Shown: in pieces, positions 1 through 64,000 of the stretch | How the letters are laid out: every line of letters begins with the position of its first letter | Position numbering within the stretch: position 1 is the stretch's first letter | Origin: Symbiobacterium thermophilum IAM 14863 | GTDB taxonomy: Bacteria; Bacillota; Sulfobacillia; Symbiobacteriales; Symbiobacteriaceae | NCBI RefSeq assembly: GCF_000009905.1 | Contig: NC_006177.1 | Span: 2,914,001-2,978,000, forward strand | Length of the DNA: 64,000 nt | Reading direction: 5' to 3' | The notes under the pieces: model-generated | Databases searched by the model: none | What the model saw: the letters and a program-made list of their open reading frames with translations, nothing else | Told to the model about the DNA's origin: nothing | Translations under genes and position numbers: made by a program

Positions 1-54
1 CTGTAATAAGAACAGTCCTCATCACACACCCCATACCGAGACCATACTTGACAA

Positions 55-1440
55 TCACGGTACACGCCCCGAACGGTCCAACACCAGTCGCTCGGCTCTC
101 ATCCGCTGTGGCGTTGGGCTAGCCTCAACTCCAGTTGCACTTTCCCTAGAAATGACGGCTTGTAGCGTCAACAACAGGATCTTAAGGTCGAGCCAAATCG
201 AATAGTGGCGTATATAATACAGATCGAATCGCAGCTTGTCCTGCGCGCTCGTATAGTACCTGCCCATTACTTGCGCTAGCCCCGTAATCCCGGGAGGAGT
301 CAGGTGGCGCAGATCATAATCTGGCAGTTCACGGCAAAATTGATCTACGAAATAGGGACGTTCTGGTCGCGGACCTACCAAACTCATCTCGCCCCGCACG
401 ACGTTGATCAGTTGAGGTAGCTCATCCAAACGAGTTGCCCGCAAGAATTCCCCGATCGGAGTGATCCGAGGATCGTTGGCCGTAGCCAGAACTGGTCCCG
501 TTCGCTTTTCGGCGTCAACCACCATGGTACGGAACTTGTACAAGACAAACTCCTTGCCATTGAGCCCGACGCGCTTCTGGGTGAAGAAGACCGGCCCGGG
601 AGAGAAAAGCTTTATCGCAAGAGCCACCGCTGCCATCACGGGCAGTAACATGATGAGCAAGGGGATGGACAGGGAAAGGTCAAGGACGCGCTTTCCGACC
701 AGTTGACGACCGGTTAACATAAGAGGCCGTATCTCGAACACCGGAGCATCTCCGATCTGGCCGGCAACCGACCCTACCATGAGAATGTCACTCAGCTCGG
801 GCATAATGAATACCCTGGCCCCAGCGCGCACAGCCGTCTCCAACAACACAAGCCTCGTTCTCCCCACAATAGACGGCCCAGCCACCACCATATCAGACCC
901 AACCAGGGCAACATCCCCTTCTGCAAGGAGTTGGCCCGGCTCTATGACACGGACGATTTCATACCAGCCCGAAGGCTCATATAGTAGCTTCTCAACAACC
1001 GCTACGGCTTCGTCCCTAGTCGCAACCACCGTGACCCGCGACGCCCGGGCATGCTTGGTTTTCTGCAGTCCCCACCGCCACCCGATCACCGCGATAAAAT
1101 GAATCAAGAATCCTACAACCAAGACCGACCTAGGGGACGAGAAACCCCTAAACCAGAACGCAGCCGCAAGTGCCACGAGAAACAACGCACTCTCTGCGAA
1201 TAGCGCTGACCGCACAATGGATCGAGCAGGCTTCCTAAGATATAGACCGAACCCGAAAAAAACAAATGGTAAAGCCATGAACGTTATAGGTGCGACGACT
1301 AACAGGGACTGCAGGTTCGTCTCAGGTGGAGGCCACCCAACTCGCCAGACCATAGCTCCTGCGAGAGCTGCGACAAGCAGCATGATGTCTACAAGGGCAC
1401 CCCAGAGCCATGAACCACCTTGTCCAGGCACAGCCGTCAC
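55..1440 (-). CDS. Polyprenyl glycosylphosphotransferase (sugar transferase, WcaJ/EpsL type)
   Basis: This 461-residue protein would transfer a sugar phosphate from a nucleotide sugar to the lipid carrier undecaprenyl phosphate, the first membrane step of exopolysaccharide assembly. The N-terminal third holds four or five hydrophobic segments and a middle CoA-binding-like region. From about residue 250 comes the bacterial sugar transferase domain, with a membrane-anchoring hydrophobic helix and the motifs KRVLDL, YKFRTM, DELPQLINVVRGEMS and LVGPRP. Length is normal for the family. The start is a GTG with a weak ribosome binding site; GTG at 1431 is an alternative. No other intact polysaccharide gene follows it here, but a cpsB-like fragment lies upstream, so it is probably the edge of an eroded polysaccharide locus. 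The acceptor sugar cannot be predicted. Confidence 0.9.
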   Translation of the reverse strand: MTAVPGQGGSWLWGALVDIMLLVAALAGAMVWRVGWPPPETNLQSLLVVAPITFMALPFVFFGFGLYLRKPARSIVRSALFAESALFLVALAAAFWFRGFSSPRSVLVVGFLIHFIAVIGWRWGLQKTKHARASRVTVVATRDEAVAVVEKLLYEPSGWYEIVRVIEPGQLLAEGDVALVGSDMVVAGPSIVGRTRLVLLETAVRAGARVFIMPELSDILMVGSVAGQIGDAPVFEIRPLMLTGRQLVGKRVLDLSLSIPLLIMLLPVMAAVALAIKLFSPGPVFFTQKRVGLNGKEFVLYKFRTMVVDAEKRTGPVLATANDPRITPIGEFLRATRLDELPQLINVVRGEMSLVGPRPERPYFVDQFCRELPDYDLRHLTPPGITGLAQVMGRYYTSAQDKLRFDLYYIRHYSIWLDLKILLLTLQAVISRESATGVEASPTPQRMRAERLVLDRSGRVP

Positions 1441-2149
1441 TCCCGTTCAACAAAGAAGAAACTTGCCTAAGAGCCACTGACTGTGAACCACCCAGTTGTC
1501 CAGCCACTTCCTGCCATCAACGTAATATCCGTCGTAGCCAAAAACCGCCCTTGCTAACATAGAAAAACCACGATCAGGAACTTGCACGCCACACCCGAAA
1601 TCAGTCTTGGGATCACTCTCGCAGGTGAAGTTCCTGGTCGTCTAAGTTCCTTTTCCTACTACAGTGCATGAGTAACCCCAGCCCGGCCCCAGGTCGCGCT
1701 GCGGCTGGGCTGGGTACAGATAACTGAAACGCACTAGTAGACTACAGCGACGAGAACCCGGTGACCCAAACCTGCAACGATTACTGAAACCGAGCGCATG
1801 GCCCAGTGCTCCTTGGTCACACATCCTGTACTCAGTGGAAGACCGAGTTTACAGCACTCAGTAGACGGGCGGGTCTCGCGGAACCTAGTTTTCGCAGCTA
1901 CGTTGAGGCTCGTCTGTATGGACAGTTCCAAGAGGTGTGCATCGATCAACACTAGATAGGACACCCCTCCAAATCGACTCCCAGCCCCGGTTCCGGAGAA
2001 CGGTGTGGCATCCCCACCACCAGGTACGGCTCATGGTTCAACGTTTCCACCTGACTTCGGTGCACAGCACAGAGCAGACCAAAGGAGACGTCGACCTCCA
2101 TGCTGGCCACATACGAATGACAGGTCCTCCGCGAACGATGCGGCCGTGA
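1441..2149. other. Gene-poor stretch, no supported gene
   Basis: About 700 bases upstream of the sugar transferase contain only short overlapping reading frames on both strands, none with a recognisable motif or a good ribosome binding site. Its base composition is less GC-rich than the housekeeping parts of the window. It may be decayed coding sequence continuous with the cpsB-like remnant on its right. Confidence 0.5.
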
Positions 2150-2331
2150 GTGCCTAGCGCCCCCGAAGGAGAGCATCGCGTGAGATATTGTAACGGTCGT
2201 CAACAGTATGGTGGCGACCACCACAACCTGGACGCCCTGCCTTCCTTACTACACACAACCGCCCGCGCTTCCGCTAGGGTAGCGAGCCCATCGTCGAATC
2301 CGGGTGGCACGTGGGCGTGCAAGTCGATCAT
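2150..2331 (-). pseudogene. Remnant of a CpsB/YwqE-type tyrosine phosphatase (PHP domain)
   Basis: An ATG at 2331 opens a frame reading MIDLHAHVPPGFDDGLATLA, which matches the conserved start of the CpsB/YwqE/Wzb-like PHP phosphatases (typical pattern MIDIHxHxLPGxDDG). After about 26 codons the frame departs from the family pattern. A piece resembling the next block (VQVVVAT) appears in another frame near 2225. These enzymes dephosphorylate the tyrosine kinase that controls capsule export and normally sit next to sugar transferases, which fits the gene to the left. The rest of the roughly 250-residue protein is not recognisable, so this is a truncated, frameshifted relic. Confidence 0.55.
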
Positions 2332-2414
2332 CTGGGGCCCTCTCGACGCATCCTCGATAGTGGCACCTTATACTATTTTCGGTCTTGGCTAGCATTGTCC
2401 TTCTGCTATCGCAT

Positions 2415-2438
2415 TGTTGTTGCCCGCGCTATTTGGCA
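2415..2438 (+). repeat. Candidate left terminal inverted repeat
   Basis: Begins TGTTGTTGCCCG, then three variable bases, then TATTTG. The reverse complement of 5923-5946 matches at 20 of 24 positions. A TTTGTC motif further in (near 2484) may be a subterminal transposase site. Confidence 0.55.
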
Positions 2439-2532
2439 GTGACTTGACTGGCGACAGTGTCGTTCGTCAACTGACGCGTTGGTTTGTCGCCAGGGTCGGG
2501 GGCGGCCGGCCAGCCGGCCGCCCCTGCTGAGC

Positions 2533-2808
2533 TTAGAACAGTGTAGCTTGTACAGTTCCGGATGCGACCCGTTTGCTTGGGCTGCGGTGAATCCGTGCCG
2601 TCCTCCGGCACTCCGTGAGTGCCTGGCGGCTCCTGGCGAGGAATGCACGAAGATCTCGGGCGCTGGCGAACTCCAGCTCGACGGCACCAGCCGTTCCATC
2701 CCGGAGCACGAGTACGTAACGTGGGTGCGTCCGGCAGTCCGGCTCACAATCGAAGTAGACCTCAACCGTAAACTGAGGCAGCACGGTCGCTCGCAGTGAG
2801 GCCAGCAC
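2533..2808 (-). CDS. Small hypothetical protein, last gene of the transposon operon
   Basis: A 91-residue frame starts at a GTG eight bases after a clear GGAGG sequence (2820-2826) and lies 14 bases downstream of the ATPase gene, so it is probably translated as the fourth gene of the element. The protein reads as alternating strands and helices (VYFDCEPDC, RYVLVLRDGT, ASARDLRAFLARSRQAL) with two cysteines four residues apart (CEPDC). No family was recognised. Its place next to the transposase and the ATPase suggests an accessory or target-choice role, but that is inference only. The arginine-rich C-terminus could be either read-through or DNA-binding. Confidence 0.5.
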   Translation of the reverse strand: MLASLRATVLPQFTVEVYFDCEPDCRTHPRYVLVLRDGTAGAVELEFASARDLRAFLARSRQALTECRRTARIHRSPSKRVASGTVQATLF

Positions 2809-2822
2809 GAGTCATCCCTCCA

Positions 2823-3659
2823 TTACCACGGGCTGCTGCCCTTGGCGGTCTGCAGATCCTGCAGCTCAAACAGAACCCGGTCGACATTGGCCTCGTCCAC
2901 AAAGCGCTGTTCACGGGAGCAGGCGTCCAGCAGGCAGTTGGTGCAGAGTGTGTTAATGACCCGGGGAAGCCCGCGGGACTCGGCGGCGATCTTCTGCAGC
3001 GCCTGTTCCGAGAAGATGTCGTGGTCGACGCCCGTCCGGCGCAGATGGTGCCGGATGTACGCGACGCTTTCTTCCTCGCTCAGCGGCCCCAGATGGTACC
3101 GCACCTGAACGCGCTGGGCGATGGCTTCGAAGGTGCGCAGGCGGAGCATGCCGCGCAGTTCGGACTGGCCCACCAGCAGAAAGGTCATGGGACAGGCCGA
3201 ATCCAGGTGGAAGTTGAGCAGGAACCGCACTTCCTGCAGCATGGCGTGCGGCAGCAGATGGGCCTCGTCCAAGACGATGACGGGCTGCAGCCCGTGCAGC
3301 CGGTAGCCGTCCAGGATGGTCTGCTCAAACAGCCGGCGGGCCTCTCGGCTCAGGAAGTGGTAGGGTGCGGCGACACCGAGCTGGGTGAGCACGTCGCGGT
3401 AAAAGGCCGTGGGCGTGAGCTTGGAGTCGGCAATGTAGACAAACGGATTCCGGCTGCGATCCAGCAGGTCGTACAGGGTACGGATCGCAGTGGTCTTGCC
3501 GGATCCCACCTCACCGGTGATGAGGCCGAACGCCCGGTGGCGCACGCAGTACTGGAGCCTGGCCAGCAGCTCCTGGTGCTGTGCACACGGAAACAGGTCG
3601 GTGGTCGGGATCTCCTTGCTGAAGGGCAGGACGCGAAAGCCAAAGAACTCGGCCAGCAC
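2823..3659 (-). CDS. ExeA/TniB-like AAA ATPase of the transposon
   Basis: A 278-residue AAA+ ATPase of the ExeA/TniB/MuB type, which in transposons binds DNA with ATP and directs the transposase to target sites. It opens with the family hallmark FFGFRVLPFSKEI. Walker A is GEVGSGKTTAIRTL (about residue 50), Walker B is VIVLDEAHLL (about residue 123), and an arginine-rich sensor region (ESRGLPRVINTLC) follows. The GTG start directly follows the TGA stop of the transposase gene, so the two are translationally coupled. Homologues in secretion clusters carry a peptidoglycan-binding domain, which is absent here; that and the neighbouring transposase favour the transposition role. Confidence 0.88.
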   Translation of the reverse strand: MLAEFFGFRVLPFSKEIPTTDLFPCAQHQELLARLQYCVRHRAFGLITGEVGSGKTTAIRTLYDLLDRSRNPFVYIADSKLTPTAFYRDVLTQLGVAAPYHFLSREARRLFEQTILDGYRLHGLQPVIVLDEAHLLPHAMLQEVRFLLNFHLDSACPMTFLLVGQSELRGMLRLRTFEAIAQRVQVRYHLGPLSEEESVAYIRHHLRRTGVDHDIFSEQALQKIAAESRGLPRVINTLCTNCLLDACSREQRFVDEANVDRVLFELQDLQTAKGSSPW

Positions 3660-5048
3660 TCAGTTCTGGCCCCCCTTCGGCTGCGTCAGCCGGGTGTAAG
3701 CGGTCTCACCCAGCCGCCTCCGCCTTTCGGTGTCATGCTGCTTCTTGGCCAGCGTGAGGAAGTTCAGGCCGGTCTTGGGTGCTGCCGCAGCTGGTTCGGG
3801 TGCGGGGGATACCGACCGGTGCCGGGTACGGTGCAGCTTTAGCGGGACCGCGTCGGCAAAGCGCTTCCCCTCGTGCCAGACCTGGATCTGGCTGAGGTCG
3901 TACGGGTCGTAGCGAAGCGTGACCTTCCGGCGGGCCAGGGCCGGGTCGACCTCGTATTGGTTGCGGTAGAGCGAAAAGCAGCCCGTCTGGTCCACCACGC
4001 GCTCCTCCTCCCAGAGGAAGACCTCACGGAGTGCACTGGGGTCAATTCGCCGCAGCGGCTCCGTGTCGCCCTCAAACCGCTGCCGCGGCGTCTGCTTGGT
4101 CACGCCGTGCACCCGGTTGTGGTACGCCACCTCCAGCCAGGCCCAGAACAGCTCGTTGAGCTGCTCCAGGGTCGCAAGCTGGCCGGCGGCGATGAGTTGC
4201 TGTGCCTCCGGCAGAAAGCTCTTCTGTACGGTAAGGAAGAAACGCTCGATCTTCCCTCGCCCCTGCGGTCGATATGGCCGGGAATGGGTGAGGCGGATGC
4301 CCAGTCGGCCGCAGATGCGCGCCAGGTGCCGGGCGGAATAGATCGCCCCGTTGTCCACGTAGATACGACGGGGGAGACCGTAGCGCAGGATGGTGCGTTT
4401 CAGGCAGTCCTCCAGGCGGGGCAGTTTCTCCTCCCAGTACATCTGCCCGTAGACGATGCGGCTGTAGTCGTCGATGAAGGCGATGAGGTAGACCTTACGG
4501 GTCTTGCCGGGCCTGTCCGGATGCGGCAGGTTCAGGAGATGACACACGTCGCCCTGCCAGCAGTCGTTGCGGTGGGCCGCTTCAAAGCGCCGGAAGGTCG
4601 CCCTGCGCTTGCGGCTGAGCATAGCCTTGCGGCTGTAGCCCGCCCGCACCAGATGCTGCGACAGGGTGGATCGCCGGAGCAGCCCCGGTGGAACTACGCC
4701 GGCCTTCTCCAGGGTGTCAATGATCTGCTGCACGCTGCGCTCCGGCACTTCCCGCCTGGCAGCGATGGCGTGCTCCAGAATCTCCGGTGTGATGACACGG
4801 CCCTTGCGGGCGTCGTCCCGCACCTTGGGTTTCAGCCCGTCGAAGCCGGCCTGCCGGTAGGCGGCGATCCAACGCTCCAAGGTGCGAACGCTGACCCGGG
4901 TCTTGTCGCTGTGCGGAATCTGGTGGTGCTGGCGGGCGATTTGCTGCAGAATCCGCCGCCGTTCGAGCCGGGTCACATCCTCCGCCACAACCGGTGCGAT
5001 GAGCTGCCACCGAAAAGCGGCAATCTCGTCGCGCTGCTGTTCGTCCAT
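3660..5048 (-). CDS. DDE transposase with Mu-type C-terminal domain
   Basis: A 462-residue transposase cutting and joining the element ends. Residues 1-150 contain two helix-turn-helix segments for end binding (RRILQQIARQHHQIP and SVRTLERWIAAYRQAGFDGL). The catalytic core runs from about 160 to 330, with the DDE residues readable as D in WQGDVCH, D in YVDNGAIYS and E in GRGKIERFF. A Mu-type C-terminal beta-barrel follows (LRYDPYDLSQIQVWHEGKRF). The chosen ATG lies eight bases after GGGAGGG; an upstream in-frame start at 5069 is less likely. It is coupled to the ATPase downstream, the pairing expected of TniA/TnsB-like systems. Confidence 0.9.
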   Translation of the reverse strand: MDEQQRDEIAAFRWQLIAPVVAEDVTRLERRRILQQIARQHHQIPHSDKTRVSVRTLERWIAAYRQAGFDGLKPKVRDDARKGRVITPEILEHAIAARREVPERSVQQIIDTLEKAGVVPPGLLRRSTLSQHLVRAGYSRKAMLSRKRRATFRRFEAAHRNDCWQGDVCHLLNLPHPDRPGKTRKVYLIAFIDDYSRIVYGQMYWEEKLPRLEDCLKRTILRYGLPRRIYVDNGAIYSARHLARICGRLGIRLTHSRPYRPQGRGKIERFFLTVQKSFLPEAQQLIAAGQLATLEQLNELFWAWLEVAYHNRVHGVTKQTPRQRFEGDTEPLRRIDPSALREVFLWEEERVVDQTGCFSLYRNQYEVDPALARRKVTLRYDPYDLSQIQVWHEGKRFADAVPLKLHRTRHRSVSPAPEPAAAAPKTGLNFLTLAKKQHDTERRRRLGETAYTRLTQPKGGQN

Positions 5049-5128
5049 GGTGAGTCCCTCCCTTGCCAAGTTGGCGCCATTGTGGCACGCCAGCCTGCGG
5101 GAAGGCGACGGACAGACTCTGTGGTGTG

Positions 5129-5743
5129 CTAGAGGGAAGCCGTGCCTTCACCCAGCCGGTTCAGCGCAGCAAACACTCCGCCGTGTTCCTCCGGCCGCCG
5201 CCCCATCTGACGGCGGTACCAGTCCCCCACATCCAGCAGGAAGTGGAGCGTGGCGTCCGGACCTTCCCGCCGGGGGGTGAGGGCATCGAGGTCTGTGTCC
5301 GGCCAGAAGCGCAGAACCCGTTCGGCAAGGTACTGGCTCCACTCTCCGGCCAGCGCTCTCGCCCTGACAAGCCAGCGTCTGAGCGTCTTCTCCGAGAGCC
5401 AGCTGACCGTCGGGCTGCTCAGTCGCCGGGCCAGGGTGCTCCAGGGCAGCCCCCGCCGCACCCGCCCGCGAACCACGGCTTCTCGCACCAGCGTGATGAA
5501 TCGGGCGTACGGTTTCAGAAAGTCAGGCAAGATGGCGCACGTCTTACGGCACCCTGGACACCACCAGCGGTAGATCGGGATGTACGCCTTCTGGTGCGCA
5601 GTAAAGACCCAGCGCCAGTACCGCCCATGCCGCCGCATTCGACCACCGCAACCTGGGCAGTGCAGGGGCAGGTCCGGCCCGCAAGTGCCATATTTGCGAA
5701 GATAGGTCTGGACGTTCTGACCCAGGGGAAGTAAGATACACAT
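5129..5743 (-). CDS. DUF6431-type zinc-ribbon/helix-turn-helix protein, first gene of the transposon
   Basis: A 204-residue protein with two CxxC pairs (HCPGCGG and WWCPGCRKTC) forming a likely zinc ribbon at residues 29-65, followed by a helix-turn-helix-like region (TVSWLSEKTLRRWLVRARAL). Such proteins accompany transposase plus ExeA ATPase pairs and probably take part in DNA binding or regulation; this is inferred from context. The ATG at 5743 is preferred over an upstream ATG at 5794 because GGAG lies 12 bases before it and homologues begin close to the zinc ribbon. The C-terminal 50 residues carry no recognised motif. It is separated from the transposase start by 80 bases. Confidence 0.7.
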   Translation of the reverse strand: MCILLPLGQNVQTYLRKYGTCGPDLPLHCPGCGGRMRRHGRYWRWVFTAHQKAYIPIYRWWCPGCRKTCAILPDFLKPYARFITLVREAVVRGRVRRGLPWSTLARRLSSPTVSWLSEKTLRRWLVRARALAGEWSQYLAERVLRFWPDTDLDALTPRREGPDATLHFLLDVGDWYRRQMGRRPEEHGGVFAALNRLGEGTASL

Positions 5744-5843
5744 ACACAGGTGCACTCCGCCCTGTGGGGAGAGCCTGCCCAGGTGGACCGCCAAGTCACA
5801 GGCCTGGGCAGGCTCTCATATTTGTCCCCTGTCGTACGAAAAC

Positions 5844-5863
5844 GGAGAGGACAGCCCCTCTCC
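5844..5863. other. Short hairpin near the right end of the transposon
   Basis: GGAGAGG and CCTCTCC face each other across six bases. On the minus strand an AT-rich stretch (TAGAAT) precedes it, so it lies in the probable leader of the transposon operon and may be an operator or attenuating stem. Confidence 0.3.
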
Positions 5864-5922
5864 TGATAATTCTATCTTCAATATTCTCTGTCCTACACAA
5901 GCGCACGATGCTCAGCACATGT

Positions 5923-5946
5923 TGACAAATAATCCGGGCAACAACA
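5923..5946 (-). repeat. Candidate right terminal inverted repeat
   Basis: On the minus strand it begins TGTTGTTGCCCG, then TATTTGTCA after three variable bases, matching the left repeat at 20 of 24 positions. It lies about 180 bases upstream of the first transposon gene. Confidence 0.55.
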
Positions 5947-6079
5947 CGGACGCTGATTTTAACGTCTGGTTAACAATAAATGCTGCTAAATCGGCTAGTC
6001 CAACGAATCCCACGGAGAGAAGGTTCTTATTTGCCCCTTATCCGCGTTTTCTTTTCCGTGAACTCTCTATGACGGTCCA

Positions 6080-6800
6080 CCTTCCGTCCCAATACAGCCG
6101 CCCATGCCTCGCCCTCCAACAGCCCTCGCCATCCCGGCGTGGCTGTTCCAATCTTTATCTCGCTTAGTACCCCCAGCAGCCGCTTCAGCCCGCCTACCGC
6201 CCACAGGCGTGTGGCGTCGTCCAGCGGGGCGTAGGTGGTCTCCGTGCATCCCGTGACCAGCCCCAGGGCCTGGATTCTCCCGTTGCCCAGGCCGAAGGGA
6301 GTTCACGAGAGACGTTTCTTCCCGACACGATGACTGGCCCGGCCGGGACCGCCTTCCCGGACTCGTCGATGTGCACGGCCTCACGCAAGTTCTTGTTGCC
6401 GCCCCTCAGGCTGATGACCGTCACAGGGCCAATATATCGGGCAGGAGCCACCGCCCGGTGAACCAGGGCCGGCCAGTTCTCCGGCAGCACGATGTGGAAC
6501 CCTGTCGTCTGGTCATGGATGTTCACGGCGTAATTGATAAGCGGCAGGTCGTACACCTTGTCGTCTGCCTCCAAAGCATCCACATACTACAGTTCCGCCC
6601 CCGGCCAGGACAACTGACCCGTGTACCTGCCGTCCAGGTCCCGCGTGAACAACCTGCGAGGATCTGCCTGATTAATGGAAAACGCGCAAGTCGCTCTTGG
6701 CCACGTCCGCATGAGCCCCGCCCCTCCGGGTGATCGTGCCCGTGAACGTGTAAGTCTGGTCCGGGCCTCCTGGACTTGGGCACTAAGCACCTCGGAAATA
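6080..6800 (-). pseudogene. Broken gene of unknown function (two frameshifts and an in-frame stop)
   Basis: Three minus-strand frames join into one plausible protein. The first part reads TYTFTGTITRRGGAHADVAK near 6750. The second reads INQADPRRLFTRDLDGRYTG and is cut by a TAG at 6587-6589. The same frame then continues YVDALEADDKVYDLPLINYA to about 6310. The third shifts frame and reads IQALGLVTGCTETTYAPLDD through to an end near 6080. Codon choice and amino-acid texture fit real coding sequence in each segment, while the joins do not. The family was not recognised. It lies between the transposon and the ABC exporter and is probably a decayed accessory gene. Confidence 0.55.
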
Positions 6801-6867
6801 ACACGAAACAACGCGCCCGGGATCGTTTCCCAGGCGCGTGCCCCTCCCGCTCGGTCGGCGGTCTCCT

Positions 6868-8667
6868 TCACTCCCCCTCCCACTGCCCCCGATACATCCT
6901 CGCATACCTCCCCCCCAGGGCGAGCAACTCCGCGTGCCGCCCCTGCTCCACCACCTGTCCGTCCTCGATGTAGTAGATCCGGTCCGCGGACCGAATCGTG
7001 GACAGCCGGTGAGCGATGACGAACGCCGTCCGGCCCCGGAGCAGGGTCTGCAGGGCCTCCTGGATCACCGCCTCCGTGTGCGTGTCGATGTTCGACGTCG
7101 CCTCGTCCAGGATCAGCACCGCCGGGTCGGCGCACAAGGCCCGGGCGAAAGCGATCAGCTGCCGCTGACCCACCGACAACTTCGCCCCCCGCTCGTGCAC
7201 CTCCGTGTCGTACCCCTTCTCCAGCCGCACGATGAAGTCGTGGGCGCCCACCGCGCGGGCGGCGGCCTCCACCTCCTCGTCGGTGGCGTCAGGCCGGCCA
7301 TAGCGGATGTTGTCCCGGATCGTGCCCGAGAACAGGAAGGTGTCCTGCAGCACGATGCCCAGCTGCGACCGCCAGGACCGCTGCGTCACGGTGCTGAGAT
7401 CCACCCCGTCCACCAGCACCTGCCCCTCCTGCGGCTCGTAGAACCGGGCGAGCAGGTTGATGACCGACGACTTCCCTGCGCCGGTCGGCCCCACCAGGGC
7501 GATGGTCTCCCCCGGCTCCGCCCGCAGATTGATCCCCTTCAGCACCACCTGGCCCGGCTCGTACCCGAACACCACGTCCCGGAACTCCACCCGGCCGGCG
7601 ACCCGGGGCAGGTCGCGGGCGCCGGGCCGGTCCACGATCTCCGGCTGCTGATCCAGCAGCTCGGCGACCCGCTCGGCCGAGACCACCGCTGCCTGAAAGA
7701 CGTTGAACACCTGCGACAGGTCGCGGATGGGCTGAAAGAACCGGTTCAGGTAGAGGATGAAGGCCGCGACCTGGCCCACGGTCACGTCCGCGGTGCCGCC
7801 CCGGAGCAGGATGCCGCCGTACCAGAGCACCAGCGTCACGCCGAAGGCCGACACCACCTCAATCGAGGGCATCATCGTCGCCCAGACCCGCACGGCCCCC
7901 AGGTTGGCCTGCCGCAGCCGCTCGTTGATGCCGTCGAACTGCGCCTGGTTGCGGGCCTCCCGCACGTACGCCTGCGTGACCCGGATGCCGGCGATGGCCT
8001 CCGCCAGGTGGGCGTTCATGTCCGCCGCCCGCCGGCGCTGGGCCATGAAGGCATCCCGCATCCAGCCCCGGAAAAGCCGCAGCACCAGCAGCAGGGTCGG
8101 GATGGTGATGAAGGAGACCAGGGCCAGCCGCCAGTTCATCCAGAGCATCGTGCCCATGATGGTGACCAGCACCATAGAGTCGGCGAACAGGCTCACCAGG
8201 CCCGAGGAGACCAGCTGGTTGATCGCGTCCACGTCGGACATCAGCCGGGACATGATGCGTCCGGTGGCCATGGAGTCGAAGAACCGGAAGGAGAGCCGCT
8301 GCAGGTGGCGGAACATCCGGTCCCGCAGATCGTAGATGATGGACTGGCCCACGTAGGAGACGATGTACGTCTGCCCGTAACTGGACCACCAGTTGAGCAG
8401 GGCGGTCGCCAGGAAGGCCAGGGCCACCAGGTCGAGTCCCGCGGGGTCGCGCTCGGCGACGAAGCGGTCGATCGCCACCTGCGTGAGGTACGGACCTACC
8501 AGCCCGGTGAGGGCGGTGGCCACCATGAGCAGGACGCCCGCGGCCAGCTTGGGCACGTACGGGCGGATCAGGGTGCCGAGCAGCCGGTAGATCCGGGGAT
8601 CCACCTGGCTCAGCTTCACGTCGTAGTCGTCGAGCCGGAAGGCGCCGGGGCCGCCGCGCATCGCCAC
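6868..8667 (-). CDS. ABC exporter half-transporter, subunit 2 (permease fused to ATPase)
   Basis: A 599-residue type IV ABC exporter half: six membrane helices in the first 330 residues, then a nucleotide-binding domain. Walker A is GPTGAGKSS, the signature is LSVGQRQ (a variant of LSGGQ), Walker B is VLILDEATSNID, and the H-loop follows (FVIAHRLSTI). It begins with a GTG directly after the TAG stop of the upstream exporter half, with GGAGG inside that gene, so the two are co-translated and almost certainly form a heterodimer (BmrCD/LmrCD-like). The substrate is unknown; drugs, lipids or peptides are typical. The ATG at 8661 is an alternative start. Confidence 0.92.
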   Translation of the reverse strand: MAMRGGPGAFRLDDYDVKLSQVDPRIYRLLGTLIRPYVPKLAAGVLLMVATALTGLVGPYLTQVAIDRFVAERDPAGLDLVALAFLATALLNWWSSYGQTYIVSYVGQSIIYDLRDRMFRHLQRLSFRFFDSMATGRIMSRLMSDVDAINQLVSSGLVSLFADSMVLVTIMGTMLWMNWRLALVSFITIPTLLLVLRLFRGWMRDAFMAQRRRAADMNAHLAEAIAGIRVTQAYVREARNQAQFDGINERLRQANLGAVRVWATMMPSIEVVSAFGVTLVLWYGGILLRGGTADVTVGQVAAFILYLNRFFQPIRDLSQVFNVFQAAVVSAERVAELLDQQPEIVDRPGARDLPRVAGRVEFRDVVFGYEPGQVVLKGINLRAEPGETIALVGPTGAGKSSVINLLARFYEPQEGQVLVDGVDLSTVTQRSWRSQLGIVLQDTFLFSGTIRDNIRYGRPDATDEEVEAAARAVGAHDFIVRLEKGYDTEVHERGAKLSVGQRQLIAFARALCADPAVLILDEATSNIDTHTEAVIQEALQTLLRGRTAFVIAHRLSTIRSADRIYYIEDGQVVEQGRHAELLALGGRYARMYRGQWEGE

Positions 8668-10479
8668 CTAGACCACCTCCTCGACGGGCCGGAGCTGAAG
8701 TTCGTAGATCCGCCGGTAGAGCCCGTCCCGCCGGATGAGCTCCTCATGGGTGCCTCGGGCGGCGATACGGCCGTCCTCCAGCACCAGCACCAGGTCGGCT
8801 TTCATGACCGTGGAGAGGCGCGAGGCGATGATGAAGGTGGTCCGGCCGCTCATCAGCCGGTCCAGGGCCTTCTGGATGTGACGCTCCGTGGCCACGTCCA
8901 CCGCGGAGGTGGACTCGTCCAGGAGGAGGATCGGGGCGTCGGTGAGCAGGGCCCGGGCGATGGCGATGCGCTGCTTCTGTCCGCCGGAGAGCCCCACGCC
9001 CCGCTCGCCCACCACCGTGTCGTAGCCCTGGGGCAGGCTCAGGATGAAGTCGTGGATCTGCGCCGCCCGGGCCGCCGCCTCGATCTCCTCCTGGGTGGCG
9101 TCGGGCCGGCCGTAGGCGATGTTCTCCCGGAGCGTGGCCGAGAAGAGGAAGGTCTCCTGCGGCACGATCGCGATCTGCCGCCGGAGCGACGCAAGCGTCA
9201 CGTCCCGCACGTCGACGCCGTCGATCAGCACCCGCCCCGCGGTGGGATCGTAGAAGCGGGGGATCAGGTGGAGCAGGGTGGACTTGCCGGAGCCGGTGAG
9301 CCCCAGCACCGCCACCTTCATGCCGGGGGCGACGTCGAGGTGGATGTCCTGCAGCACCGCCTCGCCGCCGGGGTAGCGGAAGGAGACGTCCTCGAAGGTG
9401 ACCCGCCCGGCGACGCGGCGGGTGCCGTCGCCTCCGGCCGGATCCGCCCCATCCGGCGCAGCCGCCGTCGTGCCCTGCTCCGCCACCACCGCCTCCAAGT
9501 CCCTGGCACCCGGCCGGTCGGCGACCTCCACGGGCGTATCCAGCAGGGCGTAGATCCGCTGCAGGCTCGCGGCGGCACGGGTGAAATGGGAGATCGCCAT
9601 TCCCAGCATCCGCACCGGGCCGGCCAGCTGGGTCACGTAGGCGTTGAAGGCAACCAGCGTGCCCACCGAGATGGCCCCGGTCATCGCCCGGCGGCCGCCG
9701 TACCAGAGCACCGCGACCGCGCCGACGGCGGTGAGGAAGTTCATGTAGTTGGTCCAGAAGGCGCTGACCCGGATCGCCCGCAGGTTCGCCGCCTGGAAGG
9801 CGTCGTTGGCGGTCCGGAACCGGGCGATCTCCCCCTCCTCCCGGGCGAAGGCCTTGACCACCCGCACGCCGGCGATGTTCTCCTGCAGTGAGGCCGAAAG
9901 CTCCGCCGTCCGGGCCTGGACGTCGCTCCAGGCGGCCCGCGATCCCGCCTGGAATCGGGCGATGGCGTGGACCAGGAGCGGCAGGAAGAGCAGCGACACG
10001 ATGGCCAGCCGCCAGTCCATGAGGAACATGGCGACCACCACCGCGACGATGGTGCCCAGGTGCGTCAGCCCATTGACCAGAGCCATGCCGGCGGCCATCC
10101 GCACCGCGTCGACGTCGGCCGTCACCCGGGACATCAGCTCGCCGGTCTGCGCCCGGTCGTAGAAGGCCCAGGAAAGCCGCTGCAGGTGGCTGTAGACCTG
10201 CGCCCGCAACTGGGCGACGACCCGGGTGGAGACGATCTCCATCGTGTATCGCTGGCCGAAGCGCAGCCCGCCCTGCACCACGGCCACGGCGATCACGGCC
10301 AGGGCCCCGGGCACCAGATACTGCCACTCGCCGTTCTCCAGGACCAGGTCGGTGACGAACCGGATGATCTGCGGCTGCGCCGTGCCCAGCAACGAAACCA
10401 GCGCGATCTGGGTCAGGCTGAGCACGACGAGCGGCAGCCCCGGTCGGTACAGGGGCCAGAGCCGCTTCAGGATCTGCAT
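8668..10479 (-). CDS. ABC exporter half-transporter, subunit 1 (permease fused to ATPase)
   Basis: A 603-residue half-transporter, partner of the gene that follows it. It has six membrane helices, then a linker rich in alanine, glycine and proline (about 330-360) that is longer than usual, then the ATPase domain with GLTGSGKST, the signature LSGGQKQ and ILLLDESTSAVD. The ATG start follows GAGGTGAGC by seven bases. A well-formed promoter and three CACCTA repeats lie upstream, so expression is probably controlled by a repressor or activator not encoded next to it. The canonical signature here and the variant LSVGQ in the partner suggest unequal ATP sites, common in heterodimers. Confidence 0.92.
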   Translation of the reverse strand: MQILKRLWPLYRPGLPLVVLSLTQIALVSLLGTAQPQIIRFVTDLVLENGEWQYLVPGALAVIAVAVVQGGLRFGQRYTMEIVSTRVVAQLRAQVYSHLQRLSWAFYDRAQTGELMSRVTADVDAVRMAAGMALVNGLTHLGTIVAVVVAMFLMDWRLAIVSLLFLPLLVHAIARFQAGSRAAWSDVQARTAELSASLQENIAGVRVVKAFAREEGEIARFRTANDAFQAANLRAIRVSAFWTNYMNFLTAVGAVAVLWYGGRRAMTGAISVGTLVAFNAYVTQLAGPVRMLGMAISHFTRAAASLQRIYALLDTPVEVADRPGARDLEAVVAEQGTTAAAPDGADPAGGDGTRRVAGRVTFEDVSFRYPGGEAVLQDIHLDVAPGMKVAVLGLTGSGKSTLLHLIPRFYDPTAGRVLIDGVDVRDVTLASLRRQIAIVPQETFLFSATLRENIAYGRPDATQEEIEAAARAAQIHDFILSLPQGYDTVVGERGVGLSGGQKQRIAIARALLTDAPILLLDESTSAVDVATERHIQKALDRLMSGRTTFIIASRLSTVMKADLVLVLEDGRIAARGTHEELIRRDGLYRRIYELQLRPVEEVV

Positions 10480-10509
10480 GGGCCGCTCACCTCAAATAGG
10501 GGTTGAATA

Positions 10510-10549
10510 CACCTAGGAGAAACTATCACCTAAGGTTGAGTGCCACCTA
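10510..10549. promoter_or_regulatory. Three CACCTA repeats at exact 17-bp spacing
   Basis: CACCTA (TAGGTG on the coding strand) occurs at 10510, 10527 and 10544. The repeats lie between the predicted transcription start of the ABC exporter operon and its ATG. Regular spacing suggests binding of a regulator in tandem, or an RNA-level repeat; the function is inferred. Confidence 0.45.
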
Positions 10550-10563
10550 CTCTGCACAGTCTT

Positions 10564-10593
10564 AGTATAGCCCCCTGGGAGAATGCTGGGCAA
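10564..10593 (-). promoter_or_regulatory. Sigma-A-type promoter for the ABC exporter pair
   Basis: On the minus strand, TTGCCC and TATACT are separated by 18 bases, about 85 bases upstream of the first exporter ATG. The repeats with TAGGTG lie just downstream of the expected start point. Confidence 0.5.
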
Positions 10594-10733
10594 TATGAAT
10601 AACACACACAGCTGAATGTTGCGTAGATGAAGTGCCCCGCAAGGGAGTCCACGACCAGTCCTTGGCACATTGGCCAGCCGATCGGCACCCACGATGCGTT
10701 CAGGTATCGTCTGTCCCCGGCACGTCCCTCAGG

Positions 10734-10762
10734 TTGCATGGACATCGTGATCGTGGTATCAT
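10734..10762 (+). promoter_or_regulatory. Sigma-A-type promoter for the FMN riboswitch/ribU transcript
   Basis: TTGCAT and TATCAT are separated by exactly 17 bases and end 18 bases before the start of the riboswitch, which is the expected arrangement. Confidence 0.65.
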
Positions 10763-10779
10763 ACGAACCAAAGAGCGCC

Positions 10780-10945
10780 TTCAGGGCAGGGTGAGGCGGC
10801 ACTGCCGCCAATTCCCGACCGGCGGTGATGCTCCCCGCGGGGCGGAGGAGACGAGCGCCGCGAGCCCCGTGCGGCCTCAGGGCGGCACGGGTGCAGACTC
10901 CGGTGAGATCCCGGGGCCGACGGTACAGTCCGGATGGGAGAAGGC
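10780..10945 (+). ncRNA. FMN riboswitch (RFN element)
   Basis: The conserved RFN blocks are readable in order: TTCAGGGCAGGGTG at the start, AATTCCCGACCGGCGGTGAT in the middle, a GC-rich variable stem (CGCCGCGAGCCCCGTGCGG), GGTGCAGACTCCGGTGAGA, and the closing ACAGTCCGGATGGGAGAA. It binds flavin mononucleotide. Here it is followed by a terminator hairpin and the riboflavin transporter gene, so FMN should switch off ribU by premature termination. Confidence 0.93.
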
Positions 10946-11001
10946 GAGAGAGGCAGCCCCGCGCGCGCGGGGAGGCTCTTTCTTGCTGTGCCCGCAACCC
11001 A

Positions 11002-11033
11002 CACCCCGGAAGGCCTCCGGGGTGTTCTTGTTT
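11002..11033 (+). terminator. Intrinsic terminator of the FMN riboswitch
   Basis: CACCCCGGA and TCCGGGGTG pair across five bases and are followed by TTCTTGTTT. It lies between the aptamer and ribU, the place of the expression platform. Confidence 0.75.
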
Positions 11034-11094
11034 GCCCCGGGGCGGGGGCGGGTTGTGGCCCTCCAGGCGCACATCAAGAAGGAGTGGATGGGAG

Positions 11095-11670
11095 ATGCGC
11101 AACGAACGACTGCACCGGCTGGTCATGATCGGCATGCTGGGCGCCCTGGCCTTCCTGCTCATGTTCTTCGGCGAGATCTACGTACCGCCTTTCGCCGAGT
11201 TCCTGCGCTACGACCCGGGCGACATCCCGGCGATCGTGGCCACGTACACGCTGGGGCCGGCAGCCGGTGTAGCCATTCAGGGCATCAAGGTCGGCCTGTT
11301 CATCCTGTCCGGCAAGGGCAGCACGGGCTGGATCGGCGGACTGGCCAACTTCACGGCCGGCTCGGCCCTGGTCATTGCCGCGGGGGTCTCGCACCGGCTG
11401 TTTGATCGGGCGGGCCTGAAGCACTGGATCTGGACCTTCCTCTCCGCGGTCATCGGCACGGTGATCATGGCGGCCATCCTGATCCCTGCGAACGCGCTCT
11501 TCATCTACCCGCTGTGGGGCATGCAGGGCACCGCAGCCTGGGTCGGCGCGCTAACGCTGTCGACCCCGTTCAACCTGTTCAAGGGCATGCTCTCCACCAG
11601 CATCAGCCTGGCCTTCTACCGGCGGCTGGAGCCCTTCCTGCTCGGCCGTGCGGCGGATCGGGTGGCATAA
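11095..11670 (+). CDS. ribU: Riboflavin ECF transporter S component RibU
   Basis: A 191-residue membrane protein with about five or six hydrophobic segments. It is the substrate-binding S component of an energy-coupling-factor transporter that imports riboflavin together with the shared EcfAA'T module, not present in this window. Family features include the early GALAFLLMFF helix, the cytoplasmic YDPGDIPAI segment and the short loops with KGMLSTSIS near the end. The ATG is chosen because AAGAAGGAG lies ten bases before it; upstream in-frame codons run through the riboswitch. Regulation by the FMN riboswitch supports the assignment. The truncated group II intron begins about 20 bases after its stop. 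Confidence 0.9.
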   Translation: MRNERLHRLVMIGMLGALAFLLMFFGEIYVPPFAEFLRYDPGDIPAIVATYTLGPAAGVAIQGIKVGLFILSGKGSTGWIGGLANFTAGSALVIAAGVSHRLFDRAGLKHWIWTFLSAVIGTVIMAAILIPANALFIYPLWGMQGTAAWVGALTLSTPFNLFKGMLSTSISLAFYRRLEPFLLGRAADRVA

Positions 11671-11688
11671 CACAACAGTGGATGCGAT

Positions 11689-13008
11689 CGATCGAGTAGG
11701 AGGGGGCGGCTAGCCCCCGTCCTCTCACACCACCGGACATGCGGGTCCGCATCCGGCGGTTCGCCAGGATTGACGAGTCGCTTCATAACATTCGGTCAGG
11801 CTTATCAGCCCCTGGGCACGCCAGTAGGCGTCGCCCAGGGCGCTGTTTAGTGGGCCACCTGCCATCCGCCACGGGCCTTTGCGGCTGTTGGCGAGTTGGT
11901 GGACTACCCATTCGGGCAAACCGAGGGCGCGCAACTCCCGAAAGCGCGTGCGTACACGCTTCCACTGCTTCCATACGCATGCTCGCAGCCGACGCTTCAG
12001 CCATCCTTCGAGTCTTTCAAAGGCTGACCTGGCATCGGAGAGCGCATAGTACCCAACCCAGCCCCGCAAGTAAGCATTCAGGCGCCGGATTCGGTCCTCC
12101 ATGCTCTGGCTGCGGTTGCGGTCCGTCAGCGTGCGGAGCTTGTCCTTCACGCGCTTCAGGCTCTTCGGGGCCAGCCGGATGCGCACTCCCCGGTGCTTGT
12201 AGAAGCTAAACCCGAGGAACTGCCGCTTCCACGGCCGGTCCACTGCGCTCTTCTCCTCGTTGACCTTCAGCCGTAACCGCTCCTGCAGGAAGTGGCGCAC
12301 GCTCCTGTAGACCCGTTCTCCCGCCCGCTTGCTGCGGACGTAGATGTTGCAGTCATCGGCGTACCGGACAAAGTGGTGGCCACGGCGCTCCAGCTCCTTG
12401 TCGAGGTCATCCAGCAGGATGTTCGCCAGCAGCGGACTCAGCGGACCGCCCTGCGGCGTCCCTTCCTCCGTCGCCACGACTACCCCGTTCAGCATGACCC
12501 CGGCCTGTAAGTACCGCCGGATCAGCCGCAGCACACGCTTATCCGTTACCCGCCGCGCCACGCGGGCCATCAGCACGTCGTGGTTGACCCGGTCGAAGAA
12601 CTTCTCCAGGTCCATGTCCACGACCCAGTCGTACCCTTCCTCCACGTACTGACGTGCCTTCCTGACCGCATCATGACCCCGCCGCCCCGGCCGAAAGCCG
12701 TAGCTGGATTCGGAGAATGTCGGGTCAAAGATCGGCGTCAGTACTTGCAGGAGTGCCTGCTGGATCAGGCGGTCCATCACGGTGGGAATACCCAACATCC
12801 GCTTGCCGCCGCCCGGTTTCGGGATTTCGACCCGGCGGACTGGCTGCGGTCTGTAGGTCCCCCGGAGCAGTTCCTCACGGATGCGCTCCCACTCCGAGCG
12901 GATCTGGTCCCGCAGCCGTTCGGTGGGGACACCGTCCTCGCCTGGGGCGCCTCCGTTCCGCTCCACCCGTTTCAGGGCGGCCAGCATGTTCTCCCTGGCC
13001 ACCACCTG
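11689..13008 (-). mobile_element. 5'-truncated class C group II intron (copy 1)
   Basis: From the shared 3' end (on the plus strand CGATCGAGTAGG) to 13008 the sequence is nearly identical to the intact intron at 20412-22293, including domains V and VI (hairpin GCCGGATGCGGACCCGCATG region) and the maturase gene. At 13009 identity stops abruptly, just two codons after the maturase start. All 5' ribozyme domains are therefore missing and the copy cannot splice itself. Confidence 0.85.
11725..13008 (-). pseudogene. ltrA: Group II intron reverse transcriptase/maturase lacking its start
   Basis: The frame matches the intact maturase of copy 2 from residue 3 (QVVARENMLAALKRVERNGG) to the end, with the reverse transcriptase catalytic motif VRYADDCN and the maturase X domain (LRGWVGYYALSDARSAF). 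The native ATG and ribosome binding site were lost at the junction at 13009. The open frame continues upstream into foreign sequence, giving a chimeric N-terminus. A protein could still be made from the internal ATG at residue 9. If made, it might act in trans on other copies; this is inference. Confidence 0.8.
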
Positions 13009-13193
13009 GTGCTGCCGGTGGGATCGACGAGCAGACGCATGCGCCGGACCCGGAAGTCGTTGCCAAGCCCGTGACAAGGCGATTCACGGCGGGCGAGAAG
13101 GCCCGGATTCTAGCAGAGGCTGATCAGTGTCGTCGTGGCGAGTTGGGGGCACTGTGTCGGCGGGAAGGGATCTACTGGTCCACACTCCGCACC
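13009..13193 (+). pseudogene. Fragment of an IS3-family orfA-like transposase
   Basis: Plus-strand codons read VTRRFTAGEKARILAEADQC, then GELGALCRREGIYWSTL, which matches the N-terminal helix-turn-helix of IS3-type OrfA proteins. The fragment starts at the point where the truncated intron ends and stops where the 75-bp array begins. No inverted repeat or orfB is present, so only a scrap of the element remains. It proves that this junction was built by more than one event. Confidence 0.65.
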
Positions 13194-14215
13194 TCAGGTC
13201 CTGCGCGTCAGCCCCCTCCCCGCCCCGACTCACGCGCAGAATCTGAACCAGCCGGCCCGGACCTACCTCAGATTCTGCGCGTCTGCCCCCTCCCCACCGC
13301 TGGCTCACGCGCAGAATCTGAACCGGCCAGCCCGCACCAACCTCAGATTCTGCGCGTCAGCCCCCTCCTCACCCCAAGCGCTCGCGCAGAATCTGAACCA
13401 GCCGGCCCGCACCAACCTCAGATTCTGCGCGTCTCCCCCCTCCCCACCGCTGGCTCACGCGCAGAATTTGAACCGGCCAGCCCGGGCCAACCTCAGATTC
13501 TGCGCGTCAGCCCCCTACCCACCCCTGACTCACGCGCAGAATCTGTACCGGCAGCCCTCGGCAACCTCAGGTCCTGCGCGTCGGCCCCCTCCCCGCCCCA
13601 ACTCACGCGCAGAATCTGAACCAGCCGGCCCGCACCAACCTCAGATTCTGCGCGTCAGCCCGCTCCTCACCCCAAGCGCTCGCGCAGAATCTGAACCAGC
13701 CGGCCCGCACCAACCTCAGATTCTGCGCGTCAGCCCCCTCCCCGCCCCAGCCCACGCGCAGAATCTGAACCAGCCGGCCCGCACCAACCTCACATTCTGC
13801 GCGTCTGCCCCCTCCCCACCGCTGGCTCACGCGCAGAATCTGTACCGGCCAGCCCTCGGCAACCTCAGGTCTTGCGCGTCAGCCCCCTCCCCGCCCCAAC
13901 TCACGCGCAGAATCTGAACCAGCCGGCCCGGACCTACCTCAGATTCTGCGCGTCTGCCCCCTCCCCACCGCTGGCTCACGCGCAGAATTTGAACCGGCCA
14001 GCCCGCACCAACCTCAGATTCTGCGCGTCGTCCCCCTCCCCACCCCTGACTCACGCGCAGAATTTGAACCGGCCTCCCCAGGCCAACCTCAGATTTTGCG
14101 CGTCTGCCCCCTCCTCACCCCAGGCGCACGCGCAGAATTTGAACCAGCCAGCCCGCACCTGCCTCCGATTCTGCGCGTCATCCCCCTCCTCACCCCAGCT
14201 CACACGCTGAACCTG
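13194..14215 (+). repeat. Array 1: about 14 tandem 75-bp palindromic units
   Basis: Units start with CACGCGCAGAATCTGAACC at 13231, 13306, 13381, 13456, 13531, 13604, 13679, 13753, 13828, 13902, 13977, 14052 and 14127, with a degenerate unit at 14201. The period is 75 bases with occasional 73-74. Each unit has a left arm (ACGCGCAGAATCTGA), a loop of about 22 bases rich in GCC, a right arm that is its exact complement (TCAGATTCTGCGCGT), and a C-rich linker such as CAGCCCCCTCCCCACC. Frames are open on both strands because the period is a multiple of three, but 73-74-base units break every frame, so coding is unlikely. Confidence 0.92.
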
Positions 14216-14434
14216 AACCTGTCATCCCCGTCAACCAGGCATCTGTCACCTCGGCCGTCTCCCCGAAGCCGGCATGCGCTCACCACCCGTGCGCAGGGCC
14301 CGGGCAACGCTCTTCACACATGCTACAACCATACTGCTAGTACCCGCGCAGGATCTGTAACGAAATGGGAATCAATTCCTGATCCTGGCAGGACTCTGCG
14401 TCCGAATAGCGAACTAATATTCGGGTGATGTGAT
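14216..14434. other. Spacer between array 1 and the nuclease-like gene
   Basis: About 220 bases with no gene. It includes CGCGCAGGATCTGTAACG near 14353, a decayed echo of the array arm, and presumably the promoter of the next gene, for which no strong match was found. Confidence 0.4.
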
Positions 14435-15475
14435 GTGACGGTCCATTTCCTCCCCAGCCAGGTAAAGGTGCCGCGCCACATCCTCCTGCACGACCAGTTG
14501 ACTCCGGCGGCGAAAGTCCTGTGGGCAGGGCTTCAGCTGCGCCCCAAGAACCAAGAACACCTCGCGCAACTCTGCGGCCTCTCCCAGGCCAGCATTAAAC
14601 CGGGGCAAACCCAACTCGAACGGTTCTCCCTGCTCAACCCCGGCCCGTTCCCCAGGGCCGACTGGGCGTTCCTCCCGGTTGACCTTCTCCGCACCAAGCC
14701 CGTCCATCCTCAGGCGAAGATCACTTACGCGGCCATCCAGCTGCTGCCCACGTTTGCAGACGGCGTCGCCGAGGCGACCACTGAACAGCTGACGCAACTG
14801 ACCGGCCGGCATCCGGCAACCGTGCGGAGGGCGCTGCGAAGCCTCGTCGACGCGGGTTGGCTCCAAGTTCGCCGATCCGGGAGAACGAACGTTCTACAGA
14901 TCCTGGTTCTCAACCCCCAACTCGAAGCCCAGAAGAGCATGATCGCCCAGATCAACCGCAGGCTGGAAAGGGCGCCCTACCTGGGTGAAGCGATCATGCG
15001 CGAGTGGCTCACCTTGACGGTCGACCGGGACAACTTCGAGGACGACGCTTCACCCGGCTTTCTCGTCAACCCCTACACCGGCGAGGAGTTGAAGATCGAC
15101 CGCCTCTACCCGCCGGACGTGGGGTTCGAGTTCAACGGCCCTCAGCACTACGGCCCGACGGACCTCTATCCCAACGAAGAGCAGGCGCGCAGGCAGATGG
15201 GGCGCGACCTCATCAAGCAGGCCATCTGCACGCAACGGGGGATTCTCCTGGTGACCATTCACGCCGAGGACCTCTCGCTGGAAGGCATGCTGAAACGGCT
15301 CCCGGACCGGCTGCCGCTGCGCAGCCTCGACCACAAGGAGCTCGTCATCGCCCATCTGCAGTCCGTCAGCAGGGCGTACCGGCAGAAGGTCCCGCTCCCT
15401 CCACCTGTGCCCAAACAGGCGTGCCCACCCGGGTACGCGACGGGCGGGAACGCGCAACAGTACGCGTCCCGGTAA
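14435..15475 (+). CDS. Winged-helix protein with a PD-(D/E)XK endonuclease-like C-terminal domain
   Basis: A 346-residue protein starting at GTG with a weak ribosome binding site. Residues 1-65 look like a replication-initiator type helix-turn-helix (KVPRHILLHDQLTPAAKVLW). Residues 95-150 form a second winged helix (EQLTQLTGRHPATVRRALRS, followed by AGWLQVRRSG). Residues 195-300 resemble Vsr/DUF559-like nucleases: KIDRLYPPDVGFEFNGPQHY carries the D...ExN core, followed by RDLIKQAICTQRGILLVTI. The family was not recognised by name, so both DNA binding and cleavage are inferred from the fold pattern. It sits between two tandem repeat blocks and codes on the same strand as array 1. Its tail (KVPLPPPVPKQACPPGY) is disordered. 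Confidence 0.7.
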   Translation: MTVHFLPSQVKVPRHILLHDQLTPAAKVLWAGLQLRPKNQEHLAQLCGLSQASIKPGQTQLERFSLLNPGPFPRADWAFLPVDLLRTKPVHPQAKITYAAIQLLPTFADGVAEATTEQLTQLTGRHPATVRRALRSLVDAGWLQVRRSGRTNVLQILVLNPQLEAQKSMIAQINRRLERAPYLGEAIMREWLTLTVDRDNFEDDASPGFLVNPYTGEELKIDRLYPPDVGFEFNGPQHYGPTDLYPNEEQARRQMGRDLIKQAICTQRGILLVTIHAEDLSLEGMLKRLPDRLPLRSLDHKELVIAHLQSVSRAYRQKVPLPPPVPKQACPPGYATGGNAQQYASR

Positions 15476-15519
15476 GTCCAGTCCGACGAGCCGCCCGGCC
15501 GTTCGCCGGCTACAAAATC

Positions 15520-15760
15520 ACTGCCCAACAGGTCCCTCCGGCCGTCCCAGGCGACACGTTCCCAGCCCCAATAGGCCCCCCGGCCGTCCCAGGCGACACG
15601 TTCCCTGCCCCAACAGGCCCCTCCGGCCGTCCCAGGCGACACGTTCCCTGCCCCAACAGGCCCCCCCTGGCCGTCCCAGGCTACATGATCCTTGCCCAAC
15701 AGGCCCCTCCGGCCGTCATAGGCAACACGTTCCCTGCCTCAACGGCCTCGCCAGCCTTTC
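15520..15760 (+). repeat. Five tandem repeats of 42-44 bp
   Basis: GCCGTCCCAGGCGACACGTT recurs at 15541, 15583 and 15626, with diverged copies at 15670 and 15712. Units are joined by a CCCCAACAGGCCCCTCCG-like linker. It starts about 45 bases after the nuclease-like gene. The antisense frame through it encodes 14-residue repeats but has no plausible start, so it is treated as a DNA repeat. Confidence 0.85.
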
Positions 15761-15780
15761 CTGTCGAGTGATCATAAGCA

Positions 15781-15807
15781 GCCCCCGGGGCCGGTGGCCC
15801 CGGGGGA
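15781..15807. terminator. Strong GC hairpin between convergent genes
   Basis: GCCCCCGGGGCC and GGCCCCGGGGG pair across a three-base loop. It lies between the repeat block and the 3' end of liaR and could end transcription from either side, although neither flank has a long T run. Confidence 0.5.
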
Positions 15808-15889
15808 CTACACATATGACAGAACAAGGCCAGAACGATGAGGGGATGGCGGCCGGCAACAGGGAGCGGCCGCACGGTTCCACCCAGGA

Positions 15890-16522
15890 CTACACCAACT
15901 TGTTCTGCAGCGCGTAAATCGCCAGCTGCGTCCGGTCCTGGAGCTGCAGCTTCTCCAGCAGGTGCGAAACGTGCGTCTTCACCGTCCGCTCCCCGATGAA
16001 GAGCCGCTCCCCGATCTCCTTGTTGGAGAGCCCCTGGGCGATCAGCTTCAGGACCTCCAGCTCCCGGGGCGTGATCTCCTCCACCCCCGCCGAGGCCTTG
16101 GGCGGTGCGGTGAGCTCCTGCATCATCCGCTGGGCGGCGACCGGGTGCAGCGTAGGCTGGCCCGAAACGGCCTTCCGGATGGTCTCCGCCAGCTCATCGG
16201 CCGCAATGTCCTTCAGCACGTAGGAGAGGGCGCCCGCCCGGATCGCCGGGACGACCAGCTCGTCGTCGGGCATCGACGTCAGGACGATCACCCGCACGCC
16301 CGGATGGGCCTCCAGACACCGCTTCGTCCCCTCGATGCCGTCCACCCGGGGCATGATCAGGTCCATCAGGATCACGTCCGGCTTCAGCTCCGCCGTCAGC
16401 CGCGCGGCCTCTTCGCCGTTCTCCGCCTCCCCCACCACCACGATGTCCGGCTCGGTGGAGAGGTAGATCTTCAGCCCTTCCCGCACCATCTTGTGGTCAT
16501 CCACGATCAACAGCCGAATCAC
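15890..16522 (-). CDS. liaR: NarL/LuxR-family response regulator LiaR
   Basis: A 210-residue DNA-binding response regulator. The receiver domain (1-125) has the acid pocket VDDH, the phosphoacceptor D in ILMDLIMPRVDG and the conserved K in SYVLKDIAADEL. The C-terminal LuxR-type helix-turn-helix (145-210) has ITPRELEVLKLIAQGLSNKE and RTVKTHVSHLLEKL. The GTG start is preferred over the upstream ATG at 16549 because AGGAGGT precedes it by seven bases. It is last in a liaF-liaS-liaR operon, which senses envelope stress from cell-wall antibiotics in Firmicutes. Its likely targets, including its own operon, are inferred from the family. Confidence 0.9.
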   Translation of the reverse strand: MIRLLIVDDHKMVREGLKIYLSTEPDIVVVGEAENGEEAARLTAELKPDVILMDLIMPRVDGIEGTKRCLEAHPGVRVIVLTSMPDDELVVPAIRAGALSYVLKDIAADELAETIRKAVSGQPTLHPVAAQRMMQELTAPPKASAGVEEITPRELEVLKLIAQGLSNKEIGERLFIGERTVKTHVSHLLEKLQLQDRTQLAIYALQNKLV

Positions 16523-16696
16523 CCGGGCCACCTCCTGATTGTCCCGCACCTACTGCCGCGACACTACCACTGTTAACGCCTGGGCGCCCGGCGCACGCCG
16601 CCCCGCTGCGCATGCGGCGCCCGCTCACCCTGCGCCTCTTCGACGCCCGCCCGGCCCCCTGCGCCGGGTAGGCTGCCTGTCCGCACCGCCGCCACC

Positions 16697-17803
16697 CTAT
16701 GGACCGCCGCCCTCGTCCCTCGGCGGCGAAGGCGGCAGGACCGCCAGCACCTCGGTGCCTTCCCCGGGGGCGCTGCGCACCTGAATGCTCCCGCCGAGGG
16801 CGGCCATGCGCTCGTGCATCCCCGCCAGGCCCACGGCCGTTGGCCGGATGCCGGCCCGGCGGTCGAATCCGACGCCGTCGTCGGCCACGAGCAACCGGAT
16901 CTCGCCCTCGCCCGCCCGTTCCAGCACGACCCGGATCCGACTCGCCCGGGCGTGCTTGGCGACGTTGTTCAGGGCCTCCTGCGCCACCCGGAAGAGCGCC
17001 TCGCCCTCAGCGCCCCGGAGCCGCAGGGCCTGGTCGATCTCGTTCTCGACGGCCCAGTTCTCCCGCTCCGCCACCGTCTTCACGTACTCCGCCAGCGCCG
17101 GCCCCAGGCCGTGCTGCTCCAGCGTCGTCGGACGGAGCTGCAGGATCAGCTCCCGGATCTGGCTGTGGGCCGTGCGGGCCAATTCCTCCAGGTTGGCCAG
17201 CTCCGTCACGAGCTGCGGTTCAACCCCGGCGCCATCCCCGCCGGCTGCGGCACCGCTCGCGGCGCCGACCCGCTTCCGGACCGCCGCGGCCCGGAGCGAG
17301 AGCACGAAGAGCTGCTGGTTCACCGTGTCGTGCAGGTCCCGTGCGATGCGGGCCCGTTCCTCCAGGGCGGCGCCCCGCCCCGCCTCCTCGGCCAGCAGCC
17401 GGTTCTGCTCCGCCAGCCGGGAGAGCTGGCCCACCGCTTGCTCCAGGTAGGCGGCCATCTCGTTGAGCTGCATCTCCAGCTCCCCGATCTCGTCGGCGTC
17501 ACTCACCGGCAGCCGGGCCGAGAGATCGCCCCGGCGGATGCGTGCGGCGAGGTCCCCGGCGTTCCACAGCCGACGCTTGATGCCCCTGGCCAGCTGGAAG
17601 CTCCATGCGGCGGCGGCGAGCCCGCCCGCGACGCCGGCGGCGACGCCAGCCACCAGCGCCTCGTTCCATCCAAAGCCCTGCTGGAGGGCGACCCAGACGC
17701 CGAAGACCGCCAGACCGCTGGCCAGCAGGCCGGCCGCGGCGGTAACCGCCACCAGCTGCCACTGCAGCCCCAGCGTGCGTCGTTCTTCCATGCGCCCTTC
17801 CAT
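16697..17803 (-). CDS. liaS: Sensor histidine kinase LiaS
   Basis: A 368-residue membrane histidine kinase with two N-terminal membrane helices (about 15-70), a HAMP domain (IRRGDLSARLPVSDADEIGE), the HisKA_3 dimerisation domain with the phosphorylated H in RIARDLHDTVNQQLF, and an HATPase domain with the N box (EALNNVAKHARAS) and G box (VADDGVGFD). HisKA_3 kinases pair with NarL/LuxR regulators, matching the downstream gene. It begins one base after the LiaF stop region. The response regulator follows after about 170 bases, a gap with no other gene. A second ATG at 17791 is an alternative start. Confidence 0.9.
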   Translation of the reverse strand: MEGRMEERRTLGLQWQLVAVTAAAGLLASGLAVFGVWVALQQGFGWNEALVAGVAAGVAGGLAAAAWSFQLARGIKRRLWNAGDLAARIRRGDLSARLPVSDADEIGELEMQLNEMAAYLEQAVGQLSRLAEQNRLLAEEAGRGAALEERARIARDLHDTVNQQLFVLSLRAAAVRKRVGAASGAAAGGDGAGVEPQLVTELANLEELARTAHSQIRELILQLRPTTLEQHGLGPALAEYVKTVAERENWAVENEIDQALRLRGAEGEALFRVAQEALNNVAKHARASRIRVVLERAGEGEIRLLVADDGVGFDRRAGIRPTAVGLAGMHERMAALGGSIQVRSAPGEGTEVLAVLPPSPPRDEGGGP

Positions 17804-17804
17804 G

Positions 17805-18590
17805 TCAGAACACCCGGAACTGGGTGGTCGGCACCCGCTCGATGGTGATGTCGCCGACCCCGACGTGCACGTCGATGATCAGTTCCGCATCCGCGCCCGG
17901 CACGATCTCCTCCCGCTCCAGCGACACCGCGCCGACCCCGTCGCGCTCCTCGCCCAGGACGTCCAGGCTCCCGGTGATCGTCGCTTCCGCCCGGGCCCGC
18001 ACTGAGACGTTGTCGGGCACCCGCACCTTCGTGTCGCCGACGAACTTGGCGATCTCGATTCGGTGCACCCCGGGGGAGATGGCGGCCGTGGTCAGATCGA
18101 GCCGGAGGTCGCCGACGAAGGTCTGCAGGTGCAGATCCTCCTCCAGCACCCAGGGCTCGTTGCCCATCTTCAGGTCCGAAACGAAGTGGGTGCCGGACCG
18201 GACGGGCTTGTAGCTGCCGGACCGGGAGGACTGGCCGGACGAGCGCGGCGTGGTGAACACGTAGACGCCCACCCCCCGGCCGAACAGCATCGAGATGCCC
18301 AGGGCGATGAGCAGGAGCGGCCATCCCATGCGGAGGACGTCCCCGCCCGTGATGGTGGTGACGCCGGCCTGAGCCAGGATGTTGAACAGGCCGATGGCGG
18401 CGATCCAGAGGCCCACACCCAGGGTGAACACCCTCGGACGGCTCCGGCGCAGCCCGCTGCCGGCGATCGACAGCCCGATCAGGAGGAGGGCGGCCGCCCC
18501 GAACGAGATGCCGCGAATCCACCCCATGGTCTGCAGCAAATAGAGCGCACCGACGATGACCAACAGCAGTCCGATCGTATTCCGGCGCAC
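17805..18590 (-). CDS. liaF: LiaF-like inhibitor of the LiaRS system
   Basis: A 261-residue membrane protein. Four hydrophobic segments fill residues 5-110 (NTIGLLLVIVGALYLLQTMG and onward), followed by a soluble beta-rich domain of the cell-wall-active-antibiotics response/DUF2154 type (FVGDLRLDLTTAAISPGVHR, GVGDITIERVPTTQFRVF). LiaF holds the kinase LiaS off in the absence of envelope stress. The GTG start lies six bases after AGGGAGGGG; the upstream ATG at 18623 is less likely. Gene order F-S-R is as in other Firmicutes. Confidence 0.85.
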   Translation of the reverse strand: MRRNTIGLLLVIVGALYLLQTMGWIRGISFGAAALLLIGLSIAGSGLRRSRPRVFTLGVGLWIAAIGLFNILAQAGVTTITGGDVLRMGWPLLLIALGISMLFGRGVGVYVFTTPRSSGQSSRSGSYKPVRSGTHFVSDLKMGNEPWVLEEDLHLQTFVGDLRLDLTTAAISPGVHRIEIAKFVGDTKVRVPDNVSVRARAEATITGSLDVLGEERDGVGAVSLEREEIVPGADAELIIDVHVGVGDITIERVPTTQFRVF

Positions 18591-18670
18591 CCGAACCCCT
18601 CCCTTCGCGAAGCCCGATTCCATCCTACCTGAAGGACGCCCGGCGGTACAGGTACGCGGGTGCGAAAAGG

Positions 18671-18694
18671 GGCATCGTACCTAGGTACGATGCC
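18671..18694 (-). terminator. Perfect 24-bp palindrome after murE
   Basis: GGCATCGTACCT is followed directly by its reverse complement, AGGTACGATGCC. On the minus strand it is followed by CCTTTT, so it may end the murE transcript. A loop-free palindrome of this length could equally be an operator before liaF, which starts about 80 bases further on. Confidence 0.55.
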
Positions 18695-18770
18695 CTGAAC
18701 CATCCTCCAGGCCATGCACCCGTGGGACGTTCCACGGCCGGGCAACCCCTGAACGCGGCGGGCGGCTCTG

Positions 18771-20276
18771 CTACGCCCGCACGCCCCGGGCCTCCTCCCG
18801 GGCGCGGTCCCGCAGCGCGTCCACCGCCTCCACGACGTCGCCCCGCCAGGTGGTCGGGTGCTGCACCTCCAGCTCCGTCTCCTGCCCCTTGCCGGTGATG
18901 AGCACAATGTCGCCGGTGCGGGCCATGCGGATCGCCTCCCGGATGGCCTCCACCCGGTCCTCGATCAGGTGGATCTCCACCTCGTCCCGGGCCACGCCCG
19001 AGGCGATCTGCCGCGCGATCTCCATCGCGTCCTCGGTGCGGGGATCCTCCTCCGTCAGGACCAGCACGTCGCAGTACTCGCCGGCGATCCGGCCCATGTC
19101 GGGCCGCTTCGACGGATCCCGCTGGCCGGCCGAACCGAAGACCATGATCACCCGGGAGCCCGGCTCCTTGATCCGGGCCACGTCGGAGAGCAGCTTCTCG
19201 AAGCCGTCCGGCGTGTGGGCGTAATCCACCACCACCGTGAAGTCCTGTCCTTCGTCGATGCGCTCGAACCGGCCCGGCGCGCCCTTGGCCGTGCCGAGCG
19301 CCGCGACGGCGTCCTGCAGCGAGAAGCCCAGGGCCAGACCGGCCCCCACCGCGGCCATGGCGTTGGACACATTGTAGGTGCCGAAGAGGTGCGGGGCCTC
19401 CACGTCGGCCTCGCCCACCGGCGTGATGAGCCGGTAGCGGGCGCCCGGGCCGGTGAGGTGCACGTCCTCGGCCCGGATATCCGCCCCCTCACTGAAGCCG
19501 TATGTAAGGGTGCGCACTCCGGCGGGGATCTCCTCCGCCAACCGGCGGCCGTAGGGGTCGTCGATGTTCACCACCGCGGCCGCGCCCGGCTGCAGCCCGC
19601 GGAAGAGCCGGGCCTTGGCGGCGTAGTAGCCCTCCATGTCGCCGTGGTAATCCAGGTGCTCGTGGGTGAGGTTGGTGAAGACGGCGACGTCGAACCGGCA
19701 GTGGTCCGTGCGCCGCTGCTCCAGCGCGTGGCTGGAGACCTCCATCACCGCGCCCCAGGCCCCGCGCTGCAGCATCGCAGCCAGCAGCCGGTGAATCGTC
19801 TGGGGCTCGGGCGTGGTGTACCCCGACTTGCCCTCCAGCACCTCCCGGCCCAGCATCATGCCTGCCGTGCCGATCACCCCCATCGCCTTGCCGGCCGTGC
19901 GGGCGATGGCCTCCACCAGGAAGGCCGTCGTGGTCTTGCCGTTGGTTCCCGTGACCCCCACCATCCGGAGCGCGCGGGAGGGATGTCCGTAGAAGCGGTC
20001 GGCCAGGGCGCTGAGGGCCAGCCGGGCGTCGGGCACCACCGCCGCGCCGATGCCGGTCGGAACCGCCCAGGGGCGCTGCGTGACTACCGCCACCGCCCCG
20101 CGCCGGAGGGCATCCGGGATGAACTGGTGCGCATCCACGTGCGCGCCCGGAATGCACACGAACAGGTCGCCGGGCCTCACCGCGCGGGAATCGGCGGCGA
20201 TGCCGGTCACGGTGACGTCGGGAGCCTCCAGCACCTGCACGGGGTCCAGGGCCGACAGCAAATCGACCAACTTCAA
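18771..20276 (-). CDS. murE: UDP-N-acetylmuramyl-tripeptide synthetase MurE
   Basis: A 501-residue Mur ligase that adds the third residue of the stem peptide to UDP-MurNAc-L-Ala-D-Glu in the cytoplasm. The N-terminal UDP-binding domain is followed by the ATP loop GVTGTNGKTTTAFLV (about 110), the central motif MEVSSHALEQRR and the C-terminal domain VDYAHTPDGFEKLL. The specificity loop reads EEDPRTED, where meso-diaminopimelate enzymes usually have DNPRxEDP; the arginine is kept, so diaminopimelate remains likely. The TTG start is chosen because GGAGGG lies seven bases before it; an in-frame ATG at 20408 lacks a site and would add an unrelated 44 residues. It stands alone, outside a division/cell-wall cluster. 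Confidence 0.88.
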   Translation of the reverse strand: MKLVDLLSALDPVQVLEAPDVTVTGIAADSRAVRPGDLFVCIPGAHVDAHQFIPDALRRGAVAVVTQRPWAVPTGIGAAVVPDARLALSALADRFYGHPSRALRMVGVTGTNGKTTTAFLVEAIARTAGKAMGVIGTAGMMLGREVLEGKSGYTTPEPQTIHRLLAAMLQRGAWGAVMEVSSHALEQRRTDHCRFDVAVFTNLTHEHLDYHGDMEGYYAAKARLFRGLQPGAAAVVNIDDPYGRRLAEEIPAGVRTLTYGFSEGADIRAEDVHLTGPGARYRLITPVGEADVEAPHLFGTYNVSNAMAAVGAGLALGFSLQDAVAALGTAKGAPGRFERIDEGQDFTVVVDYAHTPDGFEKLLSDVARIKEPGSRVIMVFGSAGQRDPSKRPDMGRIAGEYCDVLVLTEEDPRTEDAMEIARQIASGVARDEVEIHLIEDRVEAIREAIRMARTGDIVLITGKGQETELEVQHPTTWRGDVVEAVDALRDRAREEARGVRA

Positions 20277-20411
20277 CGGTAGTCCCTCCTGCACATTAAA
20301 GCCCTGATTATCTAAGCGTCTTTCGACGTGCGGCCCGCGCATCCTGTCGGGCACGGCCGACAAAATGGGGGACGTATCGGGATTGTATCCAGCGGAAACA
20401 TAAAACATACC

Positions 20412-22293
20412 CGATCGAGTAGGAGGGGGCGGCTAGCCCCCGTCCTCTCACACCACCGGACATGCGGGTCCGCATCCGGCGGTTCGCCAGGATTGACGAG
20501 TCGCTTCATAGCATTCGGTCAGGCTTATCAGCCCCTGGGCACGCCAGTAGGCGTCGCCCAGGGCGCTGTTTAGTGGGCCACCTGCCATTCGCCACGGGCC
20601 TTTGCGGCTGTTGGCGAGTTGGTAGACTACCCATTCGGGCAAACCGAGGGCGCGCAACTCCCGAAAGCGCGTGCGTACACGCTTCCACTGCTTCCATACG
20701 CATGCTCGCAGCCGACGCTTCAGCCATCCTTCGAGTCTTTCAAAGGCTGACCTGGCATCGGAGAGCGCATAGTACCCAACCCAGCCCCGCAAGTAGGCAT
20801 TCAGGCGCCGGATTCGGTCCTCCATGCTCTGGCTGCGGTTGCGGTCCGTCAGCGTGCGGAGCTTGTCCTTCACGCGTTTCAGGCTCTTCGGGGCCAGCCG
20901 GATGCGCACTCCCCGGTGCTTGTAGAAGCTAAACCCGAGGAACTGCCGCTTCCACGGCCGGTCCACTGCGCTCTTCTCCTCGTTGACCTTCAGCCGTAAC
21001 CGCTCCTGCAGGAAGTGGCGCACGCTCCTGTAGACCCGTTCTCCCGCCCGCTTGCTGCGGACGTAGATGTTGCAGTCATCGGCGTACCGGACAAAGTGGT
21101 GGCCACGGCGCTCCAGCTCCTTGTCGAGGTCATCCAGCAGGATGTTCGCCAGCAGCGGACTCAGCGGACCGCCCTGCGGCGTCCCTTCCTCCGTCGCCAC
21201 GACCACCCCGTTCAGCATGACCCCGGCCTGTAAGTACCGCCGGATCAGCCGCAGCACACGCTTATCCGTTACCCGCCGCGCCACGCGGGCCATCAGCACG
21301 TCGTGGTTGACCCGGTCGAAGAACTTCTCCAGGTCCATGTCCACGACCCAGTCGTACCCTTCCTCCACGTACTGACGTGCCTTCCTGACCGCATCATGAC
21401 CCCGCCGCCCCGGCCGAAAGCCGTAGCTGGATTCGGAGAATGTCGGGTCAAAGATCGGCGTCAGTACTTGCAGGAGTGCCTGTTGGATCAGGCGGTCCAT
21501 CACGGTGGGAATCCCCAGCATCCGCTTGCCGCCGCCCGGTTTCGGGATTTCGACCCGGCGGACTGGCTGCGGTCTGTAGGTCCCCTGGAGCAGTTCCTCA
21601 CGGATGCGGCTCCACTCCACGCGAATCTGGTCCCGCAGCCGTTCGGTGGGGACACCGTCCACGCCGGGAGCGCCTCCGTTCCGCTCCACCCGTTTCAGGG
21701 CGGCCAGCATGTTCTCCCTGGCCACCACCTGCTCCATCAGGTTGCTGTGCTCCCCGCGGGGTGACGTTCCGTCTTGTGCCGGCTGCCCACTCCGCCCTCT
21801 CGCCGTCCCTTGCGGCTTCACCGCTACCTCCGGCGAGCAGGTCCCGTTCGGGGTCTTCTGCGTTTGTCGCGGGCTGCTCGAACGCAACGGGTTCACCCCT
21901 CTCCTGACGTTCGGCCCTTCCCGGTCGGGGCGTCCCCCTGCCGGTACTATGGCCTTTGCTGACTTCTGCCGGTTCAGCTGCGTCTCCCGACGCAGGTTAC
22001 CAGCGTTGCTGGCGTTCCCGGCAGATCTCCCCGGGTAAGAACGCTGACCTTCACCCCGCACCCGCCCCATCTACCGCACCGCCCTTTGGCAGCTTCGGGT
22101 TTTGCTGTGTTCGGCCAGCTCACCCGAGCGGCACAGCCTCCTATGGGGTTCGTGTTCCTCGGGTCGTGGCTTTGCCTCGGGCTTCCTTCAGATTCCGCCT
22201 CACGACGGACACCCTTGCCTTTGGCTAACGGGCTGGTGCTGCCTCGCCCGTAGCGGACTTTCACCGCCAAGTCAGCGCCCATGCCGGGCACAC
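20412..22293 (-). mobile_element. Intact class C group II intron (copy 2)
   Basis: The 5' end (minus strand) is GTGTGCCCGGCATGGGCGCT, the typical GUGYGCCC start. Domains V and VI and the 3' end lie at 20412-20490. It encodes a maturase without an endonuclease domain, as usual for class C. It is inserted four bases (TTCG) after the stem of the intrinsic terminator of the DUF4870 gene, which is the known target choice of class C introns. Length is about 1.88 kb. Confidence 0.88.
20448..21737 (-). CDS. ltrA: Group II intron reverse transcriptase/maturase
   Basis: A 429-residue intron-encoded protein that folds the intron for splicing and copies it into DNA during retrohoming. The reverse transcriptase fingers and palm cover residues 1-300 (GVPTERLRDQIR, SSYGFRPGRRGHDAVRKARQ, EEGTPQGGPLSPLLANILLD, catalytic VRYADDCNIYV). 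The X/maturase domain follows (DRNRSQSMEDRIRRLNAYLR). There is no HNH endonuclease domain. The ATG at 21737 follows GGGGAG at about 12 bases; upstream in-frame codons to 22070 lie in the structured ribozyme and are not counted. It is nearly identical to the start-less copy 1, so transposition was recent. Confidence 0.92.
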   Translation of the reverse strand: MEQVVARENMLAALKRVERNGGAPGVDGVPTERLRDQIRVEWSRIREELLQGTYRPQPVRRVEIPKPGGGKRMLGIPTVMDRLIQQALLQVLTPIFDPTFSESSYGFRPGRRGHDAVRKARQYVEEGYDWVVDMDLEKFFDRVNHDVLMARVARRVTDKRVLRLIRRYLQAGVMLNGVVVATEEGTPQGGPLSPLLANILLDDLDKELERRGHHFVRYADDCNIYVRSKRAGERVYRSVRHFLQERLRLKVNEEKSAVDRPWKRQFLGFSFYKHRGVRIRLAPKSLKRVKDKLRTLTDRNRSQSMEDRIRRLNAYLRGWVGYYALSDARSAFERLEGWLKRRLRACVWKQWKRVRTRFRELRALGLPEWVVYQLANSRKGPWRMAGGPLNSALGDAYWRAQGLISLTECYEATRQSWRTAGCGPACPVV

Positions 22294-22297
22294 CGAA

Positions 22298-22329
22298 CAG
22301 GCCCGCCCGGCTTCCGCCGGACGGGCCTG
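22298..22329 (-). terminator. Terminator of the DUF4870 gene, used as intron target
   Basis: On the minus strand CAGGCCCGTCCGGC and GCCGGGCGGGCCTG pair across GGAA, followed by TTCG and then the intron. It ends the transcript of the gene at 22369-22806. Confidence 0.8.
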
Positions 22330-22368
22330 CTGATCTGCCGATCTGCCGGACTGCCGCGGTTCCGCAGG

Positions 22369-22806
22369 CTACACGTCGATGCGGTCGACGAGCGCCCCGA
22401 CCACCGGGTAGGTGTACTCCTCCCCCTTCTGCGCCCGCATCAGCCCCATCACGCCGCACACGATCGTCGCGACGCCGACCGCCAGGTTAAACAGGCTGAC
22501 CAGGAACACCAGGGCCACGACGCCGCCCAGGGATCCGCTGGCCGCCGCGCCAACGGTGAAGAGCATCGTGAACGGGAAGAGGACCACGGACAGGAGAAAG
22601 AGGAACACCTGCACCCCCGCCGCCTGCTTGGCGTGGCGCACCACGAACGGACTCCGGGACTTCCAGACGAAGTAGAGCACCACCGAGGCGACCGCCGCCG
22701 CCCACCCCAGGGAGCCCAGGCTGCCCATGAACGCCGAGGCGCCGTTGAGCACCACGAGTCCGTGGGCGATCATGCCGTAGTTGCGGTCCTCGGTACCCGA
22801 ACTCAT
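22369..22806 (-). CDS. DUF4870 domain-containing membrane protein
   Basis: A 145-residue membrane protein with three or four hydrophobic helices. The DUF4870 signature is visible as RSPFVVRHAKQAAGVQVFLF, followed by long hydrophobic stretches and the ending YPVVGALVDRI. Function is unknown for the family; many members look like small channel or scaffold proteins. The second ATG at 22806 is chosen because GGAGGGG lies six bases before it. It lies 80 bases downstream of the phosphohexomutase, from which it may be co-transcribed. Its terminator is the intron insertion site. Confidence 0.8.
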   Translation of the reverse strand: MSSGTEDRNYGMIAHGLVVLNGASAFMGSLGSLGWAAAVASVVLYFVWKSRSPFVVRHAKQAAGVQVFLFLLSVVLFPFTMLFTVGAAASGSLGGVVALVFLVSLFNLAVGVATIVCGVMGLMRAQKGEEYTYPVVGALVDRIDV

Positions 22807-22885
22807 CCCCATCCCCTCCAGCCGGTTGCGCACGAGCCGCCGCCCTGACGGCTGTCCAATCCCGGCGGCCCGCACGTCTGTATTC

Positions 22886-24646
22886 CTATTCTATTCTTTC
22901 ACCGGCCGGTTCACCGGCCCCTCCCGAGAGCCCCATCCGGGCCAGGGCGTCGGCCATCACCCGGTCCCGCAGGGCGACGGCATCGGCCGCGTCGGCACCC
23001 ACCACCGAAACGTACACCTTCAGCTTCGGTTCGGTGCCCGACGGCCGCACCATGACGAAGCCGCCGTCGGCGAAGCGGTAGTGCAGCACCTCCGCCCGCC
23101 CCAGCTGGAGCGGGTAAGTGCGGCCGGTGGCCACTTCCACGCCGGTGCCCGCGGCGTAGTCGTCGCGGTAGGCGACGGGGACGCCGGCGAAGGCCCGGGG
23201 AGGGTCGGCCCGCAGGGCCGCCATCAGGGACCGGATCCGGGCCTGCCCGTCCCGGCCCGGCAGGGTGACGTTGTGCAGCCCCTCCTGGAAGTAGCCGTGG
23301 CGCTGCCAGATCGCCTCCAGCGCGTCCAGCAGGGTGCGCCCCTCCGCCTTGTGGTGGGCGGCGGCGTCGGCGACCAGCAGGGCGGCCATCACCGCGTCCT
23401 TGTCCCGCACGAAGGTCGCGGCCAGGTAGCCGTAGCTCTCCTCGAAGCCGAAGAGGAACTCGTGGCTGCCCGTCTCTTCGAACTCCTTGATCTTCTCGCC
23501 GATGAACTTGAACCCCGTGTGCGTCTCCAGCAGGGTCACCCCGTACTCCCGGCAGAGGGAGGCGACCAGGTTGGATGTGGCGATGGTCTTGATCACGGCG
23601 CCGTTGGCCGGCAGCGTCCCCGCCTCTGCCCGGGAGCGCAGGATCTGCTCCGCCAGGATCGCCCCGATCTGGTTGCCCGTCAGCGCCCGGTAGCCGCCCT
23701 CCCGGTCCCGGACCAGCACGCCGAGCCGGTCGGCGTCGGGATCCGTGGCCAGGATCAGGTCGGGACGGCCGGAAGCGGCGCGGCGCAGCGCGATCTCGTA
23801 CACCTCCGGTTCCTCCGGGTTCGGCTTGGCCACGGTGGGGAAGCCGGGGTCAGGCTCCGCCTGCTCGGCCACCACCTCCACGGGGAAGCCGGCCCGCTCC
23901 AGCACGGTCCGCACCGGCACGAGCCCCGTGCCGTGCAGCGGCGTATACAGGATGCGCAACGCGTGCCGCTGGGTGGGCGAAGCCGAGACGAGCCCCAGCA
24001 GCCGACTGTAGTAAGCCTCGTCCACCTCCGGCGGGACCGGCCGCAGGAGCCCCCGGGTACGGGCCTCCCCCTCGGCCATCGGCCGGATCGAGCGGATGTC
24101 GCCCACCGCCTGCATGGCGGCCTGGATCTGACCGGCCCGGTCCGGCGGCACCTGGCCGCCGTCCTCCCAGTACACCTTGTACCCGTTGTACTCGGGCGGG
24201 TTGTGGCTGGCAGTGATGACGATGCCCGCCGCCGCGCCCAGCTTCCGCACGGCGAAGGAGAGCATGGGCGTGGGCCGCAGCCCCTCCCACAGGTGCGCGA
24301 CGACCCCGTTGGCGGCCAGGGTGAAGGCCGCCTCGCGGGCGAACTCGGCCGAGCGCCGGCGGGAGTCGTGGGCGATGACGACGCCCCTGCGCAGGGCGTC
24401 GGGGCCCGTGGCGCGAAGCGCCTCCGCCAGCCCCTGCGTGGCCAGGCGAACCATGTACCGGTTGATGCGGTTGGTGCCCGCGCCGATGACCCCCCGCAGC
24501 CCGCCCGTGCCGAACGCGAGCATCTGATAGAAGCGGTCCTCGATTTCCCGGGGATCGCCGGCGACGCCGGCCAGTTCCCGGCGGGTCTCCTCATCGAAGT
24601 ACGGATCCTCGCTCCAGAGCCGGAAGCGTTCCATGACCGTGGACAT
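22886..24646 (-). CDS. Phosphoglucomutase/phosphomannomutase family protein
   Basis: A 586-residue alpha-D-phosphohexomutase interconverting hexose 1- and 6-phosphates. The phosphoserine loop is GIVITASHNPPEYNGYKVYW (about 150), the metal loop is ILATDPDADRLGVLVRDREG (about 300), the sugar loop is FGFEESYGY (about 395) and the phosphate-binding loop is MVRPSGTEPKLKVYVSV near the end. The length of nearly 590 residues and the wording of these loops fit the PgcA type of Firmicutes. The ATG at 24646 lies nine bases after GAGGAGG; the open frame continues upstream to 24760 without a plausible start. It supplies glucose-1-phosphate for polysaccharides and teichoic-type polymers. Confidence 0.92.
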   Translation of the reverse strand: MSTVMERFRLWSEDPYFDEETRRELAGVAGDPREIEDRFYQMLAFGTGGLRGVIGAGTNRINRYMVRLATQGLAEALRATGPDALRRGVVIAHDSRRRSAEFAREAAFTLAANGVVAHLWEGLRPTPMLSFAVRKLGAAAGIVITASHNPPEYNGYKVYWEDGGQVPPDRAGQIQAAMQAVGDIRSIRPMAEGEARTRGLLRPVPPEVDEAYYSRLLGLVSASPTQRHALRILYTPLHGTGLVPVRTVLERAGFPVEVVAEQAEPDPGFPTVAKPNPEEPEVYEIALRRAASGRPDLILATDPDADRLGVLVRDREGGYRALTGNQIGAILAEQILRSRAEAGTLPANGAVIKTIATSNLVASLCREYGVTLLETHTGFKFIGEKIKEFEETGSHEFLFGFEESYGYLAATFVRDKDAVMAALLVADAAAHHKAEGRTLLDALEAIWQRHGYFQEGLHNVTLPGRDGQARIRSLMAALRADPPRAFAGVPVAYRDDYAAGTGVEVATGRTYPLQLGRAEVLHYRFADGGFVMVRPSGTEPKLKVYVSVVGADAADAVALRDRVMADALARMGLSGGAGEPAGERIE

Positions 24647-24775
24647 GCACCAGATCCTCCTCGTCTTGCGCCGGTAACCGCGCAGGCGCGCGGACCCGGC
24701 CGCGCCCCGGTGGGCGGCGCGGCTCCGGTCGGTACCGCCACGGCCCGGCAGCCCCGCCACGCCGGACCGTGCCGC

Positions 24776-25264
24776 CTACTGAACCTGCACCTTCACCGGC
24801 CCCACGGTACGCGGCTCGATGACAGTGGGCTGGGTCTTGCCCGCCTCCTGCACCACCGTCACCGCATCCAGCCGGACCGAGACCTCGTAGGTGCCCGGCT
24901 CGACCCGTTCGCCCTCCTTGTTCCGGTAGGTCCAGGCCACCACGTACTCCTTGGACACGCCCGGCGAGAGGTTGAGGATCCTCGGGTCGCCGTCTCTGAG
25001 GATGTCAAACGGCTGCTCCAGGACGGTCTGGCCGTTGCGCGTGACGATCATGGTGTAGCGGGCATCGGCGGTATACTCGATGACCTGCACCTTGTCGGTG
25101 GGGTTGCTCAGCACCATCCGGGCCGTCCAGTGGTTCTCGTTCTGTTGCACGTCCTCCAGGGTGAGGTTCAGGTTGCCCCACTGGGGCCCCTGCGCCCGGC
25201 CGCAGCCAGCCAGGCTCAGCGCAAGCGCAAGGACGACGAGCACGGGAAACAGGACACGCCGCAT
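24776..25264 (-). CDS. Lipoprotein with BsuPI-type proteinase-inhibitor domain
   Basis: A 162-residue secreted protein. Residues 1-21 are a lipoprotein signal with lipobox LSLAGC, so it should be anchored to the outer face of the membrane. The rest is a single beta-sandwich of the BsuPI type (WTARMVLSNPTDKVQVIEYT, SPGVSKEYVVAWTY, VEPGTYEVSVRLDAV), first described as an inhibitor of an intracellular protease in Bacillus. In secreted proteins the domain may serve as a binding module, so inhibition is not certain. It ends about 130 bases before the phosphohexomutase start and is divergent from the secreted glucosaminidase gene. Confidence 0.75.
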   Translation of the reverse strand: MRRVLFPVLVVLALALSLAGCGRAQGPQWGNLNLTLEDVQQNENHWTARMVLSNPTDKVQVIEYTADARYTMIVTRNGQTVLEQPFDILRDGDPRILNLSPGVSKEYVVAWTYRNKEGERVEPGTYEVSVRLDAVTVVQEAGKTQPTVIEPRTVGPVKVQVQ

Positions 25265-25409
25265 CTCTGCACCTCTTCTGCGATGGTCTCAGTGTAGTCT
25301 TGCCCTACCCAACAGCGATACGACACGGCCCCGCGTCCTCCTCCCCGCCCTGGGAAAAACGCACAGTAGGATATTGACCTGAAACATTGCAGGGCCAGAA
25401 TGCGTCGAA

Positions 25410-25437
25410 GTTGACAGAGCCTCTGTATCCTGTCAAC
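25410..25437 (+). promoter_or_regulatory. Inverted repeat GTTGACAG...CTGTCAAC before the glucosaminidase gene
   Basis: Perfect 8-bp arms separated by 12 bases, ending five bases before the GGAGG of the next gene. It contains a TTGACA, but no matching -10 box was seen at the right distance. An operator or a leader hairpin are both possible. Confidence 0.4.
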
Positions 25438-25456
25438 TGACGGAGGAATGACGACG

Positions 25457-27535
25457 ATGCGCACGCGCAACTGGCTGGCAGCGGCGGCCGGCCTGGCCCT
25501 GCTCACATCCGTGCTGCCAAATCCCGCGGCGTCGGCCGCGTCGCCCGTGCGGGTGGTGCTGGACGGCCGCCAGCTCGATCTCAGCCCCGCCGCCTACATC
25601 GAGGCGGGGAGAACCCTGGCCCCCGTGCGGGGCATCGTGGAGGCCCTGGGCGTCGATCCCGTCTGGAACCCGCAGGAACGGACGGTCGTGGTCCAACGCG
25701 GCGACCGGTACCTGAAGCTGACCATCGACGACCGTGTCGCGTGCCTGAACCCGGCCTGCACCCTGACCCGCACCCTGGACGTGCCGGCGCGCCTCGTCGG
25801 AAGCGGCCGGACCTTCATCCCCGTCCGCGCCCTGGCGGAAGCCATGGGGTTGGACATCGCATGGGACGACGCCGCGCGGACCGTCTACCTGAGTTCCACC
25901 GGATCCCCATCCAGCGGCTCCCCCTCCGGCGGATCGCCGTCGACGGGCGCGCCCTCGCCCGTGGTGCTGGAGGGCGTCACCCAGGGCCAGGTGATCACGG
26001 GCCCCGTGTCGCTCCGGGTCCGCGGGCAGAACGGCACGTACGCGTACTTCTACCTGGTGGACCCGGCCACGCGGAAGGGGCGCATGGTCGCGGCCGGCGC
26101 GGACGTCGGCAAGAGCTACACCTTCACCCCGGACCCGACGCAGGCCGGCGAGCGGCAGCTCCTGGCGGCGGTGAGGCGGCCCGACGGCACCCTGGTGTAC
26201 TCGGCGCCGGTGACGGTGCGGATCGCCCCCGACACCTCGGTCCGGCCGGTGGGCATCGACTACGGCGGGATCATCGACGGGCCCTTCACCTTCCGGCATG
26301 AGCTGAGCTTCGTGGCCACCCACGTCATCTACCAGCTGGTCGACCTGACCGACGGCTCCTGGCGCAACCTGGCCACGGTGGGCCCGGGCGAGAGCTACAC
26401 CTGGTACCCGCGGACCACCGACAACGGCCCGAAGGAGCTGTACATCTACGCCTACGACCTCAACGGCAATCATTACGTCTCCAACCCGGTCCGGGTCCAC
26501 GTCAACGTGTCCCCCAGCACCTCCTTCTCCTCCGTGAAGGAGGGCGAGACGGTGACCGGCCGGGCGCGCACCCTCTCCGTCTCGGCCAACTACCCGATCC
26601 AATCGGTCCGGTTCTACCTGGACGGCCGGCTGCTGGCCTCCGAGAACAACTACTGGTGGACCTACGGCCCCCAGGACAACGGCACCCACACCCTGCGGGT
26701 TGAGGTGACGGCGACGGACGGGCGGGTGCACACGGTCGGCCCGATCACCTTCCGCATCGCCACCGAGCCCGGCCTCTGGATGTACGGCGTCGGGCCGGGA
26801 CAGGTGATCACCGGCCAGGTAGAGATGTTCGCCATGCCCAACGTGCCCGCGGACGAGGTCCGCTACTATGCGGTGCAGAACGGGGAGCGCATCCTGATCG
26901 GCTCGGCGGGGCTCACCCACAAGGTCTCCTGGACGCCGCCGCGGGGCGGGGAGTGGATGATCTACGCCGACGCCTTCTACCAGGGCCAGCTGAAGGTCTC
27001 CACCGAGCCCATCTACGTCCGGGCCTACCTGGGGCCGACCTACGGGCCGCAGCCCATCGTCGAGAAGTCCCGGTTCAAGGACTTCGCCGCGAACCTGGCG
27101 GTGGCGTCGTACCGGGAGACGGGCATGTCGGCCGCGCTGCAGGTCGCCCAGGCCATCCTGGAGACCGGCTGGGGCCAGTACGTACCGGTGGACAAGTACA
27201 CGGGCAAGTTCTCCAACAACCTCTTCGGCATCAAGGGCCAGGGCAGCGCCGGCTCGATCGTCTCCACCACGTGGGAAGTGTACAACGGCCAGAGCTACAC
27301 CGTGGACGCCGAGTTCCGGGCCTACAACGACCCGCGGGAGAGCTGGCAGGACCACAAGGACCTGCTGCTCACCCGCCCCTGGTACGAGGTCTTCCGGGAA
27401 GTGATGAGCGACCCGGTGCTCGGGGCCTGGGGGCTGCGCAAGGGCGGGTACGCCACGGATCCCGAGTATCCGACCAAGCTGATCCGCATCATGAAGGAGA
27501 ACAACCTGTTCGAGCTGGACGTGATCCAGTTCTAG
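25457..27535 (+). CDS. Secreted glucosaminidase with copper amine oxidase-like N-terminal domain
   Basis: A 692-residue exported peptidoglycan hydrolase. A signal peptide covers about residues 1-27. The copper amine oxidase-like (stalk) domain occupies about 30-145, with the repeated hallmarks RTLAPVRGIVEALG and RTFIPVRALAEAMG. A Ser/Gly/Pro linker follows (about 150-170), then several Ig-like segments up to about 540 (TGRARTLSVSANYPIQSVRF). The C-terminal glucosaminidase domain (LytG/FlgJ type) has AILETGWGQY with the catalytic Glu, NNLFGIKGQG and FRAYNDPRESWQDH. The ATG at 25457 is nine bases after GGAGGA. It would cleave GlcNAc-MurNAc bonds outside the cell in growth or sporulation. Confidence 0.9.
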   Translation: MRTRNWLAAAAGLALLTSVLPNPAASAASPVRVVLDGRQLDLSPAAYIEAGRTLAPVRGIVEALGVDPVWNPQERTVVVQRGDRYLKLTIDDRVACLNPACTLTRTLDVPARLVGSGRTFIPVRALAEAMGLDIAWDDAARTVYLSSTGSPSSGSPSGGSPSTGAPSPVVLEGVTQGQVITGPVSLRVRGQNGTYAYFYLVDPATRKGRMVAAGADVGKSYTFTPDPTQAGERQLLAAVRRPDGTLVYSAPVTVRIAPDTSVRPVGIDYGGIIDGPFTFRHELSFVATHVIYQLVDLTDGSWRNLATVGPGESYTWYPRTTDNGPKELYIYAYDLNGNHYVSNPVRVHVNVSPSTSFSSVKEGETVTGRARTLSVSANYPIQSVRFYLDGRLLASENNYWWTYGPQDNGTHTLRVEVTATDGRVHTVGPITFRIATEPGLWMYGVGPGQVITGQVEMFAMPNVPADEVRYYAVQNGERILIGSAGLTHKVSWTPPRGGEWMIYADAFYQGQLKVSTEPIYVRAYLGPTYGPQPIVEKSRFKDFAANLAVASYRETGMSAALQVAQAILETGWGQYVPVDKYTGKFSNNLFGIKGQGSAGSIVSTTWEVYNGQSYTVDAEFRAYNDPRESWQDHKDLLLTRPWYEVFREVMSDPVLGAWGLRKGGYATDPEYPTKLIRIMKENNLFELDVIQF

Positions 27536-27547
27536 GGCAGACGCAAG

Positions 27548-27578
27548 AGAGGGCAACCCCGCCCGGGGGTTGCCCTCT
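27548..27578. terminator. Bidirectional terminator between convergent genes
   Basis: AGAGGGCAACCCC and GGGGTTGCCCTCT form a 13-bp stem with a five-base loop, between the ends of the glucosaminidase (plus) and GDPD (minus) genes. Confidence 0.8.
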
Positions 27579-27605
27579 GCCTATACCTGCGCAGACCTGC
27601 GGTGG

Positions 27606-28547
27606 CTAGTCCCGCAGCCCCAGCTCCCTCAGCACCTTCACCGCCCGGTCGGGGTAGTCGGTGATGATGCCGTGGGCGCCCAGCTGGTACAGCCGCCGCA
27701 TCTCGTCCTCGTCGTTGATCGTCCAGTAGTGAACGGCCACGTTTACCCGCTCGGCCATCCGCAGGAACCGTTCGGTGTCGAACCGCACCGTGAGCGGCCC
27801 CGCCTTCTGGGCCACCGGCACCTGGAAGGCGTCGTGGGCGGGGGCGTACAGCCGGTCGAGGTGGGACAGGTAGTGCGCCGCCACCAGGTACATGTGTTCC
27901 ACCGGGGCCGAGGTGGCCACCCGGTCGCCGGCCAGGTCGCGCCACCGCTTCGCCACGGTGCCGTGGAACGAGGCGACCAGCACCCGGTCCTCCGCCCCGT
28001 AGCGCTGGATCAGCTCCCAGAGCTGCGCCTCCATCGGCGGGTCGGCCTGCTTGATCTCGATGTTCACGGGCACCTCCGGGAAGGCCTGCAAGACCTCCTC
28101 CAGGGTCGGGATCGTGACGCCCTTGCCCCGGTAGGGATAAGTCAGCCCGCCGTCCGGCGTGAAGCGGTAGCCGAAGTCGTACCGGCGCAGCTCGGCCAGG
28201 GTCATCTCCTTGATCAGCCCGGTCCCGTCGCTCATCCGGTCGATGGTCTCGTCGTGGCTGACCACCACCACGCCGTCCCGGGTCATGTGCACGTCCAGCT
28301 CCAGGATGTCCGCCCCCTGCTCCAGGGCCAGCCGGAAGGCCTCCATGGTGTTGGAGGGCGCATGGCCCGACGCTCCCTGGTGCGCCAGCACCACGGGCCG
28401 GGGAGCCGTGAAGGGCCGGTCGGGCAACGGCCGGATGGTGAGCGCCCGCACGGCGGCCAGCGCCGCGAGCACGAGCGCCAACGTCAGCAGCACGCCCGGC
28501 CACCGGCGGGGCCGGCGGCGGGTCCGGCGAATCAGCGCGGAAGACAT
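27606..28547 (-). CDS. Glycerophosphodiester phosphodiesterase, membrane-anchored
   Basis: A 313-residue enzyme that cleaves glycerophosphodiesters into glycerol 3-phosphate and an alcohol. One N-terminal membrane helix (about 17-38, after a very basic stretch RRTRRRPRR) places the catalytic domain outside the cell. The TIM-barrel motifs are VLAHQGASGHAPSNTMEAF with catalytic His and Glu, ADILELDVHMTRDGVVVVSH with the metal ligands and second His, and the later INIEIK-type strand (VPVNIEIKQAD). The ATG at 28547 lies eight bases after GGGAGG. It may recycle lipid or teichoic-acid headgroups. It is followed by a convergent terminator. Confidence 0.92.
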   Translation of the reverse strand: MSSALIRRTRRRPRRWPGVLLTLALVLAALAAVRALTIRPLPDRPFTAPRPVVLAHQGASGHAPSNTMEAFRLALEQGADILELDVHMTRDGVVVVSHDETIDRMSDGTGLIKEMTLAELRRYDFGYRFTPDGGLTYPYRGKGVTIPTLEEVLQAFPEVPVNIEIKQADPPMEAQLWELIQRYGAEDRVLVASFHGTVAKRWRDLAGDRVATSAPVEHMYLVAAHYLSHLDRLYAPAHDAFQVPVAQKAGPLTVRFDTERFLRMAERVNVAVHYWTINDEDEMRRLYQLGAHGIITDYPDRAVKVLRELGLRD

Positions 28548-28566
28548 GCCGTCCACCTCCCGTTGC

Positions 28567-29256
28567 TCAGGTAAGGAGCAGCGACCGCAGGAGCTGCAGG
28601 GCCACCCCCCACATGATCACCGCGGAAGCCCGGATCAGCCAGCGCTGCAGGTTGGCCCCCGCCGCCAGCACGCCCATCAGGTGGCCGGCCAGCGAGAGGC
28701 CGAAGAACCAGACCCAGGACACCGCGATGCAGGCCAGCGAAAACGCCAGGCGGGCTGTGCCGGTGTACGCCAGCGCGCCGGTCCCGATCACCGCCACCGT
28801 GTCGAGGATGGCGTGCGGGTTGAGCAGCGAGACCGACGCGGCAAAGGCCACCTGCCGCCGGGCGGGCCACGCCTCGTCCGGCGCCGCGTCACCGGCCGGG
28901 CCGGACGGCCCGCCGCCCGGGGCCGCCCCCCGGGCCGTGCCGGGGGTCCCGCCCGAGTCCCGGTCGACGGCGGCCGCAGCGCGCCACGTGGACCAGCCCA
29001 TGTAGAGGAGGAAGAGGACGCCGCACCACTGCAGGGCCATCTGGAGCCAGGGAACCGTGAGCAGCACCAGCGAGAGGCCCGAGACCGCGAGCGTGATGAG
29101 CAGCGTGTCGCTGACGGCCGCGGTCAGCACGGAGGGCAGCGCCCCCGTCCAGCGGCGGTGCAGCGCGCCCTGTGTGAGCACAAACGTGTTCTGGGCGCCC
29201 AGCGGAAGGATCAGCCCGAAGGAAAGCACCAGTCCGTGCAAAAGCGCCGTGCCCAA
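28567..29256 (-). CDS. LysE/ArgO-family amino acid exporter
   Basis: A 229-residue membrane protein with six hydrophobic segments, exporting basic or related amino acids. The LysE family hallmarks are the opening GLVLSFGLILPLGAQNTFVL, which includes the P-G-Q-N block, and the later SLLNPHAILDTVAVIGTGAL. A hydrophilic Gly/Pro loop of about 30 residues in the middle (GTPGTARGAAPGGGPSGPA) is longer than in typical members. The TTG start follows GGAGGG by six bases and overlaps the end of homoserine dehydrogenase, so the two are co-expressed. This suggests, as inference, that threonine or lysine pathway excess is exported. Confidence 0.85.
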   Translation of the reverse strand: MGTALLHGLVLSFGLILPLGAQNTFVLTQGALHRRWTGALPSVLTAAVSDTLLITLAVSGLSLVLLTVPWLQMALQWCGVLFLLYMGWSTWRAAAAVDRDSGGTPGTARGAAPGGGPSGPAGDAAPDEAWPARRQVAFAASVSLLNPHAILDTVAVIGTGALAYTGTARLAFSLACIAVSWVWFFGLSLAGHLMGVLAAGANLQRWLIRASAVIMWGVALQLLRSLLLT

Positions 29257-29258
29257 GG

Positions 29259-30569
29259 CTAACCCTCCACGCGGATCACGTTGTCCACCCGGAGCACCGT
29301 GTCCCGCATCTCCTTCAGGTCGCGGACCACCGCCTGGAGGTTGGCGTCCTGCACCGTGTGGGTCACCAGCACCAGCTCGGCTGCGCCGCCGTCGTCGGGA
29401 TGGTCTGGCCCGCCCGAGGCCTGCACCACCTCGGCCAGGGAGACCCCGTGCTCGCCGAACCGCTCGGCGATCCGGGCCAGGCTGCCGGGCGCGTCCACCG
29501 CGTGCAGCCGCAGGTAGTAGCGGCTGCGGGTCTCCTCGATGGGCAGGACCCGCTTCTCGAAGTAGACGGTGTGGGCATCGCCGGCGCGCCGCCCCGGCGT
29601 CCGCTTGGACAGCGCGGCGGCGATCAGGTCGGAGACCACGGCCGATGCGGTGGGTCCGGCGCCGGCGCCCCGCCCGTAGAACATCGTCTCGCCGACCGGA
29701 TCGCCCACGGTGTAGATGGCGTTGAACGATCCGGCTACGCTGGCCAGGGGATGGGTGTGGGGGATGAACGCCGGGTGGACCCGCGCCTCGATCTCGCCGT
29801 CCACCTCCTTCCCGATGGCCAGGAGCTTCAGCACCCAGCCGAACCGGCGGCCGTACTCGATGTCGCGCGGCGTCACGCGCGTGATCCCCTCGGTGTAGAC
29901 CATCCCGGGCTTGACCCGGGAGAGGAAGCAGATGGTGCAGAGGATGGCCAGCTTTCGGGCGGCGTCGAATCCCTGGACGTCGTTGGTCGGGTCGGGCTCG
30001 GCGTAGCCCAGGGCCTGCGCCTCCTGCAGGGCCTCCTCGTAACTCCTGCCGTACTGGCTCATCTGGGTCAGGATGTAGTTGGTCGTCCCATTGACGATGC
30101 CCATCACCTGGCGCATCGTGTTGGCCGCCAGGGCCTCCTTCAGCGGCCGGATGATGGGGATGCCGCCCCCCACGGACGCCTCGAAGTAGATCTCGGCATC
30201 GCCGATCTCACCGGCGTCGTACAGGTCCTTGTCGTAGTCGGCCATCACGTCCTTGTTGGCGGTCACGATGGTCTTCCCGCGCCTCAGGGCCTCGACCAGG
30301 TAGGTCCGGGCCGGCTCGATGCCGCCCATCAGCTCCACCACGATGCGGATGGAAGGATCGTCCAGAATCTCGCTCACGTCCTCCGTCAGCGGGAGTCCCT
30401 CGAAACCGGGCCGCGGCTTGGAGGCATCGCGCACCAGCACCTTGGCCAGCTCCAGGTTGAGGCCGGTCTTCAGGTGCAGCATCTCCCGGCTCTCCTGCAG
30501 GAGCTTCACCACCCCTTTGCCGACGGTGCCGAGTCCCAGAATGGCGAACCGCATGGTCTGTTTCTCCAA
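29259..30569 (-). CDS. hom: Homoserine dehydrogenase
   Basis: A 436-residue NAD(P)-dependent enzyme converting aspartate semialdehyde to homoserine on the way to threonine and methionine. It has the nucleotide loop GLGTVGKGVV at residue 12, the segment VVELMGGIEPARTYLVEALR, TANKDVMA, the substrate segment GIVNGTTNYILTQMS, and the catalytic DPTNDVQGFDAARKLAILC. A C-terminal ACT domain (about 350-436) suggests feedback control by threonine. The TTG start lies eight bases after AAAGGAGGGG; the ATG five codons later is an alternative. It is followed immediately by the LysE-type exporter. Confidence 0.95.
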   Translation of the reverse strand: MEKQTMRFAILGLGTVGKGVVKLLQESREMLHLKTGLNLELAKVLVRDASKPRPGFEGLPLTEDVSEILDDPSIRIVVELMGGIEPARTYLVEALRRGKTIVTANKDVMADYDKDLYDAGEIGDAEIYFEASVGGGIPIIRPLKEALAANTMRQVMGIVNGTTNYILTQMSQYGRSYEEALQEAQALGYAEPDPTNDVQGFDAARKLAILCTICFLSRVKPGMVYTEGITRVTPRDIEYGRRFGWVLKLLAIGKEVDGEIEARVHPAFIPHTHPLASVAGSFNAIYTVGDPVGETMFYGRGAGAGPTASAVVSDLIAAALSKRTPGRRAGDAHTVYFEKRVLPIEETRSRYYLRLHAVDAPGSLARIAERFGEHGVSLAEVVQASGGPDHPDDGGAAELVLVTHTVQDANLQAVVRDLKEMRDTVLRVDNVIRVEG

Positions 30570-30649
30570 CCACAGCCCCTCCTTTACCGCTCTACCGCAA
30601 CGATGAATTCGAGTTCCACCGCCGACCTCCTGCCCCGGCGCCTGGCGCC

Positions 30650-32620
30650 TCAGCCTCGACCGGTGCCGGCGAGAAACGCCTTCACCTCCGCCAGATCGGT
30701 GACCCGCCGTGCGCCCTCGGGGAAGGCCTCCTCCACCGCCCCGGCCCAGTCGGCGCCCCGGTAGGACCGGTCCAGCAGGGCGATGACCCCCCGGTCCTCG
30801 GCGGTACGGATGAGCCGGCCCATCCCCTGCTTCAGCTTGATCAGCATCTCGGGCAGGTCGACGGCCCGGAAGGGGTCCTGCCCGGCCGCCTGCGCCTGCC
30901 CACGCCGTTCACGGATCAGCGGGTCGTGCTCGGGGAAGGGCAGGTACGGAAGGATGACGCAGGACAGCGCCTCGCCGCGCACGTCGACGCCCTCCCAGAA
31001 GCCGGCACCGACCAGCACCGAGTCCACCTCGGCCCGGAACCGCTCCAGCTGCGCCCCCCGGTCGCCGTCTCCCTCGTAGATCACGGGCCACGGAAGGTGG
31101 TGCGCCGCCAGCGCCTGCCGCCAGCGCCGCACCTCCGCCAGCGACCGCACCAGGATGAGCGCCCGGCCACCGGTGGCATGCAGCACCCGCACCGCCTCGT
31201 CCACCACGGCGTCGACAGCAGCATCCGGGCCGGCGGCATTCATACCGGAGCCTTCGTCCGGCGGCAGGTAGACCAGCGACTGCCGGCCCAGGTCGAAAGG
31301 CACGCCCACCCGGCTCTGGTCGAAACGGCTGAGCCCCAGCACCCGGGCCTGGTAGTCCGGCTCCAGGGTGGCCGAGGAGAAGACCACCGGCGTTCCGGGC
31401 TTCAGGAGGTCGCCACCGAAGAGCGGCTTCGGCCGGCGGGGCACGACCCACAGCTCGTCCCCCTCCCGCCAGACCACCGACTCGGGCCTGCGGAACAGCC
31501 GCAGTGCGGCCCGCAGTTCGTCAATCCGATTCTGATAGGCCTGCAGTTCGGTCTCGCTGGACTGCCCCTCGCTCATCGCCTCCTCGGTGACCAGTTCGGT
31601 CTGCAGCAGGTCGAGGGCCTGGTCCAGCCGGGCGGCGGCCTTCAGGAGCAGCTCGCTGCGATCCACATCCCGCTTGCCCTCACCGGGCCTGGTGTGCACA
31701 TCCAGCGCCTGCATGAAACTGTCCGCGGCGACAAGGGCCGCCTCCAGCCGCCACGCCACCTGCTCCCGGGCGTGCCAGTACTCCAGCCGCTCCAGGGTCC
31801 GCCTCAGCCGGCGCTGGCTCAGGGACCAGCCTTGGGCCCGCTGCCAGGTCTCGGGAAAGTGGTGGCCCTCGTCGAAGATCACCGCCGAGTAGCTGGGCAG
31901 AATCGGCAGCATCCCGCCTTCCAGCAGGTCGTTGCGGGTAAGCAGGTCCTGGGCGAAGAGCCGGTGGTCGCAGACGACCAGGTCCGCGGCCGCGCGGTGC
32001 TGCCGGCGGGCGGCGACCATCAGGCAGTGGCCCCGGCGGGGGCAGGTGTCGCAGTTCAGCGACGGATCCCAGCTCACCAGTTCCCACAGATCGTCGGGCA
32101 CTCCGGGAACCTCGGAGCGGGCCCCGGTGCCGGTGCGCCTGGCCCAGTGGATGAGCTCGGACCAGCCCTCGGGTTCCTCGCCGGATCCGAAGTCGCCGGC
32201 CTCCACCTTCATCTCGCACACATAATCGGCCGGATTGCCGGCCACCCGCACATCGATGTCCAGGTTCAGCAGCCGGGACAGCGTCTGGATGTCGCCGTCG
32301 GGACCAGTGAGCTGCGCCTTCAGCACGCTGGAGGCGCTGGCCACCACGACCGGCCGGCCGCGCATCCGCGCGTGGCAGACGGCGGGCAGGAGGTACGCGA
32401 AGGTCTTGCCGGTGCCGGGTCCGGCCTCCGCCAGCAGGGTGGAGCCTTCGGTCAGCGCGCGGGCAATGCGGAAGGCGGTGTAGATCTGCTCTTCCCGCAC
32501 CTCAAAGCCGTGCTCGGGCAGCACGTCGTAGAAGACGCGCCCCAGCCAGTCGTTCAGCCCCTGCCGGTATTCGGACTCGTTGTGCGCTGTAAACGGCAGC
32601 TTGGTCCAGCGAATCTGCAA
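30650..32620 (-). CDS. DinG/XPD-family ATP-dependent DNA helicase
   Basis: A 656-residue superfamily 2 helicase. Motif I is AEAGPGTGKTFAYLLP (about 65). The Fe-S cluster ligands are likely the cysteines in YVCEMK and CDTCPRRGHC, the XPD/DinG pattern. Motif II reads FDEGHHFPE, so DEGH instead of DEAH. Motif VI is LKQGMGRLIRTAEDRGVIAL. Such enzymes unwind forked DNA in the 5'-3' direction during repair. Bacillus-type DinG also carries an exonuclease domain, which is absent here, so this is the YoaA-like short form. The TTG start follows AGGAGGGG. The neighbours are unrelated metabolic genes. Confidence 0.88.
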   Translation of the reverse strand: MQIRWTKLPFTAHNESEYRQGLNDWLGRVFYDVLPEHGFEVREEQIYTAFRIARALTEGSTLLAEAGPGTGKTFAYLLPAVCHARMRGRPVVVASASSVLKAQLTGPDGDIQTLSRLLNLDIDVRVAGNPADYVCEMKVEAGDFGSGEEPEGWSELIHWARRTGTGARSEVPGVPDDLWELVSWDPSLNCDTCPRRGHCLMVAARRQHRAAADLVVCDHRLFAQDLLTRNDLLEGGMLPILPSYSAVIFDEGHHFPETWQRAQGWSLSQRRLRRTLERLEYWHAREQVAWRLEAALVAADSFMQALDVHTRPGEGKRDVDRSELLLKAAARLDQALDLLQTELVTEEAMSEGQSSETELQAYQNRIDELRAALRLFRRPESVVWREGDELWVVPRRPKPLFGGDLLKPGTPVVFSSATLEPDYQARVLGLSRFDQSRVGVPFDLGRQSLVYLPPDEGSGMNAAGPDAAVDAVVDEAVRVLHATGGRALILVRSLAEVRRWRQALAAHHLPWPVIYEGDGDRGAQLERFRAEVDSVLVGAGFWEGVDVRGEALSCVILPYLPFPEHDPLIRERRGQAQAAGQDPFRAVDLPEMLIKLKQGMGRLIRTAEDRGVIALLDRSYRGADWAGAVEEAFPEGARRVTDLAEVKAFLAGTGRG

Positions 32621-32732
32621 ACAGGACCCCTCCTGGCGGTGCTCTGGTAGCTTCTAGAGTACCCGACCGGACAACCCTTGGAAAGAGGCGCCCGAAGCCA
32701 CCCTCCCGGGGGCCTTCGCCATGCAGGCCAAA

Positions 32733-32758
32733 CGGCCCCGCCGTACGTGGCGGGGCCG
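32733..32758 (-). terminator. Terminator of the P5C dehydrogenase gene
   Basis: On the minus strand CGGCCCCGCC and GGCGGGGCCG pair across six bases, followed by TTTGG, 23 bases after the stop. Confidence 0.75.
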
Positions 32759-32780
32759 CTGTTCGTTATCCTTCGACCTG

Positions 32781-34343
32781 CTACAGCTTCTCGCTGACCG
32801 CCTTGGCCTGCAGGAAGAGCAGCAGGTAGTCGTGTCCGCCGGTCTTGGAGTCGGTGCCGCTCATGTTGAAGCCGCCGAAGGGGTGCACCCCCACCAGGGC
32901 GCCGGTGGACTTGCGGTTGAGGTAGAGGTTTCCCACGAAGAAGTGGCGCCGTGCGTACTCCAGGTTGGCCCGGTTGCGGGAGTAGACGGACCCGGTGAGG
33001 CCGTACTCGGTGTCGTTGGCGATGCGGATGGCATCCTCGAAATCCTTCGCCTTCATGATCGCCAGCACCGGACCGAAGATCTCCTCCTGGCCGATGCGGG
33101 CCCTGGAATCCACGTCGGCGAAGATGGTCGGCTGGATGAAGTAGCCGCCGGTCTCGGACGCCAGCGGGGACGGGCCGCCGCCCAGCACCAGCCGACCCTC
33201 CTGCTTGCCGATCTCGATGTAGTGGAGGATGGACTTGAACGCCGATTCGTCGGCCACGGGACCCTGGTGGACCTCCGGATCGCGCGGATCGCCCTGCACC
33301 AGCTTCTTCGTGCGCTCCACGATGCGCTCGATCATCTCTTCGTAGACGTCCTGGTGGATGATCGCGCGGGAGCAGGCGGAGCACTTCTGCCCCTGGAAGC
33401 CGTAGGCCGAGGCCACGATCCCGTCCGCTGCGGCATCCAGGTCGGCCTCCCGGTCCACCACGATGGCGTCCTTGCCGCCCATCTCGGCGACGACCCGCTT
33501 GATCCAGCGCTGACCGGGCGCGGTCTTCGCCGCGACCTCGTTGATGCGCAGGCCGACCTCCTTCGAGCCGGTGAAGCTGATGAACCGGGTCTGCGGGTGG
33601 CCCACCAGGTAGTCGCCCACCGAGCCGCCGGGACCCGGCAGGTAGTTGAGCACGCCGGGCGGCAGGCCGGCCTCTTCCATCACCTCGGCGAAGAGCGCCG
33701 CCACGACCGGGGTGAGCGACGAGGGCTTCAGGATGACGGTGTTGCCGGCGACGATGGCCGAGGCGGTCATGCCCACCGTGATGGCGCACGGGAAGTTCCA
33801 GGGCGGGATGATCAGCCCGACGCCCAGCGGGATGTAGTAGAGCTCGTTGTCCTCGCCGGGAATCCGGGTGAGCGGCTGCGGCTCGGACAGCCGGTACATC
33901 TCGCGGGCGTAGTACTCCAGGAAGTCGATCGCCTCCGCGGTGTCGGCGTCGGCCTCGACCCAGCTCTTGCCGATCTCCACCACCATGGTCGCCGAGAACT
34001 CGTGCTTCCGGCGGCGCATGATGGCTGCGGCCTTCAGGAGGATCCGCGCCCGCGCCTTCGGGCTCACCCGGCTCCAATCCTGGAACGCCGCGAGGGCGGC
34101 GGCCATGGCCTTGTCCGCCAGATCCCGGTCGGCCTTGGCCACCGAACCGATGACCTCTTTGGGGTTGGCCGGATTGGTGGACAGGATCCGATCCCGCGTC
34201 ATGATCCGCTCCCCGCCGATGATCAGCGGGTACTCCCGGCCGAAGCGGCTCTGCACCAGCTCCAGGGCACGCCGGAAGGCCTCGCGGTTCTGCGGCAGCG
34301 AGAAGTCGGTCAACGGCTCGTTCTGGAAGGGCACGACAGCCAT
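32781..34343 (-). CDS. L-glutamate gamma-semialdehyde (P5C) dehydrogenase
   Basis: A 520-residue aldehyde dehydrogenase oxidising glutamate semialdehyde, formed from proline or arginine, to glutamate. Hallmarks are [23 protein letters not shown], the general base Glu in [14 protein letters not shown], the catalytic Cys in [14 protein letters not shown] and the ending [16 protein letters not shown] typical of RocA/PruA enzymes. The ATG at 34343 lies nine bases after AGGAGG; ORF codons just upstream overlap that site. No proline dehydrogenase gene is present nearby, so it probably serves arginine or proline use encoded elsewhere. Confidence 0.92.
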
Positions 34344-34438
34344 GAGCACCAACCTCCTTCACTCGGTATGCAATCATGCATATTCCGTGAAGGCGGCCCC
34401 GCTTCCTGCAAGAATAGGCTGCAATTTTCCTGAAGCGG

Positions 34439-35659
34439 CTAGGGGAGGGTGCGAATCGCCTTCACCCGGATGAGTCCCATGTAGACGGTCCAGGCGAGCG
34501 CGATCAGCGCGTTCAGGGTCAGGGCCAGGGAGGGGCCGAGGTAGTCGAAGGCCATCCCCATCGGTCCCTGGCCCAGGGGCATCATCGCCAGGGCCGTCAT
34601 GGTGTAGGCCGACATGACCCGGCCGCGCATCTCGTCGCCCACGTTGGTCTGCAGCAGGGTGTTCAGCGTCGTCTGCCAGGTCATGTTCAGCCCGCCGACC
34701 AGCACCAGCAGCGCCAGCGACACGTACAGGTTGGTCGACCAGCTGAAGGCGATCAGCGAGGCGGGGAACAGAATGCCCGCGCCCAGCAGCAGCTTCCCTT
34801 TCCACTGAATGTTGGTCGCGGAGGCGATGGCCAGCATGAAGATCACGGTGCCCAGGGCCGGGGCGGCCTGCATGAGGCCGGCCGTGTCCACGTCGCCGTG
34901 CACCACGTCCCGGGCGAACACCGTGATGAACTGCTGATACGGCCGGGCGAAGAAGGACGTCACCGCGGCCATGGAGATGAGCGCCAGGATGACCTGGTTG
35001 TGCCCGATGAACGAGAGGCCGGCCCGCAGGTCCTCGAGCATCGACGTCTTCCCACCCCCGGGCGCGTGGGGCGGAAACTCCATGAGCGCCAGCGCGATGA
35101 ACACCGCGACAAAGCTGACCGCGTTCACGTAGAAGCAGCCGGCAAACCCGATCAGCGGCACCAGCACCCCCGTCAGCGACGGCCCGAACAGGGCGGCGCC
35201 GTTGAAGGCGATGGAGTTGAACGAGATGGCGGCGTGCAGGTTGTGGCGGGGCACCAGGTGCGGGACCAGCGCGTGGCGGGCCGGCTGGTCGAACGCCTGC
35301 GCACAGGCGGAGACGGCCGAGAGCAGGACCACGTGCCAGACCTGGATGTGCCCCAGCAGCGTCAGCGTCCCCAGGAGCGCAGCGCTGATCATCTGCACCG
35401 TCTGGGTGACGTACAGAATCCTCCGCTTGGGCAGCCGGTCGGCCACCGTGCCGCCGATCAGCGACAGGAAGATCAGCGGGAATGCCCGCACAAAGCCAAC
35501 CGTGCCCAGCCAGGCTGCGCTGTTGGAAAGGTCGTAGACCAGCCATCCCTGGGCGACGGACTGAATCCAGGCCCCGGCGTTGGAGACGAGGAAGCCGAAC
35601 CAGTAGAGCATGTAGTTCCGATGACGCAGCAGAGCCAGTACTCCCCGCTCTTCGTGCAT
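34439..35659 (-). CDS. MFS transporter, EntS/DHA3-like
   Basis: A 406-residue major facilitator protein with about twelve hydrophobic segments. The first loop reads LIGGTVADRLPKRRILYVTQ, a variant of the GxxxDRxGRR motif, and MRGRVMSAYTMTALAMMPLG is typical of the EntS/DHA3 group, which exports siderophores, macrolides or similar compounds. The ATG at 35659 follows GGAGGTTGG. It has its own untranslated leader and no partner gene, so the substrate cannot be inferred. Confidence 0.87.
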   Translation of the reverse strand: MHEERGVLALLRHRNYMLYWFGFLVSNAGAWIQSVAQGWLVYDLSNSAAWLGTVGFVRAFPLIFLSLIGGTVADRLPKRRILYVTQTVQMISAALLGTLTLLGHIQVWHVVLLSAVSACAQAFDQPARHALVPHLVPRHNLHAAISFNSIAFNGAALFGPSLTGVLVPLIGFAGCFYVNAVSFVAVFIALALMEFPPHAPGGGKTSMLEDLRAGLSFIGHNQVILALISMAAVTSFFARPYQQFITVFARDVVHGDVDTAGLMQAAPALGTVIFMLAIASATNIQWKGKLLLGAGILFPASLIAFSWSTNLYVSLALLVLVGGLNMTWQTTLNTLLQTNVGDEMRGRVMSAYTMTALAMMPLGQGPMGMAFDYLGPSLALTLNALIALAWTVYMGLIRVKAIRTLP

Positions 35660-35893
35660 GACACCAACCTCCAACAGGGGCCGCAGCGTTTACTTCATCT
35701 CATTAAGTATTTGCCGTGATCCTTTCGCATTCCTTCCGCAAGCTCCGTGGTCGGCGCCAAAAGGGGCTCACCCATTCCGGCGCGGCCGGCCAGATCAGGC
35801 CTTCACGTGTCTCATTCTAAGGTTGCCGGTGCGGACCGGGTATTCCGAGGTCTGAATGGCGGTATTCCCTCCCCATATCGCCCCGGCAGCAAT
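35660..35893. other. Intergenic stretch upstream of the MFS gene
   Basis: About 230 bases with no gene of its own. It should hold the MFS promoter, but no convincing -35/-10 pair was found. Confidence 0.4.
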
Positions 35894-35948
35894 GAAAGTG
35901 ACCACACGACTTCCGGGCACTGCGCCCTGAAATCGTGTGGTCACTTTC
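35894..35948 (-). terminator. Long perfect hairpin after the tRNA cluster
   Basis: GAAAGTGACCACACGA and its exact complement TCGTGTGGTCACTTTC form a 16-bp stem enclosing a smaller hairpin (GGGCACTGCGCCC). It lies 45 bases beyond the last tRNA, where the rRNA-tRNA transcript should end, and is a likely terminator, although the T run is short. Such symmetry could also mark a small mobile element. Confidence 0.6.
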
Positions 35949-35992
35949 TGCCGCGCCTGCGGCCTCACAGCCGCGGCCCGCGTCATCGGGTA

Positions 35993-36069
<77 letters not shown>

Positions 36070-36149
36070 AGGAAGTTGTGAGCGTGCAGCGATGGGCGGT
36101 GAGAGGAGCGACTCCGCTCACGGCCACGCCTCACAACTCACAGCCATCG

Positions 36150-36226
36150 TGGTCGGGCTGACAGGATTTGAACCTGCGACCTCTTCCACCCCAAGGAAGC
36201 GCGCTACCAAGCTGCGCCACAGCCCG
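36150..36226 (-). tRNA. tRNA-Pro (GGG)
   Basis: Acceptor CGGGCTG/CAGCCCG, anticodon loop TTGGGGT, encoded CCA. It is separated from the next proline tRNA by about 80 bases, wider than the other gaps. Confidence 0.95.
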
Positions 36227-36232
36227 AAGAGT

Positions 36233-36308
<76 letters not shown>

Positions 36309-36312
36309 AATA

Positions 36313-36390
36313 TGGGCAGACCGACCGGGGTCGAACCGGCGACCTCCAGAGCCACAATCTGGCGCTCTAGCCAACTGAGCTACGGTCTGC
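36313..36390 (-). tRNA. tRNA-His (GTG)
   Basis: Acceptor CAGACCG/CGGTCTG with the extra G at position -1 facing C73, anticodon loop TTGTGGC, encoded CCA. Confidence 0.95.
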
Positions 36391-36397
36391 ATGTCGG

Positions 36398-36473
<76 letters not shown>

Positions 36474-36480
36474 AGAAAAC

Positions 36481-36556
36481 TGGCGCGCCCGGCAGGACTC
36501 GAACCTACGACCTCTTGCTCCGGAGGCAAGCGCTCTATCCGCTGAGCTACGGGCGC
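36481..36556 (-). tRNA. tRNA-Arg (CCG)
   Basis: Acceptor GCGCCCG/CGGGCGC, anticodon loop CTCCGGA, encoded CCA. Confidence 0.95.
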
Positions 36557-36561
36557 AAAGC

Positions 36562-36638
36562 TGGCGCGCCGGGCAGGATTCGAACCTGCGACCGCCTGAT
36601 TCGTAGTCAGGTACTCTATCCAGCTGAGCTACCGGCGC
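36562..36638 (-). tRNA. tRNA-Arg (ACG)
   Basis: Acceptor GCGCCGG/CCGGCGC, anticodon loop CTACGAA, encoded CCA. The A34 is expected to become inosine through TadA. Confidence 0.95.
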
Positions 36639-36672
36639 AAACGCTGTGCGGCGAGAGGGGACTCGCCGCCGG

Positions 36673-36748
36673 TGGAGCTGATGACCGGGCTCGAACCGGT
36701 GACCTCGTCCTTACCAAGGACGTGCTCTACCTCCTGAGCTACATCAGC
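36673..36748 (-). tRNA. tRNA-Thr (GGT)
   Basis: Acceptor GCTGATG/CATCAGC, anticodon loop TTGGTAA, encoded CCA. Confidence 0.95.
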
Positions 36749-36753
36749 GGGAA

Positions 36754-36844
36754 TGGTGCAGATGGGGAGACTCGAACTCCCACCGGGAGTGGTTACCCGA
36801 CACGGTCCTGAGCCGTGCGCGTCTGCCAATTCCGCCACATCTGC
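36754..36844 (-). tRNA. tRNA-Leu (CAG)
   Basis: Long variable arm, acceptor GCAGATG/CATCTGC, anticodon loop CTCAGGA, encoded CCA. Confidence 0.95.
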
Positions 36845-36848
36845 ATGC

Positions 36849-36932
36849 TGGTGTCGGAGGCGGGACTTGAACCCGCACGGGAAACCCATACGCCCCTCAA
36901 ACGTACGCGTCTGCCAATTCCGCCACTCCGAC
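36849..36932 (-). tRNA. tRNA-Leu (GAG)
   Basis: Long variable arm, acceptor GTCGGAG/CTCCGAC, anticodon loop TTGAGGG, encoded CCA. Confidence 0.95.
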
Positions 36933-36940
36933 AGAGGTGG

Positions 36941-36976
36941 CATGCGCCCTTCAGGGCGGCTCCCTGAAGGGGCATG
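36941..36976. other. Hairpin between tRNA-Leu and tRNA-Glu
   Basis: CCCTTCAGGG and CCCTGAAGGG form a perfect 10-bp stem, extended by CATGC/GCATG after one unpaired base. It is probably a processing signal in the tRNA precursor. Confidence 0.5.
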
Positions 36977-36979
36977 TAC

Positions 36980-37055
36980 TGGTGACCCCAAGGGGATTCG
37001 AACCCCTGTTTGCGCCGTGAGAGGGCGCCGTCCTAGGCCTCTAGACGATGGGGCC
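36980..37055 (-). tRNA. tRNA-Glu (CTC)
   Basis: Starts GGCCCCATCGTCTAGAGG, typical of glutamate tRNAs; anticodon loop CTCTCAC, encoded CCA. Confidence 0.95.
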
Positions 37056-37060
37056 GCATG

Positions 37061-37134
37061 TGGTTGGGGATCTAGGATTCGAACCTAGACTACCTGATCC
37101 AGAGTCAGGCGGGCTACCGTTACCCCAATCCCCA
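37061..37134 (-). tRNA. tRNA-Gln (CTG)
   Basis: Starts TGGGGATTGGGGTAACGG, anticodon loop CTCTGGA, encoded CCA. It is the first tRNA after the 5S gene. Confidence 0.95.
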
Positions 37135-37200
37135 GTATACACGCGAAATGCGTTCTCGTGAAGCCGTCAGTTGCAGGCAGGTCCACCAACCGGTCCACCT

Positions 37201-37228
37201 TCCCCCGGCGGCTCGTGCCGCCGGGGGA
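37201..37228. other. Hairpin between 5S rRNA and the tRNA cluster
   Basis: TCCCCCGGCGGC and GCCGCCGGGGGA pair across TCGT. There is no T run on the minus strand, so it may be a processing or pausing stem that lets transcription continue into the tRNAs. Confidence 0.5.
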
Positions 37229-37248
37229 GGCTTCCCGTCAAATGAGTT

Positions 37249-37353
<105 letters not shown>

Positions 37354-37368
37354 AAACCTTCGAGGTCT

Positions 37369-37389
37369 TACCCTCAAAACCACACAGTG
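37369..37389 (-). other. 3' half of the 23S precursor processing stem
   Basis: On the minus strand it reads CACTGTGTGGTTTTGAGGG and pairs with TACCTTGAAAACTGCACAG upstream of 23S (40378-40398). This brings the two ends of the precursor together for RNase III-type cleavage. Confidence 0.6.
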
Positions 37390-37406
37390 AACACACACCA
37401 GCGAAA

Positions 37407-42199
<4,793 letters not shown>

Positions 42200-42251
42200 G
42201 GAAAGCTTGATGTTGGCTCCTTTGGAATACCGGCTCGCTCGGCTTCCCTCT

Positions 42252-42279
42252 CTGCACTGTCCAGTTTTCAAGGTTCGAG
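42252..42279 (-). other. 5' half of the 16S precursor processing stem
   Basis: On the minus strand it reads CTCGAACCTTGAAAACTGGA and continues CAGTGCAG. It pairs with CTGCACTGTCTGGTTTTGAG at 40509-40536 beyond the 16S 3' end. Confidence 0.65.
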
Positions 42280-42308
42280 ATCCGCTGTCGTCAGGCGACA
42301 GCTTTATC

Positions 42309-42337
42309 AGTTTACCAAGCTCTCGGCTCCGTGTCAA
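42309..42337 (-). promoter_or_regulatory. rRNA operon promoter P2
   Basis: On the minus strand TTGACA and TAAACT are separated by exactly 17 bases, about 110 bases before the 16S start. Confidence 0.75.
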
Positions 42338-42416
42338 TCGGCCAGATCGTTCCACTTGGTCGTTCCGGCCGGCCATCTCGGCCGTGAGCCCACCGCCCGA
42401 CCGGCGGCAAGATGTG

Positions 42417-42445
42417 ATTGTATCAGGCGGACGGATCGGCGTCAA
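42417..42445 (-). promoter_or_regulatory. rRNA operon promoter P1
   Basis: On the minus strand TTGACG and TACAAT are separated by exactly 17 bases, about 110 bases upstream of P2. Tandem rRNA promoters of this kind are usual in Firmicutes. Confidence 0.75.
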
Positions 42446-42556
42446 CCGACCAAATCCGCCCAATCACATCGCCGCATCGTCAAGTGGCAGCGTGTGCATC
42501 TTAACACGCTCCGCCGCCCGCGGGCAAGCCCTGACCCCGGACCGACAATTTCTACT

Positions 42557-43079
42557 TCATACCGTGATGTGCACCAGCCACGTAAGCACTAGCGCGCGGA
42601 CATAAGCCGCGGGAAACATCAGCGGCGACCCTCGCGCCCTGGAGGCCCTGACCGACTGCAGGCCGGCCCCGACCGCCGAACTCACCGTAACGATGGCGAA
42701 GTACGGTGACCCGACGCCCGGGCCCGCGAAGGGCCTGGCGTACACCATCGTCCCGGCGGCTGCCATCGCCGCGCTGATGAGCACCTGCACCCAGGCGCCT
42801 TGCCCCCGCGGGCCCGATGATGACCGTCGCAGCCAGCGTCTGAAGGGCGAGGGGGAGAACACCGAGCAGCGCGTAAAGGCCCACGTAGAAAAGCTCTTGT
42901 GCGCGGCTCCCCGACGGATTCCGTGCCCAGAACATCACCACCAGATCCGTACCACCCACGACCACGACCGTCAGCCAGACGTGGACAAACAGCGACAGCC
43001 AGGAACGCCACAGGTCCTGCAGGAACCCAGGCCGAAGGGCCACCCCGCACCCCCCATCGATGCTGCGCACGTCTGGCAT
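42557..43079 (-). pseudogene. Small integral membrane protein gene with a frameshift
   Basis: The first frame, starting at 43079, gives a membrane protein (SWLSLFVHVWLTVVVVGGTD, GLYALLGVLPLALQTLAATV) up to about residue 92. There it loses hydrophobic texture. From the same point, a frame one base away continues naturally (GQGAWVQVLISAAMAAAGTM, YAVRALVLTWLVH-like ending) and stops at 42557. The shift lies beside a GGGGG run near 42800, so a one-base change or a sequencing error explains it. Together they give about 175 residues and four membrane segments. The family was not recognised. Confidence 0.6.
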
Positions 43080-43117
43080 ATCCGATTATTGCACAAACCT
43101 GTGTTCGGGTCAACCCT

Positions 43118-43972
43118 CTACCGGTGCAGTCGCGGGTCCAACGCCTCGCGCAGCCCTTCGCCCACGAAGTTCACCGCCAGGACGGCCACGAAGATCAGGA
43201 GCCCCGGCGGCAGCCAGATCCACGGCTCCCGAAGGAGTACCTTCAACGAAAGAGCCGCTGCGAGCATGTTTCCCCACGAGGGCGTCGGCTGCTGCACCCC
43301 GAAGCCCAGGAAGGAGAGCCCGGCTTCGCTGAGGATGGCCGAACCCACCCCCAGCGTCGCCGCCACCAGGATCGGCCCCAGCGCGTTGGGCAGGATGTGC
43401 CGGAAGATGATCCGCCCGTCCCTGGCGCCGATAGCCCGGGCCGCCTCCACGTACTCCCGGCTGCGCAGCGTCAGGAACTCGCCCCTCACCAGCCTGCACA
43501 CGCCGGTCCACCCCAGCAGGCCAATGACGAGCATCGTGTTGTAGACCGACGGCCGCAGCGCAGCGGCCATCGTCAGGGCCAGGGGGAAGAACGGGACGAT
43601 CATGACCACATCGGTGAGGCGCATGATCGCGCTGTCCACCGCGCCGCCGTAGTAACCGGCGACGGCCCCAAGGACCACGCCGATCGCCATGTAGATGGAG
43701 ACAGCGACGAGTCCCACCGTCAGGGAAACCCGCCCGCCATAGAGCAGCCGGGCGTAGACGTCCCGCCCCAGCTCATCGGTCCCCAGCCAGTGCTCCCGGG
43801 ACGGCGGTTGCTCCGCCTGCCGGATGTCCGGCAGATCCGGGTCGTGGTGGGTGAACAGCGGCGCGCAGGCCGACGCCAGGATCAGGGCAAAAAGCACATA
43901 CAGCCCCAGCATCGCCCGCCGGTTGGCACGGAAGCGGCGCCAGGCCACCAGCACTCCCCCCGATTCACTCAT
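43118..43972 (-). CDS. Peptide ABC transporter permease, OppC/DppC type
   Basis: A 284-residue inner-membrane permease, last gene of a three-gene peptide uptake operon. The N-terminal OppC segment (RRFRANRRAMLGLYVLFALI) is followed by the binding-protein-dependent transport domain with six helices. The EAA loop reads EYVEAARAIGARDGRIIFRH. It overlaps the upstream permease by eight bases. The C-terminal NFVGEGLREALDPRL is typical of the family. No ATPase genes (OppD/OppF) follow, so they must be encoded elsewhere. Confidence 0.92.
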   Translation of the reverse strand: MSESGGVLVAWRRFRANRRAMLGLYVLFALILASACAPLFTHHDPDLPDIRQAEQPPSREHWLGTDELGRDVYARLLYGGRVSLTVGLVAVSIYMAIGVVLGAVAGYYGGAVDSAIMRLTDVVMIVPFFPLALTMAAALRPSVYNTMLVIGLLGWTGVCRLVRGEFLTLRSREYVEAARAIGARDGRIIFRHILPNALGPILVAATLGVGSAILSEAGLSFLGFGVQQPTPSWGNMLAAALSLKVLLREPWIWLPPGLLIFVAVLAVNFVGEGLREALDPRLHR

Positions 43973-44930
43973 AGCGCACCCGGGGATCGACTGCGGCGTA
44001 CCCCACGTCCGCCAGTAGGCTGCCCAGCAGGGTGAGCGCCGCGAACAGCAGGTTGAGCGCCATCAGCACCGGGTAGTCCCGCTCCAGCAGCGCCGTGTAG
44101 GTAAGCCGGCCGACTCCGGGCCACTGGAACAGCGACTCGGTGATGATCGCCCCGCCCAACAGGGCCGGCAGGTTGAGGCCGAGCAGGGTGATCACCGGCA
44201 TCAGGGCGTTGCGCAGGGCGTGACGGTAGATGACCATCCGCTCGGGCAGCCCCTTGGCCCTGGCCGTGCGCAGGTAGTCCTGTCGGAGCACCTCCAGCAT
44301 GGCGGAACGCACGTGGCTCATCAGCCCTGCGATGCCGGTCACCCCGAGAGCGGTGGCCGGCAGGATGAGGTGTCGGGCCGCGTCGAGGAAGCGGGCCGGG
44401 CCGGTGAGCAGACTGCCCGGCGTGGTGAACCCGGCGGACGGCAGGACTTGCAGGCCGCCGAGGGAGAAGAAGCGCAGGAGCAGCAGGCCGAGGAAGAAGG
44501 CGGGGATGGCCAGGAAGGCCAGCGAGCAGGTGGTCACGGCCGCATCGACCCACGTGCCCCGGCGGACCGCGGCCAGAATGCCGAAGGGGATGCCGGCGAG
44601 CAGCACGATGGACTGGGCCGTGACCCCCAGGGCGATGCTCGGCCCCAGCCGGTCGCCGATCAGCTGCGCAACGGGGATGCGGAACCGGATGGACGTGCCC
44701 AGATCGCCCCGCGCCGCATGGCTCAGCCACCGCCAGTACTGCTGCGGCAGGGGGCAGTCCAGGCAGTGGCGCCGGCGCAGTTCTTCGATCTTGGCCGGGT
44801 CGGCCCGCGGATCGACCAGCCCGCTGTAGGGGTCGCCCGGCGCGAGGCGGATCACGGCGAAGATGAGCAGGGAGGCGCCCAGCAGCATCGGCACCAGTTG
44901 CAGGAGCCGCCGCAGGATGAATCCAGCCAC
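43965..44930 (-). CDS. Peptide ABC transporter permease, OppB/DppB type
   Basis: A 321-residue permease with six helices. It has the N-terminal OppB motif (FILRRLLQLVPMLLGASLLI, then RLAPGDPY), an EAA loop RTARAKGLPERMVIYRHALR and the end GYAAVDPRVRYE. It starts at a GTG after GGGAGGG and is 65 bases downstream of the binding-protein gene. With the neighbouring permease it forms the membrane channel for oligopeptides, dipeptides or nickel-type complexes. Confidence 0.92.
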   Translation of the reverse strand: MAGFILRRLLQLVPMLLGASLLIFAVIRLAPGDPYSGLVDPRADPAKIEELRRRHCLDCPLPQQYWRWLSHAARGDLGTSIRFRIPVAQLIGDRLGPSIALGVTAQSIVLLAGIPFGILAAVRRGTWVDAAVTTCSLAFLAIPAFFLGLLLLRFFSLGGLQVLPSAGFTTPGSLLTGPARFLDAARHLILPATALGVTGIAGLMSHVRSAMLEVLRQDYLRTARAKGLPERMVIYRHALRNALMPVITLLGLNLPALLGGAIITESLFQWPGVGRLTYTALLERDYPVLMALNLLFAALTLLGSLLADVGYAAVDPRVRYE

Positions 44931-44995
44931 CGCCCCGTCCCTCCCTCACACCCGGCCGCCGTCCGGGAAGCCCAGCTGTACGACCGTCGTGGGCC

Positions 44996-46840
44996 TCAGC
45001 GGCGCCCGGACGCGATCCAGAGCTCCCAGATGTTCCAGAGGGCGCCCCGGGCGTCCGGTCGCAGCCCCCGCACCCGGTCCAGCCGCACCGCCTCGATCTG
45101 GTCCTGGCTGTACAGGAAGATCACGGGCAGCTCATCGGCCAGCAGGCGGGACCACGCCCGGTACACCGGTCGCCGCGCCTCGGGCTCCAGCCGGGCCGCC
45201 CCCATGCCCAGCAGCATCCGGCTGCGGGCGCTACGCCAGCCCGTCGCCTGCCCCCACCGGCTGTCCGGGTCGAACACCGGCCCCGGATCCGGATCGAGCC
45301 CCACGCCCCAGCCCATCAGCCAGGCGTCCGGCCGCTCGCCGCCGAAGACCGTCGCCGCGAGGGTGGAGAACTCCATCATCTGAAGATCAACCTGGATGCC
45401 CACCGCCTTCAGATCGGCCTGTATGAGCGGGGCCGTGGCCGCCCGTACGGCGTTGCCGGAGGGGTAGAGCAGGGTGAAGCGGAAGCGACGGCCATCCCGG
45501 ACCAGGTAGCCCTCCGCGTCCCGCTCCGTCCAGCCGGCCTCGGCCAGGAGACGGGCCGCCGCGACCGTGTCTCGACGGCGCACCGGCGTCGCTTCCAGAT
45601 CGTGGTACGGGTGGCCGTACGGGAGGTGGCCCTCGGCGACGTGGCCGTACCCCTTCAGCAGGTGGTCGACGATCGCCTGCCGGTCGATGGCCAGCAGGAT
45701 GGCCTCGCGCACCCGCCGGTCGGCAAAGAGCGGGTTGCGGTGGTTGAGCCCCATGTACTGGTACCCCAGATCGGGTCGCACGAAGATCCCGATGTCCGGG
45801 TCGTCCGCCACCAGGGCCACATCCCCGGGCTTCAGCACGACGTAGTCCAGCTCGCCCGCCTTCAGCTGTCCGATGGCCACGTCCTGGTTGACCATCCGGT
45901 AGATGATCCGCTCGATGTGGGGCCGGCCGCGGTGGTAGGTCTCGTGGCGCACCAGCTCCACGTACTGGTCCGGCACGTAGCGCACGAACTGGTACGGTCC
46001 GGTGCCCACCGGCATCCGCGTGGCCGGGTGGTCGCCGAGGTCGCCCGGCGGCGTCCCGGCGAAGACGTGGGCGGGAAGCAGCGGGATGGCCAGGTTCTGC
46101 AGCAGCGGGGCATGGGGCCGGTCCGCCGCGAAGACGATGGTGTGATCGTCCGCCACCCGGATCGCCTCCCGCCCCTCCCCGTCCAGCCAGGCCTGCCAGG
46201 ACGCCCTCTTCCGCGCCGCCGCCTCGTCCGCCGTGATCCGGCCGGCGGCCAGCTCCCGGTCCACGGCCGCCCGGTCGTCCAGCATGGCCGCGACGCCGCG
46301 CAGGGCGGCGTACTCGCCGGTCAGCACCCCGGGGTAGTCGGGGTGGAGAATGGTTCGGAAGGTGAATGCCACATCGGCCGCCGTGAAGGGGTGGCCGTCG
46401 TGCCAGGTGACGTCCCGACGCAGGCGGAAGGTGAACTGCCGGTGATCCGGGGACACAGCAAAGCTTTCGCACAGGTCGCAGACCAGGTCCAGGTTCTCGT
46501 CCCGGGTCAGCAGTCCGGCGAAGACCAGGCCGACGATGGTCGCGTCGTAGCCGTCCTCCATCAGGATGGGGTTGAAGACGCCCCGGGGCGCGGAGAACAT
46601 GGAGAGGTACAGCGTGCCGCCGTCTGCAGGCATCTCGTCGGAGGATGCCATCGGTTCGGCTGTCTGCGCCCCGCCGGAGGACGATGGACCCCCGGCTGCG
46701 GCGCCCGCGGCACCGCGGATGCCCGCCCAGGGGTAAGCTGGTGTGGCGCATCCGGTCAGCAGCATCACCAGCGCGATCAGAGCCAGGGGCTTGGTCAGAA
46801 CCACGGGCTTGGTCAGGGCAACAGGTTTGAGTCCAGGCAT
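44996..46840 (-). CDS. Peptide-binding lipoprotein (OppA/DppA/SBP family 5)
   Basis: A 614-residue extracellular binding protein anchored by a lipid. The lipobox LLTGC lies near residue 31, after an odd signal start with a repeated LTKP element (KPVALTKPVVLTKPLA). The SBP_bac_5 fold is evident in the N-terminal FTFRLRRDVTWHDGHPFTAA block and in YQYMGLNHRNPLFADRRVRE. A Gly/Ala/Ser linker follows the anchor. It is the first gene of the operon with the two permeases. The length and the acidic DENLDLVCDLCESF segment are normal for the family; the peptide or other ligand is not predictable. Confidence 0.9.
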   Translation of the reverse strand: MPGLKPVALTKPVVLTKPLALIALVMLLTGCATPAYPWAGIRGAAGAAAGGPSSSGGAQTAEPMASSDEMPADGGTLYLSMFSAPRGVFNPILMEDGYDATIVGLVFAGLLTRDENLDLVCDLCESFAVSPDHRQFTFRLRRDVTWHDGHPFTAADVAFTFRTILHPDYPGVLTGEYAALRGVAAMLDDRAAVDRELAAGRITADEAAARKRASWQAWLDGEGREAIRVADDHTIVFAADRPHAPLLQNLAIPLLPAHVFAGTPPGDLGDHPATRMPVGTGPYQFVRYVPDQYVELVRHETYHRGRPHIERIIYRMVNQDVAIGQLKAGELDYVVLKPGDVALVADDPDIGIFVRPDLGYQYMGLNHRNPLFADRRVREAILLAIDRQAIVDHLLKGYGHVAEGHLPYGHPYHDLEATPVRRRDTVAAARLLAEAGWTERDAEGYLVRDGRRFRFTLLYPSGNAVRAATAPLIQADLKAVGIQVDLQMMEFSTLAATVFGGERPDAWLMGWGVGLDPDPGPVFDPDSRWGQATGWRSARSRMLLGMGAARLEPEARRPVYRAWSRLLADELPVIFLYSQDQIEAVRLDRVRGLRPDARGALWNIWELWIASGRR

Positions 46841-47024
46841 GGGCAGCCTCCTGCACGCGGCAACCGGGACAGCCCCTCATTAGCAGATGCGCGAGCAACC
46901 GCCGATATGCCTGGGGGTACCCGATTCCGCCGGTTGGTGGGCACGTGTGCACCCCGGCGTTAGTATGGCCCCCGATCCAACGGGCTGCGGGGAATCCTGA
47001 CTCTGACGTGCCAGCCGCCCCTGT
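46841..47024. other. Spacer between the peptide operon and array 2
   Basis: About 180 bases that should contain the peptide operon promoter, although no clear one was found. No gene is seen. Confidence 0.4.
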
Positions 47025-48071
47025 GCCCGCGCAGAACCTGAACTCGCCTCCAACGCCCGACCCCAGATTCTGCGCGCCGGCCACCTCCCCGCCCCCCGCT
47101 CACGCGCAAAACCTGAACCTACCGCCCACGCCCAACCACAGATTCTGCGCGCCAGCCCCCTGCTCGCCCCCCGTTCACGCGCAAAACCTGAACCAGCCAT
47201 CCACACCCGACTTCAGATTCTGCGCGCCGGCCCCCTGCTCGCCCCCCGCTCACGCGCAAAACCTGAACCTGCCGCCCACGCCCAACCACAGATTGTGCGC
47301 ACCAGCCACCTCCCCACCCCCCGCTCACGCGCAAAACCTGAACTCGCTGCCCACACCCGATCTCAGATTCTGCGCGCCAACCCCCTGCTCGCCCCCCGTT
47401 CACGCGCAGAACCTGAACTCGCTGCCCACACCCGACCTCAGATTCTGCGCGCCGGCCACCTGCTCGCCCCCCGTTCACGCGCAAAACCTGAACTCCCCTC
47501 CAACGCCCGACCTCAGATTCTGCGCGCCAGCCCCCTGCCCATCCCACGCTCACGCGCAAAACTTGAACTCGCCTCCCACGCCCGATCTCAGATTCTGCGC
47601 GCCGGCCACCTGCCCGCCCCCCGTTCACGCGCAAAACCTGAACTCGCCTCCCACACCCGACCCCAGATTCTGCGCGCCAGCCCCCTGCCCGCCCCCGCTC
47701 ACGCGCAAAACCTGAACTCGCCTCCAACGCCCGACCCCAGATTCTGCGCGCCAGCCCCCTGCCCGCCCCCGCTCACGCGCAAAACCTGAACTTGCCGCCC
47801 ACAACCAACCCCAGATTGTGCGCGGCGGCCCCCTCCCCGCCCCCCGCTCACGCGCAGAACCTGAACTCGCCTCCCACACCCGACCCCAGATTCTGCGCGC
47901 CGGCCCCCTCCCCGACCACGTTCACGCGCAAAACCTGAACCTGCCGCCCACGTCCGACTTCAGATTCTGCGCGCCAATCCCCTCCTCACCCCTCGTTCAC
48001 GCGCACAACTTGAACCTGCCGCCCACGACCAACCCCAGACTGCGCGCGCCAGCCCCCTCCCCGCCCCTGCA
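47025..48071 (+). repeat. Array 2: about 14 tandem 75-bp units related to array 1
   Basis: Units starting CACGCGCAAAACCTGAAC begin at 47101, 47176, 47251, 47326, 47401, 47476, 47551, 47626, 47700, 47774, 47849, 47923 and 47998, after a first unit near 47025. The period is 75 with some 74. The right arm is CCAGATTCTGCGCGCC. Compared with array 1 the left arm has changed (AAAACC for AGAATC), so the palindrome is weaker. Loops are short variants of TCGCCTCCAACGCCCGA. The C-rich linkers are of the same kind as in array 1. Frames break at 74-base units. Confidence 0.92.
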
Positions 48072-48076
48072 CGCGC

Positions 48077-48124
48077 GCCCGTGTTGGGCTTTCACCAACA
48101 AGTCAGCGCCCATTGCGGGCGCAC
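48077..48124 (-). mobile_element. Stub of a class C group II intron 5' end
   Basis: On the minus strand the sequence starts GTGCGCCCGCAATGGGCGCT and continues GACTTGTTGGTGAAAG, matching the first 48 bases of the intact intron. It then runs directly into array 2. It begins five bases (TGTTG) after the stem of the terminator at 48130-48164, the same placement as the intact copy, so it marks a true insertion whose rest has been lost or replaced. Confidence 0.8.
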
Positions 48125-48129
48125 CAACA

Positions 48130-48164
48130 GCAAAGCCGCCGTCCGGGATGGACGGCGGCTTTGC
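48130..48164 (-). terminator. Terminator of the deacetylase operon, intron target
   Basis: GCAAAGCCGCCGTCC and GGACGGCGGCTTTGC form a perfect 15-bp stem with a five-base loop, 10 bases after the deacetylase stop. Confidence 0.85.
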
Positions 48165-48174
48165 CATCGATGGA

Positions 48175-50742
48175 CTACCGGGCAGGGGTGATGAGGTTGG
48201 CGAACAGCCGGTAGGCGCCGGGCACGTTCTGCTCCAGCTGGTAGTACAGTACCAGGCTGGTGTAGATGTACCGACCCTCACCGTAGTTCGCCACCAGCAG
48301 CGTGCCTTCGAACGGCTCCTCACCGGGGTCGGCCATGGAGATCAGCGGGGTGAACTCGGACGCCCACCCGGACGGGATGTAGACCGCCCGCTCCTTGACC
48401 CAGCCCTCCCAGTCCTCGGGGCCGATGACGTTGGGATAGGTCAGCAGCGGGTGCTCGGGCTGCAGCACCGTCACCTCCGCGTTCTCATCGGTGACGCGCC
48501 AGTTGAAGGACGGGCTGCCGGGCTGCAGGTAGTACGGGGCGGAGGTGGAGGCGTTCCAGTTGTCGCCGGGCTGGTGATACTGGACCACCAGGTTGCCGCC
48601 GTTCCTCACGTACTCCATCAGCCGGCTGTTGGCGGCCACCAGATCCGGGCGGGTCCGGTAGGCGCGGATGCCCAGGACAATCGTGTCGTAGACCGAGAGA
48701 TCGCCGTAGGCCAGGGTGCTCTCATCCAGCAGCTCCACGTTGACTCCGATGAGCCGCAGGTACTGGGGGACGCTGTCGGAGCCGCCGTCGACGTAACCCA
48801 CCCGCAGCCCCTCAGGCACCACCACCGGGAAGGCCTGCACATCCACCACGGCCTTCTCGACCATGTAGGTGCGGCCGATGTGGTCGTACTCAATCACCTG
48901 CACCGAGCTGTCGGAGCTGGCGCCGCCGACCGCCCGGAACCCGATCTCATAACCGCCGGCCTGCAGGCTGGAGGGCGGCGTGATGGTGAAGGTCGCAGAC
49001 TTCACCTCGCCCTTCCGCGCGAAGGACAGCCGCTGCATGGAAGGTTGCGCGGTCCACCCCTCGGGCAGAACCGGCATGACCACCGTGGTGGCCTGGCCGG
49101 CCTTGTAGTTGGTGGCTACCACGTTGATGGTGAACGACCCGGGCTGATCAAGGTTGATCACAGCGTTCTCGGGATCGGTGCGGAGGGCGACATCAGGCAG
49201 GACCGCCACATACTCCTGCGGCTCCACCGTCACCACAGCCGAGACGCCGTTGACCGAGAACCGGATTACTCCGGTGATCTCATGGGGATGATACGGATCG
49301 AAGTATTCTGCGTTGGTGGGGATGGTGACGTCCCACTTGGCCGTGGCCGTCTTGTTATAGGCCAGGTCCACGCCGTTCACCACGGCGGTCGCCGTCGCCT
49401 TCCACCCCCTGGGGAGGCTCAGCGACAAGGAGACATCCTCCACGGGCACCTGGCCGCCCTGGAAAGCGGTGAGGGTCAGGGTGGTCGTGGCGCCGCGGGT
49501 CACCTCGTACTCGCTGGCCTGCAGGCGCGTCACCAGAAGCACGGCCTTCGCCAGCGCCTCTTCCATCTGCCGCTCCTTGCGGGCCAGGCGGAAGTCGATG
49601 TCGTAGCCCAGCTCGTCCTCGAGGCCGATCTTCTCGGCCACCAGCGCCCGGGCCTCACGGACTGCGGTCAGGCCGTCGGTCAGCGCCTTGGCCACCTCGG
49701 CGTTCTTCGGATAGGCCTCGAAGGCGGCGTCGATGGCGGCCTGCACCTCGTTCAGCTTCGCCTTCAGCGCCGCGTCGCTGACCAGCTTCGCCAGGTCAGC
49801 CACGGTCTGCGGCAGCCCGTCGAAGATGGAGCTCTCCTGCTCGTTCACCGGGATGGACGCCTTCGCCAGGTGCAGGGTCACGTAGGACGGACCCTCGGCG
49901 TAGAAGGCACCCATGTCCTGGCTCTTGTGGTACGCCCGGGACTCCTCACCCAACTGGACGTAGGAGGCGCCCAGGATCGGGTCGTACTCGCCCACGGGCA
50001 CCGAGACGTTCACCGGCAGGCTGGTGTTGTCGGCATAAACGCTGCCGCTGCCGGATTCTGCCGGCAGGTAGACCTTCTTGATCTGCCAAGGCCGCAGCCC
50101 CTCCGCGATCTGCTCGGGGAAGGCGTTGGGGTCGGCGGCCGCGTCATACGCTTCCATGGTCAGCACCGTCATCGCCCGGTGATGACCATGCTGGCCGTAG
50201 CTGTCGAGGAAAGAGGGCATTACCACATCCGGACGGGTCTCGCGGATGATGCGCACCAGCCGCTCCAGGGAGAGTTCGTGGCCCCACTGCTCCAACGTCT
50301 CCTCCGGGCTCTTGGAGAAGCCGAAGTCCCAGATGGGGTCACCCATCTCCCGGGTCAGGAAGCGCAACTCCACGCCGTTGGCCTCGGAGGCCTCCTGCAG
50401 CTCCCGGGTACGCACCACGCCCAGGGCGTGCACGTACTCGGTGCCGATGGCGTTCTGGCCTCCCTCGCCCCGGTTGGCGTTGAGGCTGATGGTGTGGGCG
50501 CCCAGGGCATGCCGGACGTAGGCCAGGACCGAACTCCGTTCATCGTCGGGGTGTGCGCCGGTGTTCATGAACGTGTTCACCGACTTCAGCGGCGTCAGCG
50601 CCTTCCACAGGGCGACCGTGGCACGCTCTGCCGCCTGGGCCTCCAGGGGCTGCGCGATCAGCGCAGCCCCCAGGGAGACCACAAGCGCCAGGGCGAAGGA
50701 GAGCAGACGTTGAGCGGTCTTCCGGACCTTGGACCGAACCAT
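48175..50742 (-). CDS. Secreted PIG-L family deacetylase with C-terminal sugar-binding-like and ThuA-like regions
   Basis: An 855-residue exported protein. The signal peptide is at 1-37. The PIG-L/LmbE deacetylase domain (about 50-300) has the zinc motif GAHPDDERSSVLAY and the later YGQHGHHRA. Such enzymes remove acetyl groups from N-acetylglucosamine derivatives. A helical linker at about 300-400 (EKIGLEDELGYDI) is followed by two beta-sandwich (NEW3-like) domains up to 600. The last 230 residues resemble a glutamine-amidotransferase-like or ThuA fold (LRVGYVDGGSDSVPQYL, VVQYHQPGDNWNAS). The ATG at 50742 lies ten bases after AGGAGAGGAG. It is the last gene of the operon that begins with the ROK regulator. 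Confidence 0.87.
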   Translation of the reverse strand: MVRSKVRKTAQRLLSFALALVVSLGAALIAQPLEAQAAERATVALWKALTPLKSVNTFMNTGAHPDDERSSVLAYVRHALGAHTISLNANRGEGGQNAIGTEYVHALGVVRTRELQEASEANGVELRFLTREMGDPIWDFGFSKSPEETLEQWGHELSLERLVRIIRETRPDVVMPSFLDSYGQHGHHRAMTVLTMEAYDAAADPNAFPEQIAEGLRPWQIKKVYLPAESGSGSVYADNTSLPVNVSVPVGEYDPILGASYVQLGEESRAYHKSQDMGAFYAEGPSYVTLHLAKASIPVNEQESSIFDGLPQTVADLAKLVSDAALKAKLNEVQAAIDAAFEAYPKNAEVAKALTDGLTAVREARALVAEKIGLEDELGYDIDFRLARKERQMEEALAKAVLLVTRLQASEYEVTRGATTTLTLTAFQGGQVPVEDVSLSLSLPRGWKATATAVVNGVDLAYNKTATAKWDVTIPTNAEYFDPYHPHEITGVIRFSVNGVSAVVTVEPQEYVAVLPDVALRTDPENAVINLDQPGSFTINVVATNYKAGQATTVVMPVLPEGWTAQPSMQRLSFARKGEVKSATFTITPPSSLQAGGYEIGFRAVGGASSDSSVQVIEYDHIGRTYMVEKAVVDVQAFPVVVPEGLRVGYVDGGSDSVPQYLRLIGVNVELLDESTLAYGDLSVYDTIVLGIRAYRTRPDLVAANSRLMEYVRNGGNLVVQYHQPGDNWNASTSAPYYLQPGSPSFNWRVTDENAEVTVLQPEHPLLTYPNVIGPEDWEGWVKERAVYIPSGWASEFTPLISMADPGEEPFEGTLLVANYGEGRYIYTSLVLYYQLEQNVPGAYRLFANLITPAR

Positions 50743-50844
50743 ACCTGGCTCCTCTCCTTTCCCCCTGGTGGTCTCATCCCACCAGACGATTGTGGATGAC
50801 GGACCCTTCCCCTTCATGTATAACGGGCCTTTGCCCCGGATGGT

Positions 50845-51978
50845 TTACTTGCCCTTGCCCTTGATGTTCTCGTCCCAGTAGCCGATCCACTCGGCTTCCT
50901 TCTCGGCCATGACGTCCCACTCGAGGTCCATGGCCTTCAGCTGGGGCATCAGCTCCTTCAGCCACTCGGGCTGCATGGACTCGGGCAGGTTGATCGACGG
51001 GATCTGGAACCGGGTGGCCGCCAGCTCCGCCTGCACCTCGTCGCTGAAGAGCAGGTTCAGGAACTTCTCGGCCGCCTGCGGGTGCTTGGCGCCGGCGATC
51101 ATGCCCACGCCGTCCACCAGGATCGGCACGCCGCTCTCGGGGATGATGTAACCGAAGGGCATGCCCTCCTGCGCCTGGATCAGGACGTCCTGCAGGTTCC
51201 AGAGGCTGAGGCTGCCTTCCTGCCGGAAGATCTTCAGGTACAGGTCGGTGGGGTTGGCCGCGTACTCCTTGGTGTTGGCGTCCAGCTTCAGCAGCCACTC
51301 GTAACCCCGGTCAGGCTTGCCGTCCTCCTGGTGGAACCGGTCGATCATCGCGGCATAGATCGTCCGCATGGTGCCCGAAGCCGGCACGGCGCGGATGATG
51401 ATCTGGTCCTTCCACTTGGCGTCGAGCAGGTCATCCCAGTCCTTGGGCAGCTCGCTCTCGGAGATCATCTCCTTGTTGTACATGATGACCTCGGGGAGGA
51501 GCATCTCGCCGTACCAGTGACCCTCAGGATCCTTGTAACCGTCGGCGATCTTGGAAGCGAACTCCGGGTTGATCTTCGCCAGGAGGCCTTCCTTCACGGC
51601 CAGGGAGAGCGCCTGCTGGGTGCCGCCCCACCAGATGTCGCCCTGCGGGTTGGCCTTCTCCGCCCGGACGCGCTCCATGATCTCCTGGGCGCCCATGGGC
51701 AGGACCTCGACGTTGCCCTTGTACTCCGGGTACTTCTCCTCAAACTTGGCCACCATCAGGTCGATGATGGACTGGTCGCGACCGGTGTAGATGACCAGCC
51801 GCTTCTCCTCCTGGGGTTCCTGGGTCTGCGGCTGCTGGGTCTGGGTCTGCGAGTTGGACGGAGTCTGAGTACCGCCCTGGTTGTTGTTCGGGGACTGGCC
51901 GGAGCCACCGCAACCGGCGGCGAACAGGCCGATGACCAGCAACAGACCCACGAGCTTGCGGGACCAGGTGTTACGCAT
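50845..51978 (-). CDS. ABC transporter substrate-binding protein, Fbp/Afu family
   Basis: A 377-residue lipoprotein. The lipobox FAAGC lies near residue 23, followed by a long Gln/Asn/Thr linker (NNNQGGTQTPSNSQTQTQ). The mature part is the periplasmic-binding type 2 fold: KRLVIYTGRDQSIIDLMVAK, GDIWWGGTQQALSLA, LPKDWDDLLDAKWKDQI and FLNLLFSDEVQAEL. Iron binders of this family have a pair of adjacent tyrosines; only the first-strand tyrosine is seen here. A sugar phosphate (as in AfuA) or another organic ligand is therefore likelier, by inference. It shares the operon with the ABC permease and ATPase upstream and the deacetylase downstream. Confidence 0.88.
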   Translation of the reverse strand: MRNTWSRKLVGLLLVIGLFAAGCGGSGQSPNNNQGGTQTPSNSQTQTQQPQTQEPQEEKRLVIYTGRDQSIIDLMVAKFEEKYPEYKGNVEVLPMGAQEIMERVRAEKANPQGDIWWGGTQQALSLAVKEGLLAKINPEFASKIADGYKDPEGHWYGEMLLPEVIMYNKEMISESELPKDWDDLLDAKWKDQIIIRAVPASGTMRTIYAAMIDRFHQEDGKPDRGYEWLLKLDANTKEYAANPTDLYLKIFRQEGSLSLWNLQDVLIQAQEGMPFGYIIPESGVPILVDGVGMIAGAKHPQAAEKFLNLLFSDEVQAELAATRFQIPSINLPESMQPEWLKELMPQLKAMDLEWDVMAEKEAEWIGYWDENIKGKGK

Positions 51979-52116
51979 GGTTCATTTATCCCCCTTCAGT
52001 GTGGTGATAGACAGGATCTGCACGCGTGTCGGAAGCGGGAACGAGCAGATCCACCTCCCTTCGCATCCGGAAGTGTTCTACTTCACCTCAGGCGCGCTGC
52101 GCCTGAAGACGATTCG

Positions 52117-53103
52117 CTATGCCAGGAGCACATCGGCGGCCAGCAGCCGCTCCCGCAGGCGCTGGTCCACCGCGGCGGGGCCGCCCAGAGCCCGGATCAC
52201 CGCGCCGTAGATGGGCGCAAAGCGGGGCACTTCGACCACGCCGCCGGGGGCCTTCCCGGCCAGCCGCTGCAGCAGAGCCGCACGCACGGCCGCCGAGTTC
52301 TGCAGCACACCGCCCACCAGGAAGACGGGGAAGGCGCTGCCGTCCACCAGACCGGCCCGCCGGGCCGCGAGCGCCGCCGCCTCAGCCAGTTCGCTGCCGG
52401 CCCGGGCCAGGACCTCCGCGGCCGCCCGGTCGCCCGCCTGCGCTGCGGCGTCCACCGCCCGGGCGAGCCCGGCGATGGCATCGACGCCCGTGCCGGGCAG
52501 GTAGAGCCAGTCGTAGAGAGCGTAGAGGTCGTCAACCCCCACCGCCGCGCAGAGGTGGCGGATCAGCGGGGTGTCGGAATCCCCGGCGTCCAGCGACCGG
52601 AAGGCAGCGGCAAGGCCCAGCTGGGCGATGTGGAAGGCGCTGCCCACGTCGCCCACCCGGTGGCCCCAGCCCCCGGCCCGGACAAACCGCCGGCCGTCGC
52701 CGGCGTACACCACCGAGCCGGTGCCGGCCACGACCAGCAGGCCGCGCCCGCCCTCGGCAGCCCCCCGCAGGGCGATCAGGCCGTCGTTCTCCACCAGGAC
52801 GCATTCGGCCGAGACCCCGGCCGCGGCCAGGGCGGTCTGCGCCAGCTGACGGGCGTCTTCCTCCGTCGCGGGGGTGTCCACCCCCGCCAGCCCGAAGGCG
52901 GCGGTGCCGATGCGGCTCCCTTCCGGCAAGTGGCGGCAGGCCAGACGCACGGCCTCGGTCAGCGCCTGCACGGCCCGCTCGCGGCCCACCGACTGCGGGT
53001 TGCTGCCGCCGGAACGGCCGCTGCCCACGATGCCCTGATCCGGGTGGACCAGCACCGCCAGGCACTTCGTGCCGCCGCCGTCCACCGCAAGGTAGTACGT
53101 CAT
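52117..53103 (-). CDS. BadF/BadG/BcrA/BcrD-type ATPase, N-acetylglucosamine kinase-like
   Basis: A 328-residue member of the acetate/sugar kinase superfamily. It opens with the phosphate motif YYLAVDGGGTKCLAVLV and has LVENDGLIALRGAAEGG, followed by VVAGTGSVVYAGDG. Eukaryotic and bacterial homologues phosphorylate N-acetylglucosamine or glucosamine at O6. It starts inside the last four bases of the lyase gene, so it is co-translated. It fits the deacetylase and ROK regulator around it: the imported amino sugar would be phosphorylated here. Exact substrate is inferred. Confidence 0.87.
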   Translation of the reverse strand: MTYYLAVDGGGTKCLAVLVHPDQGIVGSGRSGGSNPQSVGRERAVQALTEAVRLACRHLPEGSRIGTAAFGLAGVDTPATEEDARQLAQTALAAAGVSAECVLVENDGLIALRGAAEGGRGLLVVAGTGSVVYAGDGRRFVRAGGWGHRVGDVGSAFHIAQLGLAAAFRSLDAGDSDTPLIRHLCAAVGVDDLYALYDWLYLPGTGVDAIAGLARAVDAAAQAGDRAAAEVLARAGSELAEAAALAARRAGLVDGSAFPVFLVGGVLQNSAAVRAALLQRLAGKAPGGVVEVPRFAPIYGAVIRALGGPAAVDQRLRERLLAADVLLA

Positions 53104-54725
53104 CCCCGGCCCCCCTCCTCCCCGGACAGGGCCAGGCAGGCCGAGTTCAGCCGCTGAGCGGCCGCCGCCAGCCGCGCCCGGGCAGCGTCCAGCCAGCCGG
53201 CCATCGCCGCGGCGCGCGCCTCCCGCTCGGCCAGCATGCGCCGGACCTCGGCGGGGGCCACGCCGCCCCGCACGGTGCGGACGGCGACGAAGTGCACGGG
53301 ATCCAGCGCCAGCCGCAGCTTTTCGGCCGGCACACCCAGGGGGCGCCCCAGCACCTTCTGCGCGGCCTCCTCGACCATCCCGGGGTCCACGTCCCGCACG
53401 TCCCGGATGCCCCGGGCCTCAGCCGCCTTGACCAGGGCCGCCACGACCCCGTGGGCGGTGCGGAACGGCAGCCCGGCCTCCCGCACCAGCAGGTCAGCCA
53501 GCTCCGTAACGTTGGCGAAGCTGGCCCGGGCACGCTCCAGCAGCAGATCCCGGTTGACCTCGGCCGTGCCGACCACGTTGGCCAGCAGCCGGAAGACGGA
53601 CCGCAGGGTGGAGAGCGCGGCCCACAGGTTGGGCTGCATCTCGTCCTCGGTGTCGACGATGTCGCCGAAGGGCGTGTTGTGCAGCATCTGCAGCACGGTC
53701 TGCGCCCGGCCGGCGGTGTAGCTGAGCAGCGTGCGGGCGTGCTCCAGCGAAACGGGGTTCCGCTTCTGGGGCATGATGGAGCTGGTCTGCACGTACGGAT
53801 CTGCGACCCGCAGCGCCCCGTACTCCTGGGTGCACCAGAGGAGCAGGTCCTGCACCATGCGGCCGGTGTGAAGGGCGGTCAGCTGCACGGCGGCGGCGGC
53901 CTCGCTCACGTAGTCCGCCCCGGCGATGGCGTCGTAGCTGTTCTCCACCAGGCCGTCGAAGCCCAGGAGCTCGGCCACCCGCTCCCGCGAGATGGGGAAG
54001 CCCGAGGTGGACAGGGCCGCGGCGCCCATCGGCGAGCGGTTGGCCCGCTCGTAGGCGGCCTGCATCCGGGCGATGTCCCGCTCCAGCACGTCCGCCGCGG
54101 CGGTGAGCCAGTGGCCCAGCGTGGTGGGCTGCGCCTGCTGCGTGTGCGTGTGGGCGAGCATCACCGTGTCAGCCTCCTCCGCGGCGAAGCGGAGCAGCAC
54201 CCGGTGCAGCAGCTGGGCGGCCTCGATCGCGTCCAGCAGGTGCTTGCGCAGCACCATGCGGTACATGGTGACGCCCATGTCGTTGCGGCTGCGGGCGATG
54301 TGCAGGTTGCCCGCCTCCTCGCCCGCGGCCTTCAGCGTCAGGTCCTCCACGTAGAAGAACAGGTCCTCGTAGCGGCCGTCGTACCGCGACGCGGCCACTT
54401 CCCCGAGGTCGATGGATGCCAGCCCGGCGAGGATCTTCCTGGCCGTCCCGGCGTCGACCAGCCCCTGCTCCACCAGCATCACCAGGTGCGCCCGGTGGAT
54501 CGCCATCATGGGCTCGAGCAGCTCGTGCTTGGCGCTGTCGTAGATGGGGCTGAGCACGGCCTCCGCGTAGCTGCGCCCGGGGAAGCAGCGGCCGTCCTCG
54601 GCCGCGATCTCAGCGCGGGTCGGGGCGTGGGTGGATGCGGCCCCTGCGTGCGGTGCGGCGGATTCGTTCCGGCACGGGTCGTTGGCGGCCCCGGCCGGGT
54701 TCGGATTGCGGGTCAACGCGATCAC
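53100..54725 (-). CDS. Argininosuccinate lyase-superfamily enzyme
   Basis: A 541-residue lyase with the superfamily signature TSSIMPQKRNPVSLEHAR (catalytic Ser loop), HTHTQQAQPTTLGHW (catalytic His) and ARSRNDMGVTMYRMVL. The family releases fumarate by beta-elimination. The first 40 residues (NPNPAGAANDPCRNESAAPH) are a low-complexity extension not usual in ArgH; a TTG at 54716 is the alternative start. Absence of argG and the setting inside a transport operon argue against a role in arginine synthesis. EDDS lyase, which splits a metal-chelating succinyl amine, belongs to the same superfamily. This makes a C-N lyase on an imported succinyl-type compound plausible, by inference. Confidence 0.8.
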   Translation of the reverse strand: MIALTRNPNPAGAANDPCRNESAAPHAGAASTHAPTRAEIAAEDGRCFPGRSYAEAVLSPIYDSAKHELLEPMMAIHRAHLVMLVEQGLVDAGTARKILAGLASIDLGEVAASRYDGRYEDLFFYVEDLTLKAAGEEAGNLHIARSRNDMGVTMYRMVLRKHLLDAIEAAQLLHRVLLRFAAEEADTVMLAHTHTQQAQPTTLGHWLTAAADVLERDIARMQAAYERANRSPMGAAALSTSGFPISRERVAELLGFDGLVENSYDAIAGADYVSEAAAAVQLTALHTGRMVQDLLLWCTQEYGALRVADPYVQTSSIMPQKRNPVSLEHARTLLSYTAGRAQTVLQMLHNTPFGDIVDTEDEMQPNLWAALSTLRSVFRLLANVVGTAEVNRDLLLERARASFANVTELADLLVREAGLPFRTAHGVVAALVKAAEARGIRDVRDVDPGMVEEAAQKVLGRPLGVPAEKLRLALDPVHFVAVRTVRGGVAPAEVRRMLAEREARAAAMAGWLDAARARLAAAAQRLNSACLALSGEEGGRG

Positions 54726-54729
54726 TTCC

Positions 54730-56442
54730 TTAGGCGAGGTTCTGCCTCTGTTCCAGGCGGTTGGAGATGTAGATGGCGACCAGGATCAGGAGCATCTGCA
54801 GCAAACCGTAGGCGGCCGCGGTGCCGAACTTGAACGAGTACATGAGGTTGTTGATCTCCACCGAGATCGGCTGGTTCCGGGCCGTGTAGATGAGCACCGA
54901 CGCCACGAACTCGCCCACGCCCTGGACGAAGGCCATCAGGGCACCGGCCAGGACGCCGCGGAACATCAGCGGGAAGGTGACCCGGCGGAACGAGTACCAC
55001 CACGTGGCGCCGAGGCTGCGGGCCGCTTCTTCCACCGACGGGTCCAGCTGCGCCAGCGTGGCATTGGTGGAGCGGAAGACCAGCGGCGAGAAGCGGACGA
55101 AGTAGGCCAGGGGCAGGATCCAGAACGTGCCCACGATCACCTTGCCGAAGGTGAAGACCGAAGGCTGGTTGAAGGCGGCGATCAGGTTGATCGCGACCAC
55201 CGTGCCGGGCAGGGCCCAGGGAATCATGACGGCCACGTCCAGCAGCGACTTGCCCTTGAACTTGAACCGGTTCAGGGCATAGGCCGCGGCCACGCCCAGC
55301 AGGATGGAGCCCACGGTCGCGAGGGCGCTCATCGCCAGGCTGTTCCGGATGGGCCGCCATGCCCGCGAGCTGGTGAAGAGGGTGATGTAGTTGTCCAGCG
55401 TGTACTTGGGCGGCAGCACCTGCACGGTCCAGGAGCCGTCCTTGGAGAACGAGACCAGGACGAGGACGAGGACGGGCAGGATGAGAATCAGCGTGCCGAA
55501 GATGGAGGCCACCATGGCCAGGATCTTGCCCACCGGGCTCTTGACCTCGGTGCGGTGCACCGAGACGCCCTTGGAGAGGGAACGGTAGGTGCGCCGGTTC
55601 TGGTACCAGCGCATGAGGACCAGGAAGGCGATGGAGACCACCGAAAGGACCGTCGCCTCCGCCGAAGCCAGCGCCAGGTCGCCGTTGGTGCGGGCGATGG
55701 CGATCTGCATGGTCATGATCCGGTCGACGCCGAAGATCAGCGGTGCAGTGTACGAGGCCATGGAGACCATGAAGGTGAGCAGCGAGCCCGCCACCAGGGC
55801 CGGGGTCAGCATCGGCAGCAGCACCCGGGTCCAGACCTGCCAGCGCCGGGCGCCCAGGTTGTACGCCGCCTCCTCCAGCGAGGGGTCGAATCCGGCCAGG
55901 GCCGCCGCCGCGGAGGTGTAGAAGTAGGGATACATGGTGAAGGTGTGTACCACCAGCACGCCGGTGAGCCCCTTCAGGGCGAAGGGGACCTGGGGCAGGT
56001 CGAAGAGCACCTTGAGCGCCCGGGGGATGATGCCGCTGGACGAGTAGAGGAACTGGAAGGCGTAGATGCCGATCAGCGGCGGCAGCGCCATGGGCACCAG
56101 GATCAGGCTCTCCAGCAGGCGGCGCCCGGGGAACTCGAACCGGTTGAGCAGGACGGCCATGCTCACGCCGACGACGGCACAGGTGATGACGCTGAGCACC
56201 GAGATGCCGACCGTGGTGAGCAGCGCCTCCATCTGCGTGCTGTTCAGGCTGAAGAAACCCCTGTAGTACTTCAGGGTGAAACCGGAGCTGTCCTGGACAC
56301 TGGCAAGGAAGGTGGCCAGCATGGGCTGCACCACGTAGCCCCACAGCACCAGGGCCAGGGGGGCGACGATCACGTACACGAAGTAGGGCGACGCGGTGAT
56401 CCGCTGCCACCTGTCATTCCACTTGGCTGCCACCTTCATCAC
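54730..56442 (-). CDS. ABC transporter permease, fused two-domain Fbp/Afu type
   Basis: A 570-residue permease with twelve or so membrane helices in two homologous halves, as in FbpB/AfuB. The first EAA-like loop is AAYNLGARRWQVWTRVLLPM and the second is AARSLGATWWYSFRRVTFPL. It overlaps the ATPase gene by four bases and is followed by the lyase after a few bases, so all are co-translated. It should form the channel for the binding protein encoded downstream. Confidence 0.92.
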   Translation of the reverse strand: MMKVAAKWNDRWQRITASPYFVYVIVAPLALVLWGYVVQPMLATFLASVQDSSGFTLKYYRGFFSLNSTQMEALLTTVGISVLSVITCAVVGVSMAVLLNRFEFPGRRLLESLILVPMALPPLIGIYAFQFLYSSSGIIPRALKVLFDLPQVPFALKGLTGVLVVHTFTMYPYFYTSAAAALAGFDPSLEEAAYNLGARRWQVWTRVLLPMLTPALVAGSLLTFMVSMASYTAPLIFGVDRIMTMQIAIARTNGDLALASAEATVLSVVSIAFLVLMRWYQNRRTYRSLSKGVSVHRTEVKSPVGKILAMVASIFGTLILILPVLVLVLVSFSKDGSWTVQVLPPKYTLDNYITLFTSSRAWRPIRNSLAMSALATVGSILLGVAAAYALNRFKFKGKSLLDVAVMIPWALPGTVVAINLIAAFNQPSVFTFGKVIVGTFWILPLAYFVRFSPLVFRSTNATLAQLDPSVEEAARSLGATWWYSFRRVTFPLMFRGVLAGALMAFVQGVGEFVASVLIYTARNQPISVEINNLMYSFKFGTAAAYGLLQMLLILVAIYISNRLEQRQNLA

Positions 56443-57551
56443 TCCACCAGATAGACTCGCTCAGGCGGGATGTACAGGTGGATGGGATCCCCGGGCCGCC
56501 GCACCTCGCCGTACCGGTCGGCCGACGAGGCGACCAGCGTGCTCTCGCCCGCCTTGACCAGGTACTCGGTGTAGGCGCCGGTGAACTCGGCCGCCACGAC
56601 CCGCCCGGTCAGGACGTTGGGGCCTTCGGGCTGTGCCACCACCTGGATGCCCTCGGGCCGCACCGTCATGACCACGCGGCTGCCGACCGCCGTGGGGACC
56701 TGCGGGTTCCGCCGCTCCAGGTCCACCCGGATGCGGCCGGTGCCGGGCAGCTCCACCACGCCGGCGGTGCCATCCACCTCGGTCAGCGTCCCCTCCAGCA
56801 GGTTGGACTTGCCGATGAAGGTCGCCACGAACCGGGTGGCCGGCCGGTGGTAGATCTCCTGCGGCGTGCCCACCTGGTGAACCACGCCGCCTTCCATGAC
56901 GGCGATGCGGTCGGAGATGGCCATCGCCTCGGCCTGGTCGTGGGTCACGTAGACGGCCGTGATGTTGGATTCCGTCTGGATGCGGCGGATCTCGGTCCGG
57001 GTCTCGTCCCGGAGCTTCGCGTCGAGGTTGGAGAGCGGCTCGTCCAGCAGGAGCAAGGCCGGCCGGATGACCAGGGCGCGGGCCAGGGCGACCCGCTGTT
57101 GCTGACCACCGGAGAGCTGGTCGATGCGCCGCTGCTCCATGCCCTCCAGCCGCACCAGCGCCAGCGCCTCGCTCACCCGGCGCTTCATCTCCTCGCGGGG
57201 CACCTTGCGCACCCGGAGGCCGAAGGCCACGTTCTCAAACACGGACATGTGCGGGAACAGCGCGTAGTTCTGGAAGACCATGCCGATGTTCCGGTCGTTG
57301 GGCGGCATGTAGGTCACGTCGCGGTCGCCGAAGAGGATGCGGCCCGACGTGGGGTAGTAGAAACCGGCGATCATGCGGAGGGTTGTGGTCTTGCCACAGC
57401 CCGAGGGTCCGAGCAGCGTGAAGAACTCGCCTCCGGCGATATGCAGGTCGACATTTTTCACCGTGAGCACGGTGCCGTTGAAGCTCTTCGACACGCGCTC
57501 CAGGGTGACGGACTGCGCCTCGCCCATGCCAGACTCCCCTTCCCTGTTCAC
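56439..57551 (-). CDS. ABC transporter ATP-binding protein, FbpC/PotA type
   Basis: A 370-residue ATPase. Walker A is GPSGCGKTTTLRMIAG, the Q-loop is GMVFQNYALFPHM, the signature is LSGGQQQRVALARAL, Walker B is LLLDEPLSNLDAK and the H-loop YVTHDQAEAMAI. The C-terminal TOBE domain (about 245-370) binds regulatory ligands in this group. It starts four bases inside the ROK gene end, showing the operon order regulator, ATPase, permease. It energises the import system. Confidence 0.93.
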   Translation of the reverse strand: MNREGESGMGEAQSVTLERVSKSFNGTVLTVKNVDLHIAGGEFFTLLGPSGCGKTTTLRMIAGFYYPTSGRILFGDRDVTYMPPNDRNIGMVFQNYALFPHMSVFENVAFGLRVRKVPREEMKRRVSEALALVRLEGMEQRRIDQLSGGQQQRVALARALVIRPALLLLDEPLSNLDAKLRDETRTEIRRIQTESNITAVYVTHDQAEAMAISDRIAVMEGGVVHQVGTPQEIYHRPATRFVATFIGKSNLLEGTLTEVDGTAGVVELPGTGRIRVDLERRNPQVPTAVGSRVVMTVRPEGIQVVAQPEGPNVLTGRVVAAEFTGAYTEYLVKAGESTLVASSADRYGEVRRPGDPIHLYIPPERVYLVE

Positions 57552-58723
57552 TGGTCTGCTTCGATCCCGTAGGCGTTTTCGTCGGCCAGACTGAGGGCCA
57601 TGGCGACCGCGCCGGTGAGGGCGGCGCGGCTGCCCAGTACCGCGAATCGGATCTCGGGCGGATCGGGGACCAGGTCGGCCACGATCCGGTTGACTTCCGA
57701 CAGCCCCTCCCGGCCGCAGTCCACCGCGTCACCCGCGAGGAGCACCAGCTCCGGGTTGAGGATGCAGGTGATGCTGGCCACGGCATGCGCCCAGTGGCGC
57801 AGGGCATCCCCGAAAAGCGACCGGGCCCAGGGCAGGCCCGCCTCGGCCAGCTCCCGGAGCCGCCGGACGGGTCGCCCGTCGTCCCCCGGAGCCTCAGGCA
57901 ACGCGGCTTGCAGCTGCTGCCGAATCGCGCGGGACGAGTAGTGGAGCTCGAAGAGGCCGAAATCCTGCGGTCTGCGGGGGCTCAGCGGGCCCAACGGCAG
58001 GTAGCCCACCTCGCCCGCGGCGTTGCGGGCGCCGCGGAAGAGGTTGCCGTCGATGAGGATGCCGGCGCCGATGCCTTCGCTCACGTGCATCAGGGCCAGG
58101 TTGGCCACGCCCACGCCGGCCCCCTGGAAGTACTCGCCCAGGGCCATGAGGTTCACGTCGTTCTCCACCACGACCGGCACCCCGAAACACTGCCGCAGCC
58201 TGTCACGGAGGGGCACCTCCTGCCACCAGCCCAGCGAGGGGGCGTGGCTGACGGTACCCTCGGTGTGGGCAATGCCCGGCACTCCCACCGCAACGGCGGC
58301 GAGCCGGCTGGCCTCGACGCCGGACCGGTCGATGAGCCCCTGCAGGAAGTCGCACACGGACCGGGCCGGGTCGTGGGGGTCGGGGGAGAGCACGCCTTCC
58401 GCCTCCACCTGGAGAGCGCCGCTGAGGTCGGCCAGCCCGCCCCAGAGCCGCTCCCCCTCGAGGCAGACGGCGAGGACGAAGCGGGCGGCCGGGTTGAAGA
58501 GCAGCATGATCGGGGGGCGTCCGCCGGAGGATTGACCCAGGCCCTTCTCCTCCACCAGGCCCAGGTCCAGCAAGTCGCGGACGATGGCCGTCACCGCAGG
58601 CTGACTCAGCCCGGTCAGGGCAGCGAGCTCGACGCGCGAGATCGGCCCGCGGTCGCGAATGGCCGAGAGCACCGCTTGTCGGTTCAGCTGCTTCATGAGC
58701 CGGGCGTTGGCAGGCCTGGGCAC
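57548..58723 (-). CDS. ROK-family transcriptional regulator
   Basis: A 391-residue regulator, first gene of the transport operon. A MarR-like winged helix covers residues 10-75 (RVELAALTGLSQPAVTAIVR, LVEEKGLGQSSGGRPP). The ROK sugar-sensing domain follows (VAVGVPGIAHTEGTVSHAPS, VVVENDVNLMALGEYFQGAG). The usual zinc motif CxCGxxGCxE is replaced by SPRRPQDFGLFELHYSS, and the ATP loop is degenerate, so it senses but does not phosphorylate. The GTG start at 58723 follows GGGAGGGG; codons upstream to 58873 lack a start site. A candidate operator lies 24 bases upstream. The ligand is probably an amino sugar. Confidence 0.87.
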   Translation of the reverse strand: MPRPANARLMKQLNRQAVLSAIRDRGPISRVELAALTGLSQPAVTAIVRDLLDLGLVEEKGLGQSSGGRPPIMLLFNPAARFVLAVCLEGERLWGGLADLSGALQVEAEGVLSPDPHDPARSVCDFLQGLIDRSGVEASRLAAVAVGVPGIAHTEGTVSHAPSLGWWQEVPLRDRLRQCFGVPVVVENDVNLMALGEYFQGAGVGVANLALMHVSEGIGAGILIDGNLFRGARNAAGEVGYLPLGPLSPRRPQDFGLFELHYSSRAIRQQLQAALPEAPGDDGRPVRRLRELAEAGLPWARSLFGDALRHWAHAVASITCILNPELVLLAGDAVDCGREGLSEVNRIVADLVPDPPEIRFAVLGSRAALTGAVAMALSLADENAYGIEADQ

Positions 58724-58746
58724 GGCCACCCCTCCCATGCACCCCA

Positions 58747-58771
58747 ACTTACTAAATTCGCTTAAGAAAGT
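58747..58771. promoter_or_regulatory. Candidate operator of the ROK-controlled operon
   Basis: ACTTACTAAA and TTAAGAAAGT form an inverted repeat of 10-bp arms (eight of ten paired) around TTCGC, in an AT-rich island just before the regulator gene. ROK repressors bind such A/T-rich inverted repeats. Autoregulation is inferred. Confidence 0.55.
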
Positions 58772-58910
58772 ATGTGGATGAGTTCGCCGCGCTGCTGGCA
58801 AAACTCCTCCCGAACACAGGATAATGATTTTTCGCTCCCGCCTGGTCCGCGATAGAGCATCTCTATATCTCATCCCGGCCCGGAGCCCCTCGGAACGACC
58901 CGACGCGAAA

Positions 58911-58933
58911 ACGGCGGGCTTACCGCCCGCCGT
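58911..58933 (-). terminator. Terminator of the MocR-type gene
   Basis: ACGGCGGGC and GCCCGCCGT pair across five bases, followed by TTTTCG on the minus strand, 17 bases after the stop. Confidence 0.8.
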
Positions 58934-58949
58934 CGTGTATCCTCCCCGT

Positions 58950-60419
58950 TCAGACCACCGGACCGCTGATGGACGCCTCCTCGCCCCCGTCGACCGCCTC
59001 CTCCCGCAGCAGCCGCTCCACCGCCCGGGCGAGCCGGGCGATGCCGGGCCCGATCTCCTCGGGGCGAGGGTAGGAGAAGTTCAGCCGGAGGCCCCGTCGG
59101 GCCATCTGGCCGGCGCCGTAGAAATCCCCCGGCACGAAGGCCACCCCCTCACGGCCGGCCTCAGTGAGCAGCCTCCGGGCCGTGAGCGGCCGGGGCAGCC
59201 GGCACCAGATGTGGTAGCCACCCTCCGGCACGTACCAGCTGACCCCGTCGGGCATGTACCGCTGCAGCGCCTCCAGCATGAGGTCCCGCCGCTCCTTCAG
59301 AGCGGGCCTGAGCCGCCCCAGGTGCTCGGCGAGCAGCCCCTCCCGGAGGAACGCTTCCATTACCCGCTGGTTGAGCAGGGCGGCCCGGAAGTCCAGGCTG
59401 CCCCGGGCGCGGGCGATGCGCTCCACTACCGGCGGGGCGGCGACGATCCAGGCCAGCCGCAGGGCCGGGCTGACCGCCTTGCTCGCGCTGCTGATGTAGA
59501 TGACGTACCCGCCGGGATCCAGCGACTTCAGGGTGGGCACCGGCTGCCCGGTGAAGTGGAGCGGCCCGTAAGGGTCATCCTCCACGATGCCCACCTGGTG
59601 GCGGGCGGCCAGCTGGATCAGCCGCCGGCGGCGCTCGGGGGTGAGCGTCACGCCGAGGGGGTTGTGGAAGGTGGGAAGGGTAAACAGCAGCTTCGGCTGA
59701 TACCGGAGCATCAGCTCGTCCAGCCCGTCGACCACCAGGCCGTGCTGGTCGACCGGCACCGGAACCACCCGGACGCCGGCGGAATCGAAAATGCCCAACG
59801 TGTTAATGTAGGACGGCATTTCGACCAACACCGTGTCGCCGGGCTGCAGCAGGACCCGGCTGATCAGGTAGAGGGCGATCTGCGACCCGGCCAGGATGAG
59901 CACCTGATCTGCCGTGACCCCCATGGCGTCGGCAATCGCCTGTCGGAGCGGCATGAGGCCGGCGATGGGCCCGTAACCCAGGGCGGCCGGATCCTGCAGG
60001 ACCTGCTGCATGAGGTGGGCAACGGCCTCGGCCGGGTACAGCTCGGGCGACATCTCGCCGTGGGCGAAGGAAATGGCGCCGGGCCGCCGGATGATGGCGT
60101 TGATGTCCGCGACCAGCGGCTCTTCGGCCTCGGTGGGGCCGGCCCACGGCATCGGGCGGACCGCGTCGGCCCCCCGCGGCTCAGGCGGCCCGAGCACCAC
60201 CGTGCCGTGGCCGACCCGCCCCTCCACCAGCCCCTCCGCCGCCAGCTCCCGGTAGGCGTTGACGACGGTGGTCCGGTTGACCCCGAGCCTGCGGGCCAGG
60301 GTCCGTTCCGGCGGGAGCCGGGTGCCGGGGGGCAGCGCGCCCGAGAGGATGCGCTCCTTCGCCTGTGCGTAGAGCTGCCGGTACAGCGGCGTCGCGCTGG
60401 TGCGATCCAGCTTGAACAC
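58950..60419 (-). CDS. MocR-type regulator (GntR helix-turn-helix fused to aminotransferase)
   Basis: A 489-residue protein. The GntR winged helix occupies 1-75 (SATPLYRQLYAQAKERILSG, RTLARRLGVNRTTVVNAYRE). The rest is a fold type I aminotransferase, with GYGPIAGLMPLRQAIADAMG, the pattern TLPTFHNPLGVTLTPERRRR and the PLP lysine in ISSASKAVSPALRLAW. MocR proteins sense PLP or an amino compound, and many regulate PLP synthesis (PdxR) or GABA/taurine use. The GTG at 60419 follows GGGGGAAAC; upstream ATG at 60470 is unlikely. The target genes are not evident here. Confidence 0.9.
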   Translation of the reverse strand: MFKLDRTSATPLYRQLYAQAKERILSGALPPGTRLPPERTLARRLGVNRTTVVNAYRELAAEGLVEGRVGHGTVVLGPPEPRGADAVRPMPWAGPTEAEEPLVADINAIIRRPGAISFAHGEMSPELYPAEAVAHLMQQVLQDPAALGYGPIAGLMPLRQAIADAMGVTADQVLILAGSQIALYLISRVLLQPGDTVLVEMPSYINTLGIFDSAGVRVVPVPVDQHGLVVDGLDELMLRYQPKLLFTLPTFHNPLGVTLTPERRRRLIQLAARHQVGIVEDDPYGPLHFTGQPVPTLKSLDPGGYVIYISSASKAVSPALRLAWIVAAPPVVERIARARGSLDFRAALLNQRVMEAFLREGLLAEHLGRLRPALKERRDLMLEALQRYMPDGVSWYVPEGGYHIWCRLPRPLTARRLLTEAGREGVAFVPGDFYGAGQMARRGLRLNFSYPRPEEIGPGIARLARAVERLLREEAVDGGEEASISGPVV

Positions 60420-60482
60420 GCTCGTTTCCCCCTTCCCATGCTCGGTCTGCCGCACTGCTGATTGTAGCACACCAAACGCGAG

Positions 60483-60513
60483 GCGCCGACCCTGCGGCGG
60501 GCAGGATCGGCGC
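60483..60513 (-). terminator. Hairpin after the 2Fe-2S protein gene
   Basis: GCGCCGACCCTGC and GCAGGATCGGCGC pair with one mismatch across five bases, 12 bases after the stop. The T run is weak. Confidence 0.55.
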
Positions 60514-60524
60514 TCTTGCGCAGG

Positions 60525-61271
60525 TTAGTGCTCGAACTCGCAGGGCCCGTGGGCGGTCACCTGGCAGCAGAGCCGGTAGCCCTGGTTGATCTTGTCCCCC
60601 AGCATCTCCCGCTCCCGGTCGTTCACCGGGCTCAGGTTCTCCATGCCCTTCAGGACCCGGATCTGGCAGGTGTCGCAGACGCCGCTCTTGCAGTCCCACT
60701 TGACGTCCACGCCCTTGGCGTTGACGCCGTCCAGCAGGTTCTCGTCCTTGGGGATCTCGACGTCGTAGACCTGCCCCCCCAGCAGCACCTTGACCCGGAT
60801 CATCTCCTTGGGCGTCTCCTCCACCGGCGCCGCTTCCGCCCGGGCCTCCTCCTCGAAGGGGAAGACCTCCCGGGTGATCTCCACCCGGCTGGACGTGTGG
60901 TGGACCAGCTCGTGGTTCAGCTGGCAGGTGGCCTGGAACGTGTCGCGCAGGATCGCCCGCCAGGCGTCCCGGTGGTTGCCGGCGCCGTCGCGGGTCAGGT
61001 CGTGGGGCACGACGGCCTTCAGCGTCGCCCAGCACTCGTACACCCCTGGGGTCTCCTTGCGCGGCGCCGGCTCCTCCAGTTCCAGCCGCAGCTCCTTCAC
61101 GCCCGGGGCAGCCCGGCGCAGGCGGCCGAGGAAGTCCTGGTAAACCCGGACGGCCGTCGGGCCGGCGGCATCGGCCTCGGCGAGCACGCCCAGGTAGATC
61201 CGCGATCCATACTTGGTCTCAGGCACTGCCGGACCCTCCTCCTCCCACGGAAGCTCTAACTGAATCAGCAT
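60525..61271 (-). CDS. 2Fe-2S ferredoxin-domain protein
   Basis: A 248-residue soluble protein. The C-terminal 90 residues form a plant-type 2Fe-2S ferredoxin: IRVKVLLGGQVYDVEIPKDE, then the cysteine set DCKSGVCDTCQ and a final Cys in GYRLCCQ. The N-terminal 150 residues (ELPWEEEGPAV to FPFEEEARAEAAP) have no recognised family; LTRDGAGNHRDAWRAILRDT suggests helices. The ATG at 61271 is chosen because the ORF upstream is short and without a ribosome binding site. It may pass electrons to a partner oxygenase or reductase encoded elsewhere. Confidence 0.8.
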   Translation of the reverse strand: MLIQLELPWEEEGPAVPETKYGSRIYLGVLAEADAAGPTAVRVYQDFLGRLRRAAPGVKELRLELEEPAPRKETPGVYECWATLKAVVPHDLTRDGAGNHRDAWRAILRDTFQATCQLNHELVHHTSSRVEITREVFPFEEEARAEAAPVEETPKEMIRVKVLLGGQVYDVEIPKDENLLDGVNAKGVDVKWDCKSGVCDTCQIRVLKGMENLSPVNDREREMLGDKINQGYRLCCQVTAHGPCEFEH

Positions 61272-61316
61272 GCCTATAATTATACGGAAGTTTCGGTGAT
61301 GGCTCAATCAAAAAAA

Positions 61317-61343
61317 GGTGGCGGCTCCAGCAGAGCCGCCACA
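61317..61343 (-). terminator. Intrinsic terminator of the DUF2797 gene
   Basis: GTGGCGGCTC and GAGCCGCCAC pair across five bases, followed on the minus strand by seven T. The run AAAAAAA on the plus strand and AAAA on the other side make it potentially bidirectional. Confidence 0.85.
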
Positions 61344-61458
61344 AAATCAGAGACACACAGAGGGGGTCAACACACTTCGTATGTTACCCCACGTCGGTTA
61401 CAAATCAGTGACACGGATGTAACGATTTGACCACAGGTTGGCAGCCCGGCCGGGCTGC
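61344..61458. other. Spacer between terminator and DUF2797 gene
   Basis: About 110 bases including AT-rich sequence with TACAAATCAGTGACACGGAT. No gene is seen. Confidence 0.4.
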
Positions 61459-62238
61459 CTATCCGGCCTCGAAGGTGACGACGTAGCCGGCGAACTTGGG
61501 CACGTTGAGCACGCCTGTGTCGAGCACCAGGTAGCTGCCCTTCATGCCGAGCAGCGTCCCTTCCACGTCACCCTTCTCCAGGTCGCACGACGCCAGCTTG
61601 GGGGGCGGCGCCTTCAGCGGGTAGGTGAAGCTGCGCACCTCCTCGTCCGGGAGGACGTAGGGCCGGAACTCGGCGGGGATCAGCTCCAGCAGCCGGCTGC
61701 GCTCCGCCAGGAGATCGGCGTCCGCCACCTCCCCCTTCAGCATGCGCCGCCAGTTGGTCTTGTCCGCCACGTACTGCGTCAGGAACGCCTCCAGCTCACC
61801 CGCCATCTTGCGGTTGGGCACCCGGGCGATGGGCACCGCCTCCACCGCCCCCTGGTCCAGCCAGCGGCCGGGCAGGCTGCGGGTGATGCCCACCTTCACG
61901 TCACTGGACCTGGCCAGGTAGACGTAGGTCGGGATCATACAATGGGCGTCGCCCCACTCGGGCTCCCGGCAGGTCTCGTAGTGGCAGAGCGTGGGCTTCA
62001 CCTGGCAGAGATCGTTGATGGCCAGCCGCCGGAAGCACGGCCAGCACGACCCGTTGTTGAACAGCTTGCTCGCTCTGCGGCCGCAGTAGACGCAGCGTCG
62101 CTCGCCGGTGAACCGGATGGCCACCCGCCCGCCGAGGAGCGGGTTCAGCGCGATCTCCTGCTCGTCCAGCAGCAGGTGGTAGTCCACGACGCCGTCACCG
62201 ATGCGCAGCAGGAGGTCGCGGATCATGCCGGTATACAC
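61459..62238 (-). CDS. DUF2797 domain-containing zinc protein
   Basis: A 259-residue protein with CVYCGRR and SCWPCFR, a likely zinc ribbon at about 45-65, further cysteines in TLCHYETCREPEWGDAHC, and a GIY-YIG-nuclease-like segment (TYVYLARSSDVKVGITR). DUF2797 has no settled function. The GTG at 62238 follows GGGGTG by five bases; the ATG four codons later is an alternative. The frame stays open to 62955, but that region is not this protein. The terminator at 61317 ends the gene. Confidence 0.75.
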   Translation of the reverse strand: MYTGMIRDLLLRIGDGVVDYHLLLDEQEIALNPLLGGRVAIRFTGERRCVYCGRRASKLFNNGSCWPCFRRLAINDLCQVKPTLCHYETCREPEWGDAHCMIPTYVYLARSSDVKVGITRSLPGRWLDQGAVEAVPIARVPNRKMAGELEAFLTQYVADKTNWRRMLKGEVADADLLAERSRLLELIPAEFRPYVLPDEEVRSFTYPLKAPPPKLASCDLEKGDVEGTLLGMKGSYLVLDTGVLNVPKFAGYVVTFEAG

Positions 62239-62401
62239 GGTTTCACCCCGATTCTGTGAGGGTTGAGGCTTCTTCCCCCTCGGTTCGGGATTCGCCGGCC
62301 GTTCTCCTCCCCGCGCCGCTGCCCCGGAAAAGGTGTGGGCCGCGCGGTTCTGGCCCCCGGGCGCGCCCCGGACGGGGAGATCCACGATTGCGTAGGCCCG
62401 G

Positions 62402-62452
62402 ACGCGCCGGAGCCTGCCGGACCCGGGTGGGTCCGTGCAGGCTCTCGCGCGT
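62402..62452. other. Extended GC hairpin
   Basis: ACGCGC, GAGCCTGC and GGACCC on one side pair with GGGTCC, GCAGGCTC and GCGCGT on the other, with small bulges, giving a long stem between two genes. No T run is seen, so a terminator without a U tract or a regulatory RNA structure are both possible. The surrounding 280 bases hold no gene. Confidence 0.5.
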
Positions 62453-62519
62453 TCAGCTCTCCTGCGCACGGCTCGCTTACACAGGCTTGCGGGCCGCCGG
62501 ATACGCGGGACTGCGCCGG

Positions 62520-62963
62520 TCACCGCTCCGCAGGCTTCTGGCCGGGCTCCGGCCCGCGGCCCACGGCATAGACGATCCCGATGGCGATGAGGAACGCGCC
62601 GAAGATGTTCGGGGAAGTTCCAGTCGGCAGAATCCGCACGAAGTCCGCGGCGGCGATGAAGCCCGACCTGCCCAGGACGATCTGAAGCGGCTGCAGGAAG
62701 GCCAGCACGAGCCCCGCCAGCACGTAGAGGGCAACCAGCCCCCAGTGCGGACGAACGCCCCCCTCGCCACGGACCCTCGCCCACAGGACGGGCAACAGGA
62801 ACACCAAGCCCGCCAGCACCTGGAGGGCAACCGCCAGGAAGAAGTAGCCCCAGGCGTACGTGAAGGTGCGGGGATCGACGACGAGCTGCTGGAACCCCCG
62901 CGCGGCCTGAAGCAGGGCCGCCCCGCCGCCGATGGCCATGAGATGGAGCATCCACGAACGCAT
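62520..62963 (-). CDS. Hypothetical membrane protein
   Basis: A 147-residue protein with four hydrophobic segments (about 7-20, 37-60, 75-95, 118-138). The opening MRSWMLHLMAIGGGAALLQA and the centre LVALYVLAGLVLAFLQPLQI look like genuine membrane helices, and the frame has the GC-rich codon usage of its neighbours. GGAGGGGAGGG precedes it (62975-62985). No family was recognised; the end GRGPEPGQKPAER is cytoplasmic in style. Confidence 0.7.
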   Translation of the reverse strand: MRSWMLHLMAIGGGAALLQAARGFQQLVVDPRTFTYAWGYFFLAVALQVLAGLVFLLPVLWARVRGEGGVRPHWGLVALYVLAGLVLAFLQPLQIVLGRSGFIAAADFVRILPTGTSPNIFGAFLIAIGIVYAVGRGPEPGQKPAER

Positions 62964-63136
62964 CGGCCTCGCTTCCCTCCCCTCCGCAGGTCTCTTCAGC
63001 CGATCATCCGGTTCACACCATCAGACCGCCCAGGAGATCCGAAAGGTTCCGGCAATTTCGGGAAGGCAACGGGATGCCGCGCGGTCGGTGGCCTTCATGC
63101 CGCGGCACGGGGTGTTCGGCAGAAAGCCGGGACAGA

Positions 63137-64000
63137 CTACAGACCGGTGCGCGGCGGTGCGATGGGCTCATAATGGTCAGCCTGCATGTCGAACAGCGCG
63201 CCGCAGCCCATCCACAGCTGCAGGATCCGTCCCTCGCCGTCCAGGACCGCAGACTTGGGCCGTTGGTCGTGGCGGTACTTCGCGAACTGCACGAGATAGG
63301 CCCAGTCCCCGATGCCCTGCACGCGGTAGGCAGCGTAGAGCAGGCGCGGTTCCCCCACCCAGCCCTCCACCAGGCTGCGGACGGTGTCCCATCCCGTCCA
63401 GGTGTTGTTGACCTCACAGGACCCCCACGTCACCACGGGCTCCAGCGCGCCTTCCGCGCCCTCCTCGCAGCGGAGCATGTCGCAGGATGCCAGACGGTGG
63501 ACATCCTTGGCCAGGAAGGCGTCGATCACCGCGTCGACTTGGGGAACCTCCGTGCGGTAGTCCGGCGGGTAGACGTCGGGAGGCAGCGCGTCCGGCGGGC
63601 CTGTCAGGGTCGCCGTAGGCGACAGGAACTCGGCGATGGCGAAGAGGTCCTCCTCCGTCAGGTGCGGGCCGGAAAGCGCGACGTAGGCCCCGTCCTCCTG
63701 CCACCAGAGGATGTTCCCGCCGAACTCGGGCTGGTATGGGATAAAGCGCGCCTCACGGCCGTCGCGGATGGGCGTGCCGCCGGCGACCATCTTGTTCGGG
63801 TCGGCGTCGATGCAGCACCCCAGGGGACCGCTGGACACTCTGAGCACTCGGTTGAGGTCATCGTCGACGTAGGCGATGCTCACCAGCCGATCGCTCTGCG
63901 ACGGCATCTGGGGGTGGAGACCTTCGGGCACCTGCGTGGGCACGAAGACGGGATGACTGAGCTCCCGGCGCAACTCGGCCAGCCGCTCGTCCGCCCTGCG
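63137..64000 (-). CDS. Hypothetical protein, start beyond the window edge
   Basis: The frame is open from the edge to 63137, about 287 residues visible. The opening DERLAELRRELSHPVFVPTQ is followed by a beta-rich N-terminal half (RLVSIAYVDDDLNRVLRVSS, ILWWQEDGAYVALSGPHLTE) and a C-terminal half (VDAVIDAFLAKDVHRLASCD, WAYLVQFAKYRHDQRPKSAV) resembling a nuclear-transport-factor-2-like fold. No family can be named with confidence. The true N-terminus, possibly with a signal peptide or membrane anchor, lies outside the window. Confidence 0.65.
   Translation of the reverse strand, partial: RRADERLAELRRELSHPVFVPTQVPEGLHPQMPSQSDRLVSIAYVDDDLNRVLRVSSGPLGCCIDADPNKMVAGGTPIRDGREARFIPYQPEFGGNILWWQEDGAYVALSGPHLTEEDLFAIAEFLSPTATLTGPPDALPPDVYPPDYRTEVPQVDAVIDAFLAKDVHRLASCDMLRCEEGAEGALEPVVTWGSCEVNNTWTGWDTVRSLVEGWVGEPRLLYAAYRVQGIGDWAYLVQFAKYRHDQRPKSAVLDGEGRILQLWMGCGALFDMQADHYEPIAPPRTGL

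What the first reader, a model, noticed from the sequence alone, without database searches (positions are those of the whole stretch)
13194..14215. Array of 75-bp palindromic tandem units of unknown type
About 14 units with period 75 each contain a perfect 15-bp inverted repeat (ACGCGCAGAATCTGA and its complement) around a loop of about 22 bases, joined by C-rich linkers. The arms are much more conserved than loops and linkers, which suggests selection on the hairpin or on a protein-bound inverted site. Units of 73-74 bases break all frames, so a repeated protein is unlikely. It is unlike CRISPR, where the spacers are unrelated.
Basis: seen in the sequence. Interest (0 to 1): 0.72.

Follow-up and report, generated by a model that had tools for sequence, protein, structure and literature searches.

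The report
Nuclease gene with its own repeat-site array
The repeats are pairs of mirrored protein-binding-like sites that stand just upstream of a gene for a DNA-binding nuclease and also at ten gene-free places around this bacterial genome, which looks like an unrecognised partnership between an enzyme and its own repeat DNA.

Summary
The array is real: window 13191-14219, about 13.8 units. Each unit is two inverted copies of a 13-16-bp site, CGCGCARAAYCTG(MAC), at a fixed distance (99 of 101 pairs). A second array lies at 47028-48070, nine more places elsewhere (one with two dyads only); 0 of 60 relatives have the dyad. Loops and linkers differ between arrays. The arms vary independently without covariation, which fits a protein-bound DNA site better than an RNA hairpin. 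The likely protein is encoded 216 bp downstream (14435-15475): two winged helices plus a Vsr/I-Bth0305I-like nuclease domain (modest scores). Of 20 genes of this family in three Symbiobacterium genomes, 11 have a strong array within 550 bp upstream, against 8 of 461 other genes. At this locus three species keep the gene with an array upstream, but period and motif differ. The closest protein pairs share motifs. A second family in two species repeats the fixed-spacing rule, 47 of 47 pairs. It resembles REP-RAYT, but no Y1 transposase was found. Outside the genus the link is weak. Binding, cutting and spreading are inferred.

The parts
13191..14219 (.). Gene-adjacent ('home') array A1: about 13.8 units of 73-75 bp, each with two inverted copies of CGCGCARAAYCTG(MAC), 23 bp between the 13-bp sites, linkers 25-26 bp
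13233..13281 (.). One complete dyad (49 bp) as an example of the proposed functional unit
14220..14434 (+). Spacer between array and gene start; no sigma-70-like promoter found by consensus scan of 13000-14700
14435..15475 (+). Gene for a 346-aa protein: two winged helices (about residues 6-164) and a C-terminal nuclease-like domain (about 165-320); GTG start; cognate protein of the array by inference
14711..14863 (+). Second winged helix, Pfam HTH_36 (residues 93-143, E 2.4e-7)
14921..15409 (+). Nuclease-like domain (residues 163-325 as modelled alone); invariant in 31 aligned sequences: G184, D222, E232, F233, G235, P236, Q237, H238, T242, D258, K261, L280 (whole-protein numbering); two relatives not in that set have A at 236
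47028..48070 (.). Solo array A2: 14 dyads of the same kind, no such gene beside it; no array at the orthologous place in the sister species G001
48076..48125 (-). 5' end fragment of a group II intron that abuts A2
11691..13077 (-). Group II intron copy without its 5' part (RT gene 11725-13077) on the other side of A1

Best explanation
The array is the DNA target of the protein encoded next to it (14435-15475), a fusion of two replication-initiator-like winged helices with a Vsr/I-Bth0305I-like nuclease domain. Each 49-bp dyad is one landing place: two protein subunits bind the two inverted sites at a fixed distance, and linkers only set the spacing between landing places. The array upstream of the gene probably also controls the gene. 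Cutting or nicking in the dyads, followed by repair between units, would lengthen, shorten and homogenise arrays, and now and then seed gene-free copies at other intergenic places. As the protein changes, its site changes, so paralogs and species come to differ in their motifs. SHOWN here: the arrays, fixed spacing, absence of pairing covariation, adjacency of gene and upstream array in the genus, synteny with motif turnover, and domain prediction. INFERRED: binding, dimer, cutting, autoregulation and the spreading mechanism.
For: Eleven places share only the site and its spacing: inner distance 36 in 99 of 101 neighbouring pairs; outer distance 38/39 in 81 and 28 in 6 of 97. The 16-bp site is nearly confined to arrays among the listed hits. 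No covariation. Gene adjacency: 11 of 20 family genes in G000-G002 have a strong array within 550 bp upstream, against 8 of 461 other genes (Fisher P 1.5e-12, orthologs not independent). Synteny: blocks of window 8001-20390 match G001 C8, and of 14410-20400 match G002 C3, whose contig ends inside its array; all three have the gene with an array just upstream, periods 75, 181 and 126, with different motifs. The five most similar protein pairs with arrays all share a motif, while 19 of 91 pairs do. Second family AAGTGRAAATYCG in two species: 47 of 47 inner distances are 25, 34 of 37 outer ones under 120 bp are 89-91; G001, where the best shown homolog of that gene scores 134 bits against 501 for the G002 one, has one inexact hit. 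Third family: 29 in 6 of 6. Nuclease domain: I-Bth0305I Z 7.9 and Vsr Z 7.5 on top, PHROG 'homing endonuclease' 4.2e-7. Winged helices: Rep N-domains Z 10.5, RepE54 Z 8.8.
Against: Nothing here shows binding or cutting. Ten of the eleven CGCGCA places have no such gene nearby. Nine of 20 genus genes lack a strong array within 550 bp upstream; T_C31 has one downstream, U_C89 none within 3.6 kb upstream, and the second-family array of 3136768 is 1.0-1.6 kb away. Outside the genus the link is weak: G004 0 of 10 and G003 0 of 4 with a strong array within 800 bp (several contigs end nearby), and 3 of 36 loci, all three downstream. The ortholog-like pair S_1021842/U_C141 shares no motif, and two distant groups (28-29% identical) share AATGTGCAC; the permutation test over all pairs is only P 0.013. 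The genes stand at orthologous places, so they do not look mobile now. Structural Z values for the nuclease lie below 8, a level the tool calls common, and Foldseek alone gave no PDB match at E 0.001. The best PHROG match of the nuclease half is a family of unknown function (6.4e-9).
Confidence: 0.6

Rival explanations
1. Domesticated regulator: the protein is now only a DNA-binding protein whose arrays serve the host (autoregulation, chromosome organisation or titration). Arrays grow and shrink by ordinary unequal recombination; the nuclease plays no part in their spread.
For: Several of these genes stand at matching places in sister species. The arrays counted in the 11 of 20 are upstream, as an operator would be. 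Dyads have fixed spacing, and periods 74-75 and 64 differ by about one helical turn. Nine of 11 places lie in 1.02 Mb (P 0.011 with the width chosen from the data).
Against: Residues D222, E232, H238, D258 and K261 are invariant in 33 sequences, which suggests an active enzyme. At four of four examined places the sister species looked at lack this array, so arrays come (or go) fast.
Confidence: 0.25
2. Neutral minisatellites: Symbiobacterium intergenic DNA fills with tandem repeats, and adjacency to these genes is because both tolerate the same places.
For: Many unrelated arrays exist in these genomes; the sbcC-addB and dnaE-imuB gaps hold different repeats in different species; group II intron sequence adjoins 4 of 11 places.
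Against: Gene-level control 8 of 461 against 11 of 20; in the control genes arrays are as often downstream (8) as upstream (8), while the family's are upstream; near-invariant inner spacing in three families and two species; one site shared by eleven places with otherwise different sequence.
Confidence: 0.09
3. RNA: the array is transcribed and the hairpins act as RNA.
For: Stable hairpins on either strand; non-Watson-Crick cells are mostly G-U on one strand in some arrays: 8 of 8 in L002, 15 of 15 in L004, 25 of 29 in A2, 14 of 18 in L005, 12 of 16 in L009. In A2 and L004 that strand is the one of the flanking genes.
Against: No covariation, fewer pairs than shuffled; the G-U strand is against the called flanking genes in L005, L002 and L009; no Rfam family at gathering score; no promoter or terminator consensus match at A1.
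Confidence: 0.04

Closest known systems
REP / BIME / REPIN repeats with their RAYT (Y1) transposases
   Same: Short sites in alternating orientation, many gene-free copies, cognate gene beside some copies, site and protein change together, species-specific (Nunvar 2010, PMC2817692: abstract and section 8 read)
   Different: Enzyme is a winged-helix/Vsr-like nuclease; no Y1 transposase match in G000-G002 (0 of 3); sites are not themselves palindromes; copies are long tandem arrays, with few exceptions, not single REPs
Iterons upstream of plasmid rep genes (RepE/RepA-type initiators)
   Same: Repeated sites just upstream of a gene for a protein with tandem winged helices; fold match to RepE54 and Rep N-domains. 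The iteron layout itself is recalled.
   Different: Chromosomal, inverted pairs, fused nuclease-like domain, ten further places without the gene
EDxHD/Vsr-like homing endonucleases (I-Bth0305I)
   Same: Nuclease domain fold; the family name EDxHD is from listings
   Different: Here not seen inside an intron, intein or phage gene; proposed target is a repeat array beside the gene and elsewhere
CRISPR arrays
   Same: Regular short repeats
   Different: Alternating orientation; 'spacers' are copies of each other within an array

Membership tests
REP-RAYT | Y1 (HUH) transposase encoded in the genome / beside the repeats | tested here: not met
   PF01797 0 of 3 genomes; control rings in 5 of 14 known genomes
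REP-RAYT | Repeat and enzyme beside it change together; cognate repeats elsewhere in genome | tested here: met
   (permutation P 0.013; top five protein pairs share a motif, the sixth does not)
REP-RAYT | GTAG/CGTC-type tag and palindrome in each single site | tested here: not met
   site CGCGCARAAYCTG carries no GTAG or CGTC and is not a palindrome; the tag names come from the title of PMC3733652 in the listing
Iteron-type replication origin | Winged-helix initiator fold of the protein | tested here: inconclusive
   RepE54 Z 8.8, rmsd 4.0 over about 150 residues; Rep N-domains Z 10.5 over 84
Iteron-type replication origin | Array drives replication | not testable with these tools
   needs experiment
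EDxHD/Vsr-like nuclease | Fold of catalytic domain | tested here: inconclusive
   I-Bth0305I Z 7.9 (94 residues aligned), Vsr Z 7.5 (107), TnsA 6.4; PHROG_9084 homing endonuclease E 4.2e-7
Homing endonuclease element | Gene moves into cognate empty sites | tested here: inconclusive
   gene stands at the matching place in three species and no remnant of it was found in the nine solo-array stretches (tblastn, no hit below E 2); earlier mobility is not excluded
CRISPR | Direct repeats with unrelated spacers | tested here: not met
   alternating orientation, loops 0.725 identical within arrays
Structured RNA family | Covariation in stem / Rfam match | tested here: not met

The most novel reading that the evidence does not exclude
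A new kind of bacterial element: a replication-initiator-like DNA-binding protein fused to a Vsr-like homing-type nuclease builds, homogenises and disperses its own arrays of paired inverted sites. It arose independently of REP-RAYT, paralogs have their own sites, and the site can turn over completely between sister species while gene, place and architecture stay.
Probability: 0.4. Interest if true: 0.88.

Novelty: categorically new. Interest (0 to 1): 0.78.

Why it matters
It would be a second, unrelated enzyme class that maintains short inverted-repeat populations in bacterial chromosomes, besides RAYTs. Several paralogs with different sites in one genome, and orthologous loci with replaced sites in sister species, make protein-DNA co-evolution and the birth of satellite-like DNA in bacteria directly testable. 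If only the binding part is true, it is still a set of site-specific DNA-binding proteins with ready-made target lists.

Tried and rejected
CRISPR: rejected, alternating orientation and related 'spacers'. Repeat protein: rejected, 74- and 149-bp periods break frames. RNA hairpin: no covariation. Arrays on viruses, plasmids or in other species: exact dyad 0 in viral contigs and 0 in genome contigs (the tools say records of the window's own genome may be left out), no blastn match in plasmids or phages, 0 of 60 relatives with up to 2 mismatches. Loops as guides copied from elsewhere: eight matches of 17-19 bases, E 0.002-0.032, in 602 kb of own DNA outside arrays, which I take as chance or lone arms. 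Shared flanks that would mark a transposon: long ones only as group II intron sequence; other pairs shared 23-38 bases. At first I dismissed the neighbouring gene because the other arrays lack it; arrays of other families beside its paralogs reversed that. Print: ten searches brought no paper whose listing names these repeats or links such a gene to arrays; I saw listings only, except passages of PMC1924867 (S. thermophilum with 3 CRISPR loci) and PMC2612747, and the abstract and section 8 of PMC2817692. The S. thermophilum genome paper (Ueda 2004) is not held, so it may mention the repeats; PMC2267715 on stem-loop families in bacterial genomes was seen as a listing only. In the PDB sequence search the nuclease profile found nothing at E 1; Foldseek alone gave no PDB match at E 0.001 for either model.

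Full report
WHERE. The window is part of a single-contig genome of 3,566,135 bases. G001 and G002 are labelled same genus, G003 and G004 same family.

THE OBSERVATION. The array is at 13191-14219, period 75, 13.8 copies. A second one is at 47028-48070. Pattern and BLAST searches of the whole genome, then fetched stretches, give eleven places; they hold 14, 14, 12, 11, 9, 9, 9, 7, 7, 6 and 2 dyads by the strict pattern, so the last (L007) is hardly an array. Each unit holds two inverted copies of CGCGCARAAYCTG, often extended by MAC. In 219 sites (up to 3 mismatches) neighbouring '+ then -' sites are 36 bp apart in 99 of 101 cases (others 35 and 30); '- then +' distances are 38 or 39 in 81 and 28 in 6 of 97 cases, the other ten being 9 (nine) and 93 (one); ten further neighbours have the same orientation. 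I take those twenty as spurious or missed sites. The array with the short linker has period 64, so the two linker classes differ by 10-11 bp, about one helical turn.

ARMS, LOOPS, LINKERS. From 100 dyads, site positions 1-6, 8, 9 and 11-13 are nearly fixed in the left arm, and largely so their partners in the right arm; positions 7 (A/G) and 10 (C/T) are free. Loops are 0.725 identical within arrays but 0.358 between arrays, a little above the 0.315 of shuffled columns (sd 0.009, so some common descent remains), while arms are 0.885 identical between arrays. So arrays are homogenised inside and have diverged from each other in nearly everything but the sites and their distance. Positions 7 and 10 vary independently in the two arms (Fisher P 0.66 and 0.28). 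In 35 of the 100 dyads, picked by me to cover all 11 places, paired cells are 92.1% against 93.1% after shuffling, and 497 of 500 shuffles reach the observed value. A hairpin under selection would show the opposite. In five arrays most non-Watson-Crick cells are G-U on one strand (L002 8 of 8, L004 15 of 15, A2 25 of 29, L005 14 of 18, L009 12 of 16); that strand agrees with the flanking genes in A2 and L004 but not in L005, L002 and L009 (genes there called by a simple script).

ARRAYS COME AND GO. At four examined intergenic places the sister species looked at lack the array: dnaE-imuB (G001 and G002), pyc (G001; G002 not alignable there), the A2 place (G001) and sbcC-addB (G002 has about 40 bp between the genes; G001 has a different, 151-bp repeat). 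This reads as gain in the window's lineage; loss in the others is not excluded. Gene names there are my reading of the translations. Group II intron sequence adjoins 4 of 11 places.

THE NEIGHBOURING GENE. 216 bp downstream of the array is a gene for a 346-aa protein (14435-15475). Pfam finds a winged helix (HTH_36, residues 93-143; 19 of 33 aligned members match it) and, in the window protein, nothing for the C-terminal half. PHROGs gives for the C-terminal half a family of unknown function (6.4e-9) and 'homing endonuclease' (residues 231-307, 4.2e-7), and replication-initiation families at the helix. The AlphaFold2 model has mean pLDDT 92.6. Residues 6-164 align with the tandem winged helices of RepE54 (Z 8.8, rmsd 4.0, about 150 residues) and residues 78-162 with Rep N-domains (Z 10.5). 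The nuclease domain alone (pLDDT 92.4) aligns best with homing endonuclease I-Bth0305I (Z 7.9, 94 residues) and Vsr (Z 7.5), then mitoribosome and FASTKD4 rows and TnsA (6.4); these Z values are modest. The viral library lists homing endonucleases and DUF2726/DUF559 proteins among its hits. D222, E232, F233, G235, Q237, H238, D258 and K261 are invariant both in the 11 sequences and in the 33. The 33 are the window protein and 32 of the 49 loci: 35 were examined, 33 were open frames, and L137 was left out.

GENE AND ARRAY BELONG TOGETHER IN THE GENUS. The family has 7, 6 and 7 matches in G000, G001 and G002. Eleven of these 20 (4 of 7, 3 of 6, 4 of 7) have a tandem array with TRF score 300 or more within 550 bp upstream, against 8 of 461 other called genes, 4 of 277 in 400 kb of G000 and 4 of 184 in 300 kb of G001 (the three G001 pieces that hold family genes were left out); Fisher P 1.5e-12, an overstatement because orthologs are counted apart. 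In the control, 8 genes have such an array downstream. On either side, within 800 bp, it is 5 of 7, 5 of 6 and 4 of 7. Farther away it fades: 0 of 10 in G004 and 0 of 4 in G003, 3 of 36 loci (L136, L140, L152), downstream of the gene (13 of the 49 were left out: seven duplicates of G002/G004 contigs and six weak partial matches; L119 and L120 are G003 contigs again).

SAME LOCUS, SAME GENE, NEW ARRAY. Blocks of window 8001-20390 are syntenic with G001 contig 8 on both sides of the gene, and of 14410-20400 with G002 contig 3, which ends inside its array so that only one side can be compared. In all three the gene has an array just upstream: period 75 with CGCGCARAAYCTG here, period 126 with GGCRRAATGTGCA in G002, period 181 with an arm GTGGCTCATGGAGTT in G001. 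The window protein is 66.0% identical to the G002 one and 67.5% to a paralog at 1204838 whose array has GGCGGAWTGTGCA. Over 14 genes with arrays, 19 of 91 pairs share an inverted word (up to one mismatch); the five most similar protein pairs all do (hypergeometric P 2.5e-4), yet the permutation test over all pairs is only P 0.013, the sixth pair (S_1021842/U_C141) shares none, and two distant groups share AATGTGCAC.

REPLICATION OF THE SPACING RULE. A second family, AAGTGRAAATYCG and its G002 variants, forms arrays of period about 115 in G000 and G002: beside the G002 C83 gene (152 bp), 1.0-1.6 kb from the gene at 3136768, and at other places. In eleven fetched stretches its inner distance is 25 in 47 of 47 pairs and its outer distance 89-91 in 34 of 37 below 120 bp; two of 125 in L166 lie beyond that limit. 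G001 has one inexact hit, at control level, and no close homolog of that gene among its six matches. A third family (beside 1204838) has 29 in 6 of 6 and outer distances 56-57.

READING. The common rule is two inverted sites at an exact distance, with freer linkers. That is what a dimer bound to two sites would impose. The gene beside the array is the natural candidate. Amplification and dispersal by its nuclease is an inference that would explain why arrays appear at new places and why motifs turn over; a purely regulatory role is the main rival. In mode of life this resembles REP-RAYT, where repeats also co-evolve with and outnumber their gene (PMC2817692, abstract and section 8 read), but the enzyme is unrelated and no Y1 transposase was found (0 of 3). 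I rate it categorically new because REP-RAYT and CRISPR fail on a defining feature and I know of no described kind with this combination; the iteron-origin and homing readings are untested or inconclusive, and a reader who takes 'repeats plus cognate enzyme' as one kind would call it a new variant of that kind.

Noticed in passing
window 15517-15747: Direct repeats of 42-43 bp, about 5 copies, start 42 bp after the stop codon of the winged-helix/nuclease gene; no inverted sites seen by eye.
   Followed up: no
L002, L003, window 11691-13077, window 48076-48125: Group II intron copies or fragments adjoin 4 of 11 places; A2 follows 50 bp of an intron 5' end that sits next to a terminator-like hairpin.
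   Followed up: partly
L034 15512-16070, L040 17284-17414 and 17709-18270, G001 C14 95.7-96.7 kb: G001 has several arrays that share TTCTGTTCGTG and CTGTTGA as direct motifs; I did not see a family gene beside them.
   Followed up: partly
L005 6874-7630, L022 5004-5551, L004 6782-7683, L072, L073: The sbcC-addB and dnaE-imuB gaps hold different repeats in different Symbiobacterium species, as if they were hot spots.
   Followed up: partly
L136 5215-5664, L140 4975-5456: Distant relatives (Fermentithermobacillaceae) have arrays with GTGCAAAC...GTTGGCAC downstream of their winged-helix/nuclease gene.
   Followed up: no
L053 6100-6864: Array of 126 bp, 6 near-identical copies, each with a long GC-rich hairpin; no tie to the gene family looked for.
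   Followed up: no
G000 1.94-2.96 Mb: Nine of 11 CGCGCA places lie in 1.02 Mb (P 0.011 with width chosen from the data).
   Followed up: partly
window 20412-22294: Second group II intron copy, 98.6% identical over 1315 bp to the one beside A1 and with its 5' part.
   Followed up: no

Follow-up and report, generated by a model that had tools for sequence, protein, structure and literature searches.

A predicted winged-helix nuclease and its putative cognate repeat arrays in the chromosome of Symbiobacterium thermophilum

We propose that a gene in the window (the 64,000-nucleotide stretch of the Symbiobacterium thermophilum IAM 14863 chromosome analyzed here) encodes a site-specific DNA-binding nuclease whose partner is a family of repeat arrays found throughout the genome. 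This reading, which rests on sequence comparison and predicted structures, is given a probability of about 0.6. The genome carrying the window, a single contig of 3,566,135 bp, is referred to as G000; G001 and G002 are the other two genomes of the genus, G001 being the sister genome. The features of the window that bear on the proposal are the following.

13191..14219, no strand: cognate array of 75-bp units with 28 half-sites CGCGCARAAYCTG (14 per strand) in alternating orientation, +/- register 33 bp
13233..13281, no strand: example of a 49-bp inverted pair, CGCGCAGAATCTGAAC ... CAGATTCTGCGCG, the proposed binding unit (sequence, half-site map)
14435..15475, plus strand: nuclease gene, two winged helices and an EDxHD/Vsr-like nuclease domain (ORF list, Pfam, AlphaFold2, structure matches)
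14450..14644, plus strand: winged helix 1, residues 6-70 (AlphaFold2 model, RepE54/Pi match)
14660..14914, plus strand: winged helix 2, residues 76-160, Pfam HTH_36 (Pfam, AlphaFold2 model, RepE54/Pi match)
14981..15310, plus strand: nuclease domain, residues 183-292, with E185 (E or Q in the family), D222, E232, H238, D258 and K261 (domain model, structure matches, alignment)
15524..15747, no strand: 42/43-bp tandem repeat (TRF; single occurrence in the genome)
47028..48067, no strand: orphan window-motif array in the same register (the 2961k site), between a peptide-transporter gene and a PIG-L-type gene (TRF, half-site map, site alignment)

The open reading frame begins with GTG and encodes 346 amino acids, in which Pfam detected winged helix 2 (HTH_36) alone. 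An AlphaFold2 model built on a 60-sequence alignment (mean pLDDT 92.7) consists of two winged helices and a C-terminal alpha/beta domain, in agreement with a sequence-only reading of this DNA that had proposed two DNA-binding winged helices. That reading had also described the N-terminus as initiator-like, and residues 5-161 indeed matched solved RepE54-iteron complexes (Z 9.1) and the Pi initiator (Z 8.3), both winged helices aligning to RepE54 and Pi together as a single two-domain unit. When the C-terminal domain was modeled alone (pLDDT 94.7), its top structure match was the catalytic domain of the EDxHD homing endonuclease I-Bth0305I (3r3p; Z 8.1, rmsd 2.8, 94 of 98 residues aligned); the Vsr-like character suggested earlier was recovered in the match to Vsr itself (1cw0, Z 7.7), and mitoribosomal and FASTK RAP-type domains and TnsA came next. 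Foldseek by itself gave no significant match, and when solved structures were searched by sequence, neither the full-length protein nor its nuclease domain returned anything useful except winged-helix regulators. The fold assignment comes from VIA re-ranking of structure matches, with Z scores of 7-9 that are moderate values; we trust it because the top rows are an EDxHD structure and Vsr for one part of the protein and RepE/Pi for the other.

Sequence conservation within the family is consistent with this assignment. D222, E232, G235, H238, D258 and K261 are invariant in 60 of 60 family sequences. We infer the correspondence to the EDxHD set, in which residue 185 (Glu in 44 of the 60 and Gln in 16) is taken as the glutamate. 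PHROG homing-endonuclease families were matched by 54-55 of the 60 members, and DUF2726 gave weak matches in 14 of the 60 (best E 1.5e-4). Structure prediction yielded a nuclease fold with conserved acidic residues, and a non-nuclease outcome did not appear. The fold reading leans on which proteins top the match list and on the invariant residues. A phage origin of the gene was considered and rejected, since nothing matched beyond a short stretch of the nuclease domain in SPbeta-like staphylococcal phages (E 1e-6) and, weakly, three viral contigs. In the SPbeta-like phages MT955612.1 and KT429160.1 the matching sequence is a hypothetical protein that has the nuclease domain only in common with the window protein (35% identity over residues 183-281).

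The array upstream of the gene has a period of 75 bp and 13.8 copies and ends 216 bp before the gene, and the 42/43-bp block starts 49 bp after the stop codon, so the placement of the gene between two repeats is as originally described. The two blocks had been assigned to one system; the upstream array is indeed linked to the gene by the evidence given below, but the 42-bp block is unique in the genome and probably lies outside the nuclease system, and it was rejected as a second target on the same ground. Beyond these repeats, the window contains a 5′-truncated group II intron copy at 11691-13077, whose reverse-transcriptase ORF ends 114 bp before the array, and another copy of the same intron at 20414-22209; two further arrays of the family (L016 and L018) each have an intact copy of this intron no more than about 300 bp away. 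An Rfam search found no RNA family at the arrays, with group II introns nearby only.

Seven family members, the window gene and six paralogues, are present in G000. Five of the seven have a tandem array directly upstream and a sixth has one 1.3 kb upstream, each with its own repeat (periods of 75, 86, 250, 204, 37 and 116 bp). We defined a strong array as one with a TRF score of at least 400 that ends within 500 bp upstream of the gene, and used as a control 315 predicted genes from twenty evenly spaced 20-kb stretches. Homologues do adjoin arrays, as the sequence-only reading had anticipated: a strong upstream array was found at 13 of 20 family genes in G000, G001 and G002, whereas 4 of the 315 control genes have one (binomial P about 1e-20). 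Wherever a family gene in Symbiobacterium has a strong array, it lies upstream of that gene, on one side only, and the genes are solitary and mostly syntenic between species. TRF found no array at L010, L139 or L143, nor at the three copies in G007. The family is present in 28 of 101 relatives searched, with up to twelve matches per genome. Among distant relatives in the wider class, 10 arrays were found near the gene where 1.7 were expected from the outer flanks (P 1e-5), a weaker link than within the genus in a set that includes many metagenome assemblies, which may lose arrays. In G087, which belongs to another family of the class, a relative with one winged helix has an upstream 128-bp array (L150:2430-2747), and the motif of that array occurs twice, at 65-bp spacing, at a second place (G087:C1:1008128).

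The repeats of the window array share their geometry with other arrays in the genome. Ten arrays with about 200 half-sites have the CGCGCARAAYCTG core in common, at about 1.9 bits at most positions; their spacers carry 0.2-0.5 bit at most, that is, they are unconserved between arrays. Whatever the spacer, the inverted pairs of these ten arrays keep a 33-bp register in practically every case, and the other linker between half-sites is 41/42 bp, or 31 bp in one array. Similarly, pairs of the A1 motif, which belongs to another family array, are 34 apart in 15 of 15 cases from seven places, where the linker is 40, 41 or 51, and the A1 and window-motif pairs both span 49 bp. The pairs of the G001 motif at L134 are always 28 apart. 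A constant register combined with free spacer sequence is the pattern to be expected if a protein dimer were bound there, and a difference of roughly one helical turn between linkers would suit phased binding. The 49-bp inverted pair of fixed register would also be compatible with a dimer on a very long target.

Genome-wide counts of the motifs were obtained by pattern searches and from a 400-kb evenly spaced sample. The window motif CGCGCARAAYCTGAA has 157 matches in G000 with at most one mismatch, against 0 for the reversed control, and 0-7 matches, a background level, in each of 40 relatives. The G000 matches are grouped in about ten arrays, all intergenic or nearly so. The A1 motif has 69 matches at no fewer than 11 places (reversed control 0), and three of the five strong arrays in the 400-kb sample match a nuclease-linked array (two A1 and one A3). 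Taken together, these counts suggest that each nuclease has one home array and several elsewhere; home and orphan arrays were tested for A0, A1, A3 and the G001 counterpart. Spacers recur within each array rather than being unique, on which ground a CRISPR-like array was rejected. A 126-bp array at L153:11101-11865 contains a near-perfect inverted pair, GCCACGGCGGCTGGCCGTA, and is unlike every nuclease-linked array with which it was compared.

The core motif is kept at orthologous loci of other species while the spacers differ, as seen for A1 (TGCACATTCCGCCTC), A3 (CCAAGTNGAAATCC) and A4 (AATGTGCACTTTC). Exact copies of the A2 motif TGAAGTTCCNACGNNTTGAGA lie upstream of the gene in G002 (three copies) and in G001 (two copies), and a related motif is found for A5 in G000 and G001. 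In a local-alignment matrix of the nuclease-linked arrays, the top between-genome pairs were the orthologous ones wherever both members have arrays. These data show that each paralogue of the predicted nuclease has its own repeat motif and that the inverted-pair geometry is kept while spacers vary. The region upstream of the A2 gene of G000 (L010, upstream of 8623, gene on the minus strand) has degenerate copies of the A2 motif and no array, and its syntenic orthologues keep intact copies; gene and motif there are possibly a decaying pair.

Motif and nuclease also turn over together between species. The window gene and its counterpart at L134 in G001 are flanked by the same neighbors, which are 61-82% identical between the two loci; identity is 69% for the nuclease domain and 45% and 35% for the winged helices, with 70-84% and 76-77% domain identity in the same-motif pairs A4 and A5, and since the nuclease domain is also the slower part to diverge, compared with the winged helices, in the same-motif pairs A1, A2 and A3, this contrast between domains is suggestive only. 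The motif of the L134 array, AACTCCATGAGCCAC, differs from that of the window and has 23 matches in G001, at four loci or more, with 0 matches in G000, G002, G003 and G004. In trees, the window gene stands beside the A1 clade and the L134 gene beside another G001 copy. These placements indicate that the motif changed along with a lineage-specific duplication or replacement of the nuclease, rather than through point changes only.

Arrays were also compared at corresponding intergenic sites. At the glyS site an A1 array is present in G000 and G002, the G002 copy being in the variant of G002's own cognate array (GGGCAGAATGTGCA). Between the same flanking genes, G001 is without arrays at 2961k and 2338k and without the A3 array at 2602k, and G002 is without an array at 2325k; alignments of these empty sites revealed no target-site duplication. 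The dnaE site holds a window-type array in G000, A3-type sequence in G002 and a third family in G001. That third family is common to the sbcC-addB and dnaE sites of G001 (L177:1432-1849 and L179:1680-1995) and is unrelated to the nuclease-linked arrays seen. In other species, arrays of different families occupy both of these intergenic positions, which look like favored sites. These comparisons show that the repeat family changes when the predicted nuclease changes and that arrays are present or absent as whole blocks. Presence or absence of a whole array fits gain or loss alike, and loss would look identical.

We propose, at somewhat better than even odds, that the protein is a site-specific nuclease that binds inverted pairs and, by cutting, promotes the growth and spread of its own arrays. 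Each monomer would place its RepE/Pi-like winged helices on one half-site (here CGCGCARAAYCTG), and two monomers would fill an inverted pair of about 46-49 bp in the fixed 33-bp register, with successive pairs phased on the helix. The EDxHD domain would then break DNA in or near the pair, and recombinational repair between array copies could yield longer, homogenized arrays and carry arrays to new intergenic sites. The upstream array probably doubles as an autorepression site for the nuclease gene, and the nuclease-repeat pair would persist as a selfish or tolerated system, RAYT/REP-like, with rapid turnover of specificity. Among these steps, binding of the inverted pair by the nuclease is strongly suggested by the repeat geometry and the predicted fold, and cutting is implied because the putative catalytic residues are conserved; spread of the arrays through the nuclease is the weakest and least certain step. 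Self-cutting at ten or more chromosomal places would need tight restraint, which must be counted against this best explanation, as must the glutamine at position 185 in 16 of 60 members, the family genes at which TRF found no array and the lack of target-site duplications at the empty sites.

Other explanations of the gene-array pairing have to be weighed against this one. Coincidence, in which tandem repeats that are common in the genome happen to adjoin an ordinary gene, would find some comfort in the unique and apparently unrelated 42-bp block; we regard it as vanishingly improbable and reject it because of the excess of strong upstream arrays (13/20 versus 4/315), the motif common to orthologous loci and the genome-restricted motif families. 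A stronger rival than any other is that the protein binds DNA for regulation or to organize the chromosome, in which case the arrays would be operators or nucleoid-type sites and nuclease activity would be rare, lost or incidental. The helically phased inverted pairs, the intergenic position of the arrays, the array that precedes its own gene in every strong Symbiobacterium case and the winged-helix regulators and centromere binders among the fold matches would all be expected of such a protein. We nevertheless consider this role unlikely, given the invariance of D222, E232, H238, D258 and K261 in 60 sequences, the better conservation of the nuclease domain than of the winged helices in several pairs, and array sites that adjoin different genes in different species, unlike a conserved regulon.

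The sequence-only reading had raised a replication system and a defence locus, and neither idea fared well. An initiator that nicks to start replication at the iteron origin of an integrated or relic plasmid would account for the match of residues 5-161 to RepE54 and Pi bound to iteron DNA and for weak PHROG matches to phage initiators. Against it, no match was found among 72,556 plasmids, the loci are syntenic chromosomal genes with no replicon genes accompanying the dispersed sites, at least ten orphan arrays are without an initiator and seven paralogues with different motifs coexist. A plasmid iteron origin was rejected on the plasmid search, the chromosomal synteny and the arrangement of the sites as inverted pairs instead of direct iterons, and an initiator of any such kind is highly improbable. 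Only slight credence is likewise given to defence, with a nuclease that attacks incoming DNA and chromosomal arrays that serve as decoys or a store of specificity. Its specificity does change fast and its nuclease domain is related to phage homing enzymes; however, the motifs are abundant in the host genome and not avoided, no modification gene was recognized beside family genes, and the loci are solitary and conserved in position. PADLOC gave weak matches confined to the winged helix (best E 2.5e-4), and a known anti-phage family was dismissed on that basis.

Our preferred reading, a nuclease paired with its own arrays, may describe a chromosomal nuclease-repeat class that has gone undescribed, although we put this broader proposal at somewhat below even odds. 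Specificity and a genome-wide repeat family would be replaced together between close species, as a bacterial counterpart of a PRDM9-like chase in which a cutting specificity pursues its hotspots, and the class would be widespread in one Bacillota class with several orthogonal pairs per cell. If this is true, the bacterial chromosome would have a second, independently evolved way to carry and renew palindromic repeat families, through an enzyme class not previously linked, within the literature searched, to repeat maintenance. No paper on these arrays was found in the open-access literature; the original genome paper could mention repeats. About seven pairs per cell, each with a readable site, would amount to a natural code relating RepE-like winged helices to long DNA sites. 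The system would let one ask directly if cutting by the nuclease makes repeats grow and turn over, and the large tandem arrays of genomes like this one are not necessarily neutral.

The closest parallel is the RAYT/REP system (REPIN, BIME), in which a chromosomal enzyme gene lies beside its own palindromes and further copies are scattered through intergenic regions, frequently in alternating orientation (PMC2817692, PMC3116915). Both systems have a gene beside its own repeats and cognate repeats between genes. However, RAYTs are IS200/IS605-kin (Y1) transposases, whereas the window protein is a predicted winged-helix EDxHD nuclease, and here the putative protein sites form fixed-register pairs within long tandem arrays that flank the gene on a single side; the enzyme being unrelated, the nuclease-array system is not a RAYT/REP member. 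I-Bth0305I, which dimerizes on a target of nearly 60 bp (PMC3943268), resembles the window protein in catalytic fold and in a conserved D/H/D set, and its long target would have a counterpart in the proposed 49-bp inverted pair. In contrast to I-Bth0305I, no intron, intein or interrupted host gene was seen, the nuclease would act on multi-copy arrays of its own organism and DNA binding would fall to a RepE-like double winged helix. EDxHD homing endonucleases move by homing into alleles that lack their gene; here the genes are solitary and mostly syntenic between species, and the arrays come and go. The RepE/Pi (Rep_3) initiators share the tandem winged-helix fold and the repeated sites upstream of the gene, but here a nuclease domain is added and the sites are inverted and chromosomal, with no plasmid. 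Vsr and DUF2726 proteins are alike in nuclease fold and different in architecture and context. Based on these comparisons, the nuclease-array system would be an enzyme with its own dispersed repeats, and there is a fair chance that it merits a separate class.
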